Assembly (NCBI RefSeq): GCF_012396015.1
Contig: NZ_JAAXOQ010000026.1
Location: 1 to 63,851, forward strand
Direction of reading: 5' to 3'
DNA length: 63,851 bases
From: Tsukamurella spumae
GTDB taxonomy: Bacteria; Actinomycetota; Actinomycetes; Mycobacteriales; Mycobacteriaceae
Shown: positions 1 through 63,851 of the stretch, one piece after another
Layout: each line of letters begins with the position of its first letter
Position numbering within the stretch: position 1 is the stretch's first letter
The notes under the pieces: model-generated
Databases searched by the model: none
Told to the model about the DNA's origin: nothing
The model's input: only the letters and a program-made list of their open reading frames with translations
Made by a program: the position numbers and the translations under genes

Positions 1-71
1 ACCGTCTTACCGCTGCGGATCTGATCCCAGAACGGACGCTCCCGCTCCGCCGGGCTCTTCGGTCTTCCCAT
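1..71 (-). CDS. IS30-like transposase, N-terminal fragment (cut by window edge)
   Basis: Only the first 23 residues are in the window. They begin MGRPKSPAER and continue through a FWDQIRSGKT stretch, which resembles the start of IS30-family transposases just before their helix-turn-helix. The start is the ATG whose complement lies at 69-71. Downstream of this start, at 76-101, is an imperfect inverted repeat with CAACA and TGTTG arms, so the element's terminus probably lies between about 72 and 115. The catalytic DDE part is outside the window, so family and integrity cannot be confirmed; another small HTH protein is possible. Confidence 0.5.
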   Translation of the reverse strand, partial: MGRPKSPAERERPFWDQIRSGKT

Positions 72-164
72 CAGACAACACCTCATCTACCTCAGATGTT
101 GCGCTGACCCCTTGGACCCAAGTGCGGTTTTCCCCTCCGTAACGGTGTTCAATCGCTGTCCGGG

Positions 165-815
165 TCAGGTCCAGGCCTTTTCGATGGCCGTACCGCCGTC
201 GGTGAAGGGCAGGTCCTTACCGACGGTGTCCGGCCGGTCCAGCACGGAGGCCACGACCAGCGCGACGTTCGCGCGCGACGTGCCGGGGTTGTCCGCGGAC
301 CGCGTCGCGTCCGGATCGACGCGGCCGGTGGGCTCGTCGAGGGTGAGGCGGCCGGGCATCAGCACCGTCCAGTCCAGGTCGGAGGCGCGCAGGGCGACAT
401 CGGCCGCGGCCTTGGCCTCGGCGTAGGCGAAGAACGGATCCGATTCGGGGACGCCGTGATCGGGGGCGGCGCCGAGGTACGACACCATGACATAGCGCTT
501 CACCCCGGCCTGCTCGGCCGCGTGGATCGAGCGGATCGCGGCGTCGCGGTCGACGGCGTAGGTCCGTTCCGGGTTCCCGCCGCCCGCGCCCGCGGAGAAG
601 ACGATCGCATCGGCTCCGGCAAGAGCGGCCGCGATCTCCTCCTGGGTGGCGCTCTCGACATCGAGGACCCGCGGCGTGGCTCCGGTGGCGGCGATCTCCT
701 CCGATTGCGCGGGGTCGCGGATCCAGGAGGTGACCGTGTCGCCCCGGGAGCTGAGAATGCGCGCCACAATCAGCGCGATCTTGCCGTGTCCACCGATGAT
801 CGTGACAGCTGCCAT
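165..815 (-). CDS. NAD(P)-binding SDR/NmrA-like oxidoreductase
   Basis: A 216-residue atypical short-chain dehydrogenase of the NAD(P)H-binding (NmrA/YwnB-like) type, predicted cytosolic. The dinucleotide-binding loop VTIIGGHGKIA lies at the N-terminus. A SAGAGG strand-loop follows near residue 75, and the YVMVSYLGA segment with a downstream YAEAKAAAD corresponds to the region of the family's Tyr/Lys pair. The substrate is unknown; relatives act on quinones, flavins or as redox-sensing proteins. The ATG at 815 is chosen because the Rossmann motif begins directly after it. It is divergent from the DUF559-type gene, with a conserved hairpin between them. Confidence 0.85.
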   Translation of the reverse strand: MAAVTIIGGHGKIALIVARILSSRGDTVTSWIRDPAQSEEIAATGATPRVLDVESATQEEIAAALAGADAIVFSAGAGGGNPERTYAVDRDAAIRSIHAAEQAGVKRYVMVSYLGAAPDHGVPESDPFFAYAEAKAAADVALRASDLDWTVLMPGRLTLDEPTGRVDPDATRSADNPGTSRANVALVVASVLDRPDTVGKDLPFTDGGTAIEKAWT

Positions 816-840
816 GCGTTCCAACGTACGCGCTCGCCCG

Positions 841-880
841 TGTGGTCGATCGTGCCCGCTGCGCGGGAAGAATCGACCAC
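841..880. repeat. Hairpin repeat, copy 1
   Basis: A compound inverted repeat. The 9-base arm GTGGTCGAT (842-850) pairs with ATCGACCAC (872-880). Inside it CCCGC (855-859) pairs with GCGGG (863-867) around a 3-base loop, and a 4x4 internal loop lies between the two stems. It sits in the divergent promoter region between the reductase gene and the DUF559-type gene. A related element lies just after the latter gene at 1843-1877. The role is unknown: an operator, an RNA hairpin or a mobile palindromic repeat are all possible. Confidence 0.7.
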
Positions 881-911
881 GGCCGTGACGCCGGAACCGC
901 ACGCCGGTCCG

Positions 912-1842
912 ATGCGTCCAATTGACATGGGGGACGGATCGAAGCGCTCGGCCGAGTCGTCGGCACGGCGCGGGCAGCGGAAGCTCGCGGAGCACCTCGC
1001 CGACCACGACGGCGTGATCACGCGTTCGGCGGCGCTGAGACTCGGCCTGAGCTCGTCGGCGATCGACAGACTGGTCCAGGCGAAGCTCTGGATCGGGCTC
1101 GGCGGCGGCGTGTACCTCTCCGCCACGCACACATTCACGGACGAGGCCCGATTGCGCGCTGCGGCGGGCGCCACGGGCGGTGCCGTCGACGGTGCGGCCG
1201 CGGCCTGGTGGCACGGCATCGCGATGTCGCCGCCGGACTCGGTATCGCTGACGGTGCCTCGCAGTCACCGGAGGGCGCCGACGGTCCCGTACCTTCTGGA
1301 GGTGCACCGCCGCGACCTGCTGCCGGCCGATCTCGATGTCGTTCGCGGGCTGTCGGTGACCGCGGCCCCGCTGGCGGCGCTCGAGTCGGCCGCGGTCGGG
1401 GGCAGCGCGCTGCTTGATCGCGCCCTGCAGGAGGGGATCGTCACCGTGGGCGGACTCACCGCCGCGATGACGCGCAACGCCGGGCGACGCGGAATGGCGG
1501 AGGCCCGCCGCGTGCTGGCGGTGATCGCGGGCGACGCGGAGTCCGAGGCGGAGCGGCTGTTCCAGAGGATGCTCGAACTGCATCACCTCACGGGGTGGCG
1601 CGCACAGTTCCCCTTCGGAGTCTACTCGATCGACTTCGCCTTCCCGGCGCACCGGCTCGCGATCGAGATCGACGGCTGGGCCTTCCATTGCACCCCGGAA
1701 CGTGCGATGAACGACGCGCGCAAGCAGAAGCCTGGTCCTCGCCGGATGGCGAGTCCTCCGGTTCGGCTGGCATCAGCTCGACGGTGACGGTGAGGCGGTG
1801 ATGACGGACGTCATCACCGCCGTGAACGCGGTCGCCGCCTGA
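912..1842 (+). pseudogene. AbiEi-type / DUF559 endonuclease-fold protein, frameshifted
   Basis: The N-terminal part (HLADHDGVITRSAALRLGLS) is the winged-helix domain seen in AbiEi antitoxins of type IV toxin-antitoxin systems. The C-terminal part, with FPFGVYSIDFAFP and AIEIDGWAFH, is the DUF559/Vsr-like nuclease fold. After NDARKQ the frame runs into unrelated sequence and stops at 1787. The expected ending (LVLAGWRVLRFGWHQLDG up to TDVITAVNAVAA and a stop) is intact in another frame up to 1842. The pattern fits loss of two bases near 1729-1734. The nuclease-fold tail is therefore truncated unless this is a sequencing error. The start is ATG 912 or 927. No AbiEii toxin gene is adjacent. Confidence 0.8.
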
Positions 1843-1877
1843 GGTCGATAGTGCCCGGTAGGTGGGAGGAATCGACC
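1843..1877. repeat. Hairpin repeat, copy 2
   Basis: GGTCGAT (1843-1849) pairs with ATCGACC (1871-1877) around an inner CCC/GGG stem. The outer arms and the GTGCCCG and GGA-AATCGACCACG segments match the copy at 841-880. It lies between the end of the frameshifted DUF559-type gene and the convergent end of lysE, so it could also serve as a bidirectional terminator. Confidence 0.65.
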
Positions 1878-1883
1878 ACGGTG

Positions 1884-2495
1884 TCAGCCGCCGAGCGGCA
1901 TCGTCGCGAGGCGCAGGGCGAGTACGAGCAGCAGCACGCCGATCCCGAGACCGATCGCGCGCCACACGCTCGGCCGGCCCAGCACTCCCGCCATCCGTCG
2001 CGCACCGAACCCGAGCAGGCAGAACCACAGGACGCTGGCGACGCAGGCGCCGAGTGCGAACCACGCGCGGTCTCCCGCGTACCGGGTGGATGCCGACCCG
2101 AGGAGCAGCACGGTGTCGAGGTAGACATGTGGATTGAGCCAGGTCAATGCCAGCACGCCGGCGACCACCGCGAGGACCGACGACGCGCCGTCACCGCCCG
2201 CGACCAGGCCGGCGGAGGTCCGTGCGGACCACAGCGATCGAAGGCCGTACCCGACGAGCACCACAACGCCGACCCACTTCACGGTCTCCAGCAGCACCGG
2301 CCGCCCGGACACGGCGGCGCCGAGCCCCGCGACGCCCGCCACGATCAGGACGACGTCCGAGGCGATGCACACCGCGACGACCGCCGCGAGCCCGCGGCCG
2401 CGGACTCCCACCTGGAGCACGTAGGCGTTCTGCGCGCCGATGGCGACGATGAGCGAGACGCCGAGGCCCATGCCGGCGAGAAGTGCGGAGGTCAT
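1884..2495 (-). CDS. lysE: LysE-family amino acid exporter
   Basis: A 203-residue inner-membrane exporter of the LysE/ArgO family, which exports basic amino acids such as L-lysine and L-arginine and so prevents toxic accumulation. About six hydrophobic segments are visible. The family signatures IGAQNAYVLQ near residue 20 and LTWLNPHVYLDT near residue 120 are present. ATG 2495 is preferred over GTG 2501 because a -10-like TAGCGT ends seven bases upstream, as expected for a leaderless mRNA. It is divergent from its LysR-type regulator lysG, the classical arrangement. Confidence 0.92.
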   Translation of the reverse strand: MTSALLAGMGLGVSLIVAIGAQNAYVLQVGVRGRGLAAVVAVCIASDVVLIVAGVAGLGAAVSGRPVLLETVKWVGVVVLVGYGLRSLWSARTSAGLVAGGDGASSVLAVVAGVLALTWLNPHVYLDTVLLLGSASTRYAGDRAWFALGACVASVLWFCLLGFGARRMAGVLGRPSVWRAIGLGIGVLLLVLALRLATMPLGG

Positions 2496-2502
2496 GACCA
2501 CG

Positions 2503-2565
2503 ACGCTAGGGTCCGGGCGGCATAAGTACGAATGCGATTAGAAGATGACCCATTAGAATGACTTC
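2503..2565. promoter_or_regulatory. Divergent lysE/lysG promoter region
   Basis: On the plus strand TAGAAT (2554-2559) lies six bases before the lysG ATG. On the minus strand TAGCGT (2503-2508) lies seven bases before the lysE ATG. Both fit actinobacterial -10 boxes with leaderless transcription. A direct repeat ATTAGAA (2537-2543 and 2552-2558, period 15) is a candidate LysG-binding element. These are motif matches only. Confidence 0.5.
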
Positions 2566-3438
2566 ATGCTCAGCGGGCATCATCTCGAGACCCTCGTCGC
2601 CGTGGTGGAGGAGGAGAGCTTCGGCGCGGCGGCGGCACGGCTGCGAATCACGCAGTCGGCGGTCAGCCAGCGGATCCGGGCCCTCGAACAGCAGGTGGGG
2701 CACGTCGTCGTCACCCGCGAGGGACCGTGCCGCCCCACAGCCCAGGGCGAGGTGCTGCTCGGGCTCGCCCGCGGCGTCGCCTCCCTCGAGGCCGACGCGC
2801 TGGGCCGGCTGGCGGGCGACGCACCGTCGACCGTGCTGGACGTGGGCGTCAATGCGGACTCCCTCGCCACCTGGTTCCGGGACGTGATCTCGCGCGTCGC
2901 CGCGGAGCCCGACGGTCCGCTGCTGCGGCTGGTCGTGGACGACGAGCACCACACCGCCGACCTGCTCCGTGCGGGCTCGGTCCTGGGGGCGATCACCACG
3001 GACCCCGAGCCGGTGCAGGGCTGCTCGGTGGAGTACCTGGGCACCATGCGCTACCTGCCCGTGTGCACGCCGGCGTACGCGGAGCGGTGGCGTGCGGGCG
3101 GCCGCTGGCGCTGGCGCGAGATGCCGATCGTCCAGTACGACCTGCGCAAGGACGAGTTGCAGACCCGAGTGCTGCACCGCCGCGGGATCGAGGGCGGACC
3201 GCCGATGCACCGGATCCCGTCGTCGGAGGCCTTCGCGCACGCGGTCCGGGCCGGACTCGGCTGGGGCAGCCTCCCGGAGGCCGACATCGGCGACGCCATC
3301 GACCGCGGGACGCTGCTGCGCCTCACGGACGACACCGTCGACGTGAAGCTGTACTGGCAGTCCTGGCGGTTGCACACCCGCGCCGTCGGATGGCTCACCG
3401 ATGCCATCCACGCCGCGGCCGCGATCCACCTGCGCTGA
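2566..3438 (+). CDS. lysG: LysG/ArgP-type LysR transcriptional regulator
   Basis: A 290-residue LysR-family regulator of the ArgP/LysG branch. The N-terminal winged helix contains FGAAAARLRITQSAVSQRI, and the rest is a type-2 periplasmic-binding-protein-like effector domain. Family members sense lysine or arginine and activate the divergent exporter gene when the ligand is high. The ATG is directly preceded by a -10-like TAGAAT, so translation is probably leaderless. The ArgP-like insertion YDLRKDELQTRVL in the effector domain supports the subfamily. Confidence 0.9.
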   Translation: MLSGHHLETLVAVVEEESFGAAAARLRITQSAVSQRIRALEQQVGHVVVTREGPCRPTAQGEVLLGLARGVASLEADALGRLAGDAPSTVLDVGVNADSLATWFRDVISRVAAEPDGPLLRLVVDDEHHTADLLRAGSVLGAITTDPEPVQGCSVEYLGTMRYLPVCTPAYAERWRAGGRWRWREMPIVQYDLRKDELQTRVLHRRGIEGGPPMHRIPSSEAFAHAVRAGLGWGSLPEADIGDAIDRGTLLRLTDDTVDVKLYWQSWRLHTRAVGWLTDAIHAAAAIHLR

Positions 3439-3466
3439 TCGCCGACGCGGTCCCGTCGGACACCCG

Positions 3467-4282
3467 CTAGGCCGTTCCCAGCAGTGTCATGTCGTTCGCG
3501 ATGATGTCGGCGGCGATGAGGGTGCCGGTGCCGCTGCCGGTTCCCGTGCCGTCGGCCCGGGTGTGCACGGAGTTGACCACCCCGACGGCGGTGAAGGTCC
3601 CGTCGGGCCACTTCGCGTAGACCGGTCCGCCGGAGTCCCCTTCGACGGCGGGCACGCCCGCCCACGTGACGCGGGTGCCCGATACGTCGTCGAGCACCCC
3701 GCAGTGCCGGCCCGTGCGGGCCCCGACGATGCAGATCTCGGGCCGCTCCGCGCGCAGGCGGTCCGGGGTGCTGTACCCGGTCACGGGCCCGATCGCCGGG
3801 GCGACCGGCGCGACATCGCGGCCCGCGACCTGGATGATCGCGATGTCCTGCCCGCGCGCGCTGCGGGTCGCCTTGATGTACTCGCCGAAGGGGACGCTGC
3901 TGTCCGCGGAGGTCAGGTACCGCGCCACGGGGTTGCGGTCCGGCCGCACCTGCCGCGCCGCCTCGGCGCAGTGCCCGGCGGTGAACGCCACGACCTGCCC
4001 GTTGGGATAGCGGGCGAGGAAGCCCAGCGTGCAGATGCTGGAGTACACCCCGAACGGGTCGGCGTAGGTCGCGATCCCCGCGCCGGTGGTGGGCCGCGCC
4101 GCGACCGCGGCCGGGATGCCCGGCGCGACCACGTCGTAGGGTGCCACGCTCGGTGTCGTGACCACCACCGACGGGCTCGGCGGTGCCTCCGGCGCGGGGC
4201 CCGGGGACTCCGGGAGCGCGGTGCACGCCGTCGACAGCGCCAGTAGGCATGCCGCCGCGCCGGCTCGGTGGAGGGCGATCAC
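3467..4282 (-). CDS. Secreted trypsin-like serine protease, predicted lipoprotein
   Basis: A 271-residue S1-family peptidase. From the GTG at 4282 a short basic start leads into a hydrophobic stretch ending in the lipobox LSTAC, so Cys20 is the probable lipid anchor. A Pro/Ser-rich linker follows. The catalytic triad is visible as His104 in TAGHC, Asp146 in GQDIAI and Ser217 in GDSGGP. Paired cysteines support an extracytoplasmic location. The gene begins five bases after the P1-peptidase gene ends, so the two are probably co-transcribed. The substrate is unknown. Its stop faces that of lysG with a 28-base gap. Confidence 0.88.
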   Translation of the reverse strand: MIALHRAGAAACLLALSTACTALPESPGPAPEAPPSPSVVVTTPSVAPYDVVAPGIPAAVAARPTTGAGIATYADPFGVYSSICTLGFLARYPNGQVVAFTAGHCAEAARQVRPDRNPVARYLTSADSSVPFGEYIKATRSARGQDIAIIQVAGRDVAPVAPAIGPVTGYSTPDRLRAERPEICIVGARTGRHCGVLDDVSGTRVTWAGVPAVEGDSGGPVYAKWPDGTFTAVGVVNSVHTRADGTGTGSGTGTLIAADIIANDMTLLGTA

Positions 4283-4287
4283 GGGCG

Positions 4288-5151
4288 TCAGGCGCGCGAG
4301 CGGATGGCCTCGGCGACCGCGGTGATCGCGAGCGCGCGCACCAGGTCCACCTCGGCCTCCACGGCGCCGGTGGCGGCGGAGATGAAGGCGTCTCCGTCGA
4401 ATCGGGTGTGCGGCGGGTCGATCGCGCGGGCGAGGCCGTCGTGCGCGCCCTGCGCGAGGATCAGGCACTCGATCTTGCTGAGCCGGGCGTTGGTGATCAC
4501 CACGCCGATGGTGGTGTTCTCGCGGTTCCCGCCGCGCTCGAAGGGCTGATAGCCGAAGTCCGCGGTGGCGGTCGACTCGCCGGTGCGGATGTCGCCGAAG
4601 GCGTTCACGGCGCACAGTGCGCCCACGATCACCTCGCCGGCGCGCACCTCGGCGTACCCCAGCCCGGCGTCGTGGAGGTTCTCCAGGCCGCGGGCCTTGC
4701 CGGTGGTGGCGCCGGTGCCGGCCCCGATCGGGCCGTGCAACTCGGCATCGGCGGACGCGGAAGCCGTTGCGGCGTAACCGTCCTCGGCGGTGGGGCGCAC
4801 CTTCGGGTCTCCGACCATCAGGTCGAACAGCCCGAGGGTGGGCACGATCGGGACCCGCCCGGCGACGGTCCGGACGCCGCGGCCCTCCTCCTCGAGGCGG
4901 CGCATCACCCCGTCGGCGCTGGCGAGTCCGAACGCGGAACCCCCGGTGAGCACGGCGGCGTGGATCTCCTCGACGGATCGCTCGGGGGCGAGCAGGTCGA
5001 ACTCGCGGGAGGCGGGGGCGCCGCCGCGCACCTCCCCGGACCCGACGGTTCCGTCGGGGAAGGTCACGACCGTGCAGCCGGTGCGGGCCGCGGTGTCGGT
5101 GGCGTGGCCGACGCGGACGCCGGGGATGGTGACGATCGCACTGACGGGCAT
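4288..5151 (-). CDS. P1-family peptidase (DmpA/NylC-like Ntn hydrolase)
   Basis: A 287-residue member of peptidase family P1 (S58), similar to D-aminopeptidase DmpA, nylon hydrolase NylC and mycobacterial Rv1333. These proteins cleave themselves to expose an N-terminal nucleophile and then act as aminopeptidases or amidases. Visible family features are TIPGVRVGHATD at the start, LTGGSAFGLASADGV near residue 70, and NRENTTIGVVITN, where cleavage between Asn212 and Thr213 would create the nucleophile. Predicted cytosolic. It lies directly upstream of the secreted protease gene. Confidence 0.9.
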   Translation of the reverse strand: MPVSAIVTIPGVRVGHATDTAARTGCTVVTFPDGTVGSGEVRGGAPASREFDLLAPERSVEEIHAAVLTGGSAFGLASADGVMRRLEEEGRGVRTVAGRVPIVPTLGLFDLMVGDPKVRPTAEDGYAATASASADAELHGPIGAGTGATTGKARGLENLHDAGLGYAEVRAGEVIVGALCAVNAFGDIRTGESTATADFGYQPFERGGNRENTTIGVVITNARLSKIECLILAQGAHDGLARAIDPPHTRFDGDAFISAATGAVEAEVDLVRALAITAVAEAIRSRA

Positions 5152-5194
5152 GTCCCTCAGGCTACGACGGTGCGCTGTCCCGCGGGCCGGACGG

Positions 5195-5584
5195 TCAGGA
5201 GCGGGTGGGCGCGTACGCGGCCTCGTAGGCGCGACGCGTCTCGGCGCGGCGGCGGATCACGGAGGGGTTCTCGAGCTCGGGGTCGAGGCCGTTCTTCTGC
5301 AAGCGGCGGACGCGGTTGGGGACGATGTAGACCGCGTTGTAGAAGAGAGCCAGTAGGGCGCCCAGCAGCACCGTCGCGCCGCGCAGCCACAGCGATCCGG
5401 GCAGCAGCAGTACGAGCAGCGCGTACACGGGCACGAAGGCCAGCTGACCGCGCAGCAGGTGCCGGGCGATCCAAGTGCGGCGGGTCAGGTTGTGGCGCAC
5501 CCACTCCCGGTTCCGCTCCGGCAGCGAGCCGGTGTAGATCCAGGCGAGGTAGTGCAGCGGATCGGGGCGGTGGACGGTGTTCAC
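5195..5584 (-). CDS. DUF5313 small membrane protein
   Basis: A 129-residue protein with the RPDPLHYLAWIYTGSLPERN start and WVRHNLTRRTWIARH segment of the actinobacterial DUF5313 family. Two hydrophobic segments (about 45-62 and 67-90) are followed by a basic cytosolic tail. Function unknown. The GTG start overlaps the stop of the MarR-type gene (GTGA), so the pair is translationally coupled and the regulator may control this protein. Confidence 0.8.
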   Translation of the reverse strand: MNTVHRPDPLHYLAWIYTGSLPERNREWVRHNLTRRTWIARHLLRGQLAFVPVYALLVLLLPGSLWLRGATVLLGALLALFYNAVYIVPNRVRRLQKNGLDPELENPSVIRRRAETRRAYEAAYAPTRS

Positions 5585-6051
5585 GAGGTCTCCTTAAGGG
5601 CACCCGCGGCGAGTGCCTTGGCGTTGATGGTGGTGAGGACGCGGTGCAGGTCCTCCAGCTCGGCGAGGCTCGCACCGAGCCTCTCGACGACGGCGGGCGG
5701 CACCGCGAGGGCCTGCTCGCGCAGCGCGCGGCCGGCTTCGGTGAGCTCGACGTCGATCCGGCGCTCGTCGTCCGCGGCGCGTCCGCGGGTGAGTAGGCCC
5801 TGTGCCTCGAGCCGCTTGAGCAGCGGGCTCAGCGTGGGGGAGTCGAGCTGCAGCGTCGCGGCCAGGTCCTTGACCGACCGCGGCGACGAGTCCCACAGCG
5901 CCAGCATGACCAGGTACTGCGGGTGGGTGAGTCCCATGGGGGCCAGGATCGGCCGGTACACCGAGAGCACGGCGCGGTTGGCGAGCGCGAGTGCGAAGCA
6001 CACCTGGCGTTCCAGGGCGAGCGGATCCGCGTCGGTCATGGTCTCGGTCAT
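5581..6051 (-). CDS. OhrR-like MarR-family regulator
   Basis: A 156-residue winged-helix MarR regulator. The RQVCFALALANRAV segment carries the single N-terminal cysteine that senses organic hydroperoxides in OhrR proteins. The HTH is around VKDLAATLQLDSPTLSPLLKRLE and the wing around DERRIDVELTEAG. The ATG at 6051 is chosen; an upstream in-frame start would run the protein through its own operator. A double palindrome at 6074-6104 lies just upstream, consistent with autoregulation. It overlaps the next gene (DUF5313) by four bases. No ohr gene is adjacent, so the target and the inducing signal are inferred. Confidence 0.88.
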   Translation of the reverse strand: MTETMTDADPLALERQVCFALALANRAVLSVYRPILAPMGLTHPQYLVMLALWDSSPRSVKDLAATLQLDSPTLSPLLKRLEAQGLLTRGRAADDERRIDVELTEAGRALREQALAVPPAVVERLGASLAELEDLHRVLTTINAKALAAGALKETS

Positions 6052-6073
6052 GACTCCGACGGTAGCACTTGAG

Positions 6074-6104
6074 TAGTGCACTAATCAATAGTGCACAAAC
6101 TATT
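6074..6104. promoter_or_regulatory. Candidate MarR/OhrR operator pair
   Basis: TAGTGCACTA (6074-6083) is a perfect 10-base palindrome. AATAG (6087-6091) and CTATT (6100-6104) form a second dyad around TGCACAAA. The octamer TAGTGCAC occurs at 6074 and again at 6089. The site lies 23 bases upstream of the regulator start and overlaps the last codons of ligD. Binding by the adjacent regulator is inferred. Confidence 0.6.
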
Positions 6105-8511
6105 CCTTGGGGTCCTCCCACGGCGCCTCGTCGGCGGTCGGCAGGTCGCCGGGCAGCAGGTCGCGCCGGAAGCCCCGCCACGTGGGTTGCCGCAGGTGGC
6201 CGCCGCGGCGCAGCGACGAGTACCGGACATCGCCGATCACCTTCGGCAGCACCCACACCGCATCGCGGGCGTCCGCGTCGTCGAGCGGCGCGGTGAACGG
6301 CGAGCGCCGCATCCGCAGCGGCTCCAACTCTTCCTGCAGGGCCGCCAGGTCGCGATCCGAGAAGCCGGACCCCACCGACCCCAGGTACAGCAGCCCGGTC
6401 TCCGCGGGGAGGCCGACCAGCACCGAGCCGATCCCGTTCGCCCGCGAGCCCTTCCCGGGCTTCCAACCGCCGATCGCGACCTGCAGGTCGCGCCAGTTCT
6501 TGTGCTTGAGCCAGGCCCGCACGCGCTGCCCCGGCAGGTACGGGGAGTCGCGGCGCTTGGCGATGATCCCCTCCCAGCCGAGCTCCGCGCTCAGTGCTGC
6601 CGCCTGCGCGCCGTCGGCGGCGTCCACGAGGCCGGGCAGGCTCACCGCGGTGTCCGCTTCGAGGAGCGGTGCAAGGCCTTCCAGCACTTGCCGGCGCACC
6701 GTCCACGGACGGGTGGTGAGGTCGACTCCGTTCAGCGCGAGCACGTCGAACAGGAACAGTTGCACGGCCCCGGCCCGGGTGTCGCCGGCCGCCATCAGGT
6801 GGAACGACGGTACGCCGTTCGCGTCGAGCACCACGGCCTCGCCGTCGAGCACGACATCCATTCCGTCGAGATCGTGTGCGAGCGACTCGAATTCGGGGAA
6901 CTCCCCGGTCACCACTCGCCCGGAGCGGGTGCGCAGCGAGACGGTGCCGCCGCGCACCGTCGCGATGATCCGGTAGCCGTCCCACTTGCCCTCGAAGGCC
7001 CAGTCCGCGCCGGACAGCCGGTCGATGGGGGATTCGGTGGGGAGCATGGGATCCGGCGCCGCCGTGGTCGCCGGGACCGACGCCGGTGCGGACTTGTCCT
7101 TCGTGAGGTGCGCCAGCCAGTTCTTCTCGCCGGTGCGGATCAGCGCGTATCGCTTGCCCTGCAGGCGATTCCCGTGCAGCGTCACGATCACCTCGCTGCT
7201 GCGCCACTTCTCCAGCTCGTAGGTGCCGTGATCCCAGACGGTCACGTCGCCGCCGCCGTACTCGCCCTTCGGGATGCTGCCCTCGAACGCGGCGTAGTCC
7301 ATCGGGTGGTCCTCGGTGCGCACGGCCAGGTGGTTGACGGAGGGGTCGTCGGGCAGGTTCTTCGGCACCGCCCAGGAGGCGAGGACCCCGTCGTGCTCCA
7401 GGCGGAAGTCGTAGTGCAGGCGGCGGGCGTGGTGCTCCTGGATGACGAAGATCGGATCGCCCGCCGACGGTGCGCCGCCGAAGGGCTCGGGAGTCTTCCG
7501 CGCGTCCCGCTTGGCGCGGTACTCGCCCAGGTCCACGGGCGCCGCCGGTGCCGCAGCCGGCACCGCCGGTGCCGCAGCCGGCACCGCCGGTGCCGCAGCC
7601 GGCGCCGCCGCGGCGACACCGTCGTCCAGTCCCGCCAGGAGGTCACCGTCGGACAGGGCGCGCGCGAGGACCTCCCCGAACTCGAGCTGGCGCAGGCCGG
7701 GCCGGGCGAGCTCGCCCCAGGTGCGCGGCGCGGCGACCCACGGATGGTCGCGTCCGCGCAGGGAATAGGGCGAGACGGTGGTCTTGGACGCGCTGTTCTG
7801 CGACCAGTCGACGAAGATCCGCCCGCCGCGGTGGTCCTTCGCCATCGACGCGGTGACCAGCTCGGGCGACTCGGACTCGAGCTGCGCCGCGATCGCGTGC
7901 GCGACCTTCCGTGCGCCCTGCGAGGAGATCGCCCCGGGGAGCGGTGCGTACACGTGCAGCCCCTTCGAGCCGCTGGTCACGGGGTAGGCGGTCATGCCCA
8001 TCGCGGTCAGGAGGTCGCGGATGCGCAGCGCGAGGGCGGCGCAGTCGTCGAGGGTGACCGCCGGACCGGGGTCGAGGTCGAGGACGAGGCGGTCGGGCGG
8101 GCCGGGGACCGCCGGGCCGGCGGGGGCGGCACCGTCGGCCACGAAGGTCCACTGCGGCACGTGGAGTTCGAGGGCAGCCTGCTGCCCGAGCCAGACCATG
8201 CCGGCGACGCTGTCGATGACCGGGTAGAGGGACTCGCCGTCGGAGTGGTGCTGGCTGCCGCGGCGGATCCACGCGGGCGCGTGACTCGGCAGCCGCTTCT
8301 CGAAGAAGGCCGTCTTGTCGACCCCGTTGGGCCAGCGCTTGCGGGTGAGCGGGCGGCCGGCCAGGTGGGGGAGCGCGAACGGGGCGATGGCCTGGTAGTA
8401 GTCGATGATCTCGGCCTTGGTGGTGCCGGTGGCGGGGTAGAGCACCTTGTCCAGGTTGGTCAGCTGCACGGCGATGCCGTCGACCTCGCGGTTCTCCCGG
8501 ATCTGCGCCAC
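6100..8511 (-). CDS. ligD: LigD, multifunctional NHEJ DNA ligase
   Basis: An 803-residue ATP-dependent DNA ligase D for bacterial non-homologous end joining with Ku. The domain order is polymerase, phosphoesterase, ligase, as in mycobacteria. The polymerase/primase domain (about 1-300) starts VQLTNLDKVLYP and carries the LVLDLDPGP acidic motif. The 3'-phosphoesterase domain (about 335-480) carries HHARRLHYDFRLEHDG and KGEYGGGDVTVWD. The ligase domain carries the nucleotidyl-transfer motif EGKWDGYR with Lys509. An Ala/Pro linker between the first two domains is encoded by three 21-base repeats. ku lies about 0.7 kb away in opposite orientation. Confidence 0.96.
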   Translation of the reverse strand: MAQIRENREVDGIAVQLTNLDKVLYPATGTTKAEIIDYYQAIAPFALPHLAGRPLTRKRWPNGVDKTAFFEKRLPSHAPAWIRRGSQHHSDGESLYPVIDSVAGMVWLGQQAALELHVPQWTFVADGAAPAGPAVPGPPDRLVLDLDPGPAVTLDDCAALALRIRDLLTAMGMTAYPVTSGSKGLHVYAPLPGAISSQGARKVAHAIAAQLESESPELVTASMAKDHRGGRIFVDWSQNSASKTTVSPYSLRGRDHPWVAAPRTWGELARPGLRQLEFGEVLARALSDGDLLAGLDDGVAAAAPAAAPAVPAAAPAVPAAAPAAPVDLGEYRAKRDARKTPEPFGGAPSAGDPIFVIQEHHARRLHYDFRLEHDGVLASWAVPKNLPDDPSVNHLAVRTEDHPMDYAAFEGSIPKGEYGGGDVTVWDHGTYELEKWRSSEVIVTLHGNRLQGKRYALIRTGEKNWLAHLTKDKSAPASVPATTAAPDPMLPTESPIDRLSGADWAFEGKWDGYRIIATVRGGTVSLRTRSGRVVTGEFPEFESLAHDLDGMDVVLDGEAVVLDANGVPSFHLMAAGDTRAGAVQLFLFDVLALNGVDLTTRPWTVRRQVLEGLAPLLEADTAVSLPGLVDAADGAQAAALSAELGWEGIIAKRRDSPYLPGQRVRAWLKHKNWRDLQVAIGGWKPGKGSRANGIGSVLVGLPAETGLLYLGSVGSGFSDRDLAALQEELEPLRMRRSPFTAPLDDADARDAVWVLPKVIGDVRYSSLRRGGHLRQPTWRGFRRDLLPGDLPTADEAPWEDPKE
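7544..7606. repeat. 21-base tandem repeat inside ligD linker
   Basis: Three near-perfect copies of a 21-base unit starting GCCGGTGCCGCAGCCGGC encode the Ala/Pro-rich linker (VPAAAPA repeats) between the polymerase and phosphoesterase domains. The unit number probably varies by slippage without affecting the frame. Confidence 0.85.
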
Positions 8512-8586
8512 GGTCCCATTATCCGGCTCCCGACGGGTCTGGCAGTCGGTTCGCCGGGTGATGCACCGGGCGCATCCCCTCTGCTG

Positions 8587-8983
8587 TCAGCCGATCATGC
8601 GGAGGAAAGCGGTGACCTGGGGTGACTCGGTGTGGCGGTGCACCAAGGCAGTGCCCCCCGCCGCGGACGGCGCGGACGCACTGCCAGACGAGGTCGTCGG
8701 GGATTGCGGTTCCCATGGGAATGACCGCGAAGTCGGCCTCGCCCGCGACGACTGCCGCGACGGGATCGTCCACCCTCATTTCGGAAATGGGCGGGGCGGC
8801 TTCCGGGCGAGGATGCGAGCCGTTCGTGGAGCGGGCGAACAGCTCGAACCCGACCAGGCTCTCGGCGGCTGCGACCGCGCGCGTGACGGTGGACTGCGCG
8901 ACACCGTGCGCCCGGGCGGTTTCGTGGATGCTCCGCGTCCGCACCACCGTGGCGACGAGACGGAGCCGGTCGATGTCGGTCAT
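8587..8983 (-). pseudogene. Decayed LysR-family regulator
   Basis: From ATG 8983 the sequence reads as a LysR winged helix (IHETARAHGVAQSTVTRAV). It then jumps, after only about 60 residues, to a fragment of an effector domain (VAGEADFAVIPMGTAIPDDL). The frame is then lost. A plausible family ending (ALVHRHTESPQVTAFLRMIG and stop) survives in another frame up to 8587. At about 130 codons in total against roughly 300 for the family, the gene has an internal deletion and at least one frameshift. It lies between the oppositely oriented ligD and ku genes. Confidence 0.75.
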
Positions 8984-9196
8984 GCGCGGATGGTAGGCGG
9001 GTGGGCTGACATGCTGTGACCGTGCAGGTGCCCGGTTCCCTCTGTCCCGGTGACCCGTGCCCCGTCGATGAGAGGTGATGCGCCCCGCGCATCGCCTCGC
9101 GATCGCACTGCACTCCGGCACGGCCGTCGACGGTGCGCCGCCCGCTCGCGAACGCGGGGTCTCGCAATCTGCACTCACACCAGTCACAATGGTCAC

Positions 9197-10009
9197 ATGC
9201 GCGCGATATGGACGGGTGAGTTGTCGTTCGGGCTGGTCAACGTGCCCGTGAAGGTGTACTCCGCGATCGAGAGCCACGACGCGAAGTCGCACCAGGTGGA
9301 CGCGAAGGACGGGGTCCGGATCCGGTACAAGCGCGTCCGCGAGGGGACCGACGACGAGATCGAGTTCGCGAACATCGCCAACGCCTACGAGTCCGAGGGC
9401 GGCGACACCGTGGTCCTGTCCAAGGAGGACGTGAAGTCGATGCCGGTGGAGAAGCACCGGGAGATCGCGGTCACGGAGTTCGTGCCCCGCGAGGATGTCG
9501 ACCCGATCATGTTCGACAAGCCCTACTACCTCGAGCCCTCCTCCAAGTCGCCGAAGGCCTACGTCCTGCTGCGGCAGGCGCTGCAGGAGACCGACCGCCT
9601 CGCCATCTGCACCTTCACCCTGCGCAACCGCACCCGCCTGTGTGCGCTGCGGGTCGTCGACGAGGTCATGGTGCTGCAGACCCTGCTCTGGCCGGACGAG
9701 ATCCGCAAGGCGGACTTCCCCGCGCTCAGCGAGGAGGTGAAGATCCGGCCGCAGGAGCTGGCGATGGCCGCCTCGCTCATCGACTCGATGGCCACGGATT
9801 TCGACCCCGATCAGTACGAGGACGACTACCAGGTGCAGCTGCGCCAACTCATCGAGGCCAAGGCCACGGGCGGCACGGCATTCCCCGAGGCGCCGGAGGA
9901 GGAGTCCGAGGACGACGAGGTGGCCGACCTGCTCGCAGCGCTCAAGGCCTCGGTGAAGAACCGCGAGGCGCAGGCCGAGCGGCCGGCCCGCAAGCGCGCC
10001 GCCGGCTGA
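9197..10009 (+). CDS. ku: Ku, DNA end-binding protein for NHEJ
   Basis: A 270-residue bacterial Ku homodimer subunit, which threads onto double-strand ends and recruits LigD. It starts MRAIWTGELSFGLVNVPVKVY, the canonical Ku opening, and contains the KDGVRIRYKRV and YYLEPSSKSPKAYVLLRQAL core segments. The C-terminus is an acidic stretch (EEESEDDEV) followed by a short basic tail (RPARKRAAG), as in mycobacterial Ku. The ATG at 9197 is fixed by the conserved N-terminus. Several TCACA repeats lie just upstream. It forms the NHEJ pair with ligD. Confidence 0.96.
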   Translation: MRAIWTGELSFGLVNVPVKVYSAIESHDAKSHQVDAKDGVRIRYKRVREGTDDEIEFANIANAYESEGGDTVVLSKEDVKSMPVEKHREIAVTEFVPREDVDPIMFDKPYYLEPSSKSPKAYVLLRQALQETDRLAICTFTLRNRTRLCALRVVDEVMVLQTLLWPDEIRKADFPALSEEVKIRPQELAMAASLIDSMATDFDPDQYEDDYQVQLRQLIEAKATGGTAFPEAPEEESEDDEVADLLAALKASVKNREAQAERPARKRAAG

Positions 10010-10015
10010 TCGGGT

Positions 10016-11302
10016 TCACGCGCGGGCGCGGGCCTGCAGCTCCCGGACCACGGCGTCGAGCCAGCCGCCGACGTTCGCGCGGGCCTCGAGGGTGTCCGGA
10101 TAGCGGCAGCGCAGGTGCAGGCCGGACTCGTCGAGGATGAACCAGAGCATCACGCCGTCGGTGCGGATCGTCGCGCCGACGTACTGGGCATCGAGTCGGG
10201 CGGCGTCGATGCGGACAGGAAGCCGCCGCAGGTCCAGCCACGAGATCGCGAACATGCCGGGCGCCTCGGGCATCCCGCCCCACTCCTCGAGCACGTCGGC
10301 GAGCGGCCACGACCCGAGCCGCACCGCCTCCTTCACCGCCTCCGCCGCTGCGGTCGGCTCCGCCGACGGGGAGTCCAGCACCGAGTTCGTGATGAACCAG
10401 CCCACCGAGTCGTGCCAGGTCTCGTCGTAGCGACTGTGCACCGGGAACACCGCCCGCAGTGGGGCGCCCGCGAGGTCCAGCGTCACCCGCGTCATCGCGG
10501 CGACGGTCGCGGACAGCGTCGAGACGCCCGCCGCACGAGCCGCGTCGGCGAACGCGGACACCTCGTCGGTGCCCAAGACGTCGCGCACCTCGACCCGTTC
10601 GACGTAGGGCTCGGGCGCGCCGAGCGGAAGCGGGAACACGGGCATGACGCCGCCGCTCGCGGTCAGGATCTCCCGCCACCGCCCGCGCACCTCGCCGGGG
10701 GCGCGGGGACGCTCGCGCAGGGCCCGGGTGTGATCGACGAAGGGCGGCACCGGGTCCGACGACGGTGCGCGGCCCGCACCGATCTCGTCGAGCGCGGCGA
10801 GGAGGTCGCGCGTGATCACCAGCATCGACCACATGTCGGTGTGTGCGTGATCGGCCGCCACGATGACCGTCGGGCCGGCGGCGGTCTCCAGCACGCACAG
10901 CCGGTGCGCCGGACGCCGATACGGGGAACAGGCATCGTCGAGCACGTCCCGCAGCGCATCACCCACGGCCTGCCCCGCGCCGATGGGGTGCTCGACCCAG
11001 GCTCCCGGCCCGACGGTGAGCTCGTGCAGGGTCGGGCCGTCGGGTCCCGGGAGGAAGGCGGTGCGCAGCGTGCCGTGCCGAGCGATGACCGCGAGCCACG
11101 CCTGCGCGAGCTGATCGCGCGGTACCGGTCCGGGCGGCCGGAAGGACAGGGCCATCCACGATCCGGGGCGGTCGCCGGCGCCCACGTGTCGCGCCTGGTC
11201 GAAGGACACGGGCAACTCCCGGCCCGGCTCCGACGCGGTGACGTCGTATCCGTGGAGCCGGCCGAAGGGCAAGCGCAGGTGCGCGACATTGGTCAGTCGC
11301 AT
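10016..11302 (-). CDS. Stand-alone condensation-domain protein
   Basis: A 428-residue protein resembling free-standing condensation/acyltransferase domains of the NRPS-C, PapA and wax-ester-synthase superfamily. The N-terminal half has SFDQARHVGAGDRPGSWMAL and the active-site region AADHAHTDMWS, which corresponds to HHxxxDG. The catalytic second His and the Asp are kept, but the first His is Asp and the Gly is Met. A later DSVGWFITNSVLD segment matches the VGWFVN motif of the family. No carrier protein or adenylation gene is nearby, so it may acylate a free acceptor such as a lipid or sugar. Convergent with ku, seven bases apart. Confidence 0.75.
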   Translation of the reverse strand: MRLTNVAHLRLPFGRLHGYDVTASEPGRELPVSFDQARHVGAGDRPGSWMALSFRPPGPVPRDQLAQAWLAVIARHGTLRTAFLPGPDGPTLHELTVGPGAWVEHPIGAGQAVGDALRDVLDDACSPYRRPAHRLCVLETAAGPTVIVAADHAHTDMWSMLVITRDLLAALDEIGAGRAPSSDPVPPFVDHTRALRERPRAPGEVRGRWREILTASGGVMPVFPLPLGAPEPYVERVEVRDVLGTDEVSAFADAARAAGVSTLSATVAAMTRVTLDLAGAPLRAVFPVHSRYDETWHDSVGWFITNSVLDSPSAEPTAAAEAVKEAVRLGSWPLADVLEEWGGMPEAPGMFAISWLDLRRLPVRIDAARLDAQYVGATIRTDGVMLWFILDESGLHLRCRYPDTLEARANVGGWLDAVVRELQARARA

Positions 11303-11353
11303 GGCCGGTACCCTAGCTCTTCCACGCACCGTCCGCCCGGCGAGAGAAGACCG

Positions 11354-12127
11354 ATGACCAGCTTCGACGTCCCCGGCGCCCGACTCGCCGCTGAGTTCAG
11401 CGACGAGGGCGGCCACCCCGTGGTCCAACTGCACGGGCTGACCTCCAGCCGCGCCCGTGACCGCGTGCTCGACCTCGACCTCGGGCGCGGCCTCAGCGGC
11501 ACGCGCCTGCTGCGCTACGACGCGCGCGGGCACGGGTTCTCCACGGGCCGTGCCGTTCCCGACGACTACCGCTGGCCGAACCTCGCCGACGACCTGCTGC
11601 GGCTCCTGGACCACTGGTTCCCCGGAGAGCGGGTGCACGGCGTCGGTCCGTCGATGGGGACGGGCACGCTGCTGCACGCCGCGGTCCGCGAGCCCGGCCG
11701 GTTCAGCGGGCTCACCCTGATGGTGCCGCCCACCGCCTGGGCGACGCGCATCGCCAAGGCGGACGAATACCGCGCCGCCGCAACGCTGATCGAGGAGCGC
11801 GGGCTGGAGGAGTTCCTCGCCGCGGGAGAGGGTGCCCTCGCGCCGCCGGCCACCGTCGAACACCCGCCGACGCGACCCGATGTCACCGAGGCGCTCCTGC
11901 CCTCGCTCTTCCGGGGCGCCGCGGCGAGCGATCTCCCCGCGCTCGGGGAGATCGCCCGCATCGACGTGCCGGTCACCGTCCTGGCCTGGATCGACGATCC
12001 GGCGCATCCGGTCTCGACGGCCGAGGAACTCAGCAGCACGCTCCCGCGGGCGAGATTGTCGGTCGCTCGGACTCCGCGTGACGTGCAGGAGTGGCCGTCG
12101 GTGCTGCTCCGCGACGTCGCGGGCTGA
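11354..12127 (+). CDS. Alpha/beta hydrolase
   Basis: A 257-residue alpha/beta-hydrolase-fold protein. VQLHGLTSSR near residue 25 is the oxyanion-hole loop, RYDARGHGFSTG near 55 is the strand-4 region, and GPSMGTGTLLHA near 95 is the nucleophile elbow with Ser. The last catalytic residue is not clear: the usual C-terminal His loop reads ARTPRDVQEWP. Activity is therefore likely but the substrate is unknown. The 3' end overlaps the convergent EamA transporter gene by 98 bases. Confidence 0.8.
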   Translation: MTSFDVPGARLAAEFSDEGGHPVVQLHGLTSSRARDRVLDLDLGRGLSGTRLLRYDARGHGFSTGRAVPDDYRWPNLADDLLRLLDHWFPGERVHGVGPSMGTGTLLHAAVREPGRFSGLTLMVPPTAWATRIAKADEYRAAATLIEERGLEEFLAAGEGALAPPATVEHPPTRPDVTEALLPSLFRGAAASDLPALGEIARIDVPVTVLAWIDDPAHPVSTAEELSSTLPRARLSVARTPRDVQEWPSVLLRDVAG

Positions 12128-12986
12128 GCCGGGATACCGCGACGCCGACGAGGCACAGGGCGCCGCCCAGCAGGCCCCACGCGGTGGGCGTTTCCGCCAG
12201 GAAGGCCCAGCTCAGCAGGATCGACAGGCCCGGAACCGCGTAGGACGACGAGGCCGTGACCCCGGCGGGCGTGTGGGCCAGCGCGTAGGCCCAGAGCAGG
12301 AAGGCGAGGGCCGTGGGCACCAGGCCCAGGTAGATCACGCCGACGGTGCTCGACAGCGGCGCGGCCGCCAGCTCGTCGAAGAGGCGGGGTGCCCAGGGCA
12401 GCAGGACGATCGCGCCGACGCCCGCGCCCAGCGCGGTCGCGGTGAGCGGATCGACGGTGCGCAGCACCAGCTTCTGCGCCACCACGCTGATGCCGTAGAG
12501 CAGGGCCGCGGCGACCGCCAGGGCGACGCCGGAACCGTCGTGCCGGCCGTCGCCGGTGACGGCGATGACCGCGGCGCCCGCGAAGCTGATCGCGATCCCC
12601 ACCAGGAGCAGCGGCGGGAAGCCCTCCTGCAGGAAGGCGCCGGCCAGCACCGCGACGATGATCGGCGCGATGTTCACGAGCAGCGCGGTGGTCCCGGCGT
12701 CGAGGTGCCGCTCGGCGGCGTTGACCAGCACGGTGTACAGCGCGAACCACAGCGCGCCGTACCCGATCGTGAGCGCGAGCGTCCGGCCGCGCGGCAGCCG
12801 GACACCGCCGTTGTACAGGGCGTTCATCCCCCAGATCACGCCGAGGACGGCGGCGCCCACCAGCAGGCGGCCCTCCGCCATGGCGACGGGGGAGACGTGC
12901 GGGCCGATCCCGCGGATCACCACGAAGGCCGAGGCCCACGCGAACATCACGGCCACGAGTGCCAGGGCGGGGAGTCGCTTCGTCAT
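12030..12986 (-). CDS. EamA/DMT-superfamily transporter
   Basis: A 318-residue inner-membrane protein with about ten transmembrane segments in two EamA repeats (roughly 1-135 and 150-290). Typical motifs include FAWASAFVVIRGIGPHVSP at the start and LGLVPTALAFLLWAYALAHTPAGVTAS in the second repeat. Such proteins export amino acids or other small metabolites; the substrate is not predictable here. It is divergent from a LysR gene across a 19-base perfect dyad, so that regulator probably controls it. The last 33 codons overlap the hydrolase gene in antisense. Confidence 0.88.
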   Translation of the reverse strand: MTKRLPALALVAVMFAWASAFVVIRGIGPHVSPVAMAEGRLLVGAAVLGVIWGMNALYNGGVRLPRGRTLALTIGYGALWFALYTVLVNAAERHLDAGTTALLVNIAPIIVAVLAGAFLQEGFPPLLLVGIAISFAGAAVIAVTGDGRHDGSGVALAVAAALLYGISVVAQKLVLRTVDPLTATALGAGVGAIVLLPWAPRLFDELAAAPLSSTVGVIYLGLVPTALAFLLWAYALAHTPAGVTASSSYAVPGLSILLSWAFLAETPTAWGLLGGALCLVGVAVSRLSPRRRGAAPTATPARHAESERPTISPAGACC

Positions 12987-13040
12987 GGCTCAACCCTGCG
13001 TCCGCAGCGACGTAAGCACAAGCGAACGTTTCTGCATTAT

Positions 13041-13059
13041 CATTCAGTGGTACTGAATG
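13041..13059. promoter_or_regulatory. LysR-type operator (perfect dyad)
   Basis: CATTCAGT (13041-13048) and ACTGAATG (13052-13059) form a perfect inverted repeat around GGT, containing the LysR T-N11-A pattern. It lies between the divergent EamA and LysR genes, immediately before the LysR gene's GGAGG ribosome-binding site. Binding by that LysR would repress itself and activate or repress the transporter. Confidence 0.6.
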
Positions 13060-13070
13060 GAGGCCGCCTC

Positions 13071-13976
13071 ATGCTCGACGCACACCGGCTCATGATCTTC
13101 CGCTCCGTCGCCGCCACCGGTTCCGTCGCCGCGGCGGCGGTCAGTCTCGGCTACACGCCGTCGGCCGTCTCGCAGCACGTCGCCGCGCTGCAGCGCGAGA
13201 CGGGCCTCAAGCTGCTCGAGCGGGTCGGACGGGGCGTCGAGCTCACCCCCGCGGGCCGGGTGCTGGCGACCGAGGCCGAGGGCGTCCTCGCGCACCTCAA
13301 CGACCTCGGCGCCACCGTCGACGACCTGCGGGCCGGAAAGGCGAACCGGATCACCATGAACGTCTTCGCCACCGCGGGCACGCACTGGATGCCCGCGGTC
13401 GTCCAGACCCTCAGCGCGGAGTTCCCCGACACCCGGCTGCGCCTGCGGATCGAGGACGAGGTCACCGAGATCGCCGCCCGCCGACCCGATCTCGCCGTCG
13501 CGGTACGGCAGGAGCACGGGCAGGCCACCGCGGTCGCCGGCTTCTCGCACGAGGACCTGGTGGTCGAGTCGTACGTGGCCGTGGTGCCCGAGCGGCACGC
13601 GTTCGCAGGCCGGGAGGTGGTGGACATGGCCGAGCTCGAGCACGAGAGATGGATCGACAACGACGTGCGGCGCGGCGCGTGCCGGCAGGCTGTCCTCGAT
13701 GCCTGCGCCGCAGCGGGATTCACGCCACGGTTCGTCGTGGAGACCACCGACTACCCGTCCGCGCTGCGGTTCGTGGCCCGCGGCGTGGGGGTCACGGTGC
13801 TGCCCCGTCTGGGTGCGACCGAGCTGCCGCCCGGCACCGTCGCCGTCGACGTGTGCAATCCCGCGCCCCGGCGCACCATCGTCGCGTACGTCAAGGATTC
13901 GGAGTGCCGGAACCCGGTGGTGCGCCGCGCCATGCACTTGCTGCGGGAGGCCGCCGCGGAGGCGAGCCGGGCCTAG
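13071..13976 (+). CDS. LysR-family transcriptional regulator
   Basis: A 301-residue LysR regulator. The HTH (GSVAAAAVSLGYTPSAVSQHVAALQRETG) is at residues 17-46 and an effector-binding domain follows from about 90. ATG 13071 has a GGAGG ribosome-binding site eight bases upstream. It is divergent from the EamA transporter with a strong operator between, so it most likely regulates export of the transporter's substrate. The inducer is unknown. Confidence 0.88.
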   Translation: MLDAHRLMIFRSVAATGSVAAAAVSLGYTPSAVSQHVAALQRETGLKLLERVGRGVELTPAGRVLATEAEGVLAHLNDLGATVDDLRAGKANRITMNVFATAGTHWMPAVVQTLSAEFPDTRLRLRIEDEVTEIAARRPDLAVAVRQEHGQATAVAGFSHEDLVVESYVAVVPERHAFAGREVVDMAELEHERWIDNDVRRGACRQAVLDACAAAGFTPRFVVETTDYPSALRFVARGVGVTVLPRLGATELPPGTVAVDVCNPAPRRTIVAYVKDSECRNPVVRRAMHLLREAAAEASRA

Positions 13977-13985
13977 TCACCCGGA

Positions 13986-15344
13986 TCAGTCACCCGGATC
14001 GCGGAGCCGCGCGGCCACCAGCACCGTCGCCGCTCCCACCGCCAGCGGCACGAGTACGGTGACGGCGAATCCCGCATGGCCCCACGGGAGTACCTGTGCG
14101 AACACGATCCCGGCGCACGCGATGGTCAGGGCCGTGCCCACGGATTCGGCCAGCTTGAGGGCGCTGGAGTTCGCGCCCTGTTCGTCGGCCGCGCTGGCGC
14201 CCAGCACGAGCACCGACAGCGTCGGGTAGGACAGGCCCATGCCGAGGCCGCCGATCGCCCAGGCGACGAAGAGCGCGGGCCACGGGGCGTCGGCGGCGAA
14301 GCACGCGGCCACCCCGGCCACCGAGCCGAACACGAGGGCCGCCCCGAGCAGCGGCAGTCGCCGGCGCACCGCCCCGGTGGCGGGGATCCGCGCCTGCACC
14401 TGCGCCCCGCCCGCCCAGAGCAGGGCGGCTCCCGTCATCACGGAGCCGGCGGCGAAGGGCGACATCGCATCGACGTGCACGAGATACAGCGGCACGTAGA
14501 TCTCGGCCGCGAAGAAGGTGCCCGCCAGGAGCAGTTCGGTGAGCACCAGCCGCGGAATCCCACGGCGCCCCAGCAGGGTTCCGGCGGGCAGCATGCGACG
14601 GGTGGCGGCCACCGCGATCAGGAGGCACGATGCCGTGAGCACCAGGAACCCCGCGCCGCCGCGGGGCGCCGCGAACTGGGCCGCCGCGGTCGCCACCCCC
14701 GCCACCAGGGCGGCGAACAGAACCGCACGGTCGGGCGGACCGTCGGAGACGAATCCGGACTCGTCCAGCCCGACGGTGGCCCGCAGCATCGCGACCAGGG
14801 CAGCGGCGGCCGGGAGCGCGATGCCGAGGAACACCCAGCGCCAGCCCACGGTGTCGGCGGTCAGGCCCGCGATCACCGGGCCCACGAGCGAGGGCACCAC
14901 CCACGCGGTGGAGAACGCGGCGAAGATCCTCGGCCGGTCGTCGTCGGCTATCAGGCGGCCGACCATGGCGTAGAGCACCACGCTGAGCAGTCCGCTGCCG
15001 AGGCCCTGCACCGCCCGGCCCAGCGCCAGCACGGTCATGCTCTGCGCGGCGCCGACCACGATCAGCCCGGAGACGAACAGGATCCCGCCCGCCACCAGCG
15101 GCGGGCGGACCCCGCTGCGATCCACCCACGGACCGGCCCAGGCGATCGCCACGATCATGGCGGCGAACGCGGAGCCGAAGGCCGTCGAGTACTCGGCCGT
15201 GGCGCGGAACTGCTCGGCGGCCCGCGGCAGCACCGTCCCGACGGCGAGGGCCTCGAAGGCGATGAACGAGATCAGCGCGACCGAGCCGACCCGGAACCAC
15301 CGCAGCCCGCTCGTGCGGCGCTGCGGGCCGGCGTCGGTCTCCAT
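13986..15344 (-). CDS. MFS transporter (DHA2/EmrB-like)
   Basis: A 452-residue major facilitator superfamily protein with about twelve to fourteen hydrophobic segments. IAWAGPWVDRSGVRPPL is the loop 2-3 motif, and GRAVQGLGSGLLSVVLYAMVG is the motif-C-like segment of drug/proton antiporters. ATG 15344 is chosen; an in-frame GTG lies two codons upstream. The 3' end carries a 13-base tandem duplication (13975-14000) shared with the end of the convergent LysR gene. Divergent from a second MFS gene. The substrate is unknown; drug or metabolite efflux is an inference. Confidence 0.85.
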   Translation of the reverse strand: METDAGPQRRTSGLRWFRVGSVALISFIAFEALAVGTVLPRAAEQFRATAEYSTAFGSAFAAMIVAIAWAGPWVDRSGVRPPLVAGGILFVSGLIVVGAAQSMTVLALGRAVQGLGSGLLSVVLYAMVGRLIADDDRPRIFAAFSTAWVVPSLVGPVIAGLTADTVGWRWVFLGIALPAAAALVAMLRATVGLDESGFVSDGPPDRAVLFAALVAGVATAAAQFAAPRGGAGFLVLTASCLLIAVAATRRMLPAGTLLGRRGIPRLVLTELLLAGTFFAAEIYVPLYLVHVDAMSPFAAGSVMTGAALLWAGGAQVQARIPATGAVRRRLPLLGAALVFGSVAGVAACFAADAPWPALFVAWAIGGLGMGLSYPTLSVLVLGASAADEQGANSSALKLAESVGTALTIACAGIVFAQVLPWGHAGFAVTVLVPLAVGAATVLVAARLRDPGD

Positions 15345-15385
15345 GCTCACCACAGCGACGCTAATACCTCGACCGCGGTTGATGA

Positions 15386-15403
15386 CAACCTGAAATTCAG
15401 TTG
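15386..15403. promoter_or_regulatory. Imperfect dyad between divergent MFS genes
   Basis: CAACCTGAA and TTCAGTTG form an inverted repeat with one extra base in the left arm. The region is AT-rich compared with its surroundings and lies between two divergent MFS genes. It may be an operator, but no regulator gene is adjacent. Confidence 0.35.
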
Positions 15404-15435
15404 ATTCCGGACGTGCGAATCGGCAACGTGGAGGG

Positions 15436-16773
15436 GTGTTCACCGATCTCGGTACGCGCTGGAACGTGCCCCGCATGTTGCGCCCCCTCCTGCGCAGGAA
15501 CTACCGGTTCCTGTTCGTGACCCTGCTGTGCGCGCTCATCGCGGACGGCATGTGGATGATCGCGATGGTCTGGCAGGTCATCCGCATGGGCGGCTCGCCC
15601 ACCAGCGTCTCGGTCGTGTCCGGCGGCGCCGCGGCGGGCCTGCTCGTCTCGACCCTCGCCGGCGGCGTCCTCGCGGATCGGCTGCCGCAGCAACGCATCC
15701 TGTTCGTGCTGGAGATCGTCAACGCGATCACGATCGGCAGCGTCGGCGTGCTCGTGCTCACCGACGCGGTGACGGTGCCGATGATGCTGCTCGCCACCTT
15801 TGCCCTCGGCCTGGTCTCCGGGTTCTACTTCCCCGCGTACTCGGCGCTGGTGCCGCGGCTGGTCTCGCCCGGCGAGCTCCTCGCGGTCAACGGCTACGAG
15901 TCGGCCGTGCGGCCGGCGGCGTCCATGGCCGCGGGGCCGGCGATCGCGGGCGCCCTGATCGCGGTGCACTCGCCGGGTCTCGCCCTCGTCGTCGCCGGGT
16001 GCCTTCCGGTCCTCGGAGCCCTGTTCGTCTCCCGGATCCGCCTCGAGCCCGACGGTGCCGTCGACGACGGCTCCGACGGGCGCGAGCCGGGGCATCCGTT
16101 GCGCGAGTTGTGGGAGGGCGTGCAGTACGTGCGTCGCACGCCGTGGCTGCTGGCCACGCTGCTGTTCGCGAGCCTGCTCGTGCTCCTCGTGTCCGGCCCG
16201 CTCGATGTGCTGTTGCCCTTCGCCATCAAGGACCACGCCGGCGGCGGACCGTCGGACCACTCGATGATCCTCGCGGCCTACGGTTTCGGCGGCGTGGCGG
16301 GCGCCCTGCTCATGGCCTCGCGCAAGCTGCCCCGCCGCTACCTCACCGTGATGATGTGTCTGTGGGGCGTCGGCGCGCTGCCGCTCGCGGTGTACGGAAC
16401 CGCGACGAACATCCTGGTCATGGTCGTGGCGGGCTTCGTGCTGGGCGTGGTCTTCGAGGCTCCGGTGGTGATCTGGGGGACGCTGCTGCAGCGCCGTGTG
16501 CCGCGCCGCCTGCTCGGCCGGGTCTCCAGCCTGGACTTCTTCGTCTCGCTGGTGTTCATGCCGCTGTCGCTGGCCCTGGCGGGTCCGGTCAGCCATGCGA
16601 TCGGCCTCACCGCGACCTTCGTGCTGGCGGCGGTGCTGCCGATCCCGCTCGCGGCGATCGCGATCCTCGCCGCCCGGATGCCGCGCGACGAGCTGGAGCA
16701 CCCGCTGCCCGACGACGACGCGCCGGTTTCGCCGACTGTGAACGCTCCGCCCGCCGAGCGCACCGTCGGATAG
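15436..16773 (+). CDS. MFS transporter (MFS_3/EntS-like)
   Basis: A 445-residue major facilitator protein with about twelve membrane segments. [22 protein letters not shown] opens the first helix and [18 protein letters not shown] is the motif A loop. The arrangement resembles the EntS/MFS_3 efflux branch, whose members export siderophores or macrolides. A GTG start at 15436 with a GGAGGG ribosome-binding site is chosen; ATG 15475 is an alternative that removes 13 residues. The tail after residue 415 is acidic and Pro-rich. The XRE gene starts ten bases after its stop, so the two may be co-transcribed. Confidence 0.85.
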
Positions 16774-16783
16774 GGTGAAACCC

Positions 16784-17101
16784 ATGACGAGCGGGGTGGC
16801 GAGCATCAAGACGCACGAGTCGGCGGAGGCTGCGCGCCCGCCGCTGCTGCGCGAGGTGTTCGGTCGCGTGCTGCGGCAGGAGCGGACGCGGCAGGGCCGC
16901 ACGCTCGCCGAGGTCGCGGGCGAGGCGGGCGTGTCCACGCAGTACCTCTCCGAGGTCGAGCGCGGCCGCAAGGAGGCCTCGTCGGAGGTCCTGAGCAGCG
17001 TGTGCGACGCCCTCGGCGGATCGATGATCGAGTTCGTCGGCGGCGTGCACCGCGAGCTGCTCGGCACGCGCCCGCGTCCCGTGGCGCTCGCCGCCGCCTG
17101 A
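16784..17101 (+). CDS. XRE-family regulator, ClgR-like
   Basis: A 105-residue helix-turn-helix protein. [47 protein letters not shown] matches the ClgR/XRE DNA-binding domain, whose members activate clp protease genes in actinobacteria. It is shorter than, and differs in its C-terminus from, typical ClgR, so it could be a paralogue with other targets. ATG 16784 is chosen; an in-frame GTG lies at 16775. It closely follows the MFS gene. Confidence 0.8.
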
Positions 17102-17129
17102 TCGCGCCGCGACCGCTGTCGCGGGCCCG

Positions 17130-18182
17130 CTACTTCTTCGTGGTCGGCGGCTCGTCGACGGTGCCGGCCTCGGTCGCGTCGGCATCCTTCGCGACGACGG
17201 CGTCCTTGCTGTACCGCAGCAGGTGCGGATGCACCGCCCGGAAGCCGCGCGCGCGGTAGGCGCGCAGGCTCCTGGTGTCGATCCCGGGCTCGTCGGCGAT
17301 CGCCTGCGTGAAGTTGTCGTCGATGAGCACGGTGCCGGGCCGGGCCGCACTGGTCAGGCGGGCCGCCAGGTTCACGACGCTGCCGAAGAGGTCGCCGTAG
17401 CGCTGCAGCACCTCGCCGTAGGCCATGCCCACGCGCAGCTGCGGGAACTCGATCTCGATCGCGTCCAGCTCCGGGTATTCGTGCGGCTCCTGCAGTTCCA
17501 GGCCGATCCGCGCGGCGTCCGCCGGATTCTCCGCGGCGAACATGACCTCGTCGCCCACGCCCTTGATGATCCACCCGCCGCCGCCGTAGATCACCGCCTG
17601 CATGCGCGCCTCGAAGGTCGCGACGAGCGTGTTCAGCTCCTCGATCGCGAGGCCGCGGGAGAGCCGGGTGTAGCCGACCATGTCGGCGAAGCCCACCGCC
17701 ATGTGCGCCGTGAGCGCATCGGACGAGTCGAGCGTCACCAGGCGCTGCGTCGCGGTCGACAGGTGCCGGCGCCACACGTGCGCCTGCAGGTTCTCCATCC
17801 GGTCGATGACATTCGCCACGCCGGCCGAGGGGTCCTTCACTCCGGCGGCCGCGGCATCGTCGAGGTACTGCCGGACCATGCCCGCCTGCCACTCCGCGAG
17901 CCGGAACATCGCCTGGCCCAGCGACTGCGCCGCGGGCACGACGGCCTCGCGATCGATGACGCCACCGCTGAACAGTTCGCCGAGGTCCTTGACGATGGCC
18001 ACGTCGTCGCGCGTGAAGGCCCGCTGCTCGTCGTCGCGGAGGTCGGCGAAGCCCGCGGAGGTCCACCACAACCGCAGGTCCGCCACGTCGATGCCCGCCT
18101 GCTCCGCGAGCTCCTGAAAGGTGAACTCGCGCTCGCCCGGGAGGAGCAGAGCGTCGATGTCCGGATTTGCGGCGTCTCCCAT
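17130..18182 (-). CDS. Class III adenylate cyclase with N-terminal regulatory domain (Rv2212-like)
   Basis: A 350-residue cytosolic cyclase. The N-terminal half (about 1-160) starts with a MerR-like helix pair ([21 protein letters not shown]) and is the adenylate-cyclase regulatory domain found in Rv2212 and Rv1264. The catalytic domain (about 165-320) has GFADMVGYT with a metal-binding Asp, [12 protein letters not shown] with the adenine-selecting Lys and second Asp, and [15 protein letters not shown] with the transition-state Asn and Arg. All key residues appear present, so it should make cAMP. A CRP-type palindrome before the methanol dehydrogenase gene in this window is a possible downstream target. 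The gene starts 32 bases from the divergent sdaA. Confidence 0.9.
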
Positions 18183-18214
18183 GGGACCACTGTATGGGGC
18201 CTACGCTGGAGGAC

Positions 18215-19603
18215 GTGACGATCAGTGTCTTCGAGCTGTTCTCGGTGGGTATCGGCCCGTCGAGTTCGCACACCGTGGGGCCGATGCGAGCGGGGGCCGA
18301 TTTCGCCGACGAGCTGCGTTCCCTGCCGTCGGCGGTGCGCGCTCTGCACGTCGATCTCTACGGCTCCCTCGCCGCGACGGGGCGCGGGCACGGCACGCAG
18401 CCCGCGCTGCTCCTCGGGCTGGAGGGCAACCGCCCGGAGACGGTGGATCCGGACTACGTCGACAAGCGCGGCGCGGAGATCGAGGCCACGTCGATCGTGC
18501 GGATCGCGGGCCGGGACGAGGTGTCCCTGAGCGCCGAGCGGATCGTGCTGCACCCGCTCACCGTGCTGCCGCGGCACACCAACGGCATCCGGTTCCGCGC
18601 CGAGCTCGCCGACGGTACGGAGCACGAGGCGGTCTACTACTCGGTGGGCGGCGGCTTCGTGGAGCGCGATTCCGGTGCGGAGACGGTGAACCCGCTGGCG
18701 GGGACGTCGGATGTTCCGCACGATTTCGAGACCGCCGCCGCGCTGCTGGAGAGCTGCCCGCGTACGGGCCTGACGGTGCCGCAGCTGATGCTCGACAACG
18801 AGGTCGCGCTCCGCCGCGCGCGGACGGGCGAGGACGAGCACGCCGCCGAGCGGGAGGTGCGGGCCGGGCTGATGCACGTGTGGTCGGTCATGGAGGCGTG
18901 CATCGAGCGGGGTTTCCACTCCGAGGGAATGCTCCCCGGCGGCCTCGGGGTCAAGCGCCGCGCGCCGGGCCTGTACCGCCGGCTCGTCGAGTCCGACGGT
19001 GCCGATGCCATGGACTGGCTCAACGTGGCGGCCATGGCCGTGAACGAGGAGAACGCGTGCGGCGGGCGGATCGTGACGGCGCCGACCAACGGCGCCGCCG
19101 GCATCGTGCCGTCGGTCCTGTACTACGCGCTCAAGTTCCGCTCCTCGCTGGCGGCGCGACGCGAGCAGGTCGTCTGCGACTACCTGCTGACGGCGGCGGC
19201 GATCGCCGTGCTCTACAAGCGGCGCGCGTCGATCTCCGGTGCGGAGGTGGGCTGCCAGGGCGAGGTCGGCTCCGCCTGCTCGATGGCGGCGGGGGCGTTG
19301 GCGCAGATCATGGGCGCCACGCCGGCGCAGGTCGAGAACGCCGCCGAGATCGGCATCGAGCACAACCTGGGGCTCACGTGCGATCCGATCGGCGGGCTCG
19401 TGCAGATCCCCTGCATCGAGCGCAACGCCATCGCGTCCGTGAAGGCCGTGAATGCCGCCCGCATCGCCCTGCACGGCGACGGGACGCACCGCGTCTCGCT
19501 GGATCAGGCCATTGAGACCATGCGCCAGACCGGCGCCGACATGCTGTCGAAGTACAAGGAGACCTCCCTCGGCGGCCTCGCCGTGAACGTGCCGGAGTGC
19601 TGA
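18215..19603 (+). CDS. sdaA: L-serine ammonia-lyase (L-serine dehydratase)
   Basis: A 462-residue single-chain iron-sulfur L-serine dehydratase converting L-serine to pyruvate and ammonia. The beta-type domain starts [22 protein letters not shown]. The alpha-type domain has [37 protein letters not shown] and [20 protein letters not shown], whose cysteines bind the oxygen-sensitive [4Fe-4S] cluster. GTG 18215 fits the family's start. A -10-like TACGCT (18202-18207) ends seven bases before it, suggesting a leaderless transcript. An in-frame ATG at 18194 is the alternative. Divergent from the adenylate cyclase gene. Confidence 0.95.
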
Positions 19604-19640
19604 CGCGAACCTGTCGGGGGTCGTCGCTAGGGTGGCGGGC

Positions 19641-20036
19641 ATGGACGTGCTGACGGTGGCGGCGGTGTGTTTCCGGGACGAGGCCGGGCGGGTGCTCACG
19701 GTGCGCAAACGGGGGACGGACGCGTTCATGCTGCCCGGCGGCAAGCTGGAGCCGGGGGAGGCGCCGATCGACTGCGCGGTCCGCGAGATCGACGAGGAGC
19801 TGGGCGTTCGCCTCACCACGGCGGATCTGACGCACCTGGTGTCGTGGCGCGGCCCCGCCGCGAACGAGGCGAACACCGATATCGAGTCCACCGTCTTCGC
19901 CACCGCGCTGCGGGTCGAGCCGCGGGCGGCGGCGGAGATCGCGGAGGCGCGCTGGCTGGACCCGGCCGACCACGGCGGCGTGACCATCGCGCCGATGCTC
20001 GCGCAGTACCTGTTCCCGCGCCTCGCCGGCGCATGA
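19641..20036 (+). CDS. NUDIX hydrolase
   Basis: A 131-residue NUDIX protein. The Nudix box is complete: GGKLEPGE followed by REIDEELGV at residues about 32-55, giving the metal-binding glutamates. Such enzymes cleave nucleoside diphosphate derivatives, for example oxidised dNTPs; the substrate is unknown. ATG 19641 is chosen, though an in-frame GTG lies at 19632. The stop overlaps the start of the AlkX-like gene (ATGA), so pool sanitising and base repair may be coupled. Confidence 0.9.
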   Translation: MDVLTVAAVCFRDEAGRVLTVRKRGTDAFMLPGGKLEPGEAPIDCAVREIDEELGVRLTTADLTHLVSWRGPAANEANTDIESTVFATALRVEPRAAAEIAEARWLDPADHGGVTIAPMLAQYLFPRLAGA

Positions 20037-21190
20037 GGATCTCGCAGCCGCAGGCCCGCCGGATCGCGCTCGCGGCGCAGGGTTTCGAGTCGGGGTTCGC
20101 GGGCAACGCCGCCCCGACGATGCGGCAGGTCCAGAAGACGATCGACCGGCTCAAGCTGATCCAGATCGACAGCGTCAACGTGGTCGCCCGCAGCCAGTAC
20201 CTACCGGTCTTCGCGCGGCTCGGCGACTACGACACCGCGCTGCTCGACCGCGCCCGCGACCGGAATCCGCGGCGGCTCGTCGAGGCGTGGGCGCACGAGG
20301 CTTCGCTGGTGCCGCCCGAGACCTGGCCGCTGCTGCGGCACCGTCGGACCGCGGACCGGGTGGCGCAGCGGTTCGCGAGCTACGACGCCCGGCACCCCGG
20401 CCAGTTGGACCGGCTGCGCGGCGCACTGGCCGAGCTGCCGCCGCTCACCGCCCGCGCGCTCGAGGCGCACCTCGAGCACGAGCAGGTGGTGGAGAAGACG
20501 CACTGGGGCTGGAACTGGTCGTCGGTGAAGGAGGGGCTGGAGGTGCTCTTCCACGCGGGCGAGGTCACCAGCGCCGGCCGCACCAGCCAGTTCGAGCGGC
20601 TGTACGCGCCCACCACGTCGGTGCTGGGAGAGCTGGCCGAGCACGAGGTGTCCGACGAGGAGGCGTTCGTCGAGCTGCTGCGGCAGTCGGCCACGGCGCA
20701 CGGCATCGGGACGCTGCGCTGCCTGCGCGACTACTTCCGGCTGTCCACGGCGCAGGCGGCGCCCGCCGTCGAGAAGCTCGTTGCCACCGGCGAACTCCTG
20801 CCGGTGGAGGCGGACTGGTGGCCGGGCACCGTCTACCTGCACGCGGAGGCCAAGCGGCCCCGGGCGATCGCGGCGCGGGCGCTGCTCTCGCCCTTCGACC
20901 CCGTGGTGTGGCAGCGGGAGCGGGCGGAGGCGCTGTTCGACTTCTTCTACCGCATCGAGATCTACACCCCCAAGGAGAAGCGGGTGCACGGCTACTACGT
21001 GTTGCCCTTCGTCCTCGGTGACCGGATCGTGGCGCGCTGCGATGTCAAGGCCGATCGTGCGGCGGGGGAGCTGCTGGTGCACGCCACGACCTGGGAGCCC
21101 GGCGAGCGCGATGCCGATTCCGAAGCCGCGCTGGAGCAGACGGTCGCGGAGATGGCCGGCTGGCTGGGACTGGAGTCCTATCGGCTCTGA
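20033..21190 (+). CDS. AlkX/YcaQ-type winged-helix DNA glycosylase (HTH_42)
   Basis: A 385-residue protein of the HTH_42 family, which contains E. coli YcaQ/AlkX and Streptomyces AlkZ, glycosylases that unhook DNA crosslinks. The N-terminal winged helix includes RLKLIQIDSVNVV, where Gln-Ile-Asp matches the QxD catalytic motif of the AlkX branch rather than the QxQ of AlkZ. Further family marks are THWGWNWSSVKEGLEVLFHAGEV and HGYYVLPFVLGDRIVARCDVKADR. It is translationally coupled to the NUDIX gene. The 3' end overlaps the convergent mftR by 13 bases. Confidence 0.85.
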   Translation: MRISQPQARRIALAAQGFESGFAGNAAPTMRQVQKTIDRLKLIQIDSVNVVARSQYLPVFARLGDYDTALLDRARDRNPRRLVEAWAHEASLVPPETWPLLRHRRTADRVAQRFASYDARHPGQLDRLRGALAELPPLTARALEAHLEHEQVVEKTHWGWNWSSVKEGLEVLFHAGEVTSAGRTSQFERLYAPTTSVLGELAEHEVSDEEAFVELLRQSATAHGIGTLRCLRDYFRLSTAQAAPAVEKLVATGELLPVEADWWPGTVYLHAEAKRPRAIAARALLSPFDPVVWQRERAEALFDFFYRIEIYTPKEKRVHGYYVLPFVLGDRIVARCDVKADRAAGELLVHATTWEPGERDADSEAALEQTVAEMAGWLGLESYRL

Positions 21191-21837
21191 GCCGGGGCGT
21201 CGCGGCCGGCCTCCCGCGGTGGTGCGGCCTCGGCGTCGGTGTGCTGGACGCCGTCGATCAGCAGCTCGCAGCCCGTGGTCAGGAGGACCTCCAGCTCGGA
21301 ATCGGGCTGTTCGAGCCACTGGTCGTAGGCGGCGAGGGCGACGCCGAGCGCCATCCACGCGATCGTCTGCGGCGCGTGGTCGGAGACCGCGACTCCGAGG
21401 TGACGGGCGACGTGCTCCGCGATGACCTGTCGCCAATCGGCGTACATGATCATCGAATGCGCCTGGAGCGCGGGCACGGACAGGAGCAGACGCATGCGCC
21501 GGCGGTGGTGCTCGCGTTCCGATTCCGGTACCTGATTGAAGGCGACGATCGCGTCGCGGAGCTGGGTGCCGAGCGTCCCGGTGCCGGCCGCCTCGTCGAG
21601 GAGACCGCGCAGGCCCTCCAGATGATCGTCGAACTCGCCCCAGGCGAGTGAGTTCTTCGACGGGTAGTAGCGAAAGAGGGTCCGCCGGGCTATTCCCGCG
21701 GCGGCGGCGATCTCGTCGATGCTGGTCTCGTCGAAGCCGTTCTCGATGAACAGGTCCACGGCGATGGCGCTGAGCCGGCCCCGGGTGGTCGCGGAAGGAC
21801 GGCCGCCGAGCGGTCCGCTGCGTCCACCACTGGCCAT
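21178..21837 (-). CDS. mftR: MftR, TetR-family mycofactocin regulator
   Basis: A 219-residue TetR/AcrR regulator. The N-terminal HTH reads TSIDEIAAAAGIARRTLFRYYPSKNSL. The ligand-binding domain includes the DWRQVIAEHVARHLG segment typical of MftR. In mycobacteria MftR represses the mycofactocin operon and is released by long-chain acyl-CoA. ATG 21837 is chosen because AAGG lies nine bases upstream; ATG 21846 is an in-frame alternative. It is divergent from mftA and so probably controls the operon through the dyad at 21928-21938. Confidence 0.9.
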   Translation of the reverse strand: MASGGRSGPLGGRPSATTRGRLSAIAVDLFIENGFDETSIDEIAAAAGIARRTLFRYYPSKNSLAWGEFDDHLEGLRGLLDEAAGTGTLGTQLRDAIVAFNQVPESEREHHRRRMRLLLSVPALQAHSMIMYADWRQVIAEHVARHLGVAVSDHAPQTIAWMALGVALAAYDQWLEQPDSELEVLLTTGCELLIDGVQHTDAEAAPPREAGRDAPAQSR

Positions 21838-21918
21838 CGTCGCCATCCTTTTTCTGCGCGTTCCCGCCGGTCGGGGACTGTTCGCGATCGTACGGCAGGA
21901 CGAATTCCGACGAACCCC

Positions 21919-21962
21919 TATGATTTTGCACTGAGTGCCATTACTGTGTGACGGGAACCACA
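21919..21962. promoter_or_regulatory. mft operon promoter, MftR operator and CRP-like half-site candidates
   Basis: On the plus strand TATGAT (21919-21924) is a good -10 box; no clear -35 was found. GCACT-G-AGTGC (21928-21938) is a perfect dyad lying over the expected transcription start, a likely MftR operator. Further on, TGTGA-N6-CCACA (21947-21962) matches the CRP consensus TGTGA-N6-TCACA at nine of ten positions. A GAGGAGG ribosome-binding site follows before mftA. Confidence 0.5.
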
Positions 21963-21989
21963 ACAATCACGATGAGGAGGTTGGTTCAT

Positions 21990-22082
21990 ATGTCCGACAA
22001 GGAAACTACGACGCACGACGAGCTCGTGACGGAATCGTTGGTGGAGGAAGTGTCCATCGACGGCATGTGCGGCGTGTACTGA
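21990..22082 (+). CDS. mftA: MftA, mycofactocin precursor peptide
   Basis: A 30-residue ribosomal precursor beginning [11 protein letters not shown] and ending in the invariant core IDGMCGVY. The last Val-Tyr pair is the part that MftC decarboxylates and cyclises and MftE releases. The N-terminal acidic leader is the MftB-docking part. A GAGGAGG motif lies 7-13 bases upstream of the ATG. The stop overlaps the start of mftB (TGATG). Too short for most automated gene finders, but identity is certain from the C-terminus and context. Confidence 0.97.
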
Positions 22083-22414
22083 TGCCCGTCGCGCACGCGT
22101 CGGCTCCCGGCGGCCCTGTGGCCGCCGGGGCTGACGCCCCCTTCGATCCCGATCTGGGCTGGACGATCAACCCGCGCGTCGCGGTGCGGCCCGAGCCCTT
22201 CGGTGCGCTGCTCTACCACTTCGGCACCCGGAAGCTGTCCTTCCTCAAGAACCTCGTCGTCGTCGACGTGGTGCAGCGCCTCCATCTGCAGCCGAGCGCC
22301 TCAGCAGCGCTCGACGCCGCGGGCGTGGCCGTCGACGATCGCGCACCGTACCTCGATGCGCTCGACGCACTCGCCCGGTCCGGGATGATCATCCCGGCCT
22401 TCCCTCAGGAGTGA
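22082..22414 (+). CDS. mftB: MftB, precursor-binding chaperone
   Basis: A 110-residue RiPP-recognition-element protein of the PqqD/winged-helix type. It binds the MftA leader and delivers it to MftC. Recognisable parts are LGWTINPRVAVRPEPFGALLYHFGTRKLSF and a short C-terminal helix. The N-terminal 20 residues are Ala/Gly-rich and poorly conserved. It starts one base before the mftA reading frame ends and is followed four bases later by mftC. Confidence 0.93.
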   Translation: MPVAHASAPGGPVAAGADAPFDPDLGWTINPRVAVRPEPFGALLYHFGTRKLSFLKNLVVVDVVQRLHLQPSASAALDAAGVAVDDRAPYLDALDALARSGMIIPAFPQE

Positions 22415-22418
22415 GACC

Positions 22419-23627
22419 ATGACCACCCTCGAACGGCCCAGCCCCGCCCCGGTCGGGCGACTCGTCGATCAGTTCGAACGCGGACTCGACGCCCCCATCT
22501 GCCTCACCTGGGAGCTCACCTACGCCTGCAACCTGGCGTGCGTGCACTGCCTCTCCAGCTCCGGTAAGCGCGATCCGCGTGAGCTGAGCACCGAACAGTG
22601 CAAGGCCATCATCGACGAACTGCAGCGCATGCAGGTCTTCTACGTCAACATCGGCGGCGGCGAGCCGACGGTGCGCCCGGACTTCTGGGAGCTCGTCGAC
22701 TACGCGACCGATCACCAGGTCGGTGTGAAGTTCTCCACCAACGGCCTGCGGATCACGCCCGAGGCGGCGCAGCGGCTCGCCGCGTCCGACTACGTCGACG
22801 TGCAGATCTCCCTCGACGGTGCCACCGCCGAGGTCAACGACGCGGTCCGCGGCCCCGGCTCCTTCGCCATGGCGGTCCGAGCCCTGGACAATCTCGCCGC
22901 TGCGGGCTTCAAGGACGCCAAGATCAGCGTCGTCATGACCCGCCAGAACGTGGACCAGCTCGACGAGTTCAAGGCCCTGGCCGACCGCTACGGTGCCACC
23001 CTGCGGATCACCCGGCTGCGGCCGTCGGGACGCGGCGCCGATGTCTGGGACGATCTGCATCCGCTGCCCGAGCAGCAGCGTCAGCTCTACGACTGGTTGG
23101 TGGCGCACGGCGACGGCGTGCTCACCGGCGACTCCTTCTTCCACCTGTCCGCATTCGGCGGCGCCGGCGGTGGCGGAGCCCTGCCCGGACTGAACCTGTG
23201 CGGCGCCGGCCGCGTGGTCTGCCTGATCGATCCGGTCGGCGACGTCTACGCCTGCCCGTTCGCGATCCACGAGAACTTCCTCGCGGGCAATGTCACGTCC
23301 GACGGCGGCTTCCAGGAGGTCTGGCAGAGTTCGGACCTGTTCCGCTCGCTGCGTGAACCGCAGAGCGCCGGGGCCTGCTCGCAGTGCAGCTTCTTCGACT
23401 CCTGCCGCGGTGGCTGCATGGCGGCCAAGTTCTTCACGGGCCTGCCCTTGGACGGGCCGGATCCGGAGTGCGTGCAGGGCTATGGCGAATCGCTGCTCGC
23501 CGGGGAGCGCAGCAAGCCCACCGCGAACAAGGACCATTCCCGCGGTGTGCCCCTCACGCTCATGACGCGGCCCCCCAGCCGTAGTTGCGACGAGAACCCC
23601 CTGACCGGCCTCACGCCGACCCCCTGA
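22419..23627 (+). CDS. mftC: MftC, radical SAM/SPASM maturase
   Basis: A 402-residue radical S-adenosylmethionine enzyme that oxidatively decarboxylates the C-terminal Tyr of MftA and then forms the Val-Tyr crosslink. The CxxxCxxC motif binding the SAM cluster is Cys37, Cys41 and Cys44 in TYACNLACVHC. The SPASM-type C-terminal domain supplies further cysteines in CGAGRVVCL, VYACPFA, CSQCSFFDSCRGGC and PECV, enough for two auxiliary clusters. An AGGAG ribosome-binding site precedes the ATG. The last 40 residues form a poorly conserved Pro/Arg-rich tail. Confidence 0.97.
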   Translation: MTTLERPSPAPVGRLVDQFERGLDAPICLTWELTYACNLACVHCLSSSGKRDPRELSTEQCKAIIDELQRMQVFYVNIGGGEPTVRPDFWELVDYATDHQVGVKFSTNGLRITPEAAQRLAASDYVDVQISLDGATAEVNDAVRGPGSFAMAVRALDNLAAAGFKDAKISVVMTRQNVDQLDEFKALADRYGATLRITRLRPSGRGADVWDDLHPLPEQQRQLYDWLVAHGDGVLTGDSFFHLSAFGGAGGGGALPGLNLCGAGRVVCLIDPVGDVYACPFAIHENFLAGNVTSDGGFQEVWQSSDLFRSLREPQSAGACSQCSFFDSCRGGCMAAKFFTGLPLDGPDPECVQGYGESLLAGERSKPTANKDHSRGVPLTLMTRPPSRSCDENPLTGLTPTP

Positions 23628-23652
23628 ACGATCACACGGAAAGAGCGTTTCC

Positions 23653-24870
23653 ATGGCACTCCTCAGCGACCTGCTGGAGAAGAATCCGTGGCGGCCGAAC
23701 CCCTGGTTCGAGACCGTCCATGAGGCGCAGCGCCGCGCACAAAAGCGCCTGCCCCGCACCGTCTACTCGTCGCTCGTGGCGGGTACGCAGGGCGGAATCA
23801 CCCTGACGGACAACACGGCCGCGTTCGACGAGCTGGGCTTCGCCCCGCATGTCGTGGGCGTGGCTCCCGAGCGCAACCTCGCCACCAGGGTCATGGGTCA
23901 GGACCTGTCCTTCCCGGTGATGATCTCCCCCACCGGTGTTCAGGCGGTCGACCCGGACGGCGAGGTCGCGGTGGCCCGCGCCGCCGCGGCGCGTGGCACC
24001 GCGATGGGCTTGTCCAGCTTCGCCAGCAAGCCGGTCGAGGAGGTGACGGCGGTCAACGGCCAGATCTTCTTCCAGATCTATTGGCTCGGCGATCGTGAGA
24101 GCATCCTCAAGCGGGTCCAGCGGGCCAAGGAGGCCGGGTGCAAGGGCCTGATCGTCACCACCGACTGGGTCTTCAACATCGGCCGCGACTGGGGCAGCCC
24201 GGAGATCCCCGAGCGCGTCGGCGTGAAGGCCCTCGCCCGGCTCGCCCCGGAGATCGCGGTGCGGCCGCGCTACGCCCTCGACTGGATCCGCGGTGGCAAG
24301 ATCATCGTGCCCGATCTCAGCGCCCCGAACCTGGTCGACCGCAACGAGAGCGGCCCCACCTTCTTCGGCGCCTACGGCCAGTGGATGAGCACCCCGCCCC
24401 CCACGTGGGAGGACCTGCTGTGGCTGCGTGAGCAGTGGGACGGTGAGTTCATGGTCAAGGGGATCTCGCGTCTCGACGACGCGAAGCGCGCCGTCGACAT
24501 CGGCGCCACCGCCATCTCCGTCTCGAACCACGGTGGCAACAACCTCGACGGCACCCCCGCCACCATCCGCGTGCTCGGCCCGATCGCCGACGCCGTCGGC
24601 GATGATCTGGACGTGCTGCTCGACGGCGGGATCCGACGCGGCAGCGACGTGGTCAAGGCGCTCGCCTTCGGCGCCAAGGCCGTCATGATCGGTCGCGCGT
24701 ACCTCTGGGGCCTGGCCGCCAACGGCCAGGCCGGCGTGGAGAACGTGCTCGATCTGCTACGGATGGGCATCGATTCGACCCTGATGGGGCTGGGCCGCTC
24801 CGACATCGACGAGCTCAGCCGCGACGACCTCATCATTCCGCCGGACTTCGAGCGCACCTTCGGCGGCTGA
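23653..24870 (+). CDS. mftD: MftD, FMN-dependent premycofactocin synthase
   Basis: A 405-residue FMN-dependent alpha-hydroxy-acid dehydrogenase homologue. It deaminates the free dihydropyrrolone core (AHDP) made by MftC and MftE to give premycofactocin, the redox-active alpha-keto amide. TIM-barrel FMN motifs are visible: FPVMISPTGVQAVDP near residue 90, KGLIVTTDW near 160, SNHGGNNLDGTPATI with the catalytic His near 290, and DGGIRRGSDVVKAL near 325. It sits between mftC and mftE, with gaps of 25 and 6 bases. Confidence 0.96.
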   Translation: MALLSDLLEKNPWRPNPWFETVHEAQRRAQKRLPRTVYSSLVAGTQGGITLTDNTAAFDELGFAPHVVGVAPERNLATRVMGQDLSFPVMISPTGVQAVDPDGEVAVARAAAARGTAMGLSSFASKPVEEVTAVNGQIFFQIYWLGDRESILKRVQRAKEAGCKGLIVTTDWVFNIGRDWGSPEIPERVGVKALARLAPEIAVRPRYALDWIRGGKIIVPDLSAPNLVDRNESGPTFFGAYGQWMSTPPPTWEDLLWLREQWDGEFMVKGISRLDDAKRAVDIGATAISVSNHGGNNLDGTPATIRVLGPIADAVGDDLDVLLDGGIRRGSDVVKALAFGAKAVMIGRAYLWGLAANGQAGVENVLDLLRMGIDSTLMGLGRSDIDELSRDDLIIPPDFERTFGG

Positions 24871-24876
24871 GGCCCG

Positions 24877-25602
24877 ATGAGCCGTCGACTCGCCGACCTG
24901 ACCTGGCCGGACCTCGTGGACGACCGGCCGGTGCTCGTGGTGCCCATCGGTTCGACCGAGCAGCACGGCCCGCACCTACCGGTCGACACCGACACCCGGA
25001 TCGCCGTCGCGGTGGCGCGCAGCGCCGTCGCCGCCGCGTCCGACGGTGAGGGCGGGTCGGAACCGACGGACCTCGTGCTGGCGCCCGCCCTGCCCTATGG
25101 TGCGTCGGGCGAGCACGAGGGCTTCCCCGGCACGGTGTCGATCGGTCAGGAGGCCCTGCGGCTGGTCCTGATCGAGTTGGCGCGCAGTGCGACTCGATGG
25201 GTGGGGCGGATCGCGTTCGTCAACGGGCACGGCGGCAACCTCGAGCCCCTGGTGGCGGCGGTCCGGCTGCTGCGCACCGAGGGACGCGACGTGACCTGGT
25301 TCCCGTGCGCCTTCCCCGGCGCCGACGCCCACGCCGGTGCGACCGAGACCTCGGTACTGCTGGCGCTCGAGCCGGACCGCGTGCAGCGCAGCCGGATCGA
25401 GCCCGGCACCACCGCGCCGCTGGCCACGATCCTCGACCGGATGCGAAGCGGTGGCGTCGGCGCGGTGTCCCGCAACGGGGTGCTGGGCGACCCGACCGCC
25501 GCGACCGCCGAGCTCGGCGGCCGGCTCGTCGAAGCGCTCGGCGCGGACCTGGCGAGGGCTCTGGCGCAGTGGAATCCCGACGAGACCGGACGACTCCGGT
25601 GA
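24877..25602 (+). CDS. mftE: MftE, creatininase-family peptidase
   Basis: A 241-residue metal-dependent peptidase of the creatininase family that releases the modified Val-Tyr core from the MftA leader. Metal ligands are visible in GSTEQHGPHLPVDTD near residue 27 and VNGHGGN near 115, with an ATETS segment near 160. The start is six bases after the mftD stop and the stop overlaps the mftF start (GTGA), showing strong translational coupling. Confidence 0.95.
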   Translation: MSRRLADLTWPDLVDDRPVLVVPIGSTEQHGPHLPVDTDTRIAVAVARSAVAAASDGEGGSEPTDLVLAPALPYGASGEHEGFPGTVSIGQEALRLVLIELARSATRWVGRIAFVNGHGGNLEPLVAAVRLLRTEGRDVTWFPCAFPGADAHAGATETSVLLALEPDRVQRSRIEPGTTAPLATILDRMRSGGVGAVSRNGVLGDPTAATAELGGRLVEALGADLARALAQWNPDETGRLR

Positions 25603-27017
25603 ACGGCCCCGTCGCCCGGGAACTTCCCGACGGCTTCCGCATCCGGCTCGGTCAGGAATGCGCCCGCCGGGGGCGCCACCTGATCGGGGGTTCACCGCTA
25701 CGGGTGCTGACCCTGTCCCACGCCGCGGCCGCGATGATCGACGCCGGGGGCGTCCTCCGGGTCACCGACGACGGTGCGCGGCAGGTGGCCCGCAGGCTTC
25801 TCGACGCGGGGGTCGCCGATCCCGTACCCCCGGAAGCGGGCCCCGCCGCTGACGAGGCGGTGACGGTCGTGATCCCGGTGCGCGGCAATCAGTCCGGGGT
25901 CGACCGGCTGTTGCGTGCTCTCCCCGGACTGCCGGTGATCGTCGTCGACGATGCCTCCCCCGAGCCGATCACGGTGCCGGACTCGCCCCTGATCCGGGTG
26001 GTGCGCCTGGAGCGCAACGAGGGGCCCGCCGCCGCCCGCAATCACGGTGCGGCCCTGGCGGACACCGAGGTGGTCGCCTTCCTCGACTCCGATACCGTGC
26101 CCTGCTCGGGGTGGCTTCGAGACGCGGCTTGGCACTTCGCGGATCCGACGGTGGCCCTGGTCGCCCCCCGGATCGTCGGCCTGAGCCGGCCCGGGCGGTA
26201 CGCGCCCATCGCCGTCTACGCCAACCGCCACTCCAGCCTCGACATGGGCCCACGGCCGGCCGCCGCGGCGCCGGGGCGGCCCCTCTCGTACGTCCCGTCG
26301 GCGGCGCTGCTCGCGCGGCGCGCGGCGCTCGACGCGGTCGGCGGCTTCGACGCGGCGCTGCGCGTGGCCGAGGACGTGGACCTGTGCTGGCGGCTCGCCG
26401 CCGCGGGCTGGACGGTGCGGTACGAGCCCGACTCGCGGGTGGCGCACGAGCACCGGAGCGATCTGCGGGAACTACTGGGGCGCCGCCGGTTCTACGGCAC
26501 CGGCGCTGCGGAACTGGCTCGCCGGCACGGTGGGGCCGCCGCCCCCGTGGTCGCCACTCCGATCGGGATCGCCGCGACCGTCGGACTGCTCTCCCGCACG
26601 CGGGCCGGCACCGTCCTCGCGCTCGGCGTGTACCTGTGGATGTTCTCGCGCCTGCGCACGGCGCTGCGCTCAGTGCCCGGGGGAGACGGACTCGCGGCCC
26701 GGAACGTGGCCTGTGCCGCGTGGTTCGGGACGCTGCAGGGCTGGTCGTCGATGCTCCGGCACCATTGGCCGATCACCCTCGTGGCGGCCCTCGCGGTACC
26801 CCGGTTCCGGCGCCGCCTCCTCGCGGCCGCCGTGGCCGAGGCCGCCGCCACCTGGGTGGCGCAGGTGATCGCGGAACCGGGTGCGCGCCATCCGGATCCC
26901 CTGTCCTGGGCGGTGCTGCACAGACTCGACGACCTGGCCTACGGCCTGGGGGTGTGGCAGGGCGTCGCAGCCCGTCGAGACCTTGCGGCGCTGCGTCCGG
27001 TGGTCACCCGTCGATGA
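25599..27017 (+). CDS. mftF: MftF, mycofactocin glycosyltransferase
   Basis: A 472-residue family-2 glycosyltransferase that adds a beta-1,4-glucose chain to premycofactocin. The N-terminal 85 residues are an MftF-specific domain. The GT-A domain starts VTVVIPVRGN and contains DDASPEP, AAARNHGAALA, FLDSDTVPCSGW (DxD-like metal site) and FDAALRVAEDVDLCWRL. One or two hydrophobic segments after residue 320 suggest membrane attachment. The GTG start overlaps mftE, and the stop overlaps the mftG start (ATGA). Confidence 0.94.
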   Translation: MNGPVARELPDGFRIRLGQECARRGRHLIGGSPLRVLTLSHAAAAMIDAGGVLRVTDDGARQVARRLLDAGVADPVPPEAGPAADEAVTVVIPVRGNQSGVDRLLRALPGLPVIVVDDASPEPITVPDSPLIRVVRLERNEGPAAARNHGAALADTEVVAFLDSDTVPCSGWLRDAAWHFADPTVALVAPRIVGLSRPGRYAPIAVYANRHSSLDMGPRPAAAAPGRPLSYVPSAALLARRAALDAVGGFDAALRVAEDVDLCWRLAAAGWTVRYEPDSRVAHEHRSDLRELLGRRRFYGTGAAELARRHGGAAAPVVATPIGIAATVGLLSRTRAGTVLALGVYLWMFSRLRTALRSVPGGDGLAARNVACAAWFGTLQGWSSMLRHHWPITLVAALAVPRFRRRLLAAAVAEAAATWVAQVIAEPGARHPDPLSWAVLHRLDDLAYGLGVWQGVAARRDLAALRPVVTRR

Positions 27018-28303
27018 CCGCGCCCGACGTGGTGGTGATCGGCGCGGGGAGCGCCGGCTGCCTCGTCGCGGCGCACCTCGCGCACGATCGGACGCGCAGG
27101 GTGCTACTCCTCGAGCGGGGCGCGCTGACCGCAGCCGATCGGCCGACCACCGCACTCACCACGCTGCCGATCCATCCGGGCGCCGGGCGGGTACTGCGTC
27201 ATCCGGAGTCACGCGGTAGGGACGTGGTGCGCGGCAGCGGAATCGGTGGGTCGTCCGTGGTGAACGGTGGCTATTTCCTACGCGGTCACCGTGACGACTA
27301 CGCGCCGTGGCCGTGGCGGCTCGGCGAGATCTCGGCGGCCTTCGACCGACTCGAACCACGGATGCGGGCGACGCCCTTCGCGGACGACGAGCTGGGCGAG
27401 ACCGCCACCGCCTTCGAGGCGTACTGGGGGGCTCGCCTTCCCCGGTCGCCCATCGGCGGCGCGGGGGCGGAGCCGGAGGCCGGGTCCTGGCCGATGGTGG
27501 GGCTCAACCGGGTTCGGTCGAATCGTGCGGACGGTCACCGGTGGACCGCGGCCGATGCCTTCCTCGGATCGCCCACCCGCCGCCCGCGACTGGAGCGCGG
27601 CGTCGCCCGCGCGCTGACGGCGACGGCAGGAAGGGTGACCGGCGTCCTCACCGACGGTGGCCGGATCGATTGCGGCGAGGTGATCCTCGCCGCCGGCACC
27701 CTCGGCTCCGGGGCGCTGCTGGCGCCGCTCCTCGGGCCGCTCGTCACGCAGGAGCATCCGGAGCTGCTGGTGCGGTTCTCCCCGTCCGTGCCGCTGCGCC
27801 GCAGCCCGCTGCTGCAGACCGTGCTGCACACCGTCGAGGGGCTCGAGATCCGGTGCTACTCGGACGACTTCGCGAACTACATCGAGGGACTGCCCGCGGG
27901 CGGGGTGGCCATCGGGATCGCCGATATGACGCGTCCGACGACCGGCGCGATCCGTCCGCTCGGCGCCGGCGCGGGGGTCGAGCTCGACCTGGGTGATCCG
28001 GACGGGACCTCGCGGGCACGCATGGCCGACGGTGCCGCGCAGGTGGTCGAGATGCTCGAATCCGCCGAGTTCGCGCACCTGGTCCGGCCGGGCACCGTCA
28101 CCGTCGATGCGGTTCCTGGAATGTCCTCGCACGCATGGGGAACCGTGCCGCTCGGGTCCCGCACCGCCGCCGACGGGTCGGTGCACGGAATCGCCGGTCT
28201 GCGGGTGGTCGACGGCTCGGTGCTGCCCGGTCCGCTGCGGAGCGGCCCGCACGCGAGCGTGCTCATGACGGCGGGGCTGATCGCGGAGCGCCTGTCCTCC
28301 TGA
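27014..28303 (+). CDS. mftG: MftG, GMC-family mycofactocinol oxidase
   Basis: A 429-residue flavoprotein of the glucose-methanol-choline oxidoreductase family. It reoxidises reduced mycofactocin and links it to the respiratory chain in mycobacteria. The FAD-binding VVVIGAGSAGCLVAAHL is at residues 6-22, GIGGSSVVNGGYFLRGH is the second GMC signature, and DAVPGMSSHAWGTVPLGS carries the expected catalytic His. The last gene of the mft transcript, it is followed eight bases later by a perfect 20-base palindrome. Confidence 0.94.
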   Translation: MTAPDVVVIGAGSAGCLVAAHLAHDRTRRVLLLERGALTAADRPTTALTTLPIHPGAGRVLRHPESRGRDVVRGSGIGGSSVVNGGYFLRGHRDDYAPWPWRLGEISAAFDRLEPRMRATPFADDELGETATAFEAYWGARLPRSPIGGAGAEPEAGSWPMVGLNRVRSNRADGHRWTAADAFLGSPTRRPRLERGVARALTATAGRVTGVLTDGGRIDCGEVILAAGTLGSGALLAPLLGPLVTQEHPELLVRFSPSVPLRRSPLLQTVLHTVEGLEIRCYSDDFANYIEGLPAGGVAIGIADMTRPTTGAIRPLGAGAGVELDLGDPDGTSRARMADGAAQVVEMLESAEFAHLVRPGTVTVDAVPGMSSHAWGTVPLGSRTAADGSVHGIAGLRVVDGSVLPGPLRSGPHASVLMTAGLIAERLSS

Positions 28304-28310
28304 CCGTCCA

Positions 28311-28330
28311 GGGCAGGGCCGGCCCTGCCC
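28311..28330. terminator. Perfect palindrome after mftG
   Basis: GGGCAGGGCC joined directly to GGCCCTGCCC, a perfect 20-base palindrome beginning eight bases after the mftG stop. It would form a strong GC hairpin. No T-tract follows, as is usual in these genomes. Termination is inferred from position. Confidence 0.6.
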
Positions 28331-28411
28331 GATCGGGTGGGATGCGGTGGTCGACCGTACGGTTGATGCGGCTCCCTGTTCCCGGCGGCGGTTCGGCAGG
28401 CCAGAGTGTCT

Positions 28412-28429
28412 TTGTGAGGCGTATCACAA
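28412..28429. promoter_or_regulatory. CRP-type operator upstream of methanol dehydrogenase
   Basis: TTGTGA-GGCGTA-TCACAA is a perfect 18-base dyad containing the exact CRP/Rv3676 consensus TGTGA-N6-TCACA. It lies 31 bases before the methanol dehydrogenase ATG, so its centre is close to the likely transcription start. This fits cAMP-CRP control, but activation or repression cannot be told from the sequence. Confidence 0.75.
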
Positions 28430-28460
28430 CCCTCTGAACCCCGACTCAAGGAGCCACGTC

Positions 28461-29732
28461 ATGGCCATCGAACTGAACCAGATCTGGGACTTCCCGATCA
28501 AGGAGTTCCATCCCTTCCCCCGTGCGCTGATGGGCGTCGGCGCTCACGACATCATCGGCGTGGAGGCGAAGAACCTCGGCTTCAAGCGCGCGCTGCTGGT
28601 GACCACCGGACTGCGCGGCTCCGGCATCATCGAGGAGCTCATCGGCAAGATCGAGTACCAGGGCGTCGAGGTGGTCCTGTTCGACAAGGTCGAGTCGAAC
28701 CCCAAGGACTACAACGTCATGGAGGCCGCGGCGACCTACCAGCGGGAGAAGTGCGACAGCATCATCTCCGTGGGTGGCGGCTCGAGCCACGACGCCGCCA
28801 AGGGCGCCCGCGTGGTGATCGCTCACGACGGCCGCAACATCAACGAGTTCGAGGGCTTCGCCAAGTCGACGAACCGGGAGAACCCGCCCCACATCGCCGT
28901 CTCGACCACCGCCGGTACCGGCTCCGAGACCTCCTGGGCGTATGTCATCACCGACACCTCCGACATGGAGAAGCCGCACAAGTGGGTGGCCTTCGACGAG
29001 GCCTCCATCGTGACGCTCGCCATCGACGATCCGCTGCTGTACTACACCTGCCCCCAGCACTTCACCGCGTACTGCGGCTTCGACGTGCTCGCCCACGGCA
29101 GTGAGCCCTTCGTCTCCCGCCTGGACTTCGCCCCGTCGCTGGGCAACGCCCTGTACTCGATCGAGCTCGTCGCGAAGAACCTGCGCGAGGCCACCTTCGA
29201 GCCGCGCAACCTCAAGGCTCGCGAGGGGATGATGAACGCGCAGTACATCTCCGCGCAGGCGTTCAACTCGGGTGGCCTGGGCATCGTGCACTCGATCTCG
29301 CACGCGGTGTCGGCGTTCTTCGACAGCCACCACGGCCTCAACAACGCCATCGCGCTGCCCCGCGTGTGGGAGTACAACCTGCCCTCGCGCTACGAGCGCT
29401 ACGCGCAGATCGCCACCGCCATGGGCGTGGACACGCGCAACATGACCACGGTGCAGGCCGCCGATGCCGCCGTCGAGGCCGCGATCCGACTCGCGAAGGA
29501 TGTCGGCATTCCCGACAACTTCGGCGAGATCCGCACGGACTCGTACGAGAAGAACCAGATGAACACGAAGAAGTACGCCGGCCGCGGCGAGCGGATCCCC
29601 GGTGACGACAAGACCATCCTGGCGATCTCCGAGCACATCCAGGACGACTGGTGCACGCCGGGCAACCCGCGCGAGGTGACGGTCGCGTCGATGCTGCCGG
29701 TCGTCGACCACGCCATCAACGGCAAGTACTGA
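28461..29732 (+). CDS. mno: NDMA-dependent methanol dehydrogenase (mycofactocin-associated)
   Basis: A 423-residue group III metal-dependent alcohol dehydrogenase closely resembling the actinobacterial nicotinoprotein methanol dehydrogenase (Mno/Mdo). It keeps NAD(P) bound and passes electrons to mycofactocin, or to the dye NDMA in vitro. Visible are the nucleotide-binding SVGGGSSHDAAKG near residue 95, TTAGTGSETSWAYVITD near 150, and metal-site regions GFDVLAHGSEPFVS and GIVHSISHAVSAFFDSHHGLNN. An AAGGAG ribosome-binding site lies about nine bases before the ATG. A CRP-type dyad precedes it and moxR follows 18 bases after. Confidence 0.95.
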   Translation: MAIELNQIWDFPIKEFHPFPRALMGVGAHDIIGVEAKNLGFKRALLVTTGLRGSGIIEELIGKIEYQGVEVVLFDKVESNPKDYNVMEAAATYQREKCDSIISVGGGSSHDAAKGARVVIAHDGRNINEFEGFAKSTNRENPPHIAVSTTAGTGSETSWAYVITDTSDMEKPHKWVAFDEASIVTLAIDDPLLYYTCPQHFTAYCGFDVLAHGSEPFVSRLDFAPSLGNALYSIELVAKNLREATFEPRNLKAREGMMNAQYISAQAFNSGGLGIVHSISHAVSAFFDSHHGLNNAIALPRVWEYNLPSRYERYAQIATAMGVDTRNMTTVQAADAAVEAAIRLAKDVGIPDNFGEIRTDSYEKNQMNTKKYAGRGERIPGDDKTILAISEHIQDDWCTPGNPREVTVASMLPVVDHAINGKY

Positions 29733-29750
29733 CCGAGGAGTAGAGGAGAG

Positions 29751-30800
29751 ATGACTACCGTGGCCACCGAACGGACGAACACACCGCAATTCGCGGACGG
29801 TGCCGCCCTGCGCGACGCCCTCCGCGGGAGCGACTACATCGCGGACGACGACCTGGCCACGGTGGTCCATCTCGCAACGGTGCTCGACCGCCCGTTGCTC
29901 CTGGAGGGGCCGGCGGGCGTCGGGAAGACGGAGCTGGCCAAGACTCTGGCGGAGGTATCGGGGCGGCGGCTGATCCGGCTGCAGTGCCACGAGGGACTCG
30001 ACGACAGCCGGGCCCTGTACGAGTGGGACTACGCCCGCCAGCTCCTGCACGTGCAGATGCTGCGGGACCGGATCGGTGTCGAACTCGCGGACTTCGACAC
30101 CCTCGCCGAGGCCTCCGCCCACCTGGCGACGCAGGATTTCGGCCTGTACTCCGAGGCCTTCCTCGCCGCCCGGCCGCTGCTCGCCGCGATCCTCTCCGAG
30201 GAGCCGGTGGTGCTGCTGGTCGACGAGGTGGACCGTACCGAGGAGTCGATGGAGGCCCTGCTGCTCGAGGTGCTCGCGGAGAACCAGGTGACGGTTCCCG
30301 AGGTGGGAACCTTCACCGCCCGCACTCGGCCGTGGGTCATCCTGACCTCCAACGACACCCGTGAGTTGAGCGCCGCCCTCAAGAGGCGGTGCCTGCACTA
30401 CCACCTGGGCTACCCCAGTCCGGAACGCGAGCGGGAGATCGTGGGCGCCCGGGCACCCGAGGTCGAGTCCGCGGCGGTCGCGGAGGTGGTGGAGCTCGCG
30501 GGCCACCTGCGCACGCTTCCGCTGCGCAAGAGCCCGTCGACCTCGGAGGTGATCGACGCGGCGCGGATCGCGGCCGTGCTCGCGGCCACGGGGCGCAGCA
30601 CCGCCGACTCGTCGGAGCTGCTGTACGCGGCGCTGCTCAAGTACTCCTCCGATGTCGACCTCGTCCACGGCCGCGGGGGTACGGCGCGGGCGCCGGAGGA
30701 CGACCGCGCCGTACCCCGCCCGACGGTGGCCGCGAGCCCGGCCAACACCACCACCAATGTCTTCCGGGGACACGGCGGTAAGGGCCATGGGCGGAGCTGA
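29751..30800 (+). CDS. MoxR-family AAA ATPase
   Basis: A 349-residue MoxR AAA+ ATPase. The Walker A motif is GPAGVGKTEL with Lys59, Walker B is VVLLVDEVDR near residue 160, and the sensor region is WVILTSNDTRELSAALKRRC. MoxR proteins act with VWA partners as chaperones that mature or insert metals into enzymes. In methanol and CO oxidation loci they accompany the dehydrogenase genes. Here it sits between two alcohol dehydrogenase genes and overlaps the VWA gene by 14 bases, so a role in dehydrogenase activation is a reasonable inference. The last 40 residues are low-complexity. Confidence 0.9.
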   Translation: MTTVATERTNTPQFADGAALRDALRGSDYIADDDLATVVHLATVLDRPLLLEGPAGVGKTELAKTLAEVSGRRLIRLQCHEGLDDSRALYEWDYARQLLHVQMLRDRIGVELADFDTLAEASAHLATQDFGLYSEAFLAARPLLAAILSEEPVVLLVDEVDRTEESMEALLLEVLAENQVTVPEVGTFTARTRPWVILTSNDTRELSAALKRRCLHYHLGYPSPEREREIVGARAPEVESAAVAEVVELAGHLRTLPLRKSPSTSEVIDAARIAAVLAATGRSTADSSELLYAALLKYSSDVDLVHGRGGTARAPEDDRAVPRPTVAASPANTTTNVFRGHGGKGHGRS

Positions 30801-32292
30801 GCTCCCGCGTACCGGTGGGGCCGGCGTCCTCGACGTGGTCGCCGCGGCCTTCGGCATGCTCCTGCGGGTGCACGGCGTGAGCGCCTCGCCGGCGGAGGTG
30901 ATCGAGGTGCGCCGGGTGCTGGGAATGCTCGGTGCGCGCGACAAGCCCCGGCTCGCCGCGGGACTGCGCGCGACCTGCGTGAAGTACTCCCATGAGAACG
31001 CCGGGTTCGACAGCGCGTTCGCCGCGCTCTTCGACAGCGTCGCCGGACCTGCCGAGGACGAGGAGCGCGACCCGGCGCGCGCGGGGCTCACCGGTGCCCT
31101 GCCCGAGGACCTGGAGCTCGCGGAGGACGCGGAACTGGGCCGCTACGCCGACTACAACGAGCGCGCCGCCGAGGTCGGCGAACTGTTCGACACGCCGGCC
31201 GCGGAGAAGGGCTTCAACCCGCACAAGGACGACGACGACTTCTCCGTCACGGCCGCCGACGAGAGCCTGTCGGTCAACGGCTCCGACGACAGCGGACGGC
31301 GCGGGGTGAGCTACACCCTGGACGTCGACCGCGCGGGCGCCTCCGAGGTCGGCGGCCTGTCCGACGGTGCCACCGTCTCCGCCTCGGGGACGCTCACGTG
31401 GGACGATCCCGCGTCGATCCTGGCCTGGCTCGACGCCTACGACCCGAACAGCCTCTACTCCGACAGCGGCGCCGAGGAACTGACCCAGGCGCAGGCCGAG
31501 CGGCTCGCCGCCGCGCTCGCGGCCTTCGTCGGTGCGCTCGCCGAGGTCGGCACCCCGGCACCCGGCGCGCCGGGCAGCGCGGAGTCCCGCTCGCATGCGG
31601 AGCTGGAGCTGGCTGTGCACGAGGTCCTGCGCCGGATGCGCGGGGCACCGCGGGAACGGGTGCGCTATCACGGGCACGGTCGGCTGGACATGCGCGCCAC
31701 CTCGCGCGCGGCCCTGGGCACCGACGGGGTGCCCTTCCGGCTGGCGACCCGGGTGCCGCGGCCCGATCGGCTGCGGGTGCTGATCCTGGCCGATGTCTCG
31801 TTGTCCGTGCGGCCGGTCACCGCCTTCGCCCTGCGCATGGCGCAGGCGATCCGGCGCCGCACCAGTCGGTGCGAGGTGTTCGCGTTCGTCGACCATCCCG
31901 TCGACGTGACCGACGCGCTGCTCGCCGGGACCGGGGACGAGGCCCTGGCCCGTGTGCTCGCCGATCCCGAGATCGATCTGGAGGCGTCGAGCGACTACGG
32001 GCAGGTGTTCTCCGAGCTCCTCGCAGCGCCCACGGCACTGGGCAAGCGGACCTCGGTGCTCATCGTCGGCGACGGCCGCTCGGGCGGTCGGCCCGACGGT
32101 GCCGAGGACCTCGCCGAGCTGCGCCGGCGCGTGCACCGTCTGGCCTGGGTCACCCCGGAATCCGAGCGGTACTGGGCCCAGGCCACCTGCGCGATGACGC
32201 AGTACCGCGAACACTGCGACGGTGTGGTGGTCGCCCGCGACGCCGATCAGCTGATCGAGCGCGCCCGCGACCTCGGCAACGCACTTCGGTGA
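30787..32292 (+). CDS. VWA-domain protein, CoxE-like partner of MoxR
   Basis: A 501-residue protein with a C-terminal von Willebrand A domain of the CoxE type. The metal-ion-dependent adhesion motif DxSxS is visible as Asp336-Val-Ser-Leu-Ser340 in ILADVSLSVRPVTAFAL, and a second part in SSDYGQVFSELL. The N-terminal 300 residues contain an acidic disordered stretch. It overlaps the upstream moxR gene and so forms the usual MoxR-VWA pair. A strong hairpin follows the stop. Confidence 0.88.
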   Translation: MGGAELPRTGGAGVLDVVAAAFGMLLRVHGVSASPAEVIEVRRVLGMLGARDKPRLAAGLRATCVKYSHENAGFDSAFAALFDSVAGPAEDEERDPARAGLTGALPEDLELAEDAELGRYADYNERAAEVGELFDTPAAEKGFNPHKDDDDFSVTAADESLSVNGSDDSGRRGVSYTLDVDRAGASEVGGLSDGATVSASGTLTWDDPASILAWLDAYDPNSLYSDSGAEELTQAQAERLAAALAAFVGALAEVGTPAPGAPGSAESRSHAELELAVHEVLRRMRGAPRERVRYHGHGRLDMRATSRAALGTDGVPFRLATRVPRPDRLRVLILADVSLSVRPVTAFALRMAQAIRRRTSRCEVFAFVDHPVDVTDALLAGTGDEALARVLADPEIDLEASSDYGQVFSELLAAPTALGKRTSVLIVGDGRSGGRPDGAEDLAELRRRVHRLAWVTPESERYWAQATCAMTQYREHCDGVVVARDADQLIERARDLGNALR

Positions 32293-32305
32293 GGCCCGCA
32301 CGAGC

Positions 32306-32334
32306 GGGTGCCTGCCTGATCGGGCAGGTGCCCG
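32306..32334. terminator. Hairpin after the mno-moxR-VWA genes
   Basis: GGG-TG-CCTGCC (32306-32316) pairs with GGCAGG-TG-CCC (32323-32333) apart from a 2x2 mismatch, leaving a six-base loop. It begins 14 bases after the stop, in a non-coding gap before the second dehydrogenase gene. No T-tract. It could separate two transcription units. Confidence 0.5.
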
Positions 32335-32410
32335 CCCGGGCCGACGGGCAGCCCTGAAACTCCTCCGTGCTTGTAGCATGGGTCGCAACGTTCTCGTTGA
32401 GGAGCAGCCC

Positions 32411-33622
32411 GTGACATACCTCGACAGCCGCACGTCCGGCGACCGCTCCGTGCCGCTGATCGGCCGCGAGGTCCCGCGCACCGTGAAGTTCCACGCTCCC
32501 GAGATCGTCTTCGGCGTCGGCGCGCTCGGTGAGGCGGCGCACGCGGCCGCCCGGTTGGGGGCCGTGCGACCGCTCCTGGTCACCGACCCCGGCCTGATCG
32601 AAGCGGGTTGGGTGGCCGAACTCGCCGAGCACCTGAGCGAGGCCGGCCTGCGTCCGCACGTGTTCAGCGAGGTCACGCCGAACCCCAAGGACCACGAGGT
32701 GGCCGCTGGCTTCGAGCAGTACGCCGCCGAGCGGTGCGATGTGATCATCGGGATCGGCGGGGGCTCGGCGATGGACGCGGCGAAGGGCGTCGCCATCCTG
32801 GCCAGTAACGGGGGCGACATCCTCGACTACATCGGCGTCGACCGGGTGACCCGCCCGATACCGCCGACGGTGATGGTGCCCACTACCGCGGGCACCGGCG
32901 CGGACGTCTCCCAGTTCTGCATCGTCACCGATACCGCGCGGGCCGTGAAGGTGACCATCCTCGGCCGGACCCTGGTCCCGGACGTCACCGTGATCGACCC
33001 GCGACTGCTCACCACCATGCCGCGGTGGCTCGCCGCCGCCAGTGGGCTCGATGCGCTCACCCACGGGGTCGAGGCGTACGTCTCGCTCGCGCACAACCCG
33101 CTCACCGACCACCACGCGTTGCGCGCCGTCGGCCTGGTCTCCGAGTCGCTCGCGGAGAGCATGGCGCACCCCACCCGCATGTCCGACCGGCTCGTCATGG
33201 CCCAGGCCAGCCTGGAGGCGGGCATGGCCTTCACCAATGCCATCCTCGGTGCGGCGCATGCGATGAGTCATCAGGTCGGTGGGCTGCTGGACAAGCCGCA
33301 CGGCGTGATCAACGGCATCCTGCTGCCGCACGTGATCCGGTTCAACGCCGAGATCGACCCCCACCCGTACGTCGCGATCGCCGCCGGAATGGGGTTGCCC
33401 GAGCAACACGCGCCGGCCGCTGAGGCGGCGGCAGCCGTCGCCGACCGCGTCGAGGCGCTCGCCCGTGAGGTCGGCGGGCCCCGCGGCCTGTCCGAGCTGG
33501 GGGTCCCCGAGGAGGTCCTGCCGCGCCTGGCGGCGCAGAGCCTGCGGGACTCGTGCATGGCCACCAACCCGCGGTCGGCCACCGTCGACGAGATGACCGC
33601 GCTGTTCCGGGCGGCGATGTGA
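32411..33622 (+). CDS. Iron-containing alcohol dehydrogenase (group III)
   Basis: A 403-residue iron-type alcohol dehydrogenase, distinct from the methanol dehydrogenase. GIGGGSAMDAAKG near residue 117 binds NAD(P), PTTAGTGADVSQFCIVTD near 157 shapes the pocket, and ASGLDALTHGVEAYVS and AHAMSHQVGGLLDKPHGVING supply the metal ligands. GTG 32411 is preferred because GAGGAG lies seven bases upstream; ATG 32378 would give an unmatched 11-residue extension and coincides with a -10-like TAGCAT. Its stop overlaps the sensor kinase start (GTGA). It is probably a mycofactocin client; the natural alcohol is unknown. Confidence 0.92.
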   Translation: MTYLDSRTSGDRSVPLIGREVPRTVKFHAPEIVFGVGALGEAAHAAARLGAVRPLLVTDPGLIEAGWVAELAEHLSEAGLRPHVFSEVTPNPKDHEVAAGFEQYAAERCDVIIGIGGGSAMDAAKGVAILASNGGDILDYIGVDRVTRPIPPTVMVPTTAGTGADVSQFCIVTDTARAVKVTILGRTLVPDVTVIDPRLLTTMPRWLAAASGLDALTHGVEAYVSLAHNPLTDHHALRAVGLVSESLAESMAHPTRMSDRLVMAQASLEAGMAFTNAILGAAHAMSHQVGGLLDKPHGVINGILLPHVIRFNAEIDPHPYVAIAAGMGLPEQHAPAAEAAAAVADRVEALAREVGGPRGLSELGVPEEVLPRLAAQSLRDSCMATNPRSATVDEMTALFRAAM

Positions 33623-34953
33623 CCGCGGAATCGGACCTGGCCGCGCTCACCGGACTCCGGTCGGGCAAGAGCTCCTTCTACCCGCAGTACCGCGGGGCGC
33701 AGGAGCGGGCCGAGCGGGTCCTGCACGCCCTGGACCTGATCGCCGGTGCGCTGGTGCGCACGGTCGACGGTCCGGAGACGGTGGTCAGCTCCGCTGCGCA
33801 GGCCGCCCGCGAACACCTGCAGGCCGACTGGGTGGTCTTCGCGCTCACCGAGGGCAGCCTCGCCGCGGCCGGCCTGCGGCGCTTGGTACTGGGTCCGGAC
33901 GGCATCCCGTTCCTGGTGGGCCGGGTGACGGGGCCGCCGCTGCCCTACGAGGTGACCGAATGCCTCGAGCGGATCCGCAACGCGGACACGGTGACCGGGG
34001 AGTCGGTGCTGCAGGGCCGGCACGCGTACGTTCCGCTGGTGCTCGACGGCACGGTGGTCGGGGCGATCGCCGCCTGGACCCCGGTGGGGCGTGAGCTCGA
34101 CGGGACCGATGCCGCGGTCCTGAACATCCTGGCCAGTCAGACGGCCGTGGCACTGCACAACGCCTCGCTGTACGAGGGCATCACCACGCTGCTCGATCGG
34201 TCCGAGCAGGCCCACGCGCAGCTGCGCCGCACGGCCGCGGACCTCGCGGTGCGCAACGCCGAGCTCACGGGGATGCAACGCGAACTCGGGGCGGTGCAAC
34301 GGCACCGTGCGCTCGACGACGAGCGGCACCGGATCGCCCGGGAGCTGCACGACAGTGTGACCCAGGCGGTGCTGTCGGCGGGCATGCAGATCGAGGTGTG
34401 TCGCAGTGAGATCCCCGACGCCGAGCGCGCCGAGCGGCTGGATCTGGCGAAGGAGATGACCCGCCGGGCCGTGGAGCAGTTGCGCTCCGCCATCTACACC
34501 CTCAACAACAGCTCGGACCGGCACACGGACGGACTGCCCGAGATGCTGCGCCAGCTGGGCGTGGTGCACGAACCGGACGAGCTGAAGGTCGCCGTACGGG
34601 TGCGGGGCGAGATCAGGGAGCTGTCGGCGGCGGTCGAGCACGCGCTGCTGCGGATCGCGGGCGAGGCCCTGTTCAACGTGGCCGTGCACGCGGGCGCCGA
34701 GCGCGCCACGGTGACGCTGCGCTACGGAAGCGGGCACGTCGACCTCGCGGTGGACGACGACGGTGCCGGCGACCCCGCCGTGCTCCGGGAGCGGTTGCGC
34801 ACGAGCCTCGGGCGGGACGTCGATGGGCACGGCCGGGGGCTGGCGAACATGGCCGATCGGGCGGCGGAATGCGGCGGGAGCCTTGCCATCCGGCGCTCGC
34901 GGCTGCACGGGATCCGCATCCAGGTGACACTGCCGGTCGAGGAGGCCTCGTGA
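33619..34953 (+). CDS. GAF-domain sensor histidine kinase (NarL/DesK type)
   Basis: A 444-residue soluble sensor kinase. No transmembrane segment is visible. A GAF-like domain covers about 35-190 (REHLQADWVVFAL and YVPLVLDGTVVGAIAAWTP). A coiled coil follows, then HisKA_3 with the phosphorylated His244 in HRIARELHDSVTQAV, and an HATPase with DDDGAGDP and GRGLANMADRA. Absence of a membrane anchor implies a cytosolic signal, perhaps an alcohol, aldehyde or redox state. It is translationally coupled to both the dehydrogenase gene and the response regulator. Resembles the mycofactocin-associated MadS kinases as I recall them. Confidence 0.92.
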   Translation: MTAESDLAALTGLRSGKSSFYPQYRGAQERAERVLHALDLIAGALVRTVDGPETVVSSAAQAAREHLQADWVVFALTEGSLAAAGLRRLVLGPDGIPFLVGRVTGPPLPYEVTECLERIRNADTVTGESVLQGRHAYVPLVLDGTVVGAIAAWTPVGRELDGTDAAVLNILASQTAVALHNASLYEGITTLLDRSEQAHAQLRRTAADLAVRNAELTGMQRELGAVQRHRALDDERHRIARELHDSVTQAVLSAGMQIEVCRSEIPDAERAERLDLAKEMTRRAVEQLRSAIYTLNNSSDRHTDGLPEMLRQLGVVHEPDELKVAVRVRGEIRELSAAVEHALLRIAGEALFNVAVHAGAERATVTLRYGSGHVDLAVDDDGAGDPAVLRERLRTSLGRDVDGHGRGLANMADRAAECGGSLAIRRSRLHGIRIQVTLPVEEAS

Positions 34954-35612
34954 ATGGGGAAACGATGAGGACATCCGTCGACTCGCGCATCGTGCTGGTG
35001 GACGATCACGCGATCCTCCGGCAGGGGCTGCGTTCGATCCTCGAACGCGAACCCGATCTGGAGGTGGTGGGCGAGGCCGCCACCCCGGCCGAGGCCCGGG
35101 TGGTGGCGGACTCGATCCGCCCGAACGTGATGGTGATCGATCTCAAGCTCTCGGGCGGATCCGAGCTGGAGGGCCTCTCGCTCTGTCGGGAGCTCTCGGC
35201 GGCGCACCCCGAGATCGGGCTGCTGGTGCTCACCACCTTCCTGGACGAGCGGCTGGTGGTCGAGGCGGTGCACGCCGGTGCACGCGGCTACGTGGTCAAG
35301 GACGTCGACACCCGGGAGTTGGTGAGCGCCATCCGGTCCGTGACCCGCGGACAGAGCGCCTTCGACTCCCGCACCGCCGTCGCGGTGGTGCAGACCCTGG
35401 CGAACGGGCGGCCGACCGACGACGAACTCACCGCTCGGGAGCTCGAGGTACTGCGGCTGCTGGCGAAGGGCAACTCCAACAACGGGATCGGGGAGCAACT
35501 CTTCATCTCCCCGACGACGGTGAAGTTCCACGTGAGCAACGTGCTGCGCAAGCTGGGCGTCAGTCGTCGCGCCGAGGCGGCCTACGAGGCGAGCAAGCGG
35601 GGCATCATCTAG
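34950..35612 (+). CDS. NarL-family response regulator
   Basis: A 220-residue regulator. The receiver domain has IVLVDDHAILRQGL with acidic residues at 18-19, the phospho-accepting Asp64 in MVIDLKLSG, and a Lys in VVKDVD. The LuxR-type HTH is LTARELEVLRLLAKGNSNNGIGEQLFISPTTVKFHVSNVLRKLGV. GTG 34950 overlaps the kinase stop; ATG 34965 is an alternative. It probably regulates the adjacent alcohol dehydrogenase and mycofactocin genes (MadR-like). Its stop codon interlocks with that of the convergent mftM (CTAG). Confidence 0.93.
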   Translation: MNGETMRTSVDSRIVLVDDHAILRQGLRSILEREPDLEVVGEAATPAEARVVADSIRPNVMVIDLKLSGGSELEGLSLCRELSAAHPEIGLLVLTTFLDERLVVEAVHAGARGYVVKDVDTRELVSAIRSVTRGQSAFDSRTAVAVVQTLANGRPTDDELTARELEVLRLLAKGNSNNGIGEQLFISPTTVKFHVSNVLRKLGVSRRAEAAYEASKRGII

Positions 35613-36415
35613 AGGTCGACCACGAGCCACGCGCCGTGGTGTTCGAAGCTGCGGCAACGCAGTCCACGGTCCGCGACCAGATCGTGCAGGCCGTCCACAG
35701 TGAACGTGCGCACGTGCCCGTAGCGCGTGTCCGGCTCCTCCTCGATCGGGACCGCGATGATCACCCGTTCGCGGGCCAGGCGCAGGGCCTCGTCGAGCAC
35801 GGCGGCACCGGCCTCCGGTGGCACGTGCTCGAGTAGGTGCAGGGCGGAGACGGTGTCCGCGTAGCGGTCCGGCAGCCCGGTGTTCGTCGCGTCGGCCACG
35901 CGGGTGGACAACGGGATCTCGATCTCCCGCGCGACGGTGTCGAGGAGCGTCATGGTCCCGGCGCACAGATCGGTGGCCGTCACCCGCATCCCGGATCGCG
36001 CTGCCCGCAGCGCGAAGAATCCGAAGCAACTCCCGAGGTCCAGCAGCGAATCCCCCACCAGGAGTTCAGCGGCGGTCGCGTGCACCGGCGCGAAGTCGGC
36101 GACACCGGACTCCAGGTCGGCCATGGAATTGCGGTAGTACTCGACCCACGCTCGGGTCGCGCCGGGAACGGTGGTGCGGACCACGCCGACCAGCATGCGC
36201 TCGAACTCCTCGACCGCGCACGGCCCGGCCTCCGCGGCGATCCGCAGCGCCAGGGAGTCCCGCAGGTCCTTCGGGGCGAGACGGTGCTGCACGGCCCAGC
36301 CGCGCCCGTCGCGACGGACCGAGAGGGGCCGGCCGCGTCGGACGCGGGAGACGTGGACCCCGCCGTCCGACCACCGGTGGCCCGAACCCGCTGCGAGAGC
36401 ATCGATCATGCTCAT
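35609..36415 (-). CDS. mftM: MftM-like SAM methyltransferase
   Basis: A 268-residue class I methyltransferase. The SAM-binding motif LLDLGSCFGFFALRAARSGMRVTATDL is near residues 133-160 and HLLEHVPPEAGAAVLDEAL near 205. Its overall pattern (RWSDGGVHVSRVRRGRPLSVRR at the start and DTRYGHVRTFTVDGLHDLV near the end) fits MftM (Rv3030-like), which 2-O-methylates the second glucose of the mycofactocin sugar chain. Location at the end of the mycofactocin island supports this. ATG 36415 is chosen; ATG 36409 is possible. Confidence 0.82.
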   Translation of the reverse strand: MSMIDALAAGSGHRWSDGGVHVSRVRRGRPLSVRRDGRGWAVQHRLAPKDLRDSLALRIAAEAGPCAVEEFERMLVGVVRTTVPGATRAWVEYYRNSMADLESGVADFAPVHATAAELLVGDSLLDLGSCFGFFALRAARSGMRVTATDLCAGTMTLLDTVAREIEIPLSTRVADATNTGLPDRYADTVSALHLLEHVPPEAGAAVLDEALRLARERVIIAVPIEEEPDTRYGHVRTFTVDGLHDLVADRGLRCRSFEHHGAWLVVDL

Positions 36416-36615
36416 CGACTCTATGGACGCCGGGGGCCGGCCGGATCCGCCGGACGGGCGGGTCCTGACCACCCGATCGGACGGGTACCCGAGGACTCGG
36501 GGGCCGTTGACCAGCGTTGATGTGGACGGTGGTGCTGGCAGCGAGGAGCTCGCCTGTGACAAGATGCTGGACATGATCGATACCTGGCACGCCCGGTCGC
36601 GTTGCACCGTGACCC

Positions 36616-37218
36616 GTGACGTCGCCCGATAGGGCGCGACGGTTGCAGCGCTTCCGTCGACGGGCCGGGCGGGCGGAGCGCCCGCATGCCGAGGACCGGG
36701 ACTCCCGCCGCGACAGCCGGTACTTCTACGACACCGAATTCCACTGGGACGGTGTGAGTATCCGGCTGGTATCGATCGCCGTGGTGTCCGACACCGGCCG
36801 CGAGTTCTACGAGCACTCCGACCAGTACGACCGGGAGCGGGCGGCCGCCGACCCCTTTCTGGCCGAGCACGTGCTACCGGCCGTCGCAGGGATGCCGCGT
36901 CGCAGCGATGCCGAACTGCGCGCACGCCTGGACGAGTTCCTCGTGCCGCGCCCCGCGGTGCTCTGGGCGGATTTCGGCGCGTGGGATCAGGTGGCGCTCA
37001 TGCAGATCTGGGGCGCCATGGCGCAGCAGCCGAGGTGGCTGCCGATGAGCACGCGCAATGTGCGGGAGTACGCCCTCCTGCTCGGTCAACGGCTCCCCGG
37101 CTACCCGGCACGACGACACGACGCCCTGGTGGACGCGCGCCATGTGAGAAGGATGTTTCACCTCATCGAGGGTCGCCTCGACGAGGTGGAGGAGGCGGCC
37201 CGCAGGGGCGGTTCCTGA
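36616..37218 (+). CDS. RNase AS-type 3'-5' exoribonuclease
   Basis: A 200-residue DEDDh exonuclease of the polyadenylate-specific RNase AS family (Rv2179c). The core starts at about residue 35 with RYFYDTEF, carrying the first Asp and Glu. WADFGAWDQVAL supplies the next Asp, and RRHDALVDARHV the His and last Asp. Family members usually begin right at RYFYDTEF. Here about 34 Arg-rich residues precede it, from a GTG with no good ribosome-binding site; a start further in is possible but no in-frame ATG exists between. Acts on poly(A) RNA tails. Confidence 0.88.
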   Translation: MTSPDRARRLQRFRRRAGRAERPHAEDRDSRRDSRYFYDTEFHWDGVSIRLVSIAVVSDTGREFYEHSDQYDRERAAADPFLAEHVLPAVAGMPRRSDAELRARLDEFLVPRPAVLWADFGAWDQVALMQIWGAMAQQPRWLPMSTRNVREYALLLGQRLPGYPARRHDALVDARHVRRMFHLIEGRLDEVEEAARRGGS

Positions 37219-37234
37219 GCCCTCCCGGCGACCT

Positions 37235-38770
37235 TCAGCGCCCGATCTCGACCTCGCGAGTCAGGTCCAGTAGGTCCAGGAAGGCCCGGTCGTGCGAGAC
37301 GATCACGAGCGCGCCCTCCCACGCCCGCAGCGCCTCCACGAGCAGCTCCACCGACGGCACGTCGAGGTTGTTCGTGGGCTCGTCCAGCGCCAGCAGCGAG
37401 GGTGCCGGGTCCCCGAGCAGCGCGATCGCCAGCGCGAGTCGAAGCCGCTCGCCCCCGCTGAGCGTGTTCACGATCCGCTCCGACTGCCGGCCGCGGAACA
37501 GCATCCGGGCCAGTGCGGCGTGCGCGTGCTGCGCATCGAGGTCGGGGTGCGCGTCCCGGACGGCGTCGAGCGCAGAGCCTTCCTCGGCGGCGCCGAACCG
37601 CACGTCCTGGGGGACGTAGCCGATCACCGTCGGGCTATCGGCGTCGCGCGCGGCGGCGACGGCGCGGCGCAGCACCGTCGTCTTCCCCGCCCCGTTGGGC
37701 CCGACCAGCGCGACCCGCTCCGGCCCGATGACCTGCAGCGGACCGTCGGAGAGCTGAGTGCGGTGCAGGCCCGGACCCGGCTCCGGCATGGAGATCCGGA
37801 CGGCGCGGTCGTCGCGAACGCCGTCCTGGGCCGCGTCGAGGGCGTCGCGGGCGGAGTCCACCCGGCCCTCGTGCAGGACGCGGTGCTTGCCCGCCGACAC
37901 CTCCGCCTTCTGTTTGAGCAGGCCCGCGAGGATCGGCGGCACCCGCTTCTCGGCCTCGGCCCTGTCGGCGTAGCGCTTGCGGCGATCCAGCTTGGTCCGC
38001 GCCTCGACTAGGTCGCGCTGCTGGGCCTTGAGGTCGCCCTTGGCCGTGGTCACGGCCTGTTCCGCGGCCGCCTGCTCGGCGTCGAGCACCTCGCGGTAGT
38101 GCGAGTAGGGCCCGCCGAACACCCGCACCGATCCCCGGTACAGCTCGACGGTGCTGTCCATGGTCTCGAGCAGCGTGAGGTCGTGGCTGACCACGACCGC
38201 GGTCCCGCGGAACCGGTCGAGCGCGTCGGTGAGCAGGCCGCGGGCGCGCTGGTCGAGGTTGTTGGTCGGCTCGTCGAGGAGGAGCGTGTCGGGGCGGCGC
38301 AGCAGCTGCCCGGCGATGGCCAGGAGGGTGGCCTCGCCGCCGGACAGCGTCCCGACGGTGCGCTCCAGGGTGCCCAGTCGCAGGCCCAGGCCGTCGAGGA
38401 CGGCGGTCGCGCGCTCGACGACGTCCCAGTCGTCGCCGACGGTGTCGAAGTCCTCCGGGCGGCTCGAGCCGTCCTCGATGCGGCGGAGCGCGGCGACGGT
38501 GCCGCCGATGCCGAGCGCGTCGGCGAGCGTGTCCTCCGGTCGTGCCTGCGGGTGCTGGGGCACGTATCCGACGACCCCGGTGCCGGTCACGGAACCGGCG
38601 GTCGGGGTGATCCGACCTGCGAGGACGCGCAGCATCGTGCTCTTCCCGGCGCCGTTGGCTCCGACCAGGGCGGCGTGGCCGGCGGGGATGGTGAAGCTGA
38701 GGTCGTCGAAGACCATCGTGCCGTCGGGCCAGCGCAGGGAGAGTGCGGAGACGGCGAGAGAGGTAGCCAT
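37235..38770 (-). CDS. ABC-F family ATPase (ribosome-protection/translation factor type)
   Basis: A 511-residue soluble protein with two ABC ATPase domains and no membrane segment. Walker A motifs are GANGAGKST (near 38) and GPNGAGKTT (near 340); signatures are LSGGEATLL and LSGGERLRL, each followed by LDEPTNNLD. The charged interdomain linker (about 225-300) is the part that reaches into the ribosomal peptidyl-transferase centre. ABC-F proteins rescue stalled ribosomes, and some confer macrolide, lincosamide or pleuromutilin resistance. ATG 38770 has an AAGGAG site six bases upstream. The leader with a tiny upstream reading frame hints at drug-responsive control. Confidence 0.93.
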   Translation of the reverse strand: MATSLAVSALSLRWPDGTMVFDDLSFTIPAGHAALVGANGAGKSTMLRVLAGRITPTAGSVTGTGVVGYVPQHPQARPEDTLADALGIGGTVAALRRIEDGSSRPEDFDTVGDDWDVVERATAVLDGLGLRLGTLERTVGTLSGGEATLLAIAGQLLRRPDTLLLDEPTNNLDQRARGLLTDALDRFRGTAVVVSHDLTLLETMDSTVELYRGSVRVFGGPYSHYREVLDAEQAAAEQAVTTAKGDLKAQQRDLVEARTKLDRRKRYADRAEAEKRVPPILAGLLKQKAEVSAGKHRVLHEGRVDSARDALDAAQDGVRDDRAVRISMPEPGPGLHRTQLSDGPLQVIGPERVALVGPNGAGKTTVLRRAVAAARDADSPTVIGYVPQDVRFGAAEEGSALDAVRDAHPDLDAQHAHAALARMLFRGRQSERIVNTLSGGERLRLALAIALLGDPAPSLLALDEPTNNLDVPSVELLVEALRAWEGALVIVSHDRAFLDLLDLTREVEIGR

Positions 38771-38895
38771 GAATGCTCCTTGAGGTCCATCGGGGCGCAG
38801 CACGGCCGGTGCGGCGGGTGCGCGAGGAACAGGTCCGGGGACGTCTCAGGAGAGCATGGGATCGAGTCTAGACAATGGTGTGTGTGCTTCGCATC
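38771..38895 (-). promoter_or_regulatory. ABC-F promoter and leader with a tripeptide upstream ORF
   Basis: Read on the minus strand, TAGACT (38870-38865) is a good -10 box. Seventeen bases further upstream is a weak -35, with an A5 run close behind it, as in WhiB7-type promoters. The first ATG, at 38857, lies seven bases after the -10. It opens a three-codon frame, Met-Leu-Ser-stop (38857-38846), which would be leaderless. The 86-base remainder before the ABC-F start holds a small GCAC/GTGC hairpin. Attenuation by ribosome stalling is an inference. Confidence 0.45.
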
Positions 38896-39212
38896 CTGTT
38901 TTTCGTGACCCCACGGATGTGATCTGCGTCCCATTGGCGACCGTGGCGCTTGTGCGGCGTGAGGTGAGCGGTGCTAGGTTCATGTCATGTCTGGGAGTCT
39001 TGAGGCCCATCTGCGCGTCGGTTATGAGACCGTCGCGCTGGGTTGCCGTCTCCCCATGGTTCGCGTGCACTGTCGAATGTGTTGCTGCTGAGCGTTTCCG
39101 CTCGCACCCCCTCCGGCCCGTCGATCGGGCCGAGCCTTTCGACAATTCCATCTTCACGTCTGCGTCCCGGGTGAACCCGGAGGTCGCGGCGTACGCACAC
39201 CTTCGAGGAACC
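38896..39212. other. Intergenic region between ABC-F and ROK genes
   Basis: No convincing gene is seen here. An open frame continues upstream of the ROK start but shows no family similarity and has Cys/Arg-rich content unlike a protein N-terminus. A weak promoter for the ROK gene may be TTGTGC (38950-38955) with TAGGTT (38975-38980), 19 bases apart. That would leave a 5' leader of about 225 bases with no clear riboswitch fold. Confidence 0.4.
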
Positions 39213-40556
39213 ATGACCGTCATCGATTTTCATGCCGACCTGCCCGCCTCTGCCTCCGCTTCGACCCGCACCGCGCCGGCGCGCACCGCACAGGTCCGCC
39301 CGGCGGCGGCCCGCACGACCCGGCCCCGCAACCCCCTCGCCCGTCCGGCCGGGGCCGAGCGGCCGGCGCGGCCGGCCGCCCCCGCTCGCGTCTTCGCCCC
39401 GCAGCTGCGGGTTTCGGAGAAGCCGGCCGCCGCCGTGCTGCGCGTGATCCGGCGCGGCGGCCTCGTGCTGCGCGACGAGATCGCCCGCGAGACGCAGCTC
39501 TCCGCCGCCACCGTGAACCGTCAGGTCACCGCGCTCATCGAGGCCGGCCTGGTGCGGGAACGCGCCGACCGCGCCGCGAGCGGCGTCGTCGGCCGCCCGC
39601 GCCTCCCGCTCGAGGTGGATCCGAACGGCCCGCTCGCGCTGGGCATCCACATCGGGTTCCGGGTGAGCACGGTGACGATGCACGATGTCGCGGGCAAGGT
39701 CGTCGGCGCCATTCAGATTCCGACGCCCGAGAGCGGCGAGCCGGGTGAGGTGCTGTCGGTGATCGCCACGAGCGCTCGGCGGTTCCTCGCTCGTTGGGAC
39801 GGCCGTACCGTTCTCGGCGCTGGTATCGCGATCGGCGGTCGCGTCGACGATCGCGGCGTCGTCGCCGACCATCCGCGCCTCGGATGGAAGGATGTCGCAC
39901 TGGGAGAGCGTCTTTCGGGCGCCATCGGCCTGCCGGTGACGGTGGCCCCGCACGTCGAGGCGATGGCCGCCGCCGAGCTGCACCTCTCGGAGGACTACGA
40001 GTCGCAGGGGTCGACCCTGTACGTCTACGGCCGCGAGACGGTCGGCGTGGCGCTGGCGCTGCACGGCGCGGTGCACTCGCCGAAGTCCGGTCCGCACACC
40101 ATCGGCCACCTGCCGACCCGCGACGTCGTGCTGCTCGACCCGCACCGCACCGGCCGGCTCGAGGACGCCGTCACCGACACCGCAGTGGTCGATGCCGCAC
40201 GGGCGCAGAAGCTTCCGGTGCGCACCATCGCCGATCTGCACAAGCTCGCGGACGCCGGTGATGCGACGGCGCGGGCGATCGTCGCCGAACGAGGCCGCGT
40301 CCTGGGTGAGGCGGCGGCTCTGGTCGCGGACATCTTCAACCCCGACCGCCTGATCCTGGGCGGCCAGGCGTTCACCGACCACACCGCGATCCTGCCGCAC
40401 GTCTCGGCCGCGCTGAAGGCCACCTCGGCCGAGCCCGGCCGGGCGGTGCGGGTCAGTGGGGCGGGCGGTCGCGTCCAGCAGCAGGCCGCTGGCGCCGCCG
40501 CGCTCGACGGCGTCTACACGGATCCGCTGGGCGCTGTCGCGCGCGTGACGGCGTAG
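39213..40556 (+). CDS. ROK-family transcriptional regulator (Rv0485-like)
   Basis: A 447-residue ROK regulator. After a Pro/Ala/Arg-rich N-terminal region of about 70 residues comes the winged helix (VLRDEIARETQLSAATVNRQVTALIEAGLV). The ROK fold follows, with LGIHIGFRVSTVTMHDVAGKV, an AGIAIGGRVDDRG phosphate-binding loop and FNPDRLILGGQAFTD. No zinc-binding CxCGxxGC motif of the sugar kinases is visible, consistent with a regulator. ATG 39213 has a GAGGA site. M. tuberculosis Rv0485, of the same type, controls a PE/PPE pair; a PE/PPE-bearing ESX locus begins about 1.7 kb downstream here. Confidence 0.85.
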   Translation: MTVIDFHADLPASASASTRTAPARTAQVRPAAARTTRPRNPLARPAGAERPARPAAPARVFAPQLRVSEKPAAAVLRVIRRGGLVLRDEIARETQLSAATVNRQVTALIEAGLVRERADRAASGVVGRPRLPLEVDPNGPLALGIHIGFRVSTVTMHDVAGKVVGAIQIPTPESGEPGEVLSVIATSARRFLARWDGRTVLGAGIAIGGRVDDRGVVADHPRLGWKDVALGERLSGAIGLPVTVAPHVEAMAAAELHLSEDYESQGSTLYVYGRETVGVALALHGAVHSPKSGPHTIGHLPTRDVVLLDPHRTGRLEDAVTDTAVVDAARAQKLPVRTIADLHKLADAGDATARAIVAERGRVLGEAAALVADIFNPDRLILGGQAFTDHTAILPHVSAALKATSAEPGRAVRVSGAGGRVQQQAAGAAALDGVYTDPLGAVARVTA

Positions 40557-40560
40557 CCCG

Positions 40561-41754
40561 CTACTTCGCGTCCTTGGCCATGAGGTAGCTCGCCGCGGCC
40601 TGCTGGTGCGCCTGGGTCAGCGTGCCCACGGCACCGGTGTTGAGGTAGTACCGGCCGACGGCGAGGACGCACTGGTACGCCTTGCGCGGCGCGCCGTTGG
40701 CGCTGGTGGTGAACGAACTGCAGCGCGACCCGGCCAGTCCGGGAGGCGCGGCCTCCGCCACCTCGGTCCCGTCGGAGCCGCCCTCGCCGTCGCGCATCGC
40801 GTCGAGGAGGTAGCGGGCACTGGCTGCGCTCCGGGTCCGGAAGACCGTCGACCCCGCGGACCCGATGAGGTCGACCCCCGCTCGTTCGTAGAGCCGGGAC
40901 CGGGGCGTCCACTGACCCGTCGTGACGTTGAGCCACGCACGGGTCGACATGTACGCGAGCGCGGGTTGCGTGCCGTCCGCGACGCGCACCGCGTCGGGAA
41001 TGGTCAGGGACATGATCCCGTCCCGGTCCGGGGGCAGCGCCAGCAACTGCTCGACGGTGGTCGTGACTCCTGCGAGCTCGCGGGTCTGGCGGTCGAGCCA
41101 GCGGCCGGCGAGTGAGACCGCCCGCTCGTCGGGGACGGACTTGAAGCCGACGCCGAGAAGGTAGTCCTGGTGGGGCTGCCACCACATGGTCGGAAGATCG
41201 GTGGCGGCGTTCTCGGGCCCGCGGAACGAGCCGGGGCGCCCGGGAAGTTCCTGGTCGGCCTCCTTCCGGAGCGCGCGCAGCGCCGCCCCGGCCGCGGTGG
41301 CGGTGGCCGCGGTGCGATAGCGGATGACGTAGGTGGTCATGGACGCGGTGTCGGCCGAGGCGGTCCCTGCGGTCTGCCGGGCCGAGACCGCCCCGCCGAC
41401 GAGGCCGTCGGTCTGGGCGAGCGCGGTCGACTGCGGCATACCGAAGGCCACCGCGAGACTGACCTGCGACGCGAGCACCGGAACCCGCGAGGCCCCCGCC
41501 CAGTCGAATGCGGCATCGACGTCAGCGGGGGAGATGAGGTACCCGGCGAGCTCGTAGCTGCTCTGGACACGTCGGTCGTTCGGGTCGGTCCGCTCGGGAA
41601 CCGGGCGCGGGCTCGTCGGGTAGCCGCCCGTGTCGAGCCGGACGGCCGCGCTCGGATCGGGATGTGCGGTTCCGGCTACCGTCGACGAGCACCCGGTGAC
41701 CGCGAGGACGGTCGCCGTGCCCACGCCGATGAGTGCGCCTCGAATTCCCCTCAT
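40561..41754 (-). CDS. Predicted lipoprotein, DUF7373-like
   Basis: A 397-residue exported protein. The signal peptide ends in the lipobox VTGC, so it is likely anchored outside the membrane. The next segment (AVRLDTGGYPTSPRPVPERTD) and the pairing of two similar halves fit an actinobacterial lipoprotein family that I recall as DUF7373. Function unknown. The C-terminal half has a CSSFTTSANGAPRKAYQC stretch whose cysteines could form a disulphide. ATG 41754 is chosen; ATG 41766 adds four residues. It is convergent with the ROK gene. Confidence 0.75.
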   Translation of the reverse strand: MRGIRGALIGVGTATVLAVTGCSSTVAGTAHPDPSAAVRLDTGGYPTSPRPVPERTDPNDRRVQSSYELAGYLISPADVDAAFDWAGASRVPVLASQVSLAVAFGMPQSTALAQTDGLVGGAVSARQTAGTASADTASMTTYVIRYRTAATATAAGAALRALRKEADQELPGRPGSFRGPENAATDLPTMWWQPHQDYLLGVGFKSVPDERAVSLAGRWLDRQTRELAGVTTTVEQLLALPPDRDGIMSLTIPDAVRVADGTQPALAYMSTRAWLNVTTGQWTPRSRLYERAGVDLIGSAGSTVFRTRSAASARYLLDAMRDGEGGSDGTEVAEAAPPGLAGSRCSSFTTSANGAPRKAYQCVLAVGRYYLNTGAVGTLTQAHQQAAASYLMAKDAK

Positions 41755-42253
41755 GGTGGACAGCATGGCACGGGCGAGAGCCGTGTCCGCCACAGCGTCG
41801 TGGGCCGCTCGTTCGCGTAGGTGCACTTTCCGAAATGATTGCCAGTGTGAATTTCACCGCGCTCGGTGCGGTGCGAAACAAAAGAGAGTTCGCATGCGTG
41901 GGCGGGGCGTTCGTCCTTGCGCGATAGATTTCGGGAAAGGTCTTTTCCGACAGTGCTTTACCGCGAGTGTCGGGCGGCGTCGATTCTCGCCGGCCGCCGA
42001 CGCTCGGGTGAAATTGCGAAGGTTGCCGTGGGTTGGGTCGGGGTGGGCGGTCGCCCGCTCGGTCGACCGGCACGCATTGTCCGACAACCGGCATTGTCGC
42101 GGACCGCGGTGCTAGCTCTGACCAGGTAATCTTGCGGTAGCAAAAGTGATAGTTCAGAAAAGTGCAGTCGCAATGCGGATGGTACATTCTTTTGCGACAA
42201 CGAATTCAGGCGGCGCGTCAGTGCCGCCTGTGCTGGCAGGACAGGAGGGTGGC
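41755..42253. other. Regulatory gap upstream of the ESX locus
   Basis: About 500 bases with no supported gene and visibly lower GC than the flanks. It holds TACATT (42183-42188) as a possible -10 box and a perfect 8-base-stem hairpin at 42207-42230. ESX-3 loci of mycobacteria are controlled by IdeR and Zur, but neither a TTAGGTTAGGCTAACC-type iron box nor a TGAAAATCATTTTCA-type zinc box is recognisable here. A loose dyad GAAAT/ATTTC occurs at 41832-41855. Confidence 0.5.
42207..42230 (+). promoter_or_regulatory. Leader hairpin before the first ESX-locus gene
   Basis: CAGGCGGC (42207-42214) and GCCGCCTG (42223-42230) form a perfect 8-base stem with an 8-base loop, ending 13 bases before the GGAGGG ribosome-binding site of the next gene. 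It may affect initiation or mRNA stability, or be an operator. Confidence 0.5.
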
Positions 42254-42559
42254 ATGGGGTCTGAACAGGACGACGATGCGAACCTCGGCCAGAGCGCCGG
42301 CGCACGCGCGATCGAAGCGCGCGCGGCCATCGCGACGGCTCAGTTGCGGTCGACCGTGAAGTCGATCAGTTCCGCCGTGGGCTCCACCAGTGCACACGGA
42401 GAACGGATCGTCGAGACCATCGACGACCTCATCGACGATGTCGTACCCGAGCTCGAGGCCGCTGAGGCGCTGATCGCCGCGCAGTCGCCGGGCCGCGGCA
42501 CGGCGCCGCGCTCGTCGGTGTGGGTGTCCGCCCAGCAGAAGGTCGGTTCTCCCTCGTGA
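42254..42559 (+). CDS. Small protein of unknown function, first gene of ESX locus
   Basis: A 101-residue protein that I do not recognise. It is acidic at the start (MGSEQDDDANLG) and predicted mainly helical from residue 17 to 80 (ARAIEARAAIATAQLRSTV, then ERIVETIDDLIDDVVPELEA), with a short disordered tail. Its size and helical character recall WXG100-like or chaperone-like small ESX proteins, but no WxG is present. ATG 42254 has a GGAGGG site. It is followed 54 bases later by the large repeat-motif protein, with which it is probably co-transcribed. Confidence 0.65.
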   Translation: MGSEQDDDANLGQSAGARAIEARAAIATAQLRSTVKSISSAVGSTSAHGERIVETIDDLIDDVVPELEAAEALIAAQSPGRGTAPRSSVWVSAQQKVGSPS

Positions 42560-42613
42560 GCACCCGGTTCGCTGCGGCCCCCGCGCCGCGCACGACCTGA
42601 TTGAGGATTCGTT

Positions 42614-45600
42614 GTGATCGATCGCCCTGATACCCCCCACGCCGATGTTCTCCTCGAAGGCATCTGGGAGGACGAGGTGACCCCGGACGACCTGGCGTCA
42701 CGGGCATTGTCCGCTGCGCAGGCGTCGTCCTACGCCTTCCGCGTCGCGAGCGAGGGAACCACGGCGACCGCTCAGCTGGGCGAGGTCGACGTCACCGAGT
42801 TCCTCGAGTCCGAGACCGGCAAGTGGGCGCAGGGCTTCATCGGGATCGTCCGGGTCGGCGAGTCGCTCGTCCACGTCTCGCACGCGCTCGGTGAGTTGGC
42901 GCGCAGCCTGCAGCAGGTGAATCTGGAGCAGTCCGAGATCGTCTACCAGGTCGAGGCCGACATCGAGGCCGCGCAGCGGCAGTCCGCCGTTGCCGGCGTC
43001 GACCCGGCGGAGCGGATCGCCGAGCTGATCGCGCTGGCCCGGGCGCGGGCCACCGAGGTCGCCGACAAGATGCCGACCCCGGAGCAGTCCACCCGGAAGA
43101 AGAAGCCCGCCGTCGGTCTGGTCAGCGGGTTCATGGCCTTCGGCCGGGTGCCGGGCACCAGCACTGAGGGCGTCGAACGCAACGGCCGGGTCGCGCGCAC
43201 CGGGCACGCCCGTAACGGTGAGGCCCGCAACGGCTACTCGGTGCGCAACACCCGCGCCGCGCAGAACGGAAAGGTCGAGCACAACGGGCACGCGGAGGCC
43301 GCGGAGGCGGCCCCGATCAACGAGACCGACGGGCACGACTCGACGCTCGAGACGGCCCCGGCCGCCCTCGTCGAGCAGGACGCCGCAGTCCGGATCGAGG
43401 CGGATGCGGGCACCGTCGAGCAGGACGCCGCCGCCGCGGCGCAGGACGCCTTCGCGAACTCCGGCGACGAGACCACGATGGTCTTCGGCTTCATGTCCTT
43501 CGGCCGCACACCGTCGAGCGCCGTGCCTGCGGAGGCGGAGGTCGTCGAGCCCACGGACGGTGTCGAGCCGGTAGCGGCCGTCGAGCCCACGGTCGTCGAG
43601 CCCACGGTCGGCGCCGACGTCGACGCCGAGGTCATCGAGGGTCCGCAGATCGAGGATGCCGCGCCCGCGGCGCCCTCCGACGCGATCGACTCCGACCTCG
43701 ACGTCGCCGACGTGACCGACACCAACGACGCGGCCCCGGTGGCCGAGATCGACGAGCCGGCCTCGGCCAATGGTTTCCTGGACCTCGGTCGGGTGCCCAC
43801 GCGCGCGCTGCCGTCCGCCGACGACGCGGTGGTGCCGCAGCCGCTGATGAACGGCTTCCTTGCCTTCGGACGGACTCCCACGGCGAACGGGAGCTCCGCG
43901 GCTCCCGTGCCGGCGGAGCCTTCGGCCGCGAGCAGCGGTCCGATCCCGATCATGCCGCCGGCGCAGTTCGTGCCGATTCCGGCGTCGAGCCCCGTCGCCG
44001 CCGAGGTGGCGGGGCAGGCGACCGACGAGGCCGCCTCCGCGCTTCCCCTGACCGACGAGGCCCAGTCCGGTCCGGCGCCCGCGGTCGACGAGGTCCTCTC
44101 GTTCGGGCGGGTGCCGTCCACCGGCGCGTGGGCGGCGGGTGCGGGAGCGGTCCCGACGGTGCCGTCGTCGCCCGATCCCGAGCCGGTGGCGGTCGACCCG
44201 CCCGCGGCGATCGAGCCGGAGGTCGCCGAGGTGGACATCGAACCCGACGCAGTGGTCGACGAGGCGGAGCCTGCGCTGATCGAGTCCGAGGCGGTCGCCG
44301 CTGGACCGGCCGAGGATGCGGACGAGTCGCGCGATGCGGCCGACGATGCCGCGGATTCGTCGGAGGAGCAGAACGAGGCACCTGCCGACGACGAGGCGCC
44401 CGCTGACCTCGCCGCCGAGCAGGCGGCGGAGGCGGACGCGGAGGCGGACATGGACGCGGATGCGGCCGACGAGGCCGCGGCCGGGGATGAGGATGCGGAT
44501 GCGGCCGGGGATGCGGACGTCCTCGCGGACGCCGCCGACGTGGTCGATGACGCCGATCCCGCGGAGGATCCGGACGTGACCGAGGACTCCGAGATCGAGA
44601 ACGAGTCCGCCGAACCCGTGGAGGGAACGGAACCGGACCCGGCCGAGCCCGCCGACGCGACCGAGCCCGACGACGTGGCTGAGACCTCCGAGCCCGCCGA
44701 TATGGCTGAGCCCGCCGACGCGACCGAGCCCGACGACGTGGCTGAGACCTCCGAGCCCGCCGACTCGGCCGAGCCCGCCGACCCAGCCGAGCCCGACGAC
44801 CTCGTCGAGGATGCTGCGGTCGCCGACGAAGCGGACCCGGCGCAGGGACCCGACGAGCCCGCGCCCGCGCTCGAGTCCGGACCTGAGCCTGAACCTGTGC
44901 CCGAGCCAGAACCTGCGCCGGCGGCGGAACCCGCGCCTGAACCCGAACCGGTTCGGCCGCAGCGCCCGGCGCGGCAGACGGCCAAGACGGTCAAGTTCTC
45001 CGACCTGATGAAGGCCGCGGGCCGGACACCCGTCACCGACGAGCCGGTCTCGTTCGCCGTTGCCGCGGCTGCGGACCGGCGCACGGTGCCGGATCCGCCG
45101 GCGGAGCCGGAGACCCCGGCCGCCCCGGAGACACCTGAGGCGCCGGCCGCGCCCAAGGCGCCGCCCGTGCTCGCCACCGGTCCGGTGATCCTGGGACGCA
45201 CGGAACCGCTCGTGCTGACCCGGCGGGCATCCCCCGCGGTGCAGCAGGTGCACGACGCGGTGGCCTCGATCCTCGGCTCGCTGCGCGGCTCGCCGCACGG
45301 CCCCGATTCCGGATTCCACTGGGCCGCCGGGTTGCTCGAGAGCGACTCGGAGGCGATCATGGTCGTCACCACGTCGGACGCGGGTTGGCTGCCGCCGGGC
45401 GTGGTGATCCCCGCGGGCGCGCGCGTCGTCTGGAACATGCCCACCGGCTACCGCTGGGCGGCCGTCGACGACCCGGTGCGTCAGCTCATCGAGTACGCGA
45501 CGCTCGAGGACCTCTCGCTCACCGCGGTCGCCACCACGCATCCGAGCCGGGCCTACAGCGCCGTCGTGGGTGCCGAGAACCTCGTCGGTGTCGGTCGGCC

Positions 45601-46078
45601 GGGCAGGATCCTCGAAGGGGGCCGCAGCAGGCTCGAGGCCACGGTCTCGCCGGCCCGGCTGCAGCACATCCGCTCGCTGAACGCGGAAGAAGCGGGTCGT
45701 CAGGCCAGGGCTCTCGTTCGCGACCTGGAGTCGGTGGCCATCACCCCGGAACATGCGATCGGGATCGAGGCCGCCCGCCTGGACGCGCGCTGCTTCCTCG
45801 AGGCGAAGGGCACGGTGCCGCCCCCGGTGCTCGACCAGCTGCACCGGGACGAGCAGGCGCTCAGTGATGTCCTCCGCCTCGACCGGATCCCGGCCTCGGC
45901 CGAGGATCTGTTCCGCCCGACGCCCGACGCCCGCCGGCTGCAGGACCGTATGGTGGAGCGGGCGATCGTGGTGGCGACTCTTGCGGCGGCGTACGGTGAC
46001 GTCGACTCGGCCCTCTACGCATGGACATTCGCCCGGTTCCTCGCGGGCCAGGATCAGGACTCGAATCAGGCACGATGA
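42614..46078 (+). CDS. Large acidic ESX-associated protein with repeated GF(M/L)xFGR(V/T)P motif
   Basis: An 1154-residue protein of unknown function. Residues 1-155 form a helical domain (VGESLVHVSHALGELARSL). Residues about 155-850 are a disordered Ala/Asp/Glu/Pro linker. The final 300 residues form a folded domain with SGFHWAAGLLE, GWLPPGVVIPAGARVVWNMP and LHRDEQALSDVLRL, which resembles the mycobacterial DUF5631/DUF5632 type. In the linker a motif GF(M/L)x(F/L)GR(V/T)P recurs near residues 172, 292, 387 and 414, as VLSFGRVP near 494, and as a diverged KFSDLMKAAGRTP at 794. No signal peptide or membrane span. The GTG has a GAGGA site; the stop overlaps eccA (ATGA). Confidence 0.85.
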   Translation: MIDRPDTPHADVLLEGIWEDEVTPDDLASRALSAAQASSYAFRVASEGTTATAQLGEVDVTEFLESETGKWAQGFIGIVRVGESLVHVSHALGELARSLQQVNLEQSEIVYQVEADIEAAQRQSAVAGVDPAERIAELIALARARATEVADKMPTPEQSTRKKKPAVGLVSGFMAFGRVPGTSTEGVERNGRVARTGHARNGEARNGYSVRNTRAAQNGKVEHNGHAEAAEAAPINETDGHDSTLETAPAALVEQDAAVRIEADAGTVEQDAAAAAQDAFANSGDETTMVFGFMSFGRTPSSAVPAEAEVVEPTDGVEPVAAVEPTVVEPTVGADVDAEVIEGPQIEDAAPAAPSDAIDSDLDVADVTDTNDAAPVAEIDEPASANGFLDLGRVPTRALPSADDAVVPQPLMNGFLAFGRTPTANGSSAAPVPAEPSAASSGPIPIMPPAQFVPIPASSPVAAEVAGQATDEAASALPLTDEAQSGPAPAVDEVLSFGRVPSTGAWAAGAGAVPTVPSSPDPEPVAVDPPAAIEPEVAEVDIEPDAVVDEAEPALIESEAVAAGPAEDADESRDAADDAADSSEEQNEAPADDEAPADLAAEQAAEADAEADMDADAADEAAAGDEDADAAGDADVLADAADVVDDADPAEDPDVTEDSEIENESAEPVEGTEPDPAEPADATEPDDVAETSEPADMAEPADATEPDDVAETSEPADSAEPADPAEPDDLVEDAAVADEADPAQGPDEPAPALESGPEPEPVPEPEPAPAAEPAPEPEPVRPQRPARQTAKTVKFSDLMKAAGRTPVTDEPVSFAVAAAADRRTVPDPPAEPETPAAPETPEAPAAPKAPPVLATGPVILGRTEPLVLTRRASPAVQQVHDAVASILGSLRGSPHGPDSGFHWAAGLLESDSEAIMVVTTSDAGWLPPGVVIPAGARVVWNMPTGYRWAAVDDPVRQLIEYATLEDLSLTAVATTHPSRAYSAVVGAENLVGVGRPGRILEGGRSRLEATVSPARLQHIRSLNAEEAGRQARALVRDLESVAITPEHAIGIEAARLDARCFLEAKGTVPPPVLDQLHRDEQALSDVLRLDRIPASAEDLFRPTPDARRLQDRMVERAIVVATLAAAYGDVDSALYAWTFARFLAGQDQDSNQAR
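44645..44763 (+). repeat. Two perfect 56-base repeats in the acidic linker
   Basis: A 56-base unit starting GAGCCCGCCGACGCGACCGA occurs at 44645-44700 and again, identical, at 44708-44763 (period 63 bases, 21 codons). It encodes an EPADATEPDD-VAETSEPAD stretch. Less regular Glu-Pro-Ala-Asp repeats continue to about 44800. The identity at DNA level points to a recent in-frame duplication. Confidence 0.9.
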
Positions 46079-48006
46079 CGACATCGAATCCCACTGCCCA
46101 GCGGTACTTCTCGCTCGGGCTGCGGTCTCTCGCGGCGCGTACCGACACGAAGGAGCCCGCTCAGGCCTTCCGGCTCGCAGTGGAGGCCGACCCCACGATG
46201 TGCGATGCGTGGATGGGCCTGATGGCCGTCGACAGGACCCGACTCGCCGATCCGGCCGCCGCGCGAGGGCTGCTCGAATCGGCCCGCAACTTCGGTGCGG
46301 AACTCCGCCGCAACGGCATGGTCGTCGATCCCGCCGAGGGCGCCCTCGGGCTCAAGATCCCCGTGCAGATGGGGGTGGTCGAGCTCGGCATGCCGGTCAC
46401 CGATGTGATCTACGCCCGGGCCGGCGCAGCGGTGATCCTCGCCCAGGCCGGCTTCCTCGCCGAGGCGGCACAGGAGCTCACGCGCCTGCAGCGCGAGGTG
46501 ACCGCCGACTCGCCGGCGCAGCGGAACTACGTCCGATACCTGTGGATCTGCCTGCTGGGGCTCGCGCACCGCTGGCCGGAGATCCTTTCGACGGTCTCCG
46601 ACGGCCGCGAGCCGCTCTGGGTCTCTCCCGAGACCGACGGGGCCGTCCGCTTCTGGCAGCTCGGGGTCACGGCGCTCACGGCGCGGGCCCTCGTCGGGAC
46701 CGGCGACGCGCATCAGGCGCTCTCCGCGACCAGGACCGCGCTCGCGTCCGAGGACTTCAAACTCGTGCAGGCCAGCCTGATCGTGACGCAGGCCTATGCC
46801 CTGCGCGCCACGGGCGACGAGGAGGGCGCCGTCAAACTCGTGCGCGACGCCCGCGCGTGGATCTCCAACCGCGCCGACCTGGACCATGCGGCCGCCGGGG
46901 GATCGCTGGAGGTGGTCACCGCGCAGTCGATGAAGACCCGCAGCGACCCGTGGAACCCGTCGTCGGGCACGACCGCGCAGGAGATCGAGCAGGCGACGCT
47001 CGACCGGCAGCGCGATGTCGTCCTCGCCGACGCCTGGCGCGAGTTGGACGGGCTCGTGGGCAGCCCCGATGTGAAGTCGCAGATCCGTCGTCTCGCGTCG
47101 AAGGTCGAAATGGACCGGGAGCGCAAGCTGCTCAGCGAGGAGCTCGGGGAGGAGTACAGCGAGGAGGAGATGCGCCTGTCGGCGATCATCACCGGCCCGC
47201 CCGGCACCGGCAAGACGACCGGCGTGCGGATCCTGGCCAAGCTGTACTACGGCCTCGGCGTGATCGCCCGGCCCGAGGTGTTCGAGCACCAGCCGAGCGA
47301 CATGATGACGGGCTACGTGGGGCAGGCGGGCATCCGCACCAACAAGCTCATCGACGAGTCCCGGGGCGGCCTGTTCTTCCTCGACGAGGCCTACGGGCTG
47401 GTCGCGGGGGACGGCGAGGATCAGGCCTCGCGTTTCGGTCGCGAGGCGCTCGAGGCGCTGTTGGCCCGGATCGAGAACGAGGGTGACAAGCCGCTGCGCG
47501 AGAAGGTGGTCGTGGTGCTCGCCGGCTACGACGATGACATGAACCGACTCCTGCAGGTCAATCCCGGTCTCCCGCTGCGGTTCCCGACCCGGATCTCGTT
47601 CAGCTCCTTCACCCCGGAGGAACTGGTCGCGATCGCGGAGTCGGTGGCGGCGAAGAGTCGCGAGGAGCTGGGTGAGGGGGTGCGGGGCTACCTCGACGAG
47701 CACAACAAGCGGCTGGCGGAGGTGAGCGCGCTGGACCTCAAGGGGCGCATGTGTTCCGGCGTCGACCTCATGTCCAACGCCCGCTTCATGCGCACCGTGA
47801 TCTCGGGCGCGCGGGGTTTCCGCGACTTCCGGGTCAGTGGCATCGACCGTTCGATGCTCTCGACCGAGGAGAAGCGCGCCCTGCTGCGCACCTTGGAGTT
47901 GGAGGACGTCCGGCTCGCGTACGAGGAGACGCTGCGCGTATCACCGAACTTCCCGTGGTCGGAGTGGCACTTGTTGGCGGATTGGCAGGCGGAGGCGAAT
48001 GGCTGA
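46075..48006 (+). CDS. eccA: EccA, type VII secretion AAA+ ATPase
   Basis: A 643-residue cytosolic EccA. The N-terminal 280 residues are TPR-like helices that bind ESX substrates. The C-terminal CbbX-type AAA+ domain has Walker A GPPGTGKTT with Lys380, Walker B GGLFFLDEAYGL, and the pore-region segment GYVGQAGIRTNKLIDES. EccA helps release PE/PPE or Esx substrates from chaperones such as EspG. The ATG overlaps the stop of the large motif-repeat gene, and its stop overlaps eccB by eight bases, placing the unusual upstream gene in the same operon. Confidence 0.96.
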   Translation: MTTSNPTAQRYFSLGLRSLAARTDTKEPAQAFRLAVEADPTMCDAWMGLMAVDRTRLADPAAARGLLESARNFGAELRRNGMVVDPAEGALGLKIPVQMGVVELGMPVTDVIYARAGAAVILAQAGFLAEAAQELTRLQREVTADSPAQRNYVRYLWICLLGLAHRWPEILSTVSDGREPLWVSPETDGAVRFWQLGVTALTARALVGTGDAHQALSATRTALASEDFKLVQASLIVTQAYALRATGDEEGAVKLVRDARAWISNRADLDHAAAGGSLEVVTAQSMKTRSDPWNPSSGTTAQEIEQATLDRQRDVVLADAWRELDGLVGSPDVKSQIRRLASKVEMDRERKLLSEELGEEYSEEEMRLSAIITGPPGTGKTTGVRILAKLYYGLGVIARPEVFEHQPSDMMTGYVGQAGIRTNKLIDESRGGLFFLDEAYGLVAGDGEDQASRFGREALEALLARIENEGDKPLREKVVVVLAGYDDDMNRLLQVNPGLPLRFPTRISFSSFTPEELVAIAESVAAKSREELGEGVRGYLDEHNKRLAEVSALDLKGRMCSGVDLMSNARFMRTVISGARGFRDFRVSGIDRSMLSTEEKRALLRTLELEDVRLAYEETLRVSPNFPWSEWHLLADWQAEANG

Positions 48007-49600
48007 GACGACCCCGGATCCGTCGAGCGCGAAATCGGGCCTGCAGGAGCGGGTCCGCGGTTTCCGGCTCACCTCGAAGTATCAGAAGTCGGGCGAGGCC
48101 TACCTGCAGCGCCGCAACGAGGAGGCGCTGGTCCGCCGCGATACGCGGTGGATCGACGACGTGAAGAAGTACCAGGGGTCGCCCCTGTACATCGCGCTCG
48201 CCGCCGGCCTGATCGGGGTGCTGGGCTGCGTCATCGGCGCGGTGATCTTTCCCGCGGGCAAGGTCAAGGACGGCGACATCATCCAGGACAGCCAGACCGG
48301 TGCCCTGTACGTGAAGGTGGGCGACGCGCTCAGCCCGATCCCGAACGTGGTCTCGGGGCAACTGATCATCGGCTCCCCGGCGAAGCCGGTGCAGGCGAAG
48401 TCGTCCGAGATCGAGAAGCTGCCGCGCGGACCGATGGTCGGGATTCCCTACGCCCCCACGGTGATCCGCAACTCCGACAGCACCTCATCGCGATGGGCCA
48501 TCTGTGACAGCACGGCGACCGGATCGGCCGTCCCGCTCGACCCGTCGACCGGCCTGCCGACGACCGCCACCTCGGCGGTGAAGGTCACCGTCATCGGCGG
48601 GGAGCCGACGCCCGCCGACGGTACGGACGAACTGACCGGCGACCGCGCCCGCGTCGTGGCCTTCGACGGCCAGACCTGGCTGGTCTACGAGCACGACGGC
48701 GTGGTCGGCCGCGCGCGGCTCGACCTCGGCAACTCCGCGATCCGGGAGACCCTGGGCATCTCGATCGACCAGCGCGTGATCCCCATGTCGGCGGGCCTGT
48801 TCAACGCTCTCGCCGCGCGCGAGCCCATCGACGTCCCGCCGATCAGCGACCTCGGGAAGCCGGTGCGGTTCCCCAACACGGACAAGCTGCTGGTGGGAAC
48901 GACGCTGCGGGTACCGACCGTCGACGGGAGCTGGACCTACTACGTCGCCGCGGCCGACGGCATCCAGCAGATCGGGCAGACCGCGGCCGCCATCCTGCAG
49001 ACCGTCTCGCCCGTCAAGAGCGGAGTCGTGGAGACCGAGGCGGCCAAGGCGAACCAGTGGCCCAAGGTCGGCGGCCGGATCGCGGTGGACCACTTCCCGG
49101 CCGGCAAGGTGCGGATCGAGGACACCACCGCCGACCCGGTGACGTGCCTGGCCTGGGCGCACGACGGCGACAAGCCGACCGCTTCGGTGCGGGTCATGGT
49201 CTCCAGCGGGCTGCCGCTCACCCCCGAGCAGAACGCCGCCCGGATCCCGCTGATCGGGGCCGCGGGGTCGGCGGGCACCGTCGCCGACGATGTCTACCTG
49301 CCGGCCAACAGCGGCCGGTTCGTGTACGCCACGGGCTCCGCGAAGGACTCGCGCGAGCACAGCGGGGAGTTCTGGATCGCCGACACCGGGATCCGCTTCG
49401 GCCTCGACGATCAGGGCTCGAACGAGGTCGGATCCACGGCCAAGGCCTTGGGCCTGCGCAATCCCGTTCCTGCGCCGTGGACCATCATCAGCCTGCTGGC
49501 GCAGGGGCCGACGCTCTCGCAGGCGAGCGCATCCATCAAGCACGACGGCGGCGCGCAGGACCCGGTCGTGGCGAAGTTCGATCCGCGCGGCACGAAGTGA
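47999..49600 (+). CDS. eccB: EccB, type VII secretion membrane component
   Basis: A 533-residue EccB. The cytosolic N-terminus (LQERVRGFRLTSKYQKSGEAYLQRRNEEALVRRD) is canonical. A single transmembrane helix covers about 60-80, and the rest is the periplasmic R1-R4 repeat domain, with WAICDS and PVTCLAW supplying the family's disulphide cysteines. EccB helps form the periplasmic part of the hexameric ESX channel with MycP. The start overlaps eccA; eccC begins ten bases after the stop. Confidence 0.96.
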   Translation: MAETTPDPSSAKSGLQERVRGFRLTSKYQKSGEAYLQRRNEEALVRRDTRWIDDVKKYQGSPLYIALAAGLIGVLGCVIGAVIFPAGKVKDGDIIQDSQTGALYVKVGDALSPIPNVVSGQLIIGSPAKPVQAKSSEIEKLPRGPMVGIPYAPTVIRNSDSTSSRWAICDSTATGSAVPLDPSTGLPTTATSAVKVTVIGGEPTPADGTDELTGDRARVVAFDGQTWLVYEHDGVVGRARLDLGNSAIRETLGISIDQRVIPMSAGLFNALAAREPIDVPPISDLGKPVRFPNTDKLLVGTTLRVPTVDGSWTYYVAAADGIQQIGQTAAAILQTVSPVKSGVVETEAAKANQWPKVGGRIAVDHFPAGKVRIEDTTADPVTCLAWAHDGDKPTASVRVMVSSGLPLTPEQNAARIPLIGAAGSAGTVADDVYLPANSGRFVYATGSAKDSREHSGEFWIADTGIRFGLDDQGSNEVGSTAKALGLRNPVPAPWTIISLLAQGPTLSQASASIKHDGGAQDPVVAKFDPRGTK

Positions 49601-49610
49601 GGGATGGACG

Positions 49611-52600
49611 ATGAGTAGGCAGGTCTTCGAGCCCCCACTGCACCCGAAGAAGGAGCCCCGGGTCATCAAGAAGGAGGTGGAGGTCCGGACCCCGGACACC
49701 ATCGACGAGATCGACCCGCCCGGTAAGTGGCGCACGGTGATGATGCCGGTGGTCATGGTGGTCGCCGTGCTCGGCATGCTGTTCATGATGATCCGCATGA
49801 ATCGGGGCTTCAACCCGGTGATGCTGCTCATGCCGATGATGCTGCTGTTCGGCATGTTCGCCTACATGGGCGGAGGTCCCGGCGGCAGCGGCAGCAAGTC
49901 CAAGGGGCAGCTGCTGCACGACCGCAAGCAGGCGAGTCGCTCGATCGGCGCCTCGCGGGAGAAGGCCCTCGCCCGCGGCCGCAACTACCACGACGCGCTC
50001 GCGCACGCCTATCCGGACCCGGCCGTCGTGGCCTCGCTCATCGGCACCGAGCGGATGTGGGAGGTCGGCGACGGAGACCCGGAGCGCCGGAGCCGTTTCA
50101 CCGCGGCCCGGTACGGCCGGGGTCGCATCGTGCCCAAGGCCAAGCTGCTCACCCCCGAGGCGCCGGACGGCGAGTTCCTGGACCCGGTGCAGTGGACCGA
50201 GACCGTGAAGTTCCTGCACACGCACTCCACCGTCGCCGACATGCCGGTCGCCTTCACCCTGCGCAACCTGCCCGTGCTCGGCGTGGGCGGCGATCGGGAG
50301 CGCAGCGCGGGCATGGTGCGCGCGATGCTCAACCACCTCGCGATCACCCACGGTCCGGACCGGCTCCGCATCGCCGTCGTCGCCGACGCCCCCGACGGCG
50401 GTCGCTGGGAGTACCTGAAATGGCTACCGCAGGTGCAGCATCCGACGCTCATCGATGCGCTCGGATCGCGCCGCATGATCTACGGCAACTGGACCGACTT
50501 CCTCGAGGACCTCGCCGGCGGTGATGAACAGCCGGCCGCCGAGGGGGACCGCATCGTCGACTACGCCCGCCCGTTCACCACCGAGTCGGAGGTGACCGGC
50601 CGCACCCGGCACACCGTCGTGATCGTGGAATCCGCGGAGCGGGCCCGGATGACGGACCAGGCGATCGCCTCCCTCGCGGACGTCACCTGGGTCCTCATCG
50701 CCCCGCCCGACGGCGTCATCGACTCCTTCCCGCACGCCGTGCTCCTCGACGTCGACCAGGCGGGCATCGTCACCCGCTGGGACTCCGACCTCCCGCTGGA
50801 GGCGCCCAAGGAGATCGCCCGCGCCGACTACGTCGACCTCGTGGATGCGCACACCACCGCCCGGAAGCTGGCCCGCTGGGAGCTCGAGACCACCGCCTCG
50901 CTGCTGTCCAAGGAGCGGCACGACACCGGTCGCGATTGGGCGAACCTCGTGCAGGTCGACGATCCCGGGGCCATCGACGTCGTCGACTTCTGGCAGCGCA
51001 TCAAGCGGTTCGACGACCCCCGTCGACTCAACTTCCCGATCGGGTTCGCGCCCGACGGGACCCGGATCTTCCTCAACATGCGCGAGGCGAGCCAGGGCGG
51101 CACCGGTCCGCACGGCGAGATGATCGGCACGTCGGGCTCGGGCAAGTCGGAGTTCCTGCGCTGCCTCGTGCTCGACGCGTGCCTGTTCCATCCGCCGTCG
51201 ATGCTGAACCTGCTCCTGGTGGACTTCAAGGGCGGCGCGACCTACCAGGGCATGGAGGACATCCCGCACGTCGCGGCCGTGGTCACCAACCTCGAGAAGT
51301 CCGAGAGCATGGTCGACCGCATGATGGAGGTCATCACCGGCGAGCTCAAGCGGCGCCAGCAGCTCTTCGACAGTGCTGCCGCGAAGTACCCGTCGTTCAA
51401 CATCATCGGGCTCACCGAGTACGAGAAGGCCCGCGAATCGGGGCACTGCCCCGACCTCGAGCCGATGCCCGCGCTGCTCGTGCTCATCGACGAGTACACC
51501 GAGCTCCTCGAGGCCAAGCCCGAGTTCGTCAACATCTTCAGCCAGATCGGGCGCGTCGGCCGGTCGGTGGGTGTGCACCTGCTGCTCGCGTCGCAGAACG
51601 CGGAGATGGCCCGCTCCCGCGGCCTCGAGTCGAACATCCACTACCACATCGCACTTCGCACCGGCACCGCCGGCGATTCGCGTGCGGTGATCGGTGTGCC
51701 CGACGCGAAGAACCTGCCCGGCAAGCCCGGCAACGGCCTGATCAAGACGCTCCACGAGGACGACCTGATCCGGTTCTACGCGGGATTCACCGGCAAGCCC
51801 TACTTCGCGCCGGAGGCGGCCCCCGAGCCCGTCGTGCGCGAGGTGGTCCAACCGACCGCCGACGATCTGTCCTCGCGCGGCTTCACGGCCCGTCGCGTGG
51901 ACATCCCGGACCTCGAGGTCGAGATCATCGAGGACGACGAGATCGAGCGGACCGAGGAGGAACTGCTCGCGGCGCCGACGGTGTTCACGGTGGTCAAGGA
52001 GCTGCTGACGCAGGCCCCCGCCCGCCCGGCCTACAAGCCGTGGCTGCCGGAGCTGACCTCGACCACGCTGGACACGGTGGCACCGTCGTTGAGCGCGGAC
52101 GAATGGGTGGCGCCGAAGGTGACCACCCCCGCCACCCTCAAGGCGCCCTTCGGCGTCTTCGACGACCCCGCCAAGCACCAGCAGCCCGTGTGGGAGCTGG
52201 ACCTCTCGGGCGGCCAGGGCAATGTGCTCATCTACGGTGCGCCGCAGAAGGGCAAGACCACCGCGGCGATGACTCTGGTGACCTCGCTGGCGCTGACCCA
52301 CTCCCCGGAGCAGGTGCAGTTCTTCGTGGTCGACTACACCGGCGGCGGCTGGATGCGGCTCGAGGATCTGCCGCACGTCTCGCGGATCGCGACCCGCGCC
52401 GAGGAGGACGCGATCAACCGGATCGTGTCCCAGATGTCGGACCTGATCGACCAGCGTGTCAAGCTCTTCCGCAAGTACCGGGTCAACTCGATGGCCGAGT
52501 ACCGCCGGCTGCGCAGCGACCCCGAGTCGGCGGTGACGGCCGAGGACGCCTTCGGCGATGTCTTCATCGTGATCGACGGCTTCGACGCCGCCGTCACCGA

Positions 52601-53831
52601 GGGCGGTGTGTTCGAGGACAAGGTCGCCGTGCTGGAGGCGCTGGCCTCGGGTGCGCTGAACTACGGCGTCCACTTCGTGGTCACCACCGCGCGGAACACG
52701 GTGCTGCGCGGCCTCGCGAGCCACATGCACACCATCATCGAGGGCCGGGTGTCCACCGCGAGCTACGACATGTCCGTGGTGAACTCGCAGCGCAACAAGG
52801 TGGTTCCCGACCGGGCCGGCCACGTGATCACCACCGATCGCGAGCTGCTGGCGTTGGTGGCGCTCCCGCGCGCCGACGGCGACAGCTCACCCGAGACGCT
52901 CAGCGCCGGCATCGAGGAGGTGGTCGAGCGGATCCGCCGGGCCAACACCTCCGGCGCGACGGCGCCGAAGCTCCTCGCGCTCCCGGAGGTCGTGCTCCAG
53001 CAGGACCTGTTCTCCGTGCTTCCCGCCGCCGCGAGCGAGCGGGAGCGGGTGCGCCTTCCCTTCGGCGTGCGCGAGACCGACGGCGGCCTCGCCGTCGCGG
53101 ACTTCGGGCGCGAGGCGCACATGTACGTGGTCGGCGAGAGCGGTTCGGGCCGCTCGGCCCTCGTGCACACGCTCATCGAGGCGATCAGCCGTCGGTACCC
53201 CACGATCGACGACGGTGCCATCGCGCTGCTCGATCCCAAGCGCGTGCACCGCGGCGCCTTCGCGCCGAACCCGAAGAACCTCGGGCTGCACGGCTCCGAC
53301 CTCTACGACTTCCTGCGCAGATGGCAGGACAAGCTCGTCGAGTGGATGGGGGAGGGCGAGTCCGACCCGAACGAGGTCACCTACCGCCGCGTCCCCGACG
53401 CGGCCGACAGCGCGGCCCTCGCGCGACGGGACTGGTGGACCGGGCCCGAGGTGTTCCTCATCATCGACGACTACGACGCGGTCGTGGCGCGCGGCGACCG
53501 CACCAACCCCCTCACCCAGACCGTGAAGCTGATGAACGACGGTGTCATTCGGGGCTTCCACGTGATCGTCGTCCTCAACGACACCGAGTTCCTCTACAAG
53601 GCCAGCTCCGACCCGTTGATCCAGTTCCTGGACACGCACAGCTCGATGGCGCTGGCGCTGTCGGCGGACAAGTTCAACCTCAACATCGCAGGTGAGCGGG
53701 GGCAACGCTTCGGCATCCCCGGCCGCGGCCGGTTCCATCCGGGCCGAGGGGCGGCGTCGGACATCGTCCAGGTCGCCTGGAACGGGGTGCGGCGGGACGA
53801 GTCGGTCGCCGAGGAGGATGTTTGGGGATGA
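49611..53831 (+). CDS. eccC: EccC, type VII secretion motor ATPase (single polypeptide)
   Basis: A 1406-residue EccC with two N-terminal transmembrane helices (about 42-85) and three FtsK/SpoIIIE-type ATPase domains. Walker A motifs are GTSGSGKSEF (Lys512), GAPQKGKTTAA (Lys882) and GESGSGRSAL, where the third lysine is Arg1181. Walker B in the first domain is LLVLIDEYTELLEA. In studied systems the first ATPase drives secretion, while the others bind substrate signal sequences and often have weakened motifs. This matches. The arrangement, unsplit with PE/PPE genes after it, is ESX-3/5-like rather than ESX-1. Confidence 0.96.
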   Translation: MSRQVFEPPLHPKKEPRVIKKEVEVRTPDTIDEIDPPGKWRTVMMPVVMVVAVLGMLFMMIRMNRGFNPVMLLMPMMLLFGMFAYMGGGPGGSGSKSKGQLLHDRKQASRSIGASREKALARGRNYHDALAHAYPDPAVVASLIGTERMWEVGDGDPERRSRFTAARYGRGRIVPKAKLLTPEAPDGEFLDPVQWTETVKFLHTHSTVADMPVAFTLRNLPVLGVGGDRERSAGMVRAMLNHLAITHGPDRLRIAVVADAPDGGRWEYLKWLPQVQHPTLIDALGSRRMIYGNWTDFLEDLAGGDEQPAAEGDRIVDYARPFTTESEVTGRTRHTVVIVESAERARMTDQAIASLADVTWVLIAPPDGVIDSFPHAVLLDVDQAGIVTRWDSDLPLEAPKEIARADYVDLVDAHTTARKLARWELETTASLLSKERHDTGRDWANLVQVDDPGAIDVVDFWQRIKRFDDPRRLNFPIGFAPDGTRIFLNMREASQGGTGPHGEMIGTSGSGKSEFLRCLVLDACLFHPPSMLNLLLVDFKGGATYQGMEDIPHVAAVVTNLEKSESMVDRMMEVITGELKRRQQLFDSAAAKYPSFNIIGLTEYEKARESGHCPDLEPMPALLVLIDEYTELLEAKPEFVNIFSQIGRVGRSVGVHLLLASQNAEMARSRGLESNIHYHIALRTGTAGDSRAVIGVPDAKNLPGKPGNGLIKTLHEDDLIRFYAGFTGKPYFAPEAAPEPVVREVVQPTADDLSSRGFTARRVDIPDLEVEIIEDDEIERTEEELLAAPTVFTVVKELLTQAPARPAYKPWLPELTSTTLDTVAPSLSADEWVAPKVTTPATLKAPFGVFDDPAKHQQPVWELDLSGGQGNVLIYGAPQKGKTTAAMTLVTSLALTHSPEQVQFFVVDYTGGGWMRLEDLPHVSRIATRAEEDAINRIVSQMSDLIDQRVKLFRKYRVNSMAEYRRLRSDPESAVTAEDAFGDVFIVIDGFDAAVTEGGVFEDKVAVLEALASGALNYGVHFVVTTARNTVLRGLASHMHTIIEGRVSTASYDMSVVNSQRNKVVPDRAGHVITTDRELLALVALPRADGDSSPETLSAGIEEVVERIRRANTSGATAPKLLALPEVVLQQDLFSVLPAAASERERVRLPFGVRETDGGLAVADFGREAHMYVVGESGSGRSALVHTLIEAISRRYPTIDDGAIALLDPKRVHRGAFAPNPKNLGLHGSDLYDFLRRWQDKLVEWMGEGESDPNEVTYRRVPDAADSAALARRDWWTGPEVFLIIDDYDAVVARGDRTNPLTQTVKLMNDGVIRGFHVIVVLNDTEFLYKASSDPLIQFLDTHSSMALALSADKFNLNIAGERGQRFGIPGRGRFHPGRGAASDIVQVAWNGVRRDESVAEEDVWG

Positions 53832-53913
53832 GAATTTCGGACAACTGGGGATTGACGAAATTTGACAATTCTGTTTTAGTTGCAACTTGAAAATCAAGCA
53901 AAGGGGATAGCAG
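53832..53913 (+). promoter_or_regulatory. Internal promoter candidate before PE-PPE-esxGH
   Basis: An AT-rich gap between eccC and PE. TTGACG (53852-53857) and TTTAGT (53875-53880) are spaced by 17 bases. A second perfect -35, TTGACA (53862-53867), lies nearby without a good -10. AGTTGCAACT (53879-53888) is a perfect palindrome. An AAGGGGA ribosome-binding site precedes the GTG of the PE gene. The substrate genes may thus be expressed independently of the machinery genes. Confidence 0.5.
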
Positions 53914-54201
53914 GTGGGCCTGAACGTGGCGCCTATACAGCTCTTGGCAGGAACCAACGAGGTCCTGGCGAACGTCGCCACCACCTCGGGCTTGATCGGT
54001 GGTGCCGCCGGCACCATCGGTGCGGTGGTGCCCGCGGGCGCCGACGACGTGTCGCTGCTGGTCTCGGCGGGCTCCGCCGCGCACGCGGCGAACTTCCTCG
54101 CGACCTCCGTGGTCGATCATGCGGAGGTGGCCCAGTACGGCGTCAGCCTCGCGGCCGTCGCGTCGACCTACATCATGGCCGACAACGCCGTCCAGTTCTG
54201 A
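53914..54201 (+). CDS. PE-family protein
   Basis: A 95-residue PE protein: an N-terminal PE helical hairpin with no extra C-terminal domain. It ends with the general ESX secretion signal YxxxD as Tyr86-Ile-Met-Ala-Asp90, only five residues from the C-terminus. The usual Pro-Glu pair at the N-terminus is not present; homology rests on length, Ala/Gly-rich helices, the YxxxD and the following PPE gene. It probably pairs with the PPE protein and EspG for secretion. The GTG start has a GGGGA site. Confidence 0.85.
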   Translation: MGLNVAPIQLLAGTNEVLANVATTSGLIGGAAGTIGAVVPAGADDVSLLVSAGSAAHAANFLATSVVDHAEVAQYGVSLAAVASTYIMADNAVQF

Positions 54202-54216
54202 CGTGAGTGTGATGTC

Positions 54217-55599
54217 GTGACCTTTCCAGCGCTTCCTCCCGAGGTCAACGTCGGCCGCCTGATGTCCGGGGCCGGCCCTGCGCCCGCCACGGCGGCAGCC
54301 GCCGGCTGGGCCTCGGTGGCGGCGTCGGTGAGCGCGCGCTCGGTCTTCCTCAGCTCGCTGCTCCCGCGCCTCGCGGCGTCGTGGCAGGCTCCGGAGACGG
54401 CGCTGATGACGCGCAATGTCGCGATGTACATGGCGCACAACGAGGCCCTGCGGGTGCAGGCGCTGCTCGCCTCCACCCGGCACACCAAGCAGGCGGCGGA
54501 CTACTCGGCTGCACTGACCGGGATGGCCCAGCTGCCGGAGATCGCGCAGAACCACATCACCAACGGGGTGCTCAACGCGACCAACTTCCTCGGCGTGAAC
54601 ACCGCGGCCATCGCCGCGAACGAGGCGCAGTACGCGGGCATGTGGGCGCAGAACGCCTCGATGATGGCGGTGTACCTGGCGAACTCGGTCGCCAACATGA
54701 CCTTCGAGCCCTTCATCCCGCCCAAGCCCATGGCCACGGCCATCGGCGTGCCGATCCCCGCCGCCGCTGCCGGCGCCGCGTCCGTCGGCGATGCCGTGGT
54801 CACGAAGATGACCCTCGCGGCGCAGGGCGCGCAGGCCACGGCCAGCATGCTGGCGATGCGCGTCGCGGGCGGCGTGCTCACCGCCACCAAGCTGGCCCAG
54901 ACCGTCGCGGTCAACGCGCAGCGGTTCGAGCAGGTCGCGTCGAACGCGGCCACCGCGGAATCGCAGTCGCGCGACACCCCGGGCGCCGTCCGGACCACCA
55001 CCGGGCAACAGCTGGGCGGCGCACTCGTGCAGCAGCTCGGCGGTGCCGTGCCGCAGGTCGCGGGCGTCGCGGGCGGCGTCGCCGCCGCCGGGGCCCAGCA
55101 GGCCCTCCAGGGCGCGGGCGGCAGCGCCCAGGTCGTCGGTGGCGGCGTGGGCGGCGGTGTCGTCTACCAGCCGATGAGTTCGCTCATCGGCGGCATCAAC
55201 GCCGAGAACCGCACCAGCACCGTCGGGTACTTCGGAGCCCGGCCCGGCTCGCCCACGCTCGAGCGGATGTCCCGCGGCGAGCGGTCCACGAGTTCGGCGG
55301 CGGCCCTCCGGGCCGCGCCGGGAGCGCCGACCGCACTGCCGCAGGTGGCGGCACCGTCGAACTGGATGACGGACGGCCTGACGGTGGCGCCCCCGCCCCC
55401 GCCGGTCCCGCGGGTGGCCGTCGAGCCGCTGCGCCCGATCCTGCCGACCGGGACCAGTGCGCCCGTCGCGCGGTCGAAGGGCAAGCAGCGCGAGCGGATC
55501 GTGGTGCCGGACACCGCGGCCGTCCCGATCTATCAGGACTCGGTGCCCGAGTTCGAGTCCGTCCCCGTCGACGTGCCGTCGAGTGGGGAGGCGCGCTGA
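54217..55599 (+). CDS. PPE-family protein
   Basis: A 460-residue PPE protein. The opening FPALPPEVNVGRLMSG contains the Pro-Pro-Glu, and SWQAPE at 55-60 sits where the WxG turn of PPE proteins lies (Gly replaced by Ala). The helical PPE domain spans about 1-175. The C-terminal half is Gly/Ala/Val-rich, then a Pro-rich disordered tail. Secreted with the preceding PE partner, recognised by EspG through the tip of the PPE domain. It starts 15 bases after the PE stop. Confidence 0.92.
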   Translation: MTFPALPPEVNVGRLMSGAGPAPATAAAAGWASVAASVSARSVFLSSLLPRLAASWQAPETALMTRNVAMYMAHNEALRVQALLASTRHTKQAADYSAALTGMAQLPEIAQNHITNGVLNATNFLGVNTAAIAANEAQYAGMWAQNASMMAVYLANSVANMTFEPFIPPKPMATAIGVPIPAAAAGAASVGDAVVTKMTLAAQGAQATASMLAMRVAGGVLTATKLAQTVAVNAQRFEQVASNAATAESQSRDTPGAVRTTTGQQLGGALVQQLGGAVPQVAGVAGGVAAAGAQQALQGAGGSAQVVGGGVGGGVVYQPMSSLIGGINAENRTSTVGYFGARPGSPTLERMSRGERSTSSAAALRAAPGAPTALPQVAAPSNWMTDGLTVAPPPPPVPRVAVEPLRPILPTGTSAPVARSKGKQRERIVVPDTAAVPIYQDSVPEFESVPVDVPSSGEAR

Positions 55600-55649
55600 T
55601 CCCCGCCGTAGCCCGCACCGACCGACATCATCTCTGAACTGGAGGAATC

Positions 55650-55955
55650 ATGCCCCCGCAGATCTACGACCTGAACACCATCTCGCACGCCGCCGGTACC
55701 GCGAAGACCCACGACGTCGCCGCGATGACACTGGCGAACATCAAGTTCGTGCGCACCACCGCCGAGGCCTATCGCGCCGCCAACGCCGGCGACACCACCA
55801 ACAAGGCCTCCGCGCACATGGAGGAACTGATCGCCGTGTGCAACGCCGAGCAGCAGAAGCTCGAGGCCGTGGCCGAGGCACTGGGTCGTAACGGCGGCCT
55901 CATCACCAGCACCGACGGCGACGCCGGCGGCCTGTTCACCGGCTACGTCGTCTAG
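55650..55955 (+). CDS. esxG: EsxG-like WXG100-superfamily protein
   Basis: A 101-residue helical-hairpin protein in the esxG position. The turn expected to hold WxG reads NAGDTTNKAS, comparable to the GESS turn of M. tuberculosis EsxG, which also lacks Trp. A single Cys is at 64. No C-terminal YxxxD/E is visible: the end is GGLFTGYVV. It would form a heterodimer with the following EsxH-like protein. A GGAGGA site lies seven bases before the ATG. Confidence 0.88.
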   Translation: MPPQIYDLNTISHAAGTAKTHDVAAMTLANIKFVRTTAEAYRAANAGDTTNKASAHMEELIAVCNAEQQKLEAVAEALGRNGGLITSTDGDAGGLFTGYVV

Positions 55956-55987
55956 ACCGCCGCACCGATACACGAAGGAGTACCGAG

Positions 55988-56293
55988 ATGACCTCCGCCG
56001 AGCGCATCACAGTCAACTACGCGAGCTACGACGGCACGTCCGCCGGGCTGGGCAAGGCCGCGGCCGTGGCCGACGCCAACATCGCCGAGCTGACGGCGAA
56101 CAACACCGCGAACCTCAACACGGGCAACTGGGTCGGTGTGGACCAGGAGAGCTACCAGCACGTGCACGAGGTGTGCCTCAAGGCCAACGAGAACCTCGCC
56201 ATGGCGATCCGCAAGACCGGCGTGAACATCCAGACCGCCGCCGCGATCCATCAGGCCGGCCAGGCGCAGGCCGCGGGCCTCTACGGCGTCTAG
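55988..56293 (+). CDS. esxH: EsxH-like WXG100 protein
   Basis: A 101-residue WXG100 protein with Trp48-Val-Gly50 in the turn between two helices. It ends AAGLYGV. The only YxxxD pattern is at the N-terminus (YASYD, 11-15), not in the C-terminal helix extension where the export signal normally lies. It is the partner of the upstream EsxG-like protein, 32 bases away with a GAAGGAG site. In mycobacteria EsxG/H are ESX-3 substrates linked to iron acquisition. A very strong hairpin follows the stop. Confidence 0.92.
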   Translation: MTSAERITVNYASYDGTSAGLGKAAAVADANIAELTANNTANLNTGNWVGVDQESYQHVHEVCLKANENLAMAIRKTGVNIQTAAAIHQAGQAQAAGLYGV

Positions 56294-56300
56294 AACGATC

Positions 56301-56323
56301 GGGGCCGGTCTCGGACCGGCCCC
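56301..56323 (+). terminator. Strong hairpin after esxH
   Basis: GGGGCCGGT (56301-56309) and ACCGGCCCC (56315-56323) form a perfect 9-base stem with a CTCGG loop, starting eight bases after the esxH stop. It may be a partial terminator or a 3' stabiliser for an abundant esxGH message, since espG follows within 31 bases. Confidence 0.65.
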
Positions 56324-56353
56324 GCAGGGCAACAACCGGAGGAGCGGGTAGCT

Positions 56354-57217
56354 GTGCTGCGCGAGGAACAGGCGGCGAAGCTGTCCGCCTTCGCCGTCGA
56401 CATCGACGAACTGCTGCTGTTGATGCGGCTGTCGGACGTCACGGAGTTGGCGCCGATCGTCCTGGCGGTGCACCCCACCGTCTACCGGCCGGACGATCAG
56501 CTGATGGTCGACCTCGCCGTTATGCCCGGCCTGCTGACCGCGGGTCTGGTCGACGGCACGGGGCGCGTCGATGCCCAGGTGGCCCAGTGGCTGCGGGTCC
56601 TGCAGTCGCCGTCCGCCGAGCTCGCGATCCGCATCTTCGACGGTGACGCGGTGCTCCGCGGGGCGGCCGTGCGCCGCGCCGACCAGGTGGTCATCGCGTT
56701 CCGCAACGACGATCAGCTCACGGTCCAGGGCTTCACGACCGACCGCGAGGACTTCGACGCGACGATCGTGGAACCGTTGTGGCGGGTGCTCGGCGCCCGG
56801 GAGCCGGCCGAGTTCGACTCGCTCACCGTCGACGCCGCCGAGCTCGCGGAGATCGTCGCGACCTTCGATCCCTCCGTGGGGGACGCCCGCAGCGAGCGGG
56901 CGATCCGCGGCAGGCTGCGGGAGCACGACCTCTCGCCGCAGACGATCGACCTTCTCGTGCAGGCCGCGCGGTACTCCGGTCGACGGGCCGAAATCGTCTA
57001 CCACCGGGCCGATTCCAGTGGCGTTCGGGCGCAGGCACGGTGGGCCGTCGGTGTGATGGACACCGACGCCGGCCGCGTGCTCTCGACGACGAAGCGCGGA
57101 TCCGACGGCGTGCTCGACGTGACGATCAGTCCGGGAACGCGGCGGAGATTCTCCGAGGGACTCGTGGAACTGGTCGAGCGCGGCGGCTCCGCCGGGTGGT
57201 TCGACACGGTGAGCTGA
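56354..57217 (+). CDS. espG: EspG, ESX substrate chaperone
   Basis: A 287-residue EspG-family protein, the cytosolic chaperone that binds PE/PPE dimers specific to its own ESX system. Recognised by the LSAFAVDIDELLLLMRLSDVTELAPIVL opening, the central strand region VVIAFRNDDQLTVQGFTTDREDF, and RAEIVYHRADSSGVRAQARWAVGVMDTDAGRVLSTTK in the C-terminal half. The GTG start has a GGAGGAG site nine bases upstream. Position between esxH and the MinD-like gene is as in ESX-3. Confidence 0.9.
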   Translation: MLREEQAAKLSAFAVDIDELLLLMRLSDVTELAPIVLAVHPTVYRPDDQLMVDLAVMPGLLTAGLVDGTGRVDAQVAQWLRVLQSPSAELAIRIFDGDAVLRGAAVRRADQVVIAFRNDDQLTVQGFTTDREDFDATIVEPLWRVLGAREPAEFDSLTVDAAELAEIVATFDPSVGDARSERAIRGRLREHDLSPQTIDLLVQAARYSGRRAEIVYHRADSSGVRAQARWAVGVMDTDAGRVLSTTKRGSDGVLDVTISPGTRRRFSEGLVELVERGGSAGWFDTVS

Positions 57218-57238
57218 GAGCCGACCCCTCTGGCTCTC
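57216..57238 (+). terminator. Hairpin overlapping the espG stop
   Basis: GAGAGCC (57216-57222) pairs with GGCTCTC (57232-57238) around a nine-base loop. The stem begins inside the espG stop codon. A -10-like TAATCT (57255-57260) follows, so this gap may end one transcript and start another for the MinD-like, eccD, mycP and eccE genes. Confidence 0.5.
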
Positions 57239-57295
57239 TGACCTGCCCGTGTATTAATCTGCAAAACATACCGAAGAGTAAGAGAGGTGCAGTCC

Positions 57296-59074
57296 ATGAG
57301 CGACGCAGCTACGAACGTTCGCGTGCCCTTTGTGCCGCAGAACGGACATGGTGAGAACACCACCACGGCCCCGGTGCTGCCCTCGACCGATACCGCTGCC
57401 GCGCCGGTGATCCGGCCGGCCGCCGCCGGACCGGTGTCCGAGCCGAGCGGCGAGTGGGAGGAGCCCGCGCTGCCCGAGGTCGATGATCTCGACGTGGCGG
57501 GTGTCGTCCCGACCGTCGCGCCGACCTCGCCCCTGGTCGTGCCGGGAGACGAGCGGCCCACCGCGGAGCAGCCCGTGATCGAGGACGAGCCGGTGGGCCC
57601 GTCCACGCCGGGCGCGTCCATCGAGGCCGACGGTACGCCGACGTCCGACGCGAAGGCCGAGGACTCGACGGCGGAGGGGGAGGACTCGGACCAGTCCGAT
57701 GCCGCGGCGACCGACGAGCCCGCGCTCCCCGCGCCCGCGGCGGTTCCCGGCGAGAAGGCCGCGCCGAAGCCCGTCGCCGCGCAGGTGCCCGCGCAGCAGA
57801 GCGCCGCCGTGGCGCCGTCGCCCGTGCCGGTCCCGCAGCAGCAGTGGCCGGGCCAGAACGGGTTCTCGGGCCCGCAGGCGCCCGCCGCGCAGGCCGGTCC
57901 GGTCCAGCAGGCGCCCTTCCAGCCCGTACCGCCCACCGGTCAGTTCCAGGCGCCCCAGGCGTCCGGCCAGATCCAGCGACCGGCGTCGCCGCAGCCCTTC
58001 GGGCAGCAGGGCGCGCCCGTGCAGAACGGCCAGGCTCCGCTCGCCCCGCCGCAGCACCAGCAGGCCCCGATGCATCCGATGGGCGAGTCGCTCGCGGCGC
58101 CCATGTCGACCGCGTCCTCCTCGTTCAACCAGCAGATCCGGTTCTCGGACGCTGCGGTCCGCGTGTCCGGCTGGCGCGCCTTCCTGCGCCGGATGGGCCT
58201 GGACATCGGCCCCAGCGCGAACGATCAGGAACACGCCGAGCTGGTGCACCGCATCCGCGTTCCCAAGAACAAGTTCCACGTCACCAGCGTGTTCGCCGAC
58301 AACGCGGGCGGCACGCTCATCGTCGGCGTTCTCGGCCAGATCCTCGAGCGCACCCGCGCCGACAATGTCGTCGCCCTCGACCTCGATCCCGACGGTGGCG
58401 ACCTCGACCAGGTGACCGCGTGGCACCAGGGCGGGTCGACGGCGCGCACCCTCATCCAGCAGAGCGACCTGTCCGACCGCAACCAGGTCGACAAGCACCT
58501 CGCCGTCACCTCGACCAACCTGCACGTGCTCCCGAGCCCGTGGCGGTTCAACGGTCGCGATGTCACCGATTACGACGACGTCCTGGACCTGTACTCGATC
58601 TTCCGCCCGCACTACAGCCTCGCGCTGGCCGATGCGGGCCGCGGCCTGCAGACCCAGACGGGCACCGGTGTGCTCGAGATCTCGTCCGCGCTGATCCTGC
58701 CCGCCTCGGCCACCACCCGCGGCGTGCGCAAGGTGGCCGCGACGATCGACTGGCTGCGGCACCACGGCTGGCACGGTCTGCTCGCGAACACGATCGTGGT
58801 GATCAACCACACGAAGCGTCGCGGCAGCGTCTCGGTCGAGCAGTTCGACGAGCTGTTCCGCGCCGGCCAGAAGCTGCGCGTCCACGAGATCCCGTACGAC
58901 CCGCACCTCGACTCCGATCAGCCGATCGACCTGGACCTGCTCCGCAAGGGCACGATCCGGGCCTTCGAGGAGCTGGCCGCGGACTTGGCCGACGGGTTCA
59001 ACTCGGGCTACGAGCCGCCGGCCGCGCAGAAGCTGGCCGAGCTGCAGCAGGTGCGCACGAGCGAGGGACGCTAA
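57296..59074 (+). CDS. EspI/MinD-like protein with degenerate P-loop
   Basis: A 592-residue protein: residues 1-275 are a disordered Pro/Gln/Ala-rich region, and 280-592 a MinD/ParA-type domain as in ESX-1 EspI. The phosphate-binding loop, normally KGGxGKTT, reads VFADNAGGTLIVG near 332-344 with no lysine at all. The A' strand (VVALDLDPDGGDLDQ) and the B strand (SLALADAGRGLQT) keep their Asp residues. Nucleotide hydrolysis is therefore doubtful, although binding or a scaffold role is possible. ATG 57296 is chosen, with GTG 57287 as alternative. It sits between espG and eccD, where ESX-1 has espI; ESX-3 of M. tuberculosis has no such gene. Confidence 0.85.
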   Translation: MSDAATNVRVPFVPQNGHGENTTTAPVLPSTDTAAAPVIRPAAAGPVSEPSGEWEEPALPEVDDLDVAGVVPTVAPTSPLVVPGDERPTAEQPVIEDEPVGPSTPGASIEADGTPTSDAKAEDSTAEGEDSDQSDAAATDEPALPAPAAVPGEKAAPKPVAAQVPAQQSAAVAPSPVPVPQQQWPGQNGFSGPQAPAAQAGPVQQAPFQPVPPTGQFQAPQASGQIQRPASPQPFGQQGAPVQNGQAPLAPPQHQQAPMHPMGESLAAPMSTASSSFNQQIRFSDAAVRVSGWRAFLRRMGLDIGPSANDQEHAELVHRIRVPKNKFHVTSVFADNAGGTLIVGVLGQILERTRADNVVALDLDPDGGDLDQVTAWHQGGSTARTLIQQSDLSDRNQVDKHLAVTSTNLHVLPSPWRFNGRDVTDYDDVLDLYSIFRPHYSLALADAGRGLQTQTGTGVLEISSALILPASATTRGVRKVAATIDWLRHHGWHGLLANTIVVINHTKRRGSVSVEQFDELFRAGQKLRVHEIPYDPHLDSDQPIDLDLLRKGTIRAFEELAADLADGFNSGYEPPAAQKLAELQQVRTSEGR

Positions 59075-59080
59075 CCGACG

Positions 59081-60652
59081 ATGGTCTTCCCGATCACCCC
59101 GGAGCCCGCCGCCGGTACCCAGCAGTCGGGCCCCGGGCGGTCCGCCGTCCCCGAGCAGGTGCGTGTCCTGATCGAGGTGGGGGAGAACTCCGTCGAGCGG
59201 AGCCTGTTGGCCCGCCGTCGGCTGTCCGTCGTGATGGATTCGGTGATCCCCGGGCTGGAGCAGATCTTCCCGGACCACGACTTCTCGACGACCGGAGCGT
59301 GGACCTTCGCCCGCGAGGGCGGGACCACGCTGGCGCGCGACAAGTCGCTCGGCGACGCGGGCGTGCTCGACGGTGACCGCCTGATCCTTGCGGAGACCTT
59401 CTCGACGCAGACCTTCCGCCCGCTCATCGAGAGCACCGCCGACGCGATCCAGGAGTTCTGCCGGCAGCGCTTCCGCCGGTTCGAGTCGGCGACGGCGCGG
59501 GCGCTCGGCCTCGTCGCGCTGGTGCTCGGTGCGGGGGTGTTCTCGGCGCTGGTGCTCACCGCGTGGTTCGCGCATTCCAGTGCCCTGTGGTGGTTCCCGG
59601 TGGCGGCGCTCGGTGCGATCGCGGTGGTCCTGGCCGCCCTCTCCGCCGACCGGCAGTACGGCGCGCGCCAGGTGGCCTACGCCCTGCAGATCGCTGCGGG
59701 CCCGGTGCTGTTCGCGGCCGGGTTCGTCCTCATCCCGCCGGACGGGGGCGCCGACGGTGCCTTCACCGCCGCCAACGTCCTCGTCGGCGCGCTGTTCGCG
59801 CTGATCGGCGTGATCGTGCTGGGCCGCGCGAGCGGGCTCGGCGCGGCGGTCCTCGCGGGCCTCGGTCTCGCGGCCGCCGTCACGGTGGTGGCGAGCGCGC
59901 TGTTCGCGTACACGCCGCTGGACCGCCCGGCCATCCCCGCGATCGGTGTGATCGGCGGCCTCCTGCTGGCGAACTGGGCGCAGGGCTGGGCCCTGATGCT
60001 GGCCCGGGTGCGGCCCGACACGCTCCCGCCGCCGGGCGAGGACATCGACCGCAACGAGCTCGACGCGGCGTACCACGTGGACACCTTCGACGACGAGAGC
60101 ACCACGGAGCTCGCTCGCGCGCAGGAGAACACCGGCCTCGAGCGCAAGGCGCGCACCGCGGCCAAGCTCCTGACCGGGTTCTACGTCGCGATCGCGGGCG
60201 TGCTGGTGGTCTCCGCGCTCACCGTCCTGGTGCCGCACAGCCACTACTTCTGGGGCGAGGTCGTGATCGCGGCGCTGGTCTCGGTGATCTGCGTGCTGCG
60301 CGGGCGCACCCTCGACGACCGCGTGCACGCGACCGTCTTCTTCGTCGCCGGATTCCTCGTGGCGGCCGGCCTCGCGGTGATCCTGGTGACCGCCGTCGAC
60401 TCCGATCTCGCGCGCCTGGCGGTGATCGTCGTGAGCGCGATCGCGCTCGCCGCCTTCGGCACCGGCGCGCTGCTGCTCGCGGATCGCGTGTCCACCGACC
60501 CGGCGGGACACGGCCGCCCGCTGTCCGCGCGTCTGATGGGGCGCATCGAGTTCGGGGAGAAGTTCGCGATCTTCGCCGTGGTCATGCTCGCGCTGTGGAC
60601 CACCCGGGTGTTCGCGTTCATGCGTGAACTCGACCTGTCGTTCCTGAAGTAG
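59081..60652 (+). CDS. eccD: EccD, type VII secretion membrane channel component
   Basis: A 523-residue EccD. The cytosolic N-terminus (about 25-110) is the ubiquitin-like domain (VRVLIEVGENSVERSLLARRRLSVVM, then GVLDGDRLILAE). About eleven transmembrane helices follow from residue 145, interrupted by a charged cytosolic loop near 325-365. EccD dimers surround EccB and EccC in the ESX pore. The start lies six bases after the MinD-like gene and the stop seven bases before mycP. Confidence 0.94.
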   Translation: MVFPITPEPAAGTQQSGPGRSAVPEQVRVLIEVGENSVERSLLARRRLSVVMDSVIPGLEQIFPDHDFSTTGAWTFAREGGTTLARDKSLGDAGVLDGDRLILAETFSTQTFRPLIESTADAIQEFCRQRFRRFESATARALGLVALVLGAGVFSALVLTAWFAHSSALWWFPVAALGAIAVVLAALSADRQYGARQVAYALQIAAGPVLFAAGFVLIPPDGGADGAFTAANVLVGALFALIGVIVLGRASGLGAAVLAGLGLAAAVTVVASALFAYTPLDRPAIPAIGVIGGLLLANWAQGWALMLARVRPDTLPPPGEDIDRNELDAAYHVDTFDDESTTELARAQENTGLERKARTAAKLLTGFYVAIAGVLVVSALTVLVPHSHYFWGEVVIAALVSVICVLRGRTLDDRVHATVFFVAGFLVAAGLAVILVTAVDSDLARLAVIVVSAIALAAFGTGALLLADRVSTDPAGHGRPLSARLMGRIEFGEKFAIFAVVMLALWTTRVFAFMRELDLSFLK

Positions 60653-60659
60653 AGGGGCC

Positions 60660-62081
60660 GTGCGCGCACTCCCACAGACGGCCCTCGCCCTGGCCGCCAC
60701 CGTCACCGTCGTCATCGCCGGGAGCTGGGCACCCGCCGTGTCCGGCGCCGTCGTACCGCCCGTCGCCGATATCGGTGGCGCTCCGCCCGATTCCGACGGC
60801 CCGGAACGCCCGCTGCGGTTCAACAACCCCCGCTGCGTGGAGCCCGGCGTGCTGCCGAACTCGAACCTGGCGGCGCCGCCGGCACCGTCGAACACCCTGC
60901 GGATCGACGAGGCGCACAAGTTCTCCACCGGAGCGGGCGTGACGGTGGCGGTGCTCAGCACCGGCGTGCGGCCGCAGGCGCGGCTGCGCGGGCTGGACGG
61001 TGCGGGCGACAACATGGCGACCGCGGATCGTGGTCTGGTGGACTGCGATTCGACCGGGACGCTCGTGGCGGGCATCGTCGCCGCACAGCCCGCCGCGGGC
61101 GACGGCTTCGTGGGGGTGGCGCCGGACGCGCGGGTCCTCTCGATCCGGGTCGACTCCTCGGCGTTCTCGCTGCAGAACACACCCGCCGCAGACGCCGACC
61201 CCAACCAGAGCCGCGCGGCGGTCACCACCCGCAGCATCGCCCGCGCGATCGTGCGCGCCGCCAACCGCGGCGCCAAGGTCATCGTGGTGCCGGAGCCGGT
61301 GTGCATGGCCGCCGACAACCAGTTCCGCCAACGCGAGATCGGCGGCGCGGTCGCCTACGCGCTGCGCGCCAAGGACGCACTGGTGGTCGTGGGCGCCGGC
61401 GCCACGGACCGCAAGGGCAGCAGCGTCGGGGCGAACGACTGCAAGGCCAATCCCGACCCCGACCCGGGACAGCCCGACGATCCCCGCGGTTGGCGGGCCG
61501 TGACCACCGTCGCCACCCCGAACTGGTTCGACGGGCAGGTCCTGTCGGTGGGGGCCACCGACGCGCAGGGCACGCCGCTGGTCGGCTCGTTGAACGGCCC
61601 GTGGCTCGACGTGTCCGCCCCCGGCGCGGGACTGATCTCGCTGAGCTCGCGCGGCGGCGACGGCGTGGTGAACGGCGTCCCGTCGGACCGCACGCTGGTG
61701 CCCTTCGCGGGCCCGGAGTACGCGGCGGCCTACGCGGCCGGTACCGCGGCGCTGATCCGCTCCCGGTACCCGCACCTCAAGGCGACGGAGGTCGCGGCCC
61801 GCATGGTCGCGACGGCGCACGCCCCGGGGCGCGGCACCGACAACAAGGTGGGCCGCGGCCTCATCGACCCGGTCGCGGCGCTGACCGCGAACGTGCCGGA
61901 CGTGGACACCGACATCGACCCGCAGTCGGTGCAGAAACTGCTCGTGCCGCCGCCCCCGCCCGAGCCGGACACGCGGCCGCGGCGCACCGCCGCGATCGTG
62001 GCCGGCGCGGGCGTGATCGCGCTGGTGGTGCTCGGTGGTGTCGTGGCGCTGACCCGCCCCGGCCGGAAGCGGAGGGCGTGA
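60660..62081 (+). CDS. mycP: MycP mycosin, predicted catalytically inactive
   Basis: A 473-residue subtilisin-fold mycosin with an N-terminal signal peptide (1-30) and a C-terminal membrane anchor (444-466). The fold is intact: NNPRCVEPGVL, a DCD-TGTLVAGIVAAQPAAGDGFVGVAP core, DPRGWRAVTTVATPNWF and WLDVSAPG are typical. The catalytic positions are not: Asp is Ser100 (VAVLSTGVRP), His is Thr132 (DCDSTGT), the oxyanion Asn is Ala248 (GAGATD), and Ser is Glu353 (FAGPEYAAAY). The reading frame is open, with full length and normal codon use, so it is not a decayed gene. Mycosins also stabilise the ESX membrane complex independently of proteolysis, and that role probably remains. Confidence 0.93.
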   Translation: MRALPQTALALAATVTVVIAGSWAPAVSGAVVPPVADIGGAPPDSDGPERPLRFNNPRCVEPGVLPNSNLAAPPAPSNTLRIDEAHKFSTGAGVTVAVLSTGVRPQARLRGLDGAGDNMATADRGLVDCDSTGTLVAGIVAAQPAAGDGFVGVAPDARVLSIRVDSSAFSLQNTPAADADPNQSRAAVTTRSIARAIVRAANRGAKVIVVPEPVCMAADNQFRQREIGGAVAYALRAKDALVVVGAGATDRKGSSVGANDCKANPDPDPGQPDDPRGWRAVTTVATPNWFDGQVLSVGATDAQGTPLVGSLNGPWLDVSAPGAGLISLSSRGGDGVVNGVPSDRTLVPFAGPEYAAAYAAGTAALIRSRYPHLKATEVAARMVATAHAPGRGTDNKVGRGLIDPVAALTANVPDVDTDIDPQSVQKLLVPPPPPEPDTRPRRTAAIVAGAGVIALVVLGGVVALTRPGRKRRA

Positions 62082-63851
62082 TGGACACCGAGGCTCCCAC
62101 TCATCCCGAGATCGCCCGGCGGCGAAGGCTGTTCGGCATCCGGGTCACCCTGCGCCGGGCGCTGGTGTGGGCCGTGCTCTCGGCCCTGCTCGCGGCGGTA
62201 CTCATCGACGTCTGGCCCCTGTGGGCCGTCATCGCGCTGGCCGTGGCGGGCGCCCTCGTGGCCTTCGTCTCCGTGCGCGGCACGGTCCTCACCGAGAAGA
62301 TCGGCGCCCGCTACCGGTACCTGCGCCGCCGGCGCCGCGCCTCCGGCGGCATCCCCGGCCGCGTGATCGACGTCGACGGCTGCGGCGTCCGCCAGGACGA
62401 CGGCTACGAGCTGGTCTCGGCGATCGAGCTCACGGCGGACCCGTCGGAGACCCGCCTGCGCGAGGGCCGGGCCCACGCCGCGGACACGGTACCGCTGGAC
62501 CTGCTGGCGACGATGATGACGCAGTACGGCCTCGACGTGGACATCGACGTCGCGTCCGTGGGCCGCCGCGTGCCGCCCGGCCCCGCGTACCGCGCGTCCT
62601 ACGCGCAGGGCGTGCGCTTCTACTCCGCGATGGCGGAGCGCTCCACCTGGCTGGTGCTGCGCGTGAACACGCAGCGCAACCTCGCGGGCATCGTGCGCCG
62701 CGGGCCGTCCCGCACTGCCGGCCCCAAGGCCCTCATGGCGGCGACCCGCCGTCTGGAGCAGCGCCTGCAGGAGCGGCTGATCCGTGCCCGCGTGCTGCCC
62801 GCCGAGGAGCTCGCGCGGCTGGACGCGCGGATGACCTTCGGCGCGGATCCCCTGGGCGGCTCCGAGAACTGGCACAACATCGAGCACGGTTCCGAGTTCG
62901 CCACCACCTACCTCGTCGACCCGGTGCGCACCTCCACGGAGAAGCTCGACCGCTGGTGGGGCCTCGACAGCGACAGCACCGCCGTCGTGCTGCGCCTGCG
63001 CAAGGCCACCGCGCAGTCGCCGGTCGAGATCAGCGGGCTGGTGCGCTACGACACCGCGGTGCCGATCGTCGACAACCTCGACGACGCCCTCGTTCCCGTC
63101 CCCGGCCGGCAGATGGAGCTCACGCGGGGCACGCTGCCCGGCGGCGGGTCCAGCATCGTCGACCTGCCGTCCGCGCCGCTCACCGCACTCGGCGCCGTCG
63201 AGATCCCCGTCGGCCCCGCCGGCCCGGTGTGGGGCATCTCCGGCACCGACGCCATCGCGCTGCCCCTGTTCGACGGTTCGCCCGTCCCCGAGACCCTGCG
63301 CGTCGAGTTCGCGACCGAGCTGATCGCGCTGCAGCTGGTGCTGCTGCGCTCGGTGGGCGCGGGCGCGTCGGTCGCGGTGCACACGAACCGCCCGGAGCAG
63401 TGGGCGACGCTCGCGGCCACGCTGGCGGACCCGTCGCGCTTCCGCATCGCCGACGGTGCCGGGGGTCGCCCGGCCGACATCACCGTCTTCGACGGTGCCC
63501 CCGCGGATGCGGTGCCCGAGCGCACGATGCTCACCTTCCGCAAGCCCGGTCGCCCGTCACTCGGCGCGAACGCCGATCTCGTGGTCGAGCAGGTCTCGGC
63601 GTCGAAGGTCCGGGTCGCGATCGGCGGCCGCCCGCCGATCGAGATCGTGCTCAACCCGACCGACGAGGAACTTCGGTACTGCGACGTCCAGGCCCAGCAG
63701 GTGGTGCCCGTGGTGCCCCTCCCGCCGCCCCCGCGGATGCCGCGACAGGCGCCCACCCAGCCGCGGCTCGCACCGGTGCAGGCCCCGCCGGCCGCAGTCC
63801 AGGGCCCGCCGGTGGCGCCCCCGCCGCCGGCGACCCCGCAGCAGCCGGCGG
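62081..63851 (+). CDS. eccE: EccE, type VII secretion membrane component (3' end outside window)
   Basis: The first 590 codons of EccE. Two transmembrane helices lie at about 24-64, followed by the cytosolic domain (VSVRGTVLTEKIGARYRYLRRRR at the junction, then YGLDVDIDVASVGRRVP and ENWHNIEHGSEFATTY). From about residue 545 the sequence becomes Pro/Gln-rich and the frame is still open at the window edge. EccE sits at the outside of the ESX pore. The ATG overlaps the mycP stop (TGATG) with GGAGGG just upstream. Confidence 0.92.
   Translation, partial: MDTEAPTHPEIARRRRLFGIRVTLRRALVWAVLSALLAAVLIDVWPLWAVIALAVAGALVAFVSVRGTVLTEKIGARYRYLRRRRRASGGIPGRVIDVDGCGVRQDDGYELVSAIELTADPSETRLREGRAHAADTVPLDLLATMMTQYGLDVDIDVASVGRRVPPGPAYRASYAQGVRFYSAMAERSTWLVLRVNTQRNLAGIVRRGPSRTAGPKALMAATRRLEQRLQERLIRARVLPAEELARLDARMTFGADPLGGSENWHNIEHGSEFATTYLVDPVRTSTEKLDRWWGLDSDSTAVVLRLRKATAQSPVEISGLVRYDTAVPIVDNLDDALVPVPGRQMELTRGTLPGGGSSIVDLPSAPLTALGAVEIPVGPAGPVWGISGTDAIALPLFDGSPVPETLRVEFATELIALQLVLLRSVGAGASVAVHTNRPEQWATLAATLADPSRFRIADGAGGRPADITVFDGAPADAVPERTMLTFRKPGRPSLGANADLVVEQVSASKVRVAIGGRPPIEIVLNPTDEELRYCDVQAQQVVPVVPLPPPPRMPRQAPTQPRLAPVQAPPAAVQGPPVAPPPPATPQQPA

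What the first reader, a model, noticed from the sequence alone, without database searches (positions are those of the whole stretch)
60660..62081. A mycosin that has lost all catalytic residues: a pseudo-protease inside an intact ESX locus
Codons 60957 (Ser for Asp), 61053 (Thr for His), 61401 (Ala for the oxyanion Asn) and 61716 (Glu for Ser) replace every residue needed for subtilisin-type catalysis. The surrounding motifs, signal peptide, membrane anchor and frame are intact. Established work on mycosins separates a proteolytic role from a structural role in stabilising the ESX membrane complex. This gene looks like natural fixation of the structural role alone, raising the question of whether substrates here are processed at all or by a second mycosin elsewhere.
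Basis: partly seen in the sequence, partly recalled or inferred. Interest (0 to 1): 0.85.

Follow-up and report, generated by a model that had tools for sequence, protein, structure and literature searches.

The report
Protease-dead mycosin in Tsukamurella ESX locus
A bacterial secretion machine normally carries a protein-cutting cap called mycosin; in the genus Tsukamurella this cap has kept its shape but lost its cutting residues, and similar losses turn up in the ESX-3 mycosins of related bacteria, which suggests that the cap's main job is holding the machine together.

The parts
60660..62081 (+). mycP: mycosin without catalytic residues, 473 aa
60957..60959 (+). Ser100 codon (AGC) at the catalytic Asp position
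   Evidence: Ser in 13 of 13 Tsukamurella orthologues
61053..61055 (+). Thr132 codon (ACC) at the catalytic His position
   Evidence: Thr in 13 of 13
61401..61403 (+). Ala248 codon (GCC) at the oxyanion Asn position
   Evidence: Ala in 12, Ser in 1 of 13
61716..61718 (+). Glu353 codon (GAG) at the nucleophile Ser position
   Evidence: Glu in 13 of 13
61995..62051 (+). C-terminal transmembrane-like segment (residues 446-464)
   Evidence: hydropathy 2.69; predicted helix 439-465
59081..60652 (+). eccD
   Evidence: TIGR03920 168.9 bits, cut-off 94.95
62081..63851 (+). eccE, cut off by the contig end
   Evidence: TIGR03923 217 bits, cut-off 108; 84% to the complete T. tyrosinosolvens eccE
57287..59074 (+). 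Pro/Ala-rich protein in the place of espI; the label EspI is recalled, no family matched
   Evidence: no Pfam or NCBIfam match; 26% and 32% matches at the same place in loci L145 and L151
56354..57217 (+). espG-like
   Evidence: PF14011 150.9 bits
55988..56293 (+). EsxA-like small protein with WVG (named by position and motif)
   Evidence: ORF and motif
55650..55955 (+). EsxB-like small protein, no WxG (named by position)
54217..55599 (+). PPE protein
   Evidence: PF00823 126 bits
53914..54201 (+). PE-like protein, YxxxD near its end
   Evidence: 94% to a gene annotated 'PE domain-containing'
49290..53831 (+). eccC (one ORF for EccCa and EccCb; true start probably near 49611)
   Evidence: TIGR03924 704.8 and TIGR03925 486.8 bits; Walker A at 613 and 983; T. 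tyrosinosolvens eccC spans 4221 bases
47837..49600 (+). eccB (true start probably further in)
   Evidence: PF05108 409 bits; PDB 7np7 EccB5 223.7 bits
46021..48006 (+). eccA-like AAA ATPase
   Evidence: TIGR03922 330.7 bits, below its cut-off 466.65; Walker A GPPGTGKT

Best explanation
The gene encodes a natural pseudoprotease of the mycosin family. It is exported by its signal peptide and anchored by its C-terminal helix. It folds as an ordinary mycosin and, by analogy with MycP5, caps and stabilises the periplasmic EccB ring of its own ESX membrane complex. It does not cleave substrates. In an ancestor of most Tsukamurella species the Asp, His, oxyanion Asn and Ser were all replaced, and selection has since kept the fold. 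Shown here: the residue losses, their presence in all 13 orthologues found, purifying selection, the predicted fold, the gene order, and one genome without any other mycosin. Inferred: absence of activity, assembly into an EccB-MycP cap, and the stabilising role.
Against: No activity or secretion data exist here for this protein. The Trp of MycP5 buried at the EccB5 interface (Trp523; position mapped by my own count) is Ala in 13 of 13, and its EccB partner Trp437 is Phe here; but Ala is also found in 13 of 14 triad-bearing ESX-4-like mycosins and Phe in EccB3, so this is not decisive. A further near-invariant column, Gly115, is Ala in 12 of 13. The oxyanion motif is less conserved than the core (0.46), and the His motif less than in the triad-bearing sister group (0.80 against 0.93). 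Three of 16 genus genomes had no orthologue (G010, G011, G012), so it is not shown to be essential to the genus.
Confidence: 0.8

Rival explanations
1. Substrates of this ESX are still processed, by the second, triad-bearing mycosin acting in trans, perhaps in mixed trimers.
For: A second mycosin with Asp/His/Asn/Ser lies in the same genome beside an EccC and an EccB; 12 of the 13 genomes with the dead mycosin also have one (neighbourhood looked at in the window's genome only). The PMC5082899 authors prefer redundancy with other proteases, possibly other mycosins, to explain their MycP5 active-site mutant.
Against: G003 has the dead mycosin and no other PF00082 match at E 0.001 and no ESX-4-type EccC. 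Synteny on both sides within one contig shows replacement of that region, not an assembly gap, and the stretch between holds no match to window EccB or MycP. G003 contig 3 has the length of the T. ocularis record. The two mycosins of the window's genome are only 39% identical.
Confidence: 0.1
2. The former active site has been rebuilt into a new site (a substrate-guiding or gating pocket in the lumen, or a different hydrolase using Ser100, Thr132 or Glu353).
For: Ser, Thr and Glu are fixed in 13 of 13 although each codon varies, and the surrounding motifs are strongly conserved. MycP3 genes without a full triad carry more varied replacements (Ser to Gly or Asp; His to Arg or Asn; Asp to Gly).
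Against: 60% of core columns are invariant among these 13 (198 of 331), so three fixed residues are not remarkable. No invariant His is near, and the oxyanion Asn is gone.
Confidence: 0.07
3. A decaying gene or sequencing errors.
For: None beyond the residue losses.
Against: 13 genomes, open frame, dN/dS 0.18, 58 of 62 other near-invariant columns untouched.
Confidence: 0.01
4. An active protease with displaced catalytic residues.
For: None found.
Against: The Asp, His and Ser motifs align without gaps to MycP1, and the only invariant His (387) lies in none of the former catalytic motifs.
Confidence: 0.02

Closest known systems
MycP1 and MycP3 (structures 4kpg, 4kb5, 4hvl, 4kg7) and MycP5 (7np7) of mycobacterial ESX systems
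   Same: Family (TIGR03921), fold, N-terminal extension, C-terminal anchor; gene between eccD and eccE as in ESX loci.
   Different: Those aligned residue by residue here keep Asp, His and Ser (4kb5, 4hvl and 7np7; 4kg7); this one has none of them.
Laboratory active-site mutants MycP1 S354A and MycP5 S461A of M. marinum (PMC5082899, abstract, discussion and passages seen)
   Same: Mycosins without a working active site; the mutants still support secretion.
   Different: Made by hand with one residue changed; here four residues are changed by evolution in all orthologues found.
CspC, subtilisin-like pseudoprotease of Clostridioides difficile (PMC6636752, start of abstract in search listings only)
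   Same: A subtilisin-like pseudoprotease with a non-catalytic job.
   Different: Germination signalling, no secretion system.
MycP3 genes lacking a triad residue in another genus (found here)
   Same: Natural loss of catalytic residues with the frame kept; dN/dS 0.11 and 0.16 in two such groups, 0.14 in one triad-bearing group (subsets of 12, 12 and 9 genes).
   Different: Usually one triad residue lost (Ser most often), sometimes two; another ESX type; not a single clade.

Membership tests
T7SS mycosin (TIGR03921) | Score over the curated cut-off | tested here: met
   313 against 278.75 bits
T7SS mycosin (TIGR03921) | Mycosin fold with N-terminal extension | tested here: met
T7SS mycosin (TIGR03921) | Two pairs of conserved cysteines (disulphides by recall) | tested here: met
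   Cys59, 129, 215, 261 invariant in 13 of 13
T7SS mycosin (TIGR03921) | Signal peptide and C-terminal anchor | tested here: met
   Hydropathy at 446-464, helices 6-21 and 439-465 in the model (low confidence at the N terminus); no dedicated signal-peptide predictor was run
T7SS mycosin (TIGR03921) | Gene between eccD and eccE in an ESX locus | tested here: met
Active subtilase, peptidase family S8 | Asp-His-Ser triad | tested here: not met
   Ser-Thr-Glu at the three positions
Active subtilase, peptidase family S8 | Oxyanion Asn | tested here: not met
   Ala248; note that MycP5 7np7 has Asp there
Active subtilase, peptidase family S8 | Proteolytic activity | not testable with these tools
   needs a bench assay
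Pseudoprotease | Fold kept, catalytic residues lost, gene under purifying selection | tested here: met
   (fold by prediction)
ESX complex stabiliser (MycP5-like role) | Trp at the EccB interface | tested here: inconclusive
   Trp523 position is Ala, also in 13 of 14 triad-bearing ESX-4-like mycosins; EccB Trp469 kept, Trp437 is Phe
ESX complex stabiliser (MycP5-like role) | Trimer on the EccB ring; instability of the complex without it | not testable with these tools
   only single chains can be predicted here

The most novel reading that the evidence does not exclude
Mycosin proteolysis is an optional extra that ESX lineages repeatedly discard. The defining role of mycosin is structural. Tsukamurella fixed a full triad loss, at least one of its species runs with no active mycosin at all, and ESX-3 of many mycobacteria has lost MycP3 catalysis several times independently.
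Probability: 0.65. Interest if true: 0.75.

Novelty: new variant of a known kind. Interest (0 to 1): 0.66.

Why it matters
Why ESX systems carry a protease whose activity is dispensable for secretion is an open question. A natural loss of the active site in all orthologues found in a genus, a species with no other mycosin, and repeated losses in MycP3 give natural material to separate cap from protease. They also warn that automatic annotation (the T. tyrosinosolvens orthologue is named 'serine protease mycosin') and inhibitor ideas aimed at the mycosin active site cannot assume an active enzyme.

Tried and rejected
Sequencing error or pseudogene: rejected. Displaced triad: rejected. Obligatory second mycosin: rejected as a general rule by G003. 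Co-evolution of the EccB-MycP tryptophan interface as a mark of the dead form: tried, not specific. A third EccC locus on contig 22 of the window's genome was checked as a hidden source of a mycosin: EccC and EccD, but no match to window MycP, EccB or EccE in the 34 kb looked at. Plasmid origin: a T. tyrosinosolvens record labelled 'plasmid 12' carries the locus, but it also holds ordinary metabolic genes, so I do not trust the label. Orthologues outside the genus: in 401 family genomes the best matches outside the genus are about 50% identical, and the 17 best read keep Asp, His and Ser. Searches scored four candidates per genome and print capped lists. The search for related loci returned seven loci, one a weak KSB1 match that I did not use. 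The MycP3 figure of 44 in 100 is not a frequency: the sequences were ranked by likeness to a dead query (L112). A less biased count by motif in 148 evenly drawn genomes gave Gly at the Ser position in 14 genomes and a Ser-like codon (WSN) in 58, no genome in both lists; the motif is not limited to MycP3, and 11 of the 14 Gly places fall inside MycP3 matches listed. The tree is a quick one with 35 of 98 inner branches weak, and its counts of changes cannot tell loss from gain. One MycP3 read (L259, triad intact) was left out of that tree by oversight; L171 was dropped as the same gene as L112. The Fisher value is partly circular and not used. My EccE query was in a wrong frame; and repeat it in the right frame, and only these are used. 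Ten paper searches and passages of PMC11593635, PMC12421883, PMC10924467, PMC1779556 and PMC3482391 gave no report of natural dead mycosins; two structural papers on MycP3 and MycP1 (PMC3859186, PMC3682577) are not held and were not seen.

Full report
What is there. The ORF 60660-62081 is a mycosin by curated family score (TIGR03921, 313 bits against 278.75) in an ESX locus that reads eccA-like, eccB, eccC, PE-like, PPE, two small Esx-like genes, espG-like, a Pro/Ala-rich gene in the place of espI, eccD, mycP, eccE. The contig ends inside eccE. The same order, with a complete eccE, is annotated in T. tyrosinosolvens. The genus follows from the named relatives (six Tsukamurella records among seven loci, the seventh a weak match not used).

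Check of the residues. The four codons read Ser, Thr, Ala and Glu in frame and align opposite Asp, His, Asn and Ser of MycP1. MycP5 has Asp at the oxyanion position, so the fourth residue is not universal. Each change needs at least two base substitutions from the usual codons (inference from the code). The same residues stand in all 13 orthologues found in 16 genus genomes (the window's and 12 others at 71-87% identity); one of the 13 has Ser in place of Ala248. In the remaining three genomes (G010, 83% complete; G011; G012, 890 contigs) no orthologue was found.

Is the gene alive? The median dN/dS is 0.18 over 78 pairs, close to 0.14 over 66 pairs (12 of 14) of triad-bearing ESX-4-like mycosins. 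Of 65 columns at least 95% conserved among 89 mycosins with an intact triad, only three are changed in all 13, and they are the triad; 58 of the other 62 are unchanged in all 13, and one of the remaining four, Gly115, is Ala in 12. The 89 were chosen for having the triad, so the Fisher value printed there is partly circular and I do not lean on it. The Asp, His and Ser motifs have more invariant columns than the core as a whole, the oxyanion motif fewer. All four cysteines are invariant, and only one His is, outside the former catalytic motifs.

Is another mycosin doing the cutting? The window's genome has two PF00082 genes: this one and a triad-bearing mycosin on contig 25 next to an EccC and an EccB, which I take as ESX-4-like. 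Twelve of the 13 genomes with the dead mycosin have such a partner. G003 does not: it has one PF00082 match, the dead one, and its EccC-type matches are those of the window-type locus and of a third, mycosin-free locus, besides one weak FtsK-like place. In G003 the part matching contig 25 between 6096 and 22514 is replaced by about 9.3 kb, with synteny on both sides inside one contig and no match to window MycP or EccB in between. G003 contig 3 has the same length as the T. ocularis record. So at least one species keeps the dead mycosin without any other.

How it probably works. Published work shows that MycP1 and MycP5 are needed for complex stability and secretion while their active sites are not (PMC5082899: abstract, discussion and passages; commentary PMC5156307: first of two parts). 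A MycP5 trimer caps the EccB5 chamber with the active sites facing the lumen (PMC8131196: abstract and passages). The simplest reading is that this protein keeps the cap role and has lost the protease. Confidence in non-catalytic and functional is high; the cap role rests on analogy only. The Trp interface of MycP5 is not kept here, but neither is it in 13 of 14 triad-bearing ESX-4-like mycosins.

Relatives. In a tree of 108 rows (106 mycosin genes and two references) the 13 form one clade (SH-aLRT 100) on the side of 40 triad-bearing mycosins, 39 of one genus code (g23, Nocardia-like by my inference) and one other; the tool warns that long branches meet there. A g23 locus (L151) has the same order of eccA, eccB, eccC, espG, the espI-place gene, eccD, mycP and eccE. 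Among the 106 genes, those without a full triad occur only in the Tsukamurella locus (13 of 13) and in the MycP3 clade (4 of 12); none among 14 Tsukamurella ESX-4-like, 2 other Tsukamurella, 40 sister, 12 MycP1-like and 13 others.

Recurrence in MycP3. The MycP3 assignment rests on the best PDB match 4kg7 for L112, whose title is MycP3 of ESX-3, and on EccD3 as best match for the EccD beside L099. Of 100 distinct MycP3 genes read, 44 lack Asp, His or Ser (mostly Ser to Gly; also Ser to Asp, His to Arg or Asn, Asp to Gly); a 101st, with the triad, was left out by oversight. On a tree with the catalytic columns masked the state changes 11 times by parsimony, at least 7 times if only starred branches count. 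dN/dS in two groups without the triad (0.11, 0.16) is like that of a triad-bearing group (0.14). The sample leans towards dead genes because it was ranked by likeness to one. A motif count in 148 evenly drawn genomes gives 14 genomes with Gly and 58 with a Ser-like codon. The genus is unnamed in the tool and taken to be Mycobacterium.

Known or new. The dual role of mycosins is known and laboratory active-site mutants exist. Subtilisin-like pseudoproteases such as CspC are known (search listings only). I found no mention of natural triad-less mycosins in ten searches or in the passages seen; two key papers could not be opened. The ESX evolution paper that lists T. paurometabola (PMC4791881, passages) used MycP in its concatenated sequences and has no occurrence of 'catalytic' in the text held. 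I therefore call it a new variant of a known kind.

Noticed in passing
L166 (window genome contig 22: 36000-55900), 8219-17070: A third T7SS-like locus with EccC (1401 aa), an EccD-like protein, two ORFs of 98 and 96 aa and a DUF4185 protein, but no match to window EccB, mycosin or EccE; EccC and EccD matches also in G003 (L167, near a contig end) and G015 (L170).
   Followed up: partly
L171-L260, L099, L112, L121, L122: Many MycP3 (ESX-3) mycosins lack catalytic residues, in several separate places of the tree.
   Followed up: partly
L047, L086, L088, L095, L101, L103, L115, L119: Mycosins with the triad kept but the oxyanion Asn replaced by Asp, Gly, Thr or Gln, in the sister group.
   Followed up: no
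L147 (G238 contig 1: 2502000-2521900): A second ESX-3-like locus with eccA, eccB, eccC, an EccD-like ORF and a mycosin without full triad (DRNG), with no room for PE, PPE, Esx or EspG genes between eccC and eccD.
   Followed up: no
L266 (G003 contig 1: 119000-138900), 6167-15456: The ESX-4-like region is replaced by about 9.3 kb of other sequence, leaving about 70 bases of the eccC 3' end.
   Followed up: partly
L145 (G011) and L146 (G015): Divergent additional mycosins with intact triads in two Tsukamurella genomes; the G011 one lies in an ESX locus with a similar gene order but only about 27% EccC identity.
   Followed up: no
window 42614-46078: A 1154-aa ORF upstream of the eccA-like gene with no family match over cut-off; a gene of similar length stands in the same place in T. 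tyrosinosolvens, annotated as hypothetical.
   Followed up: no
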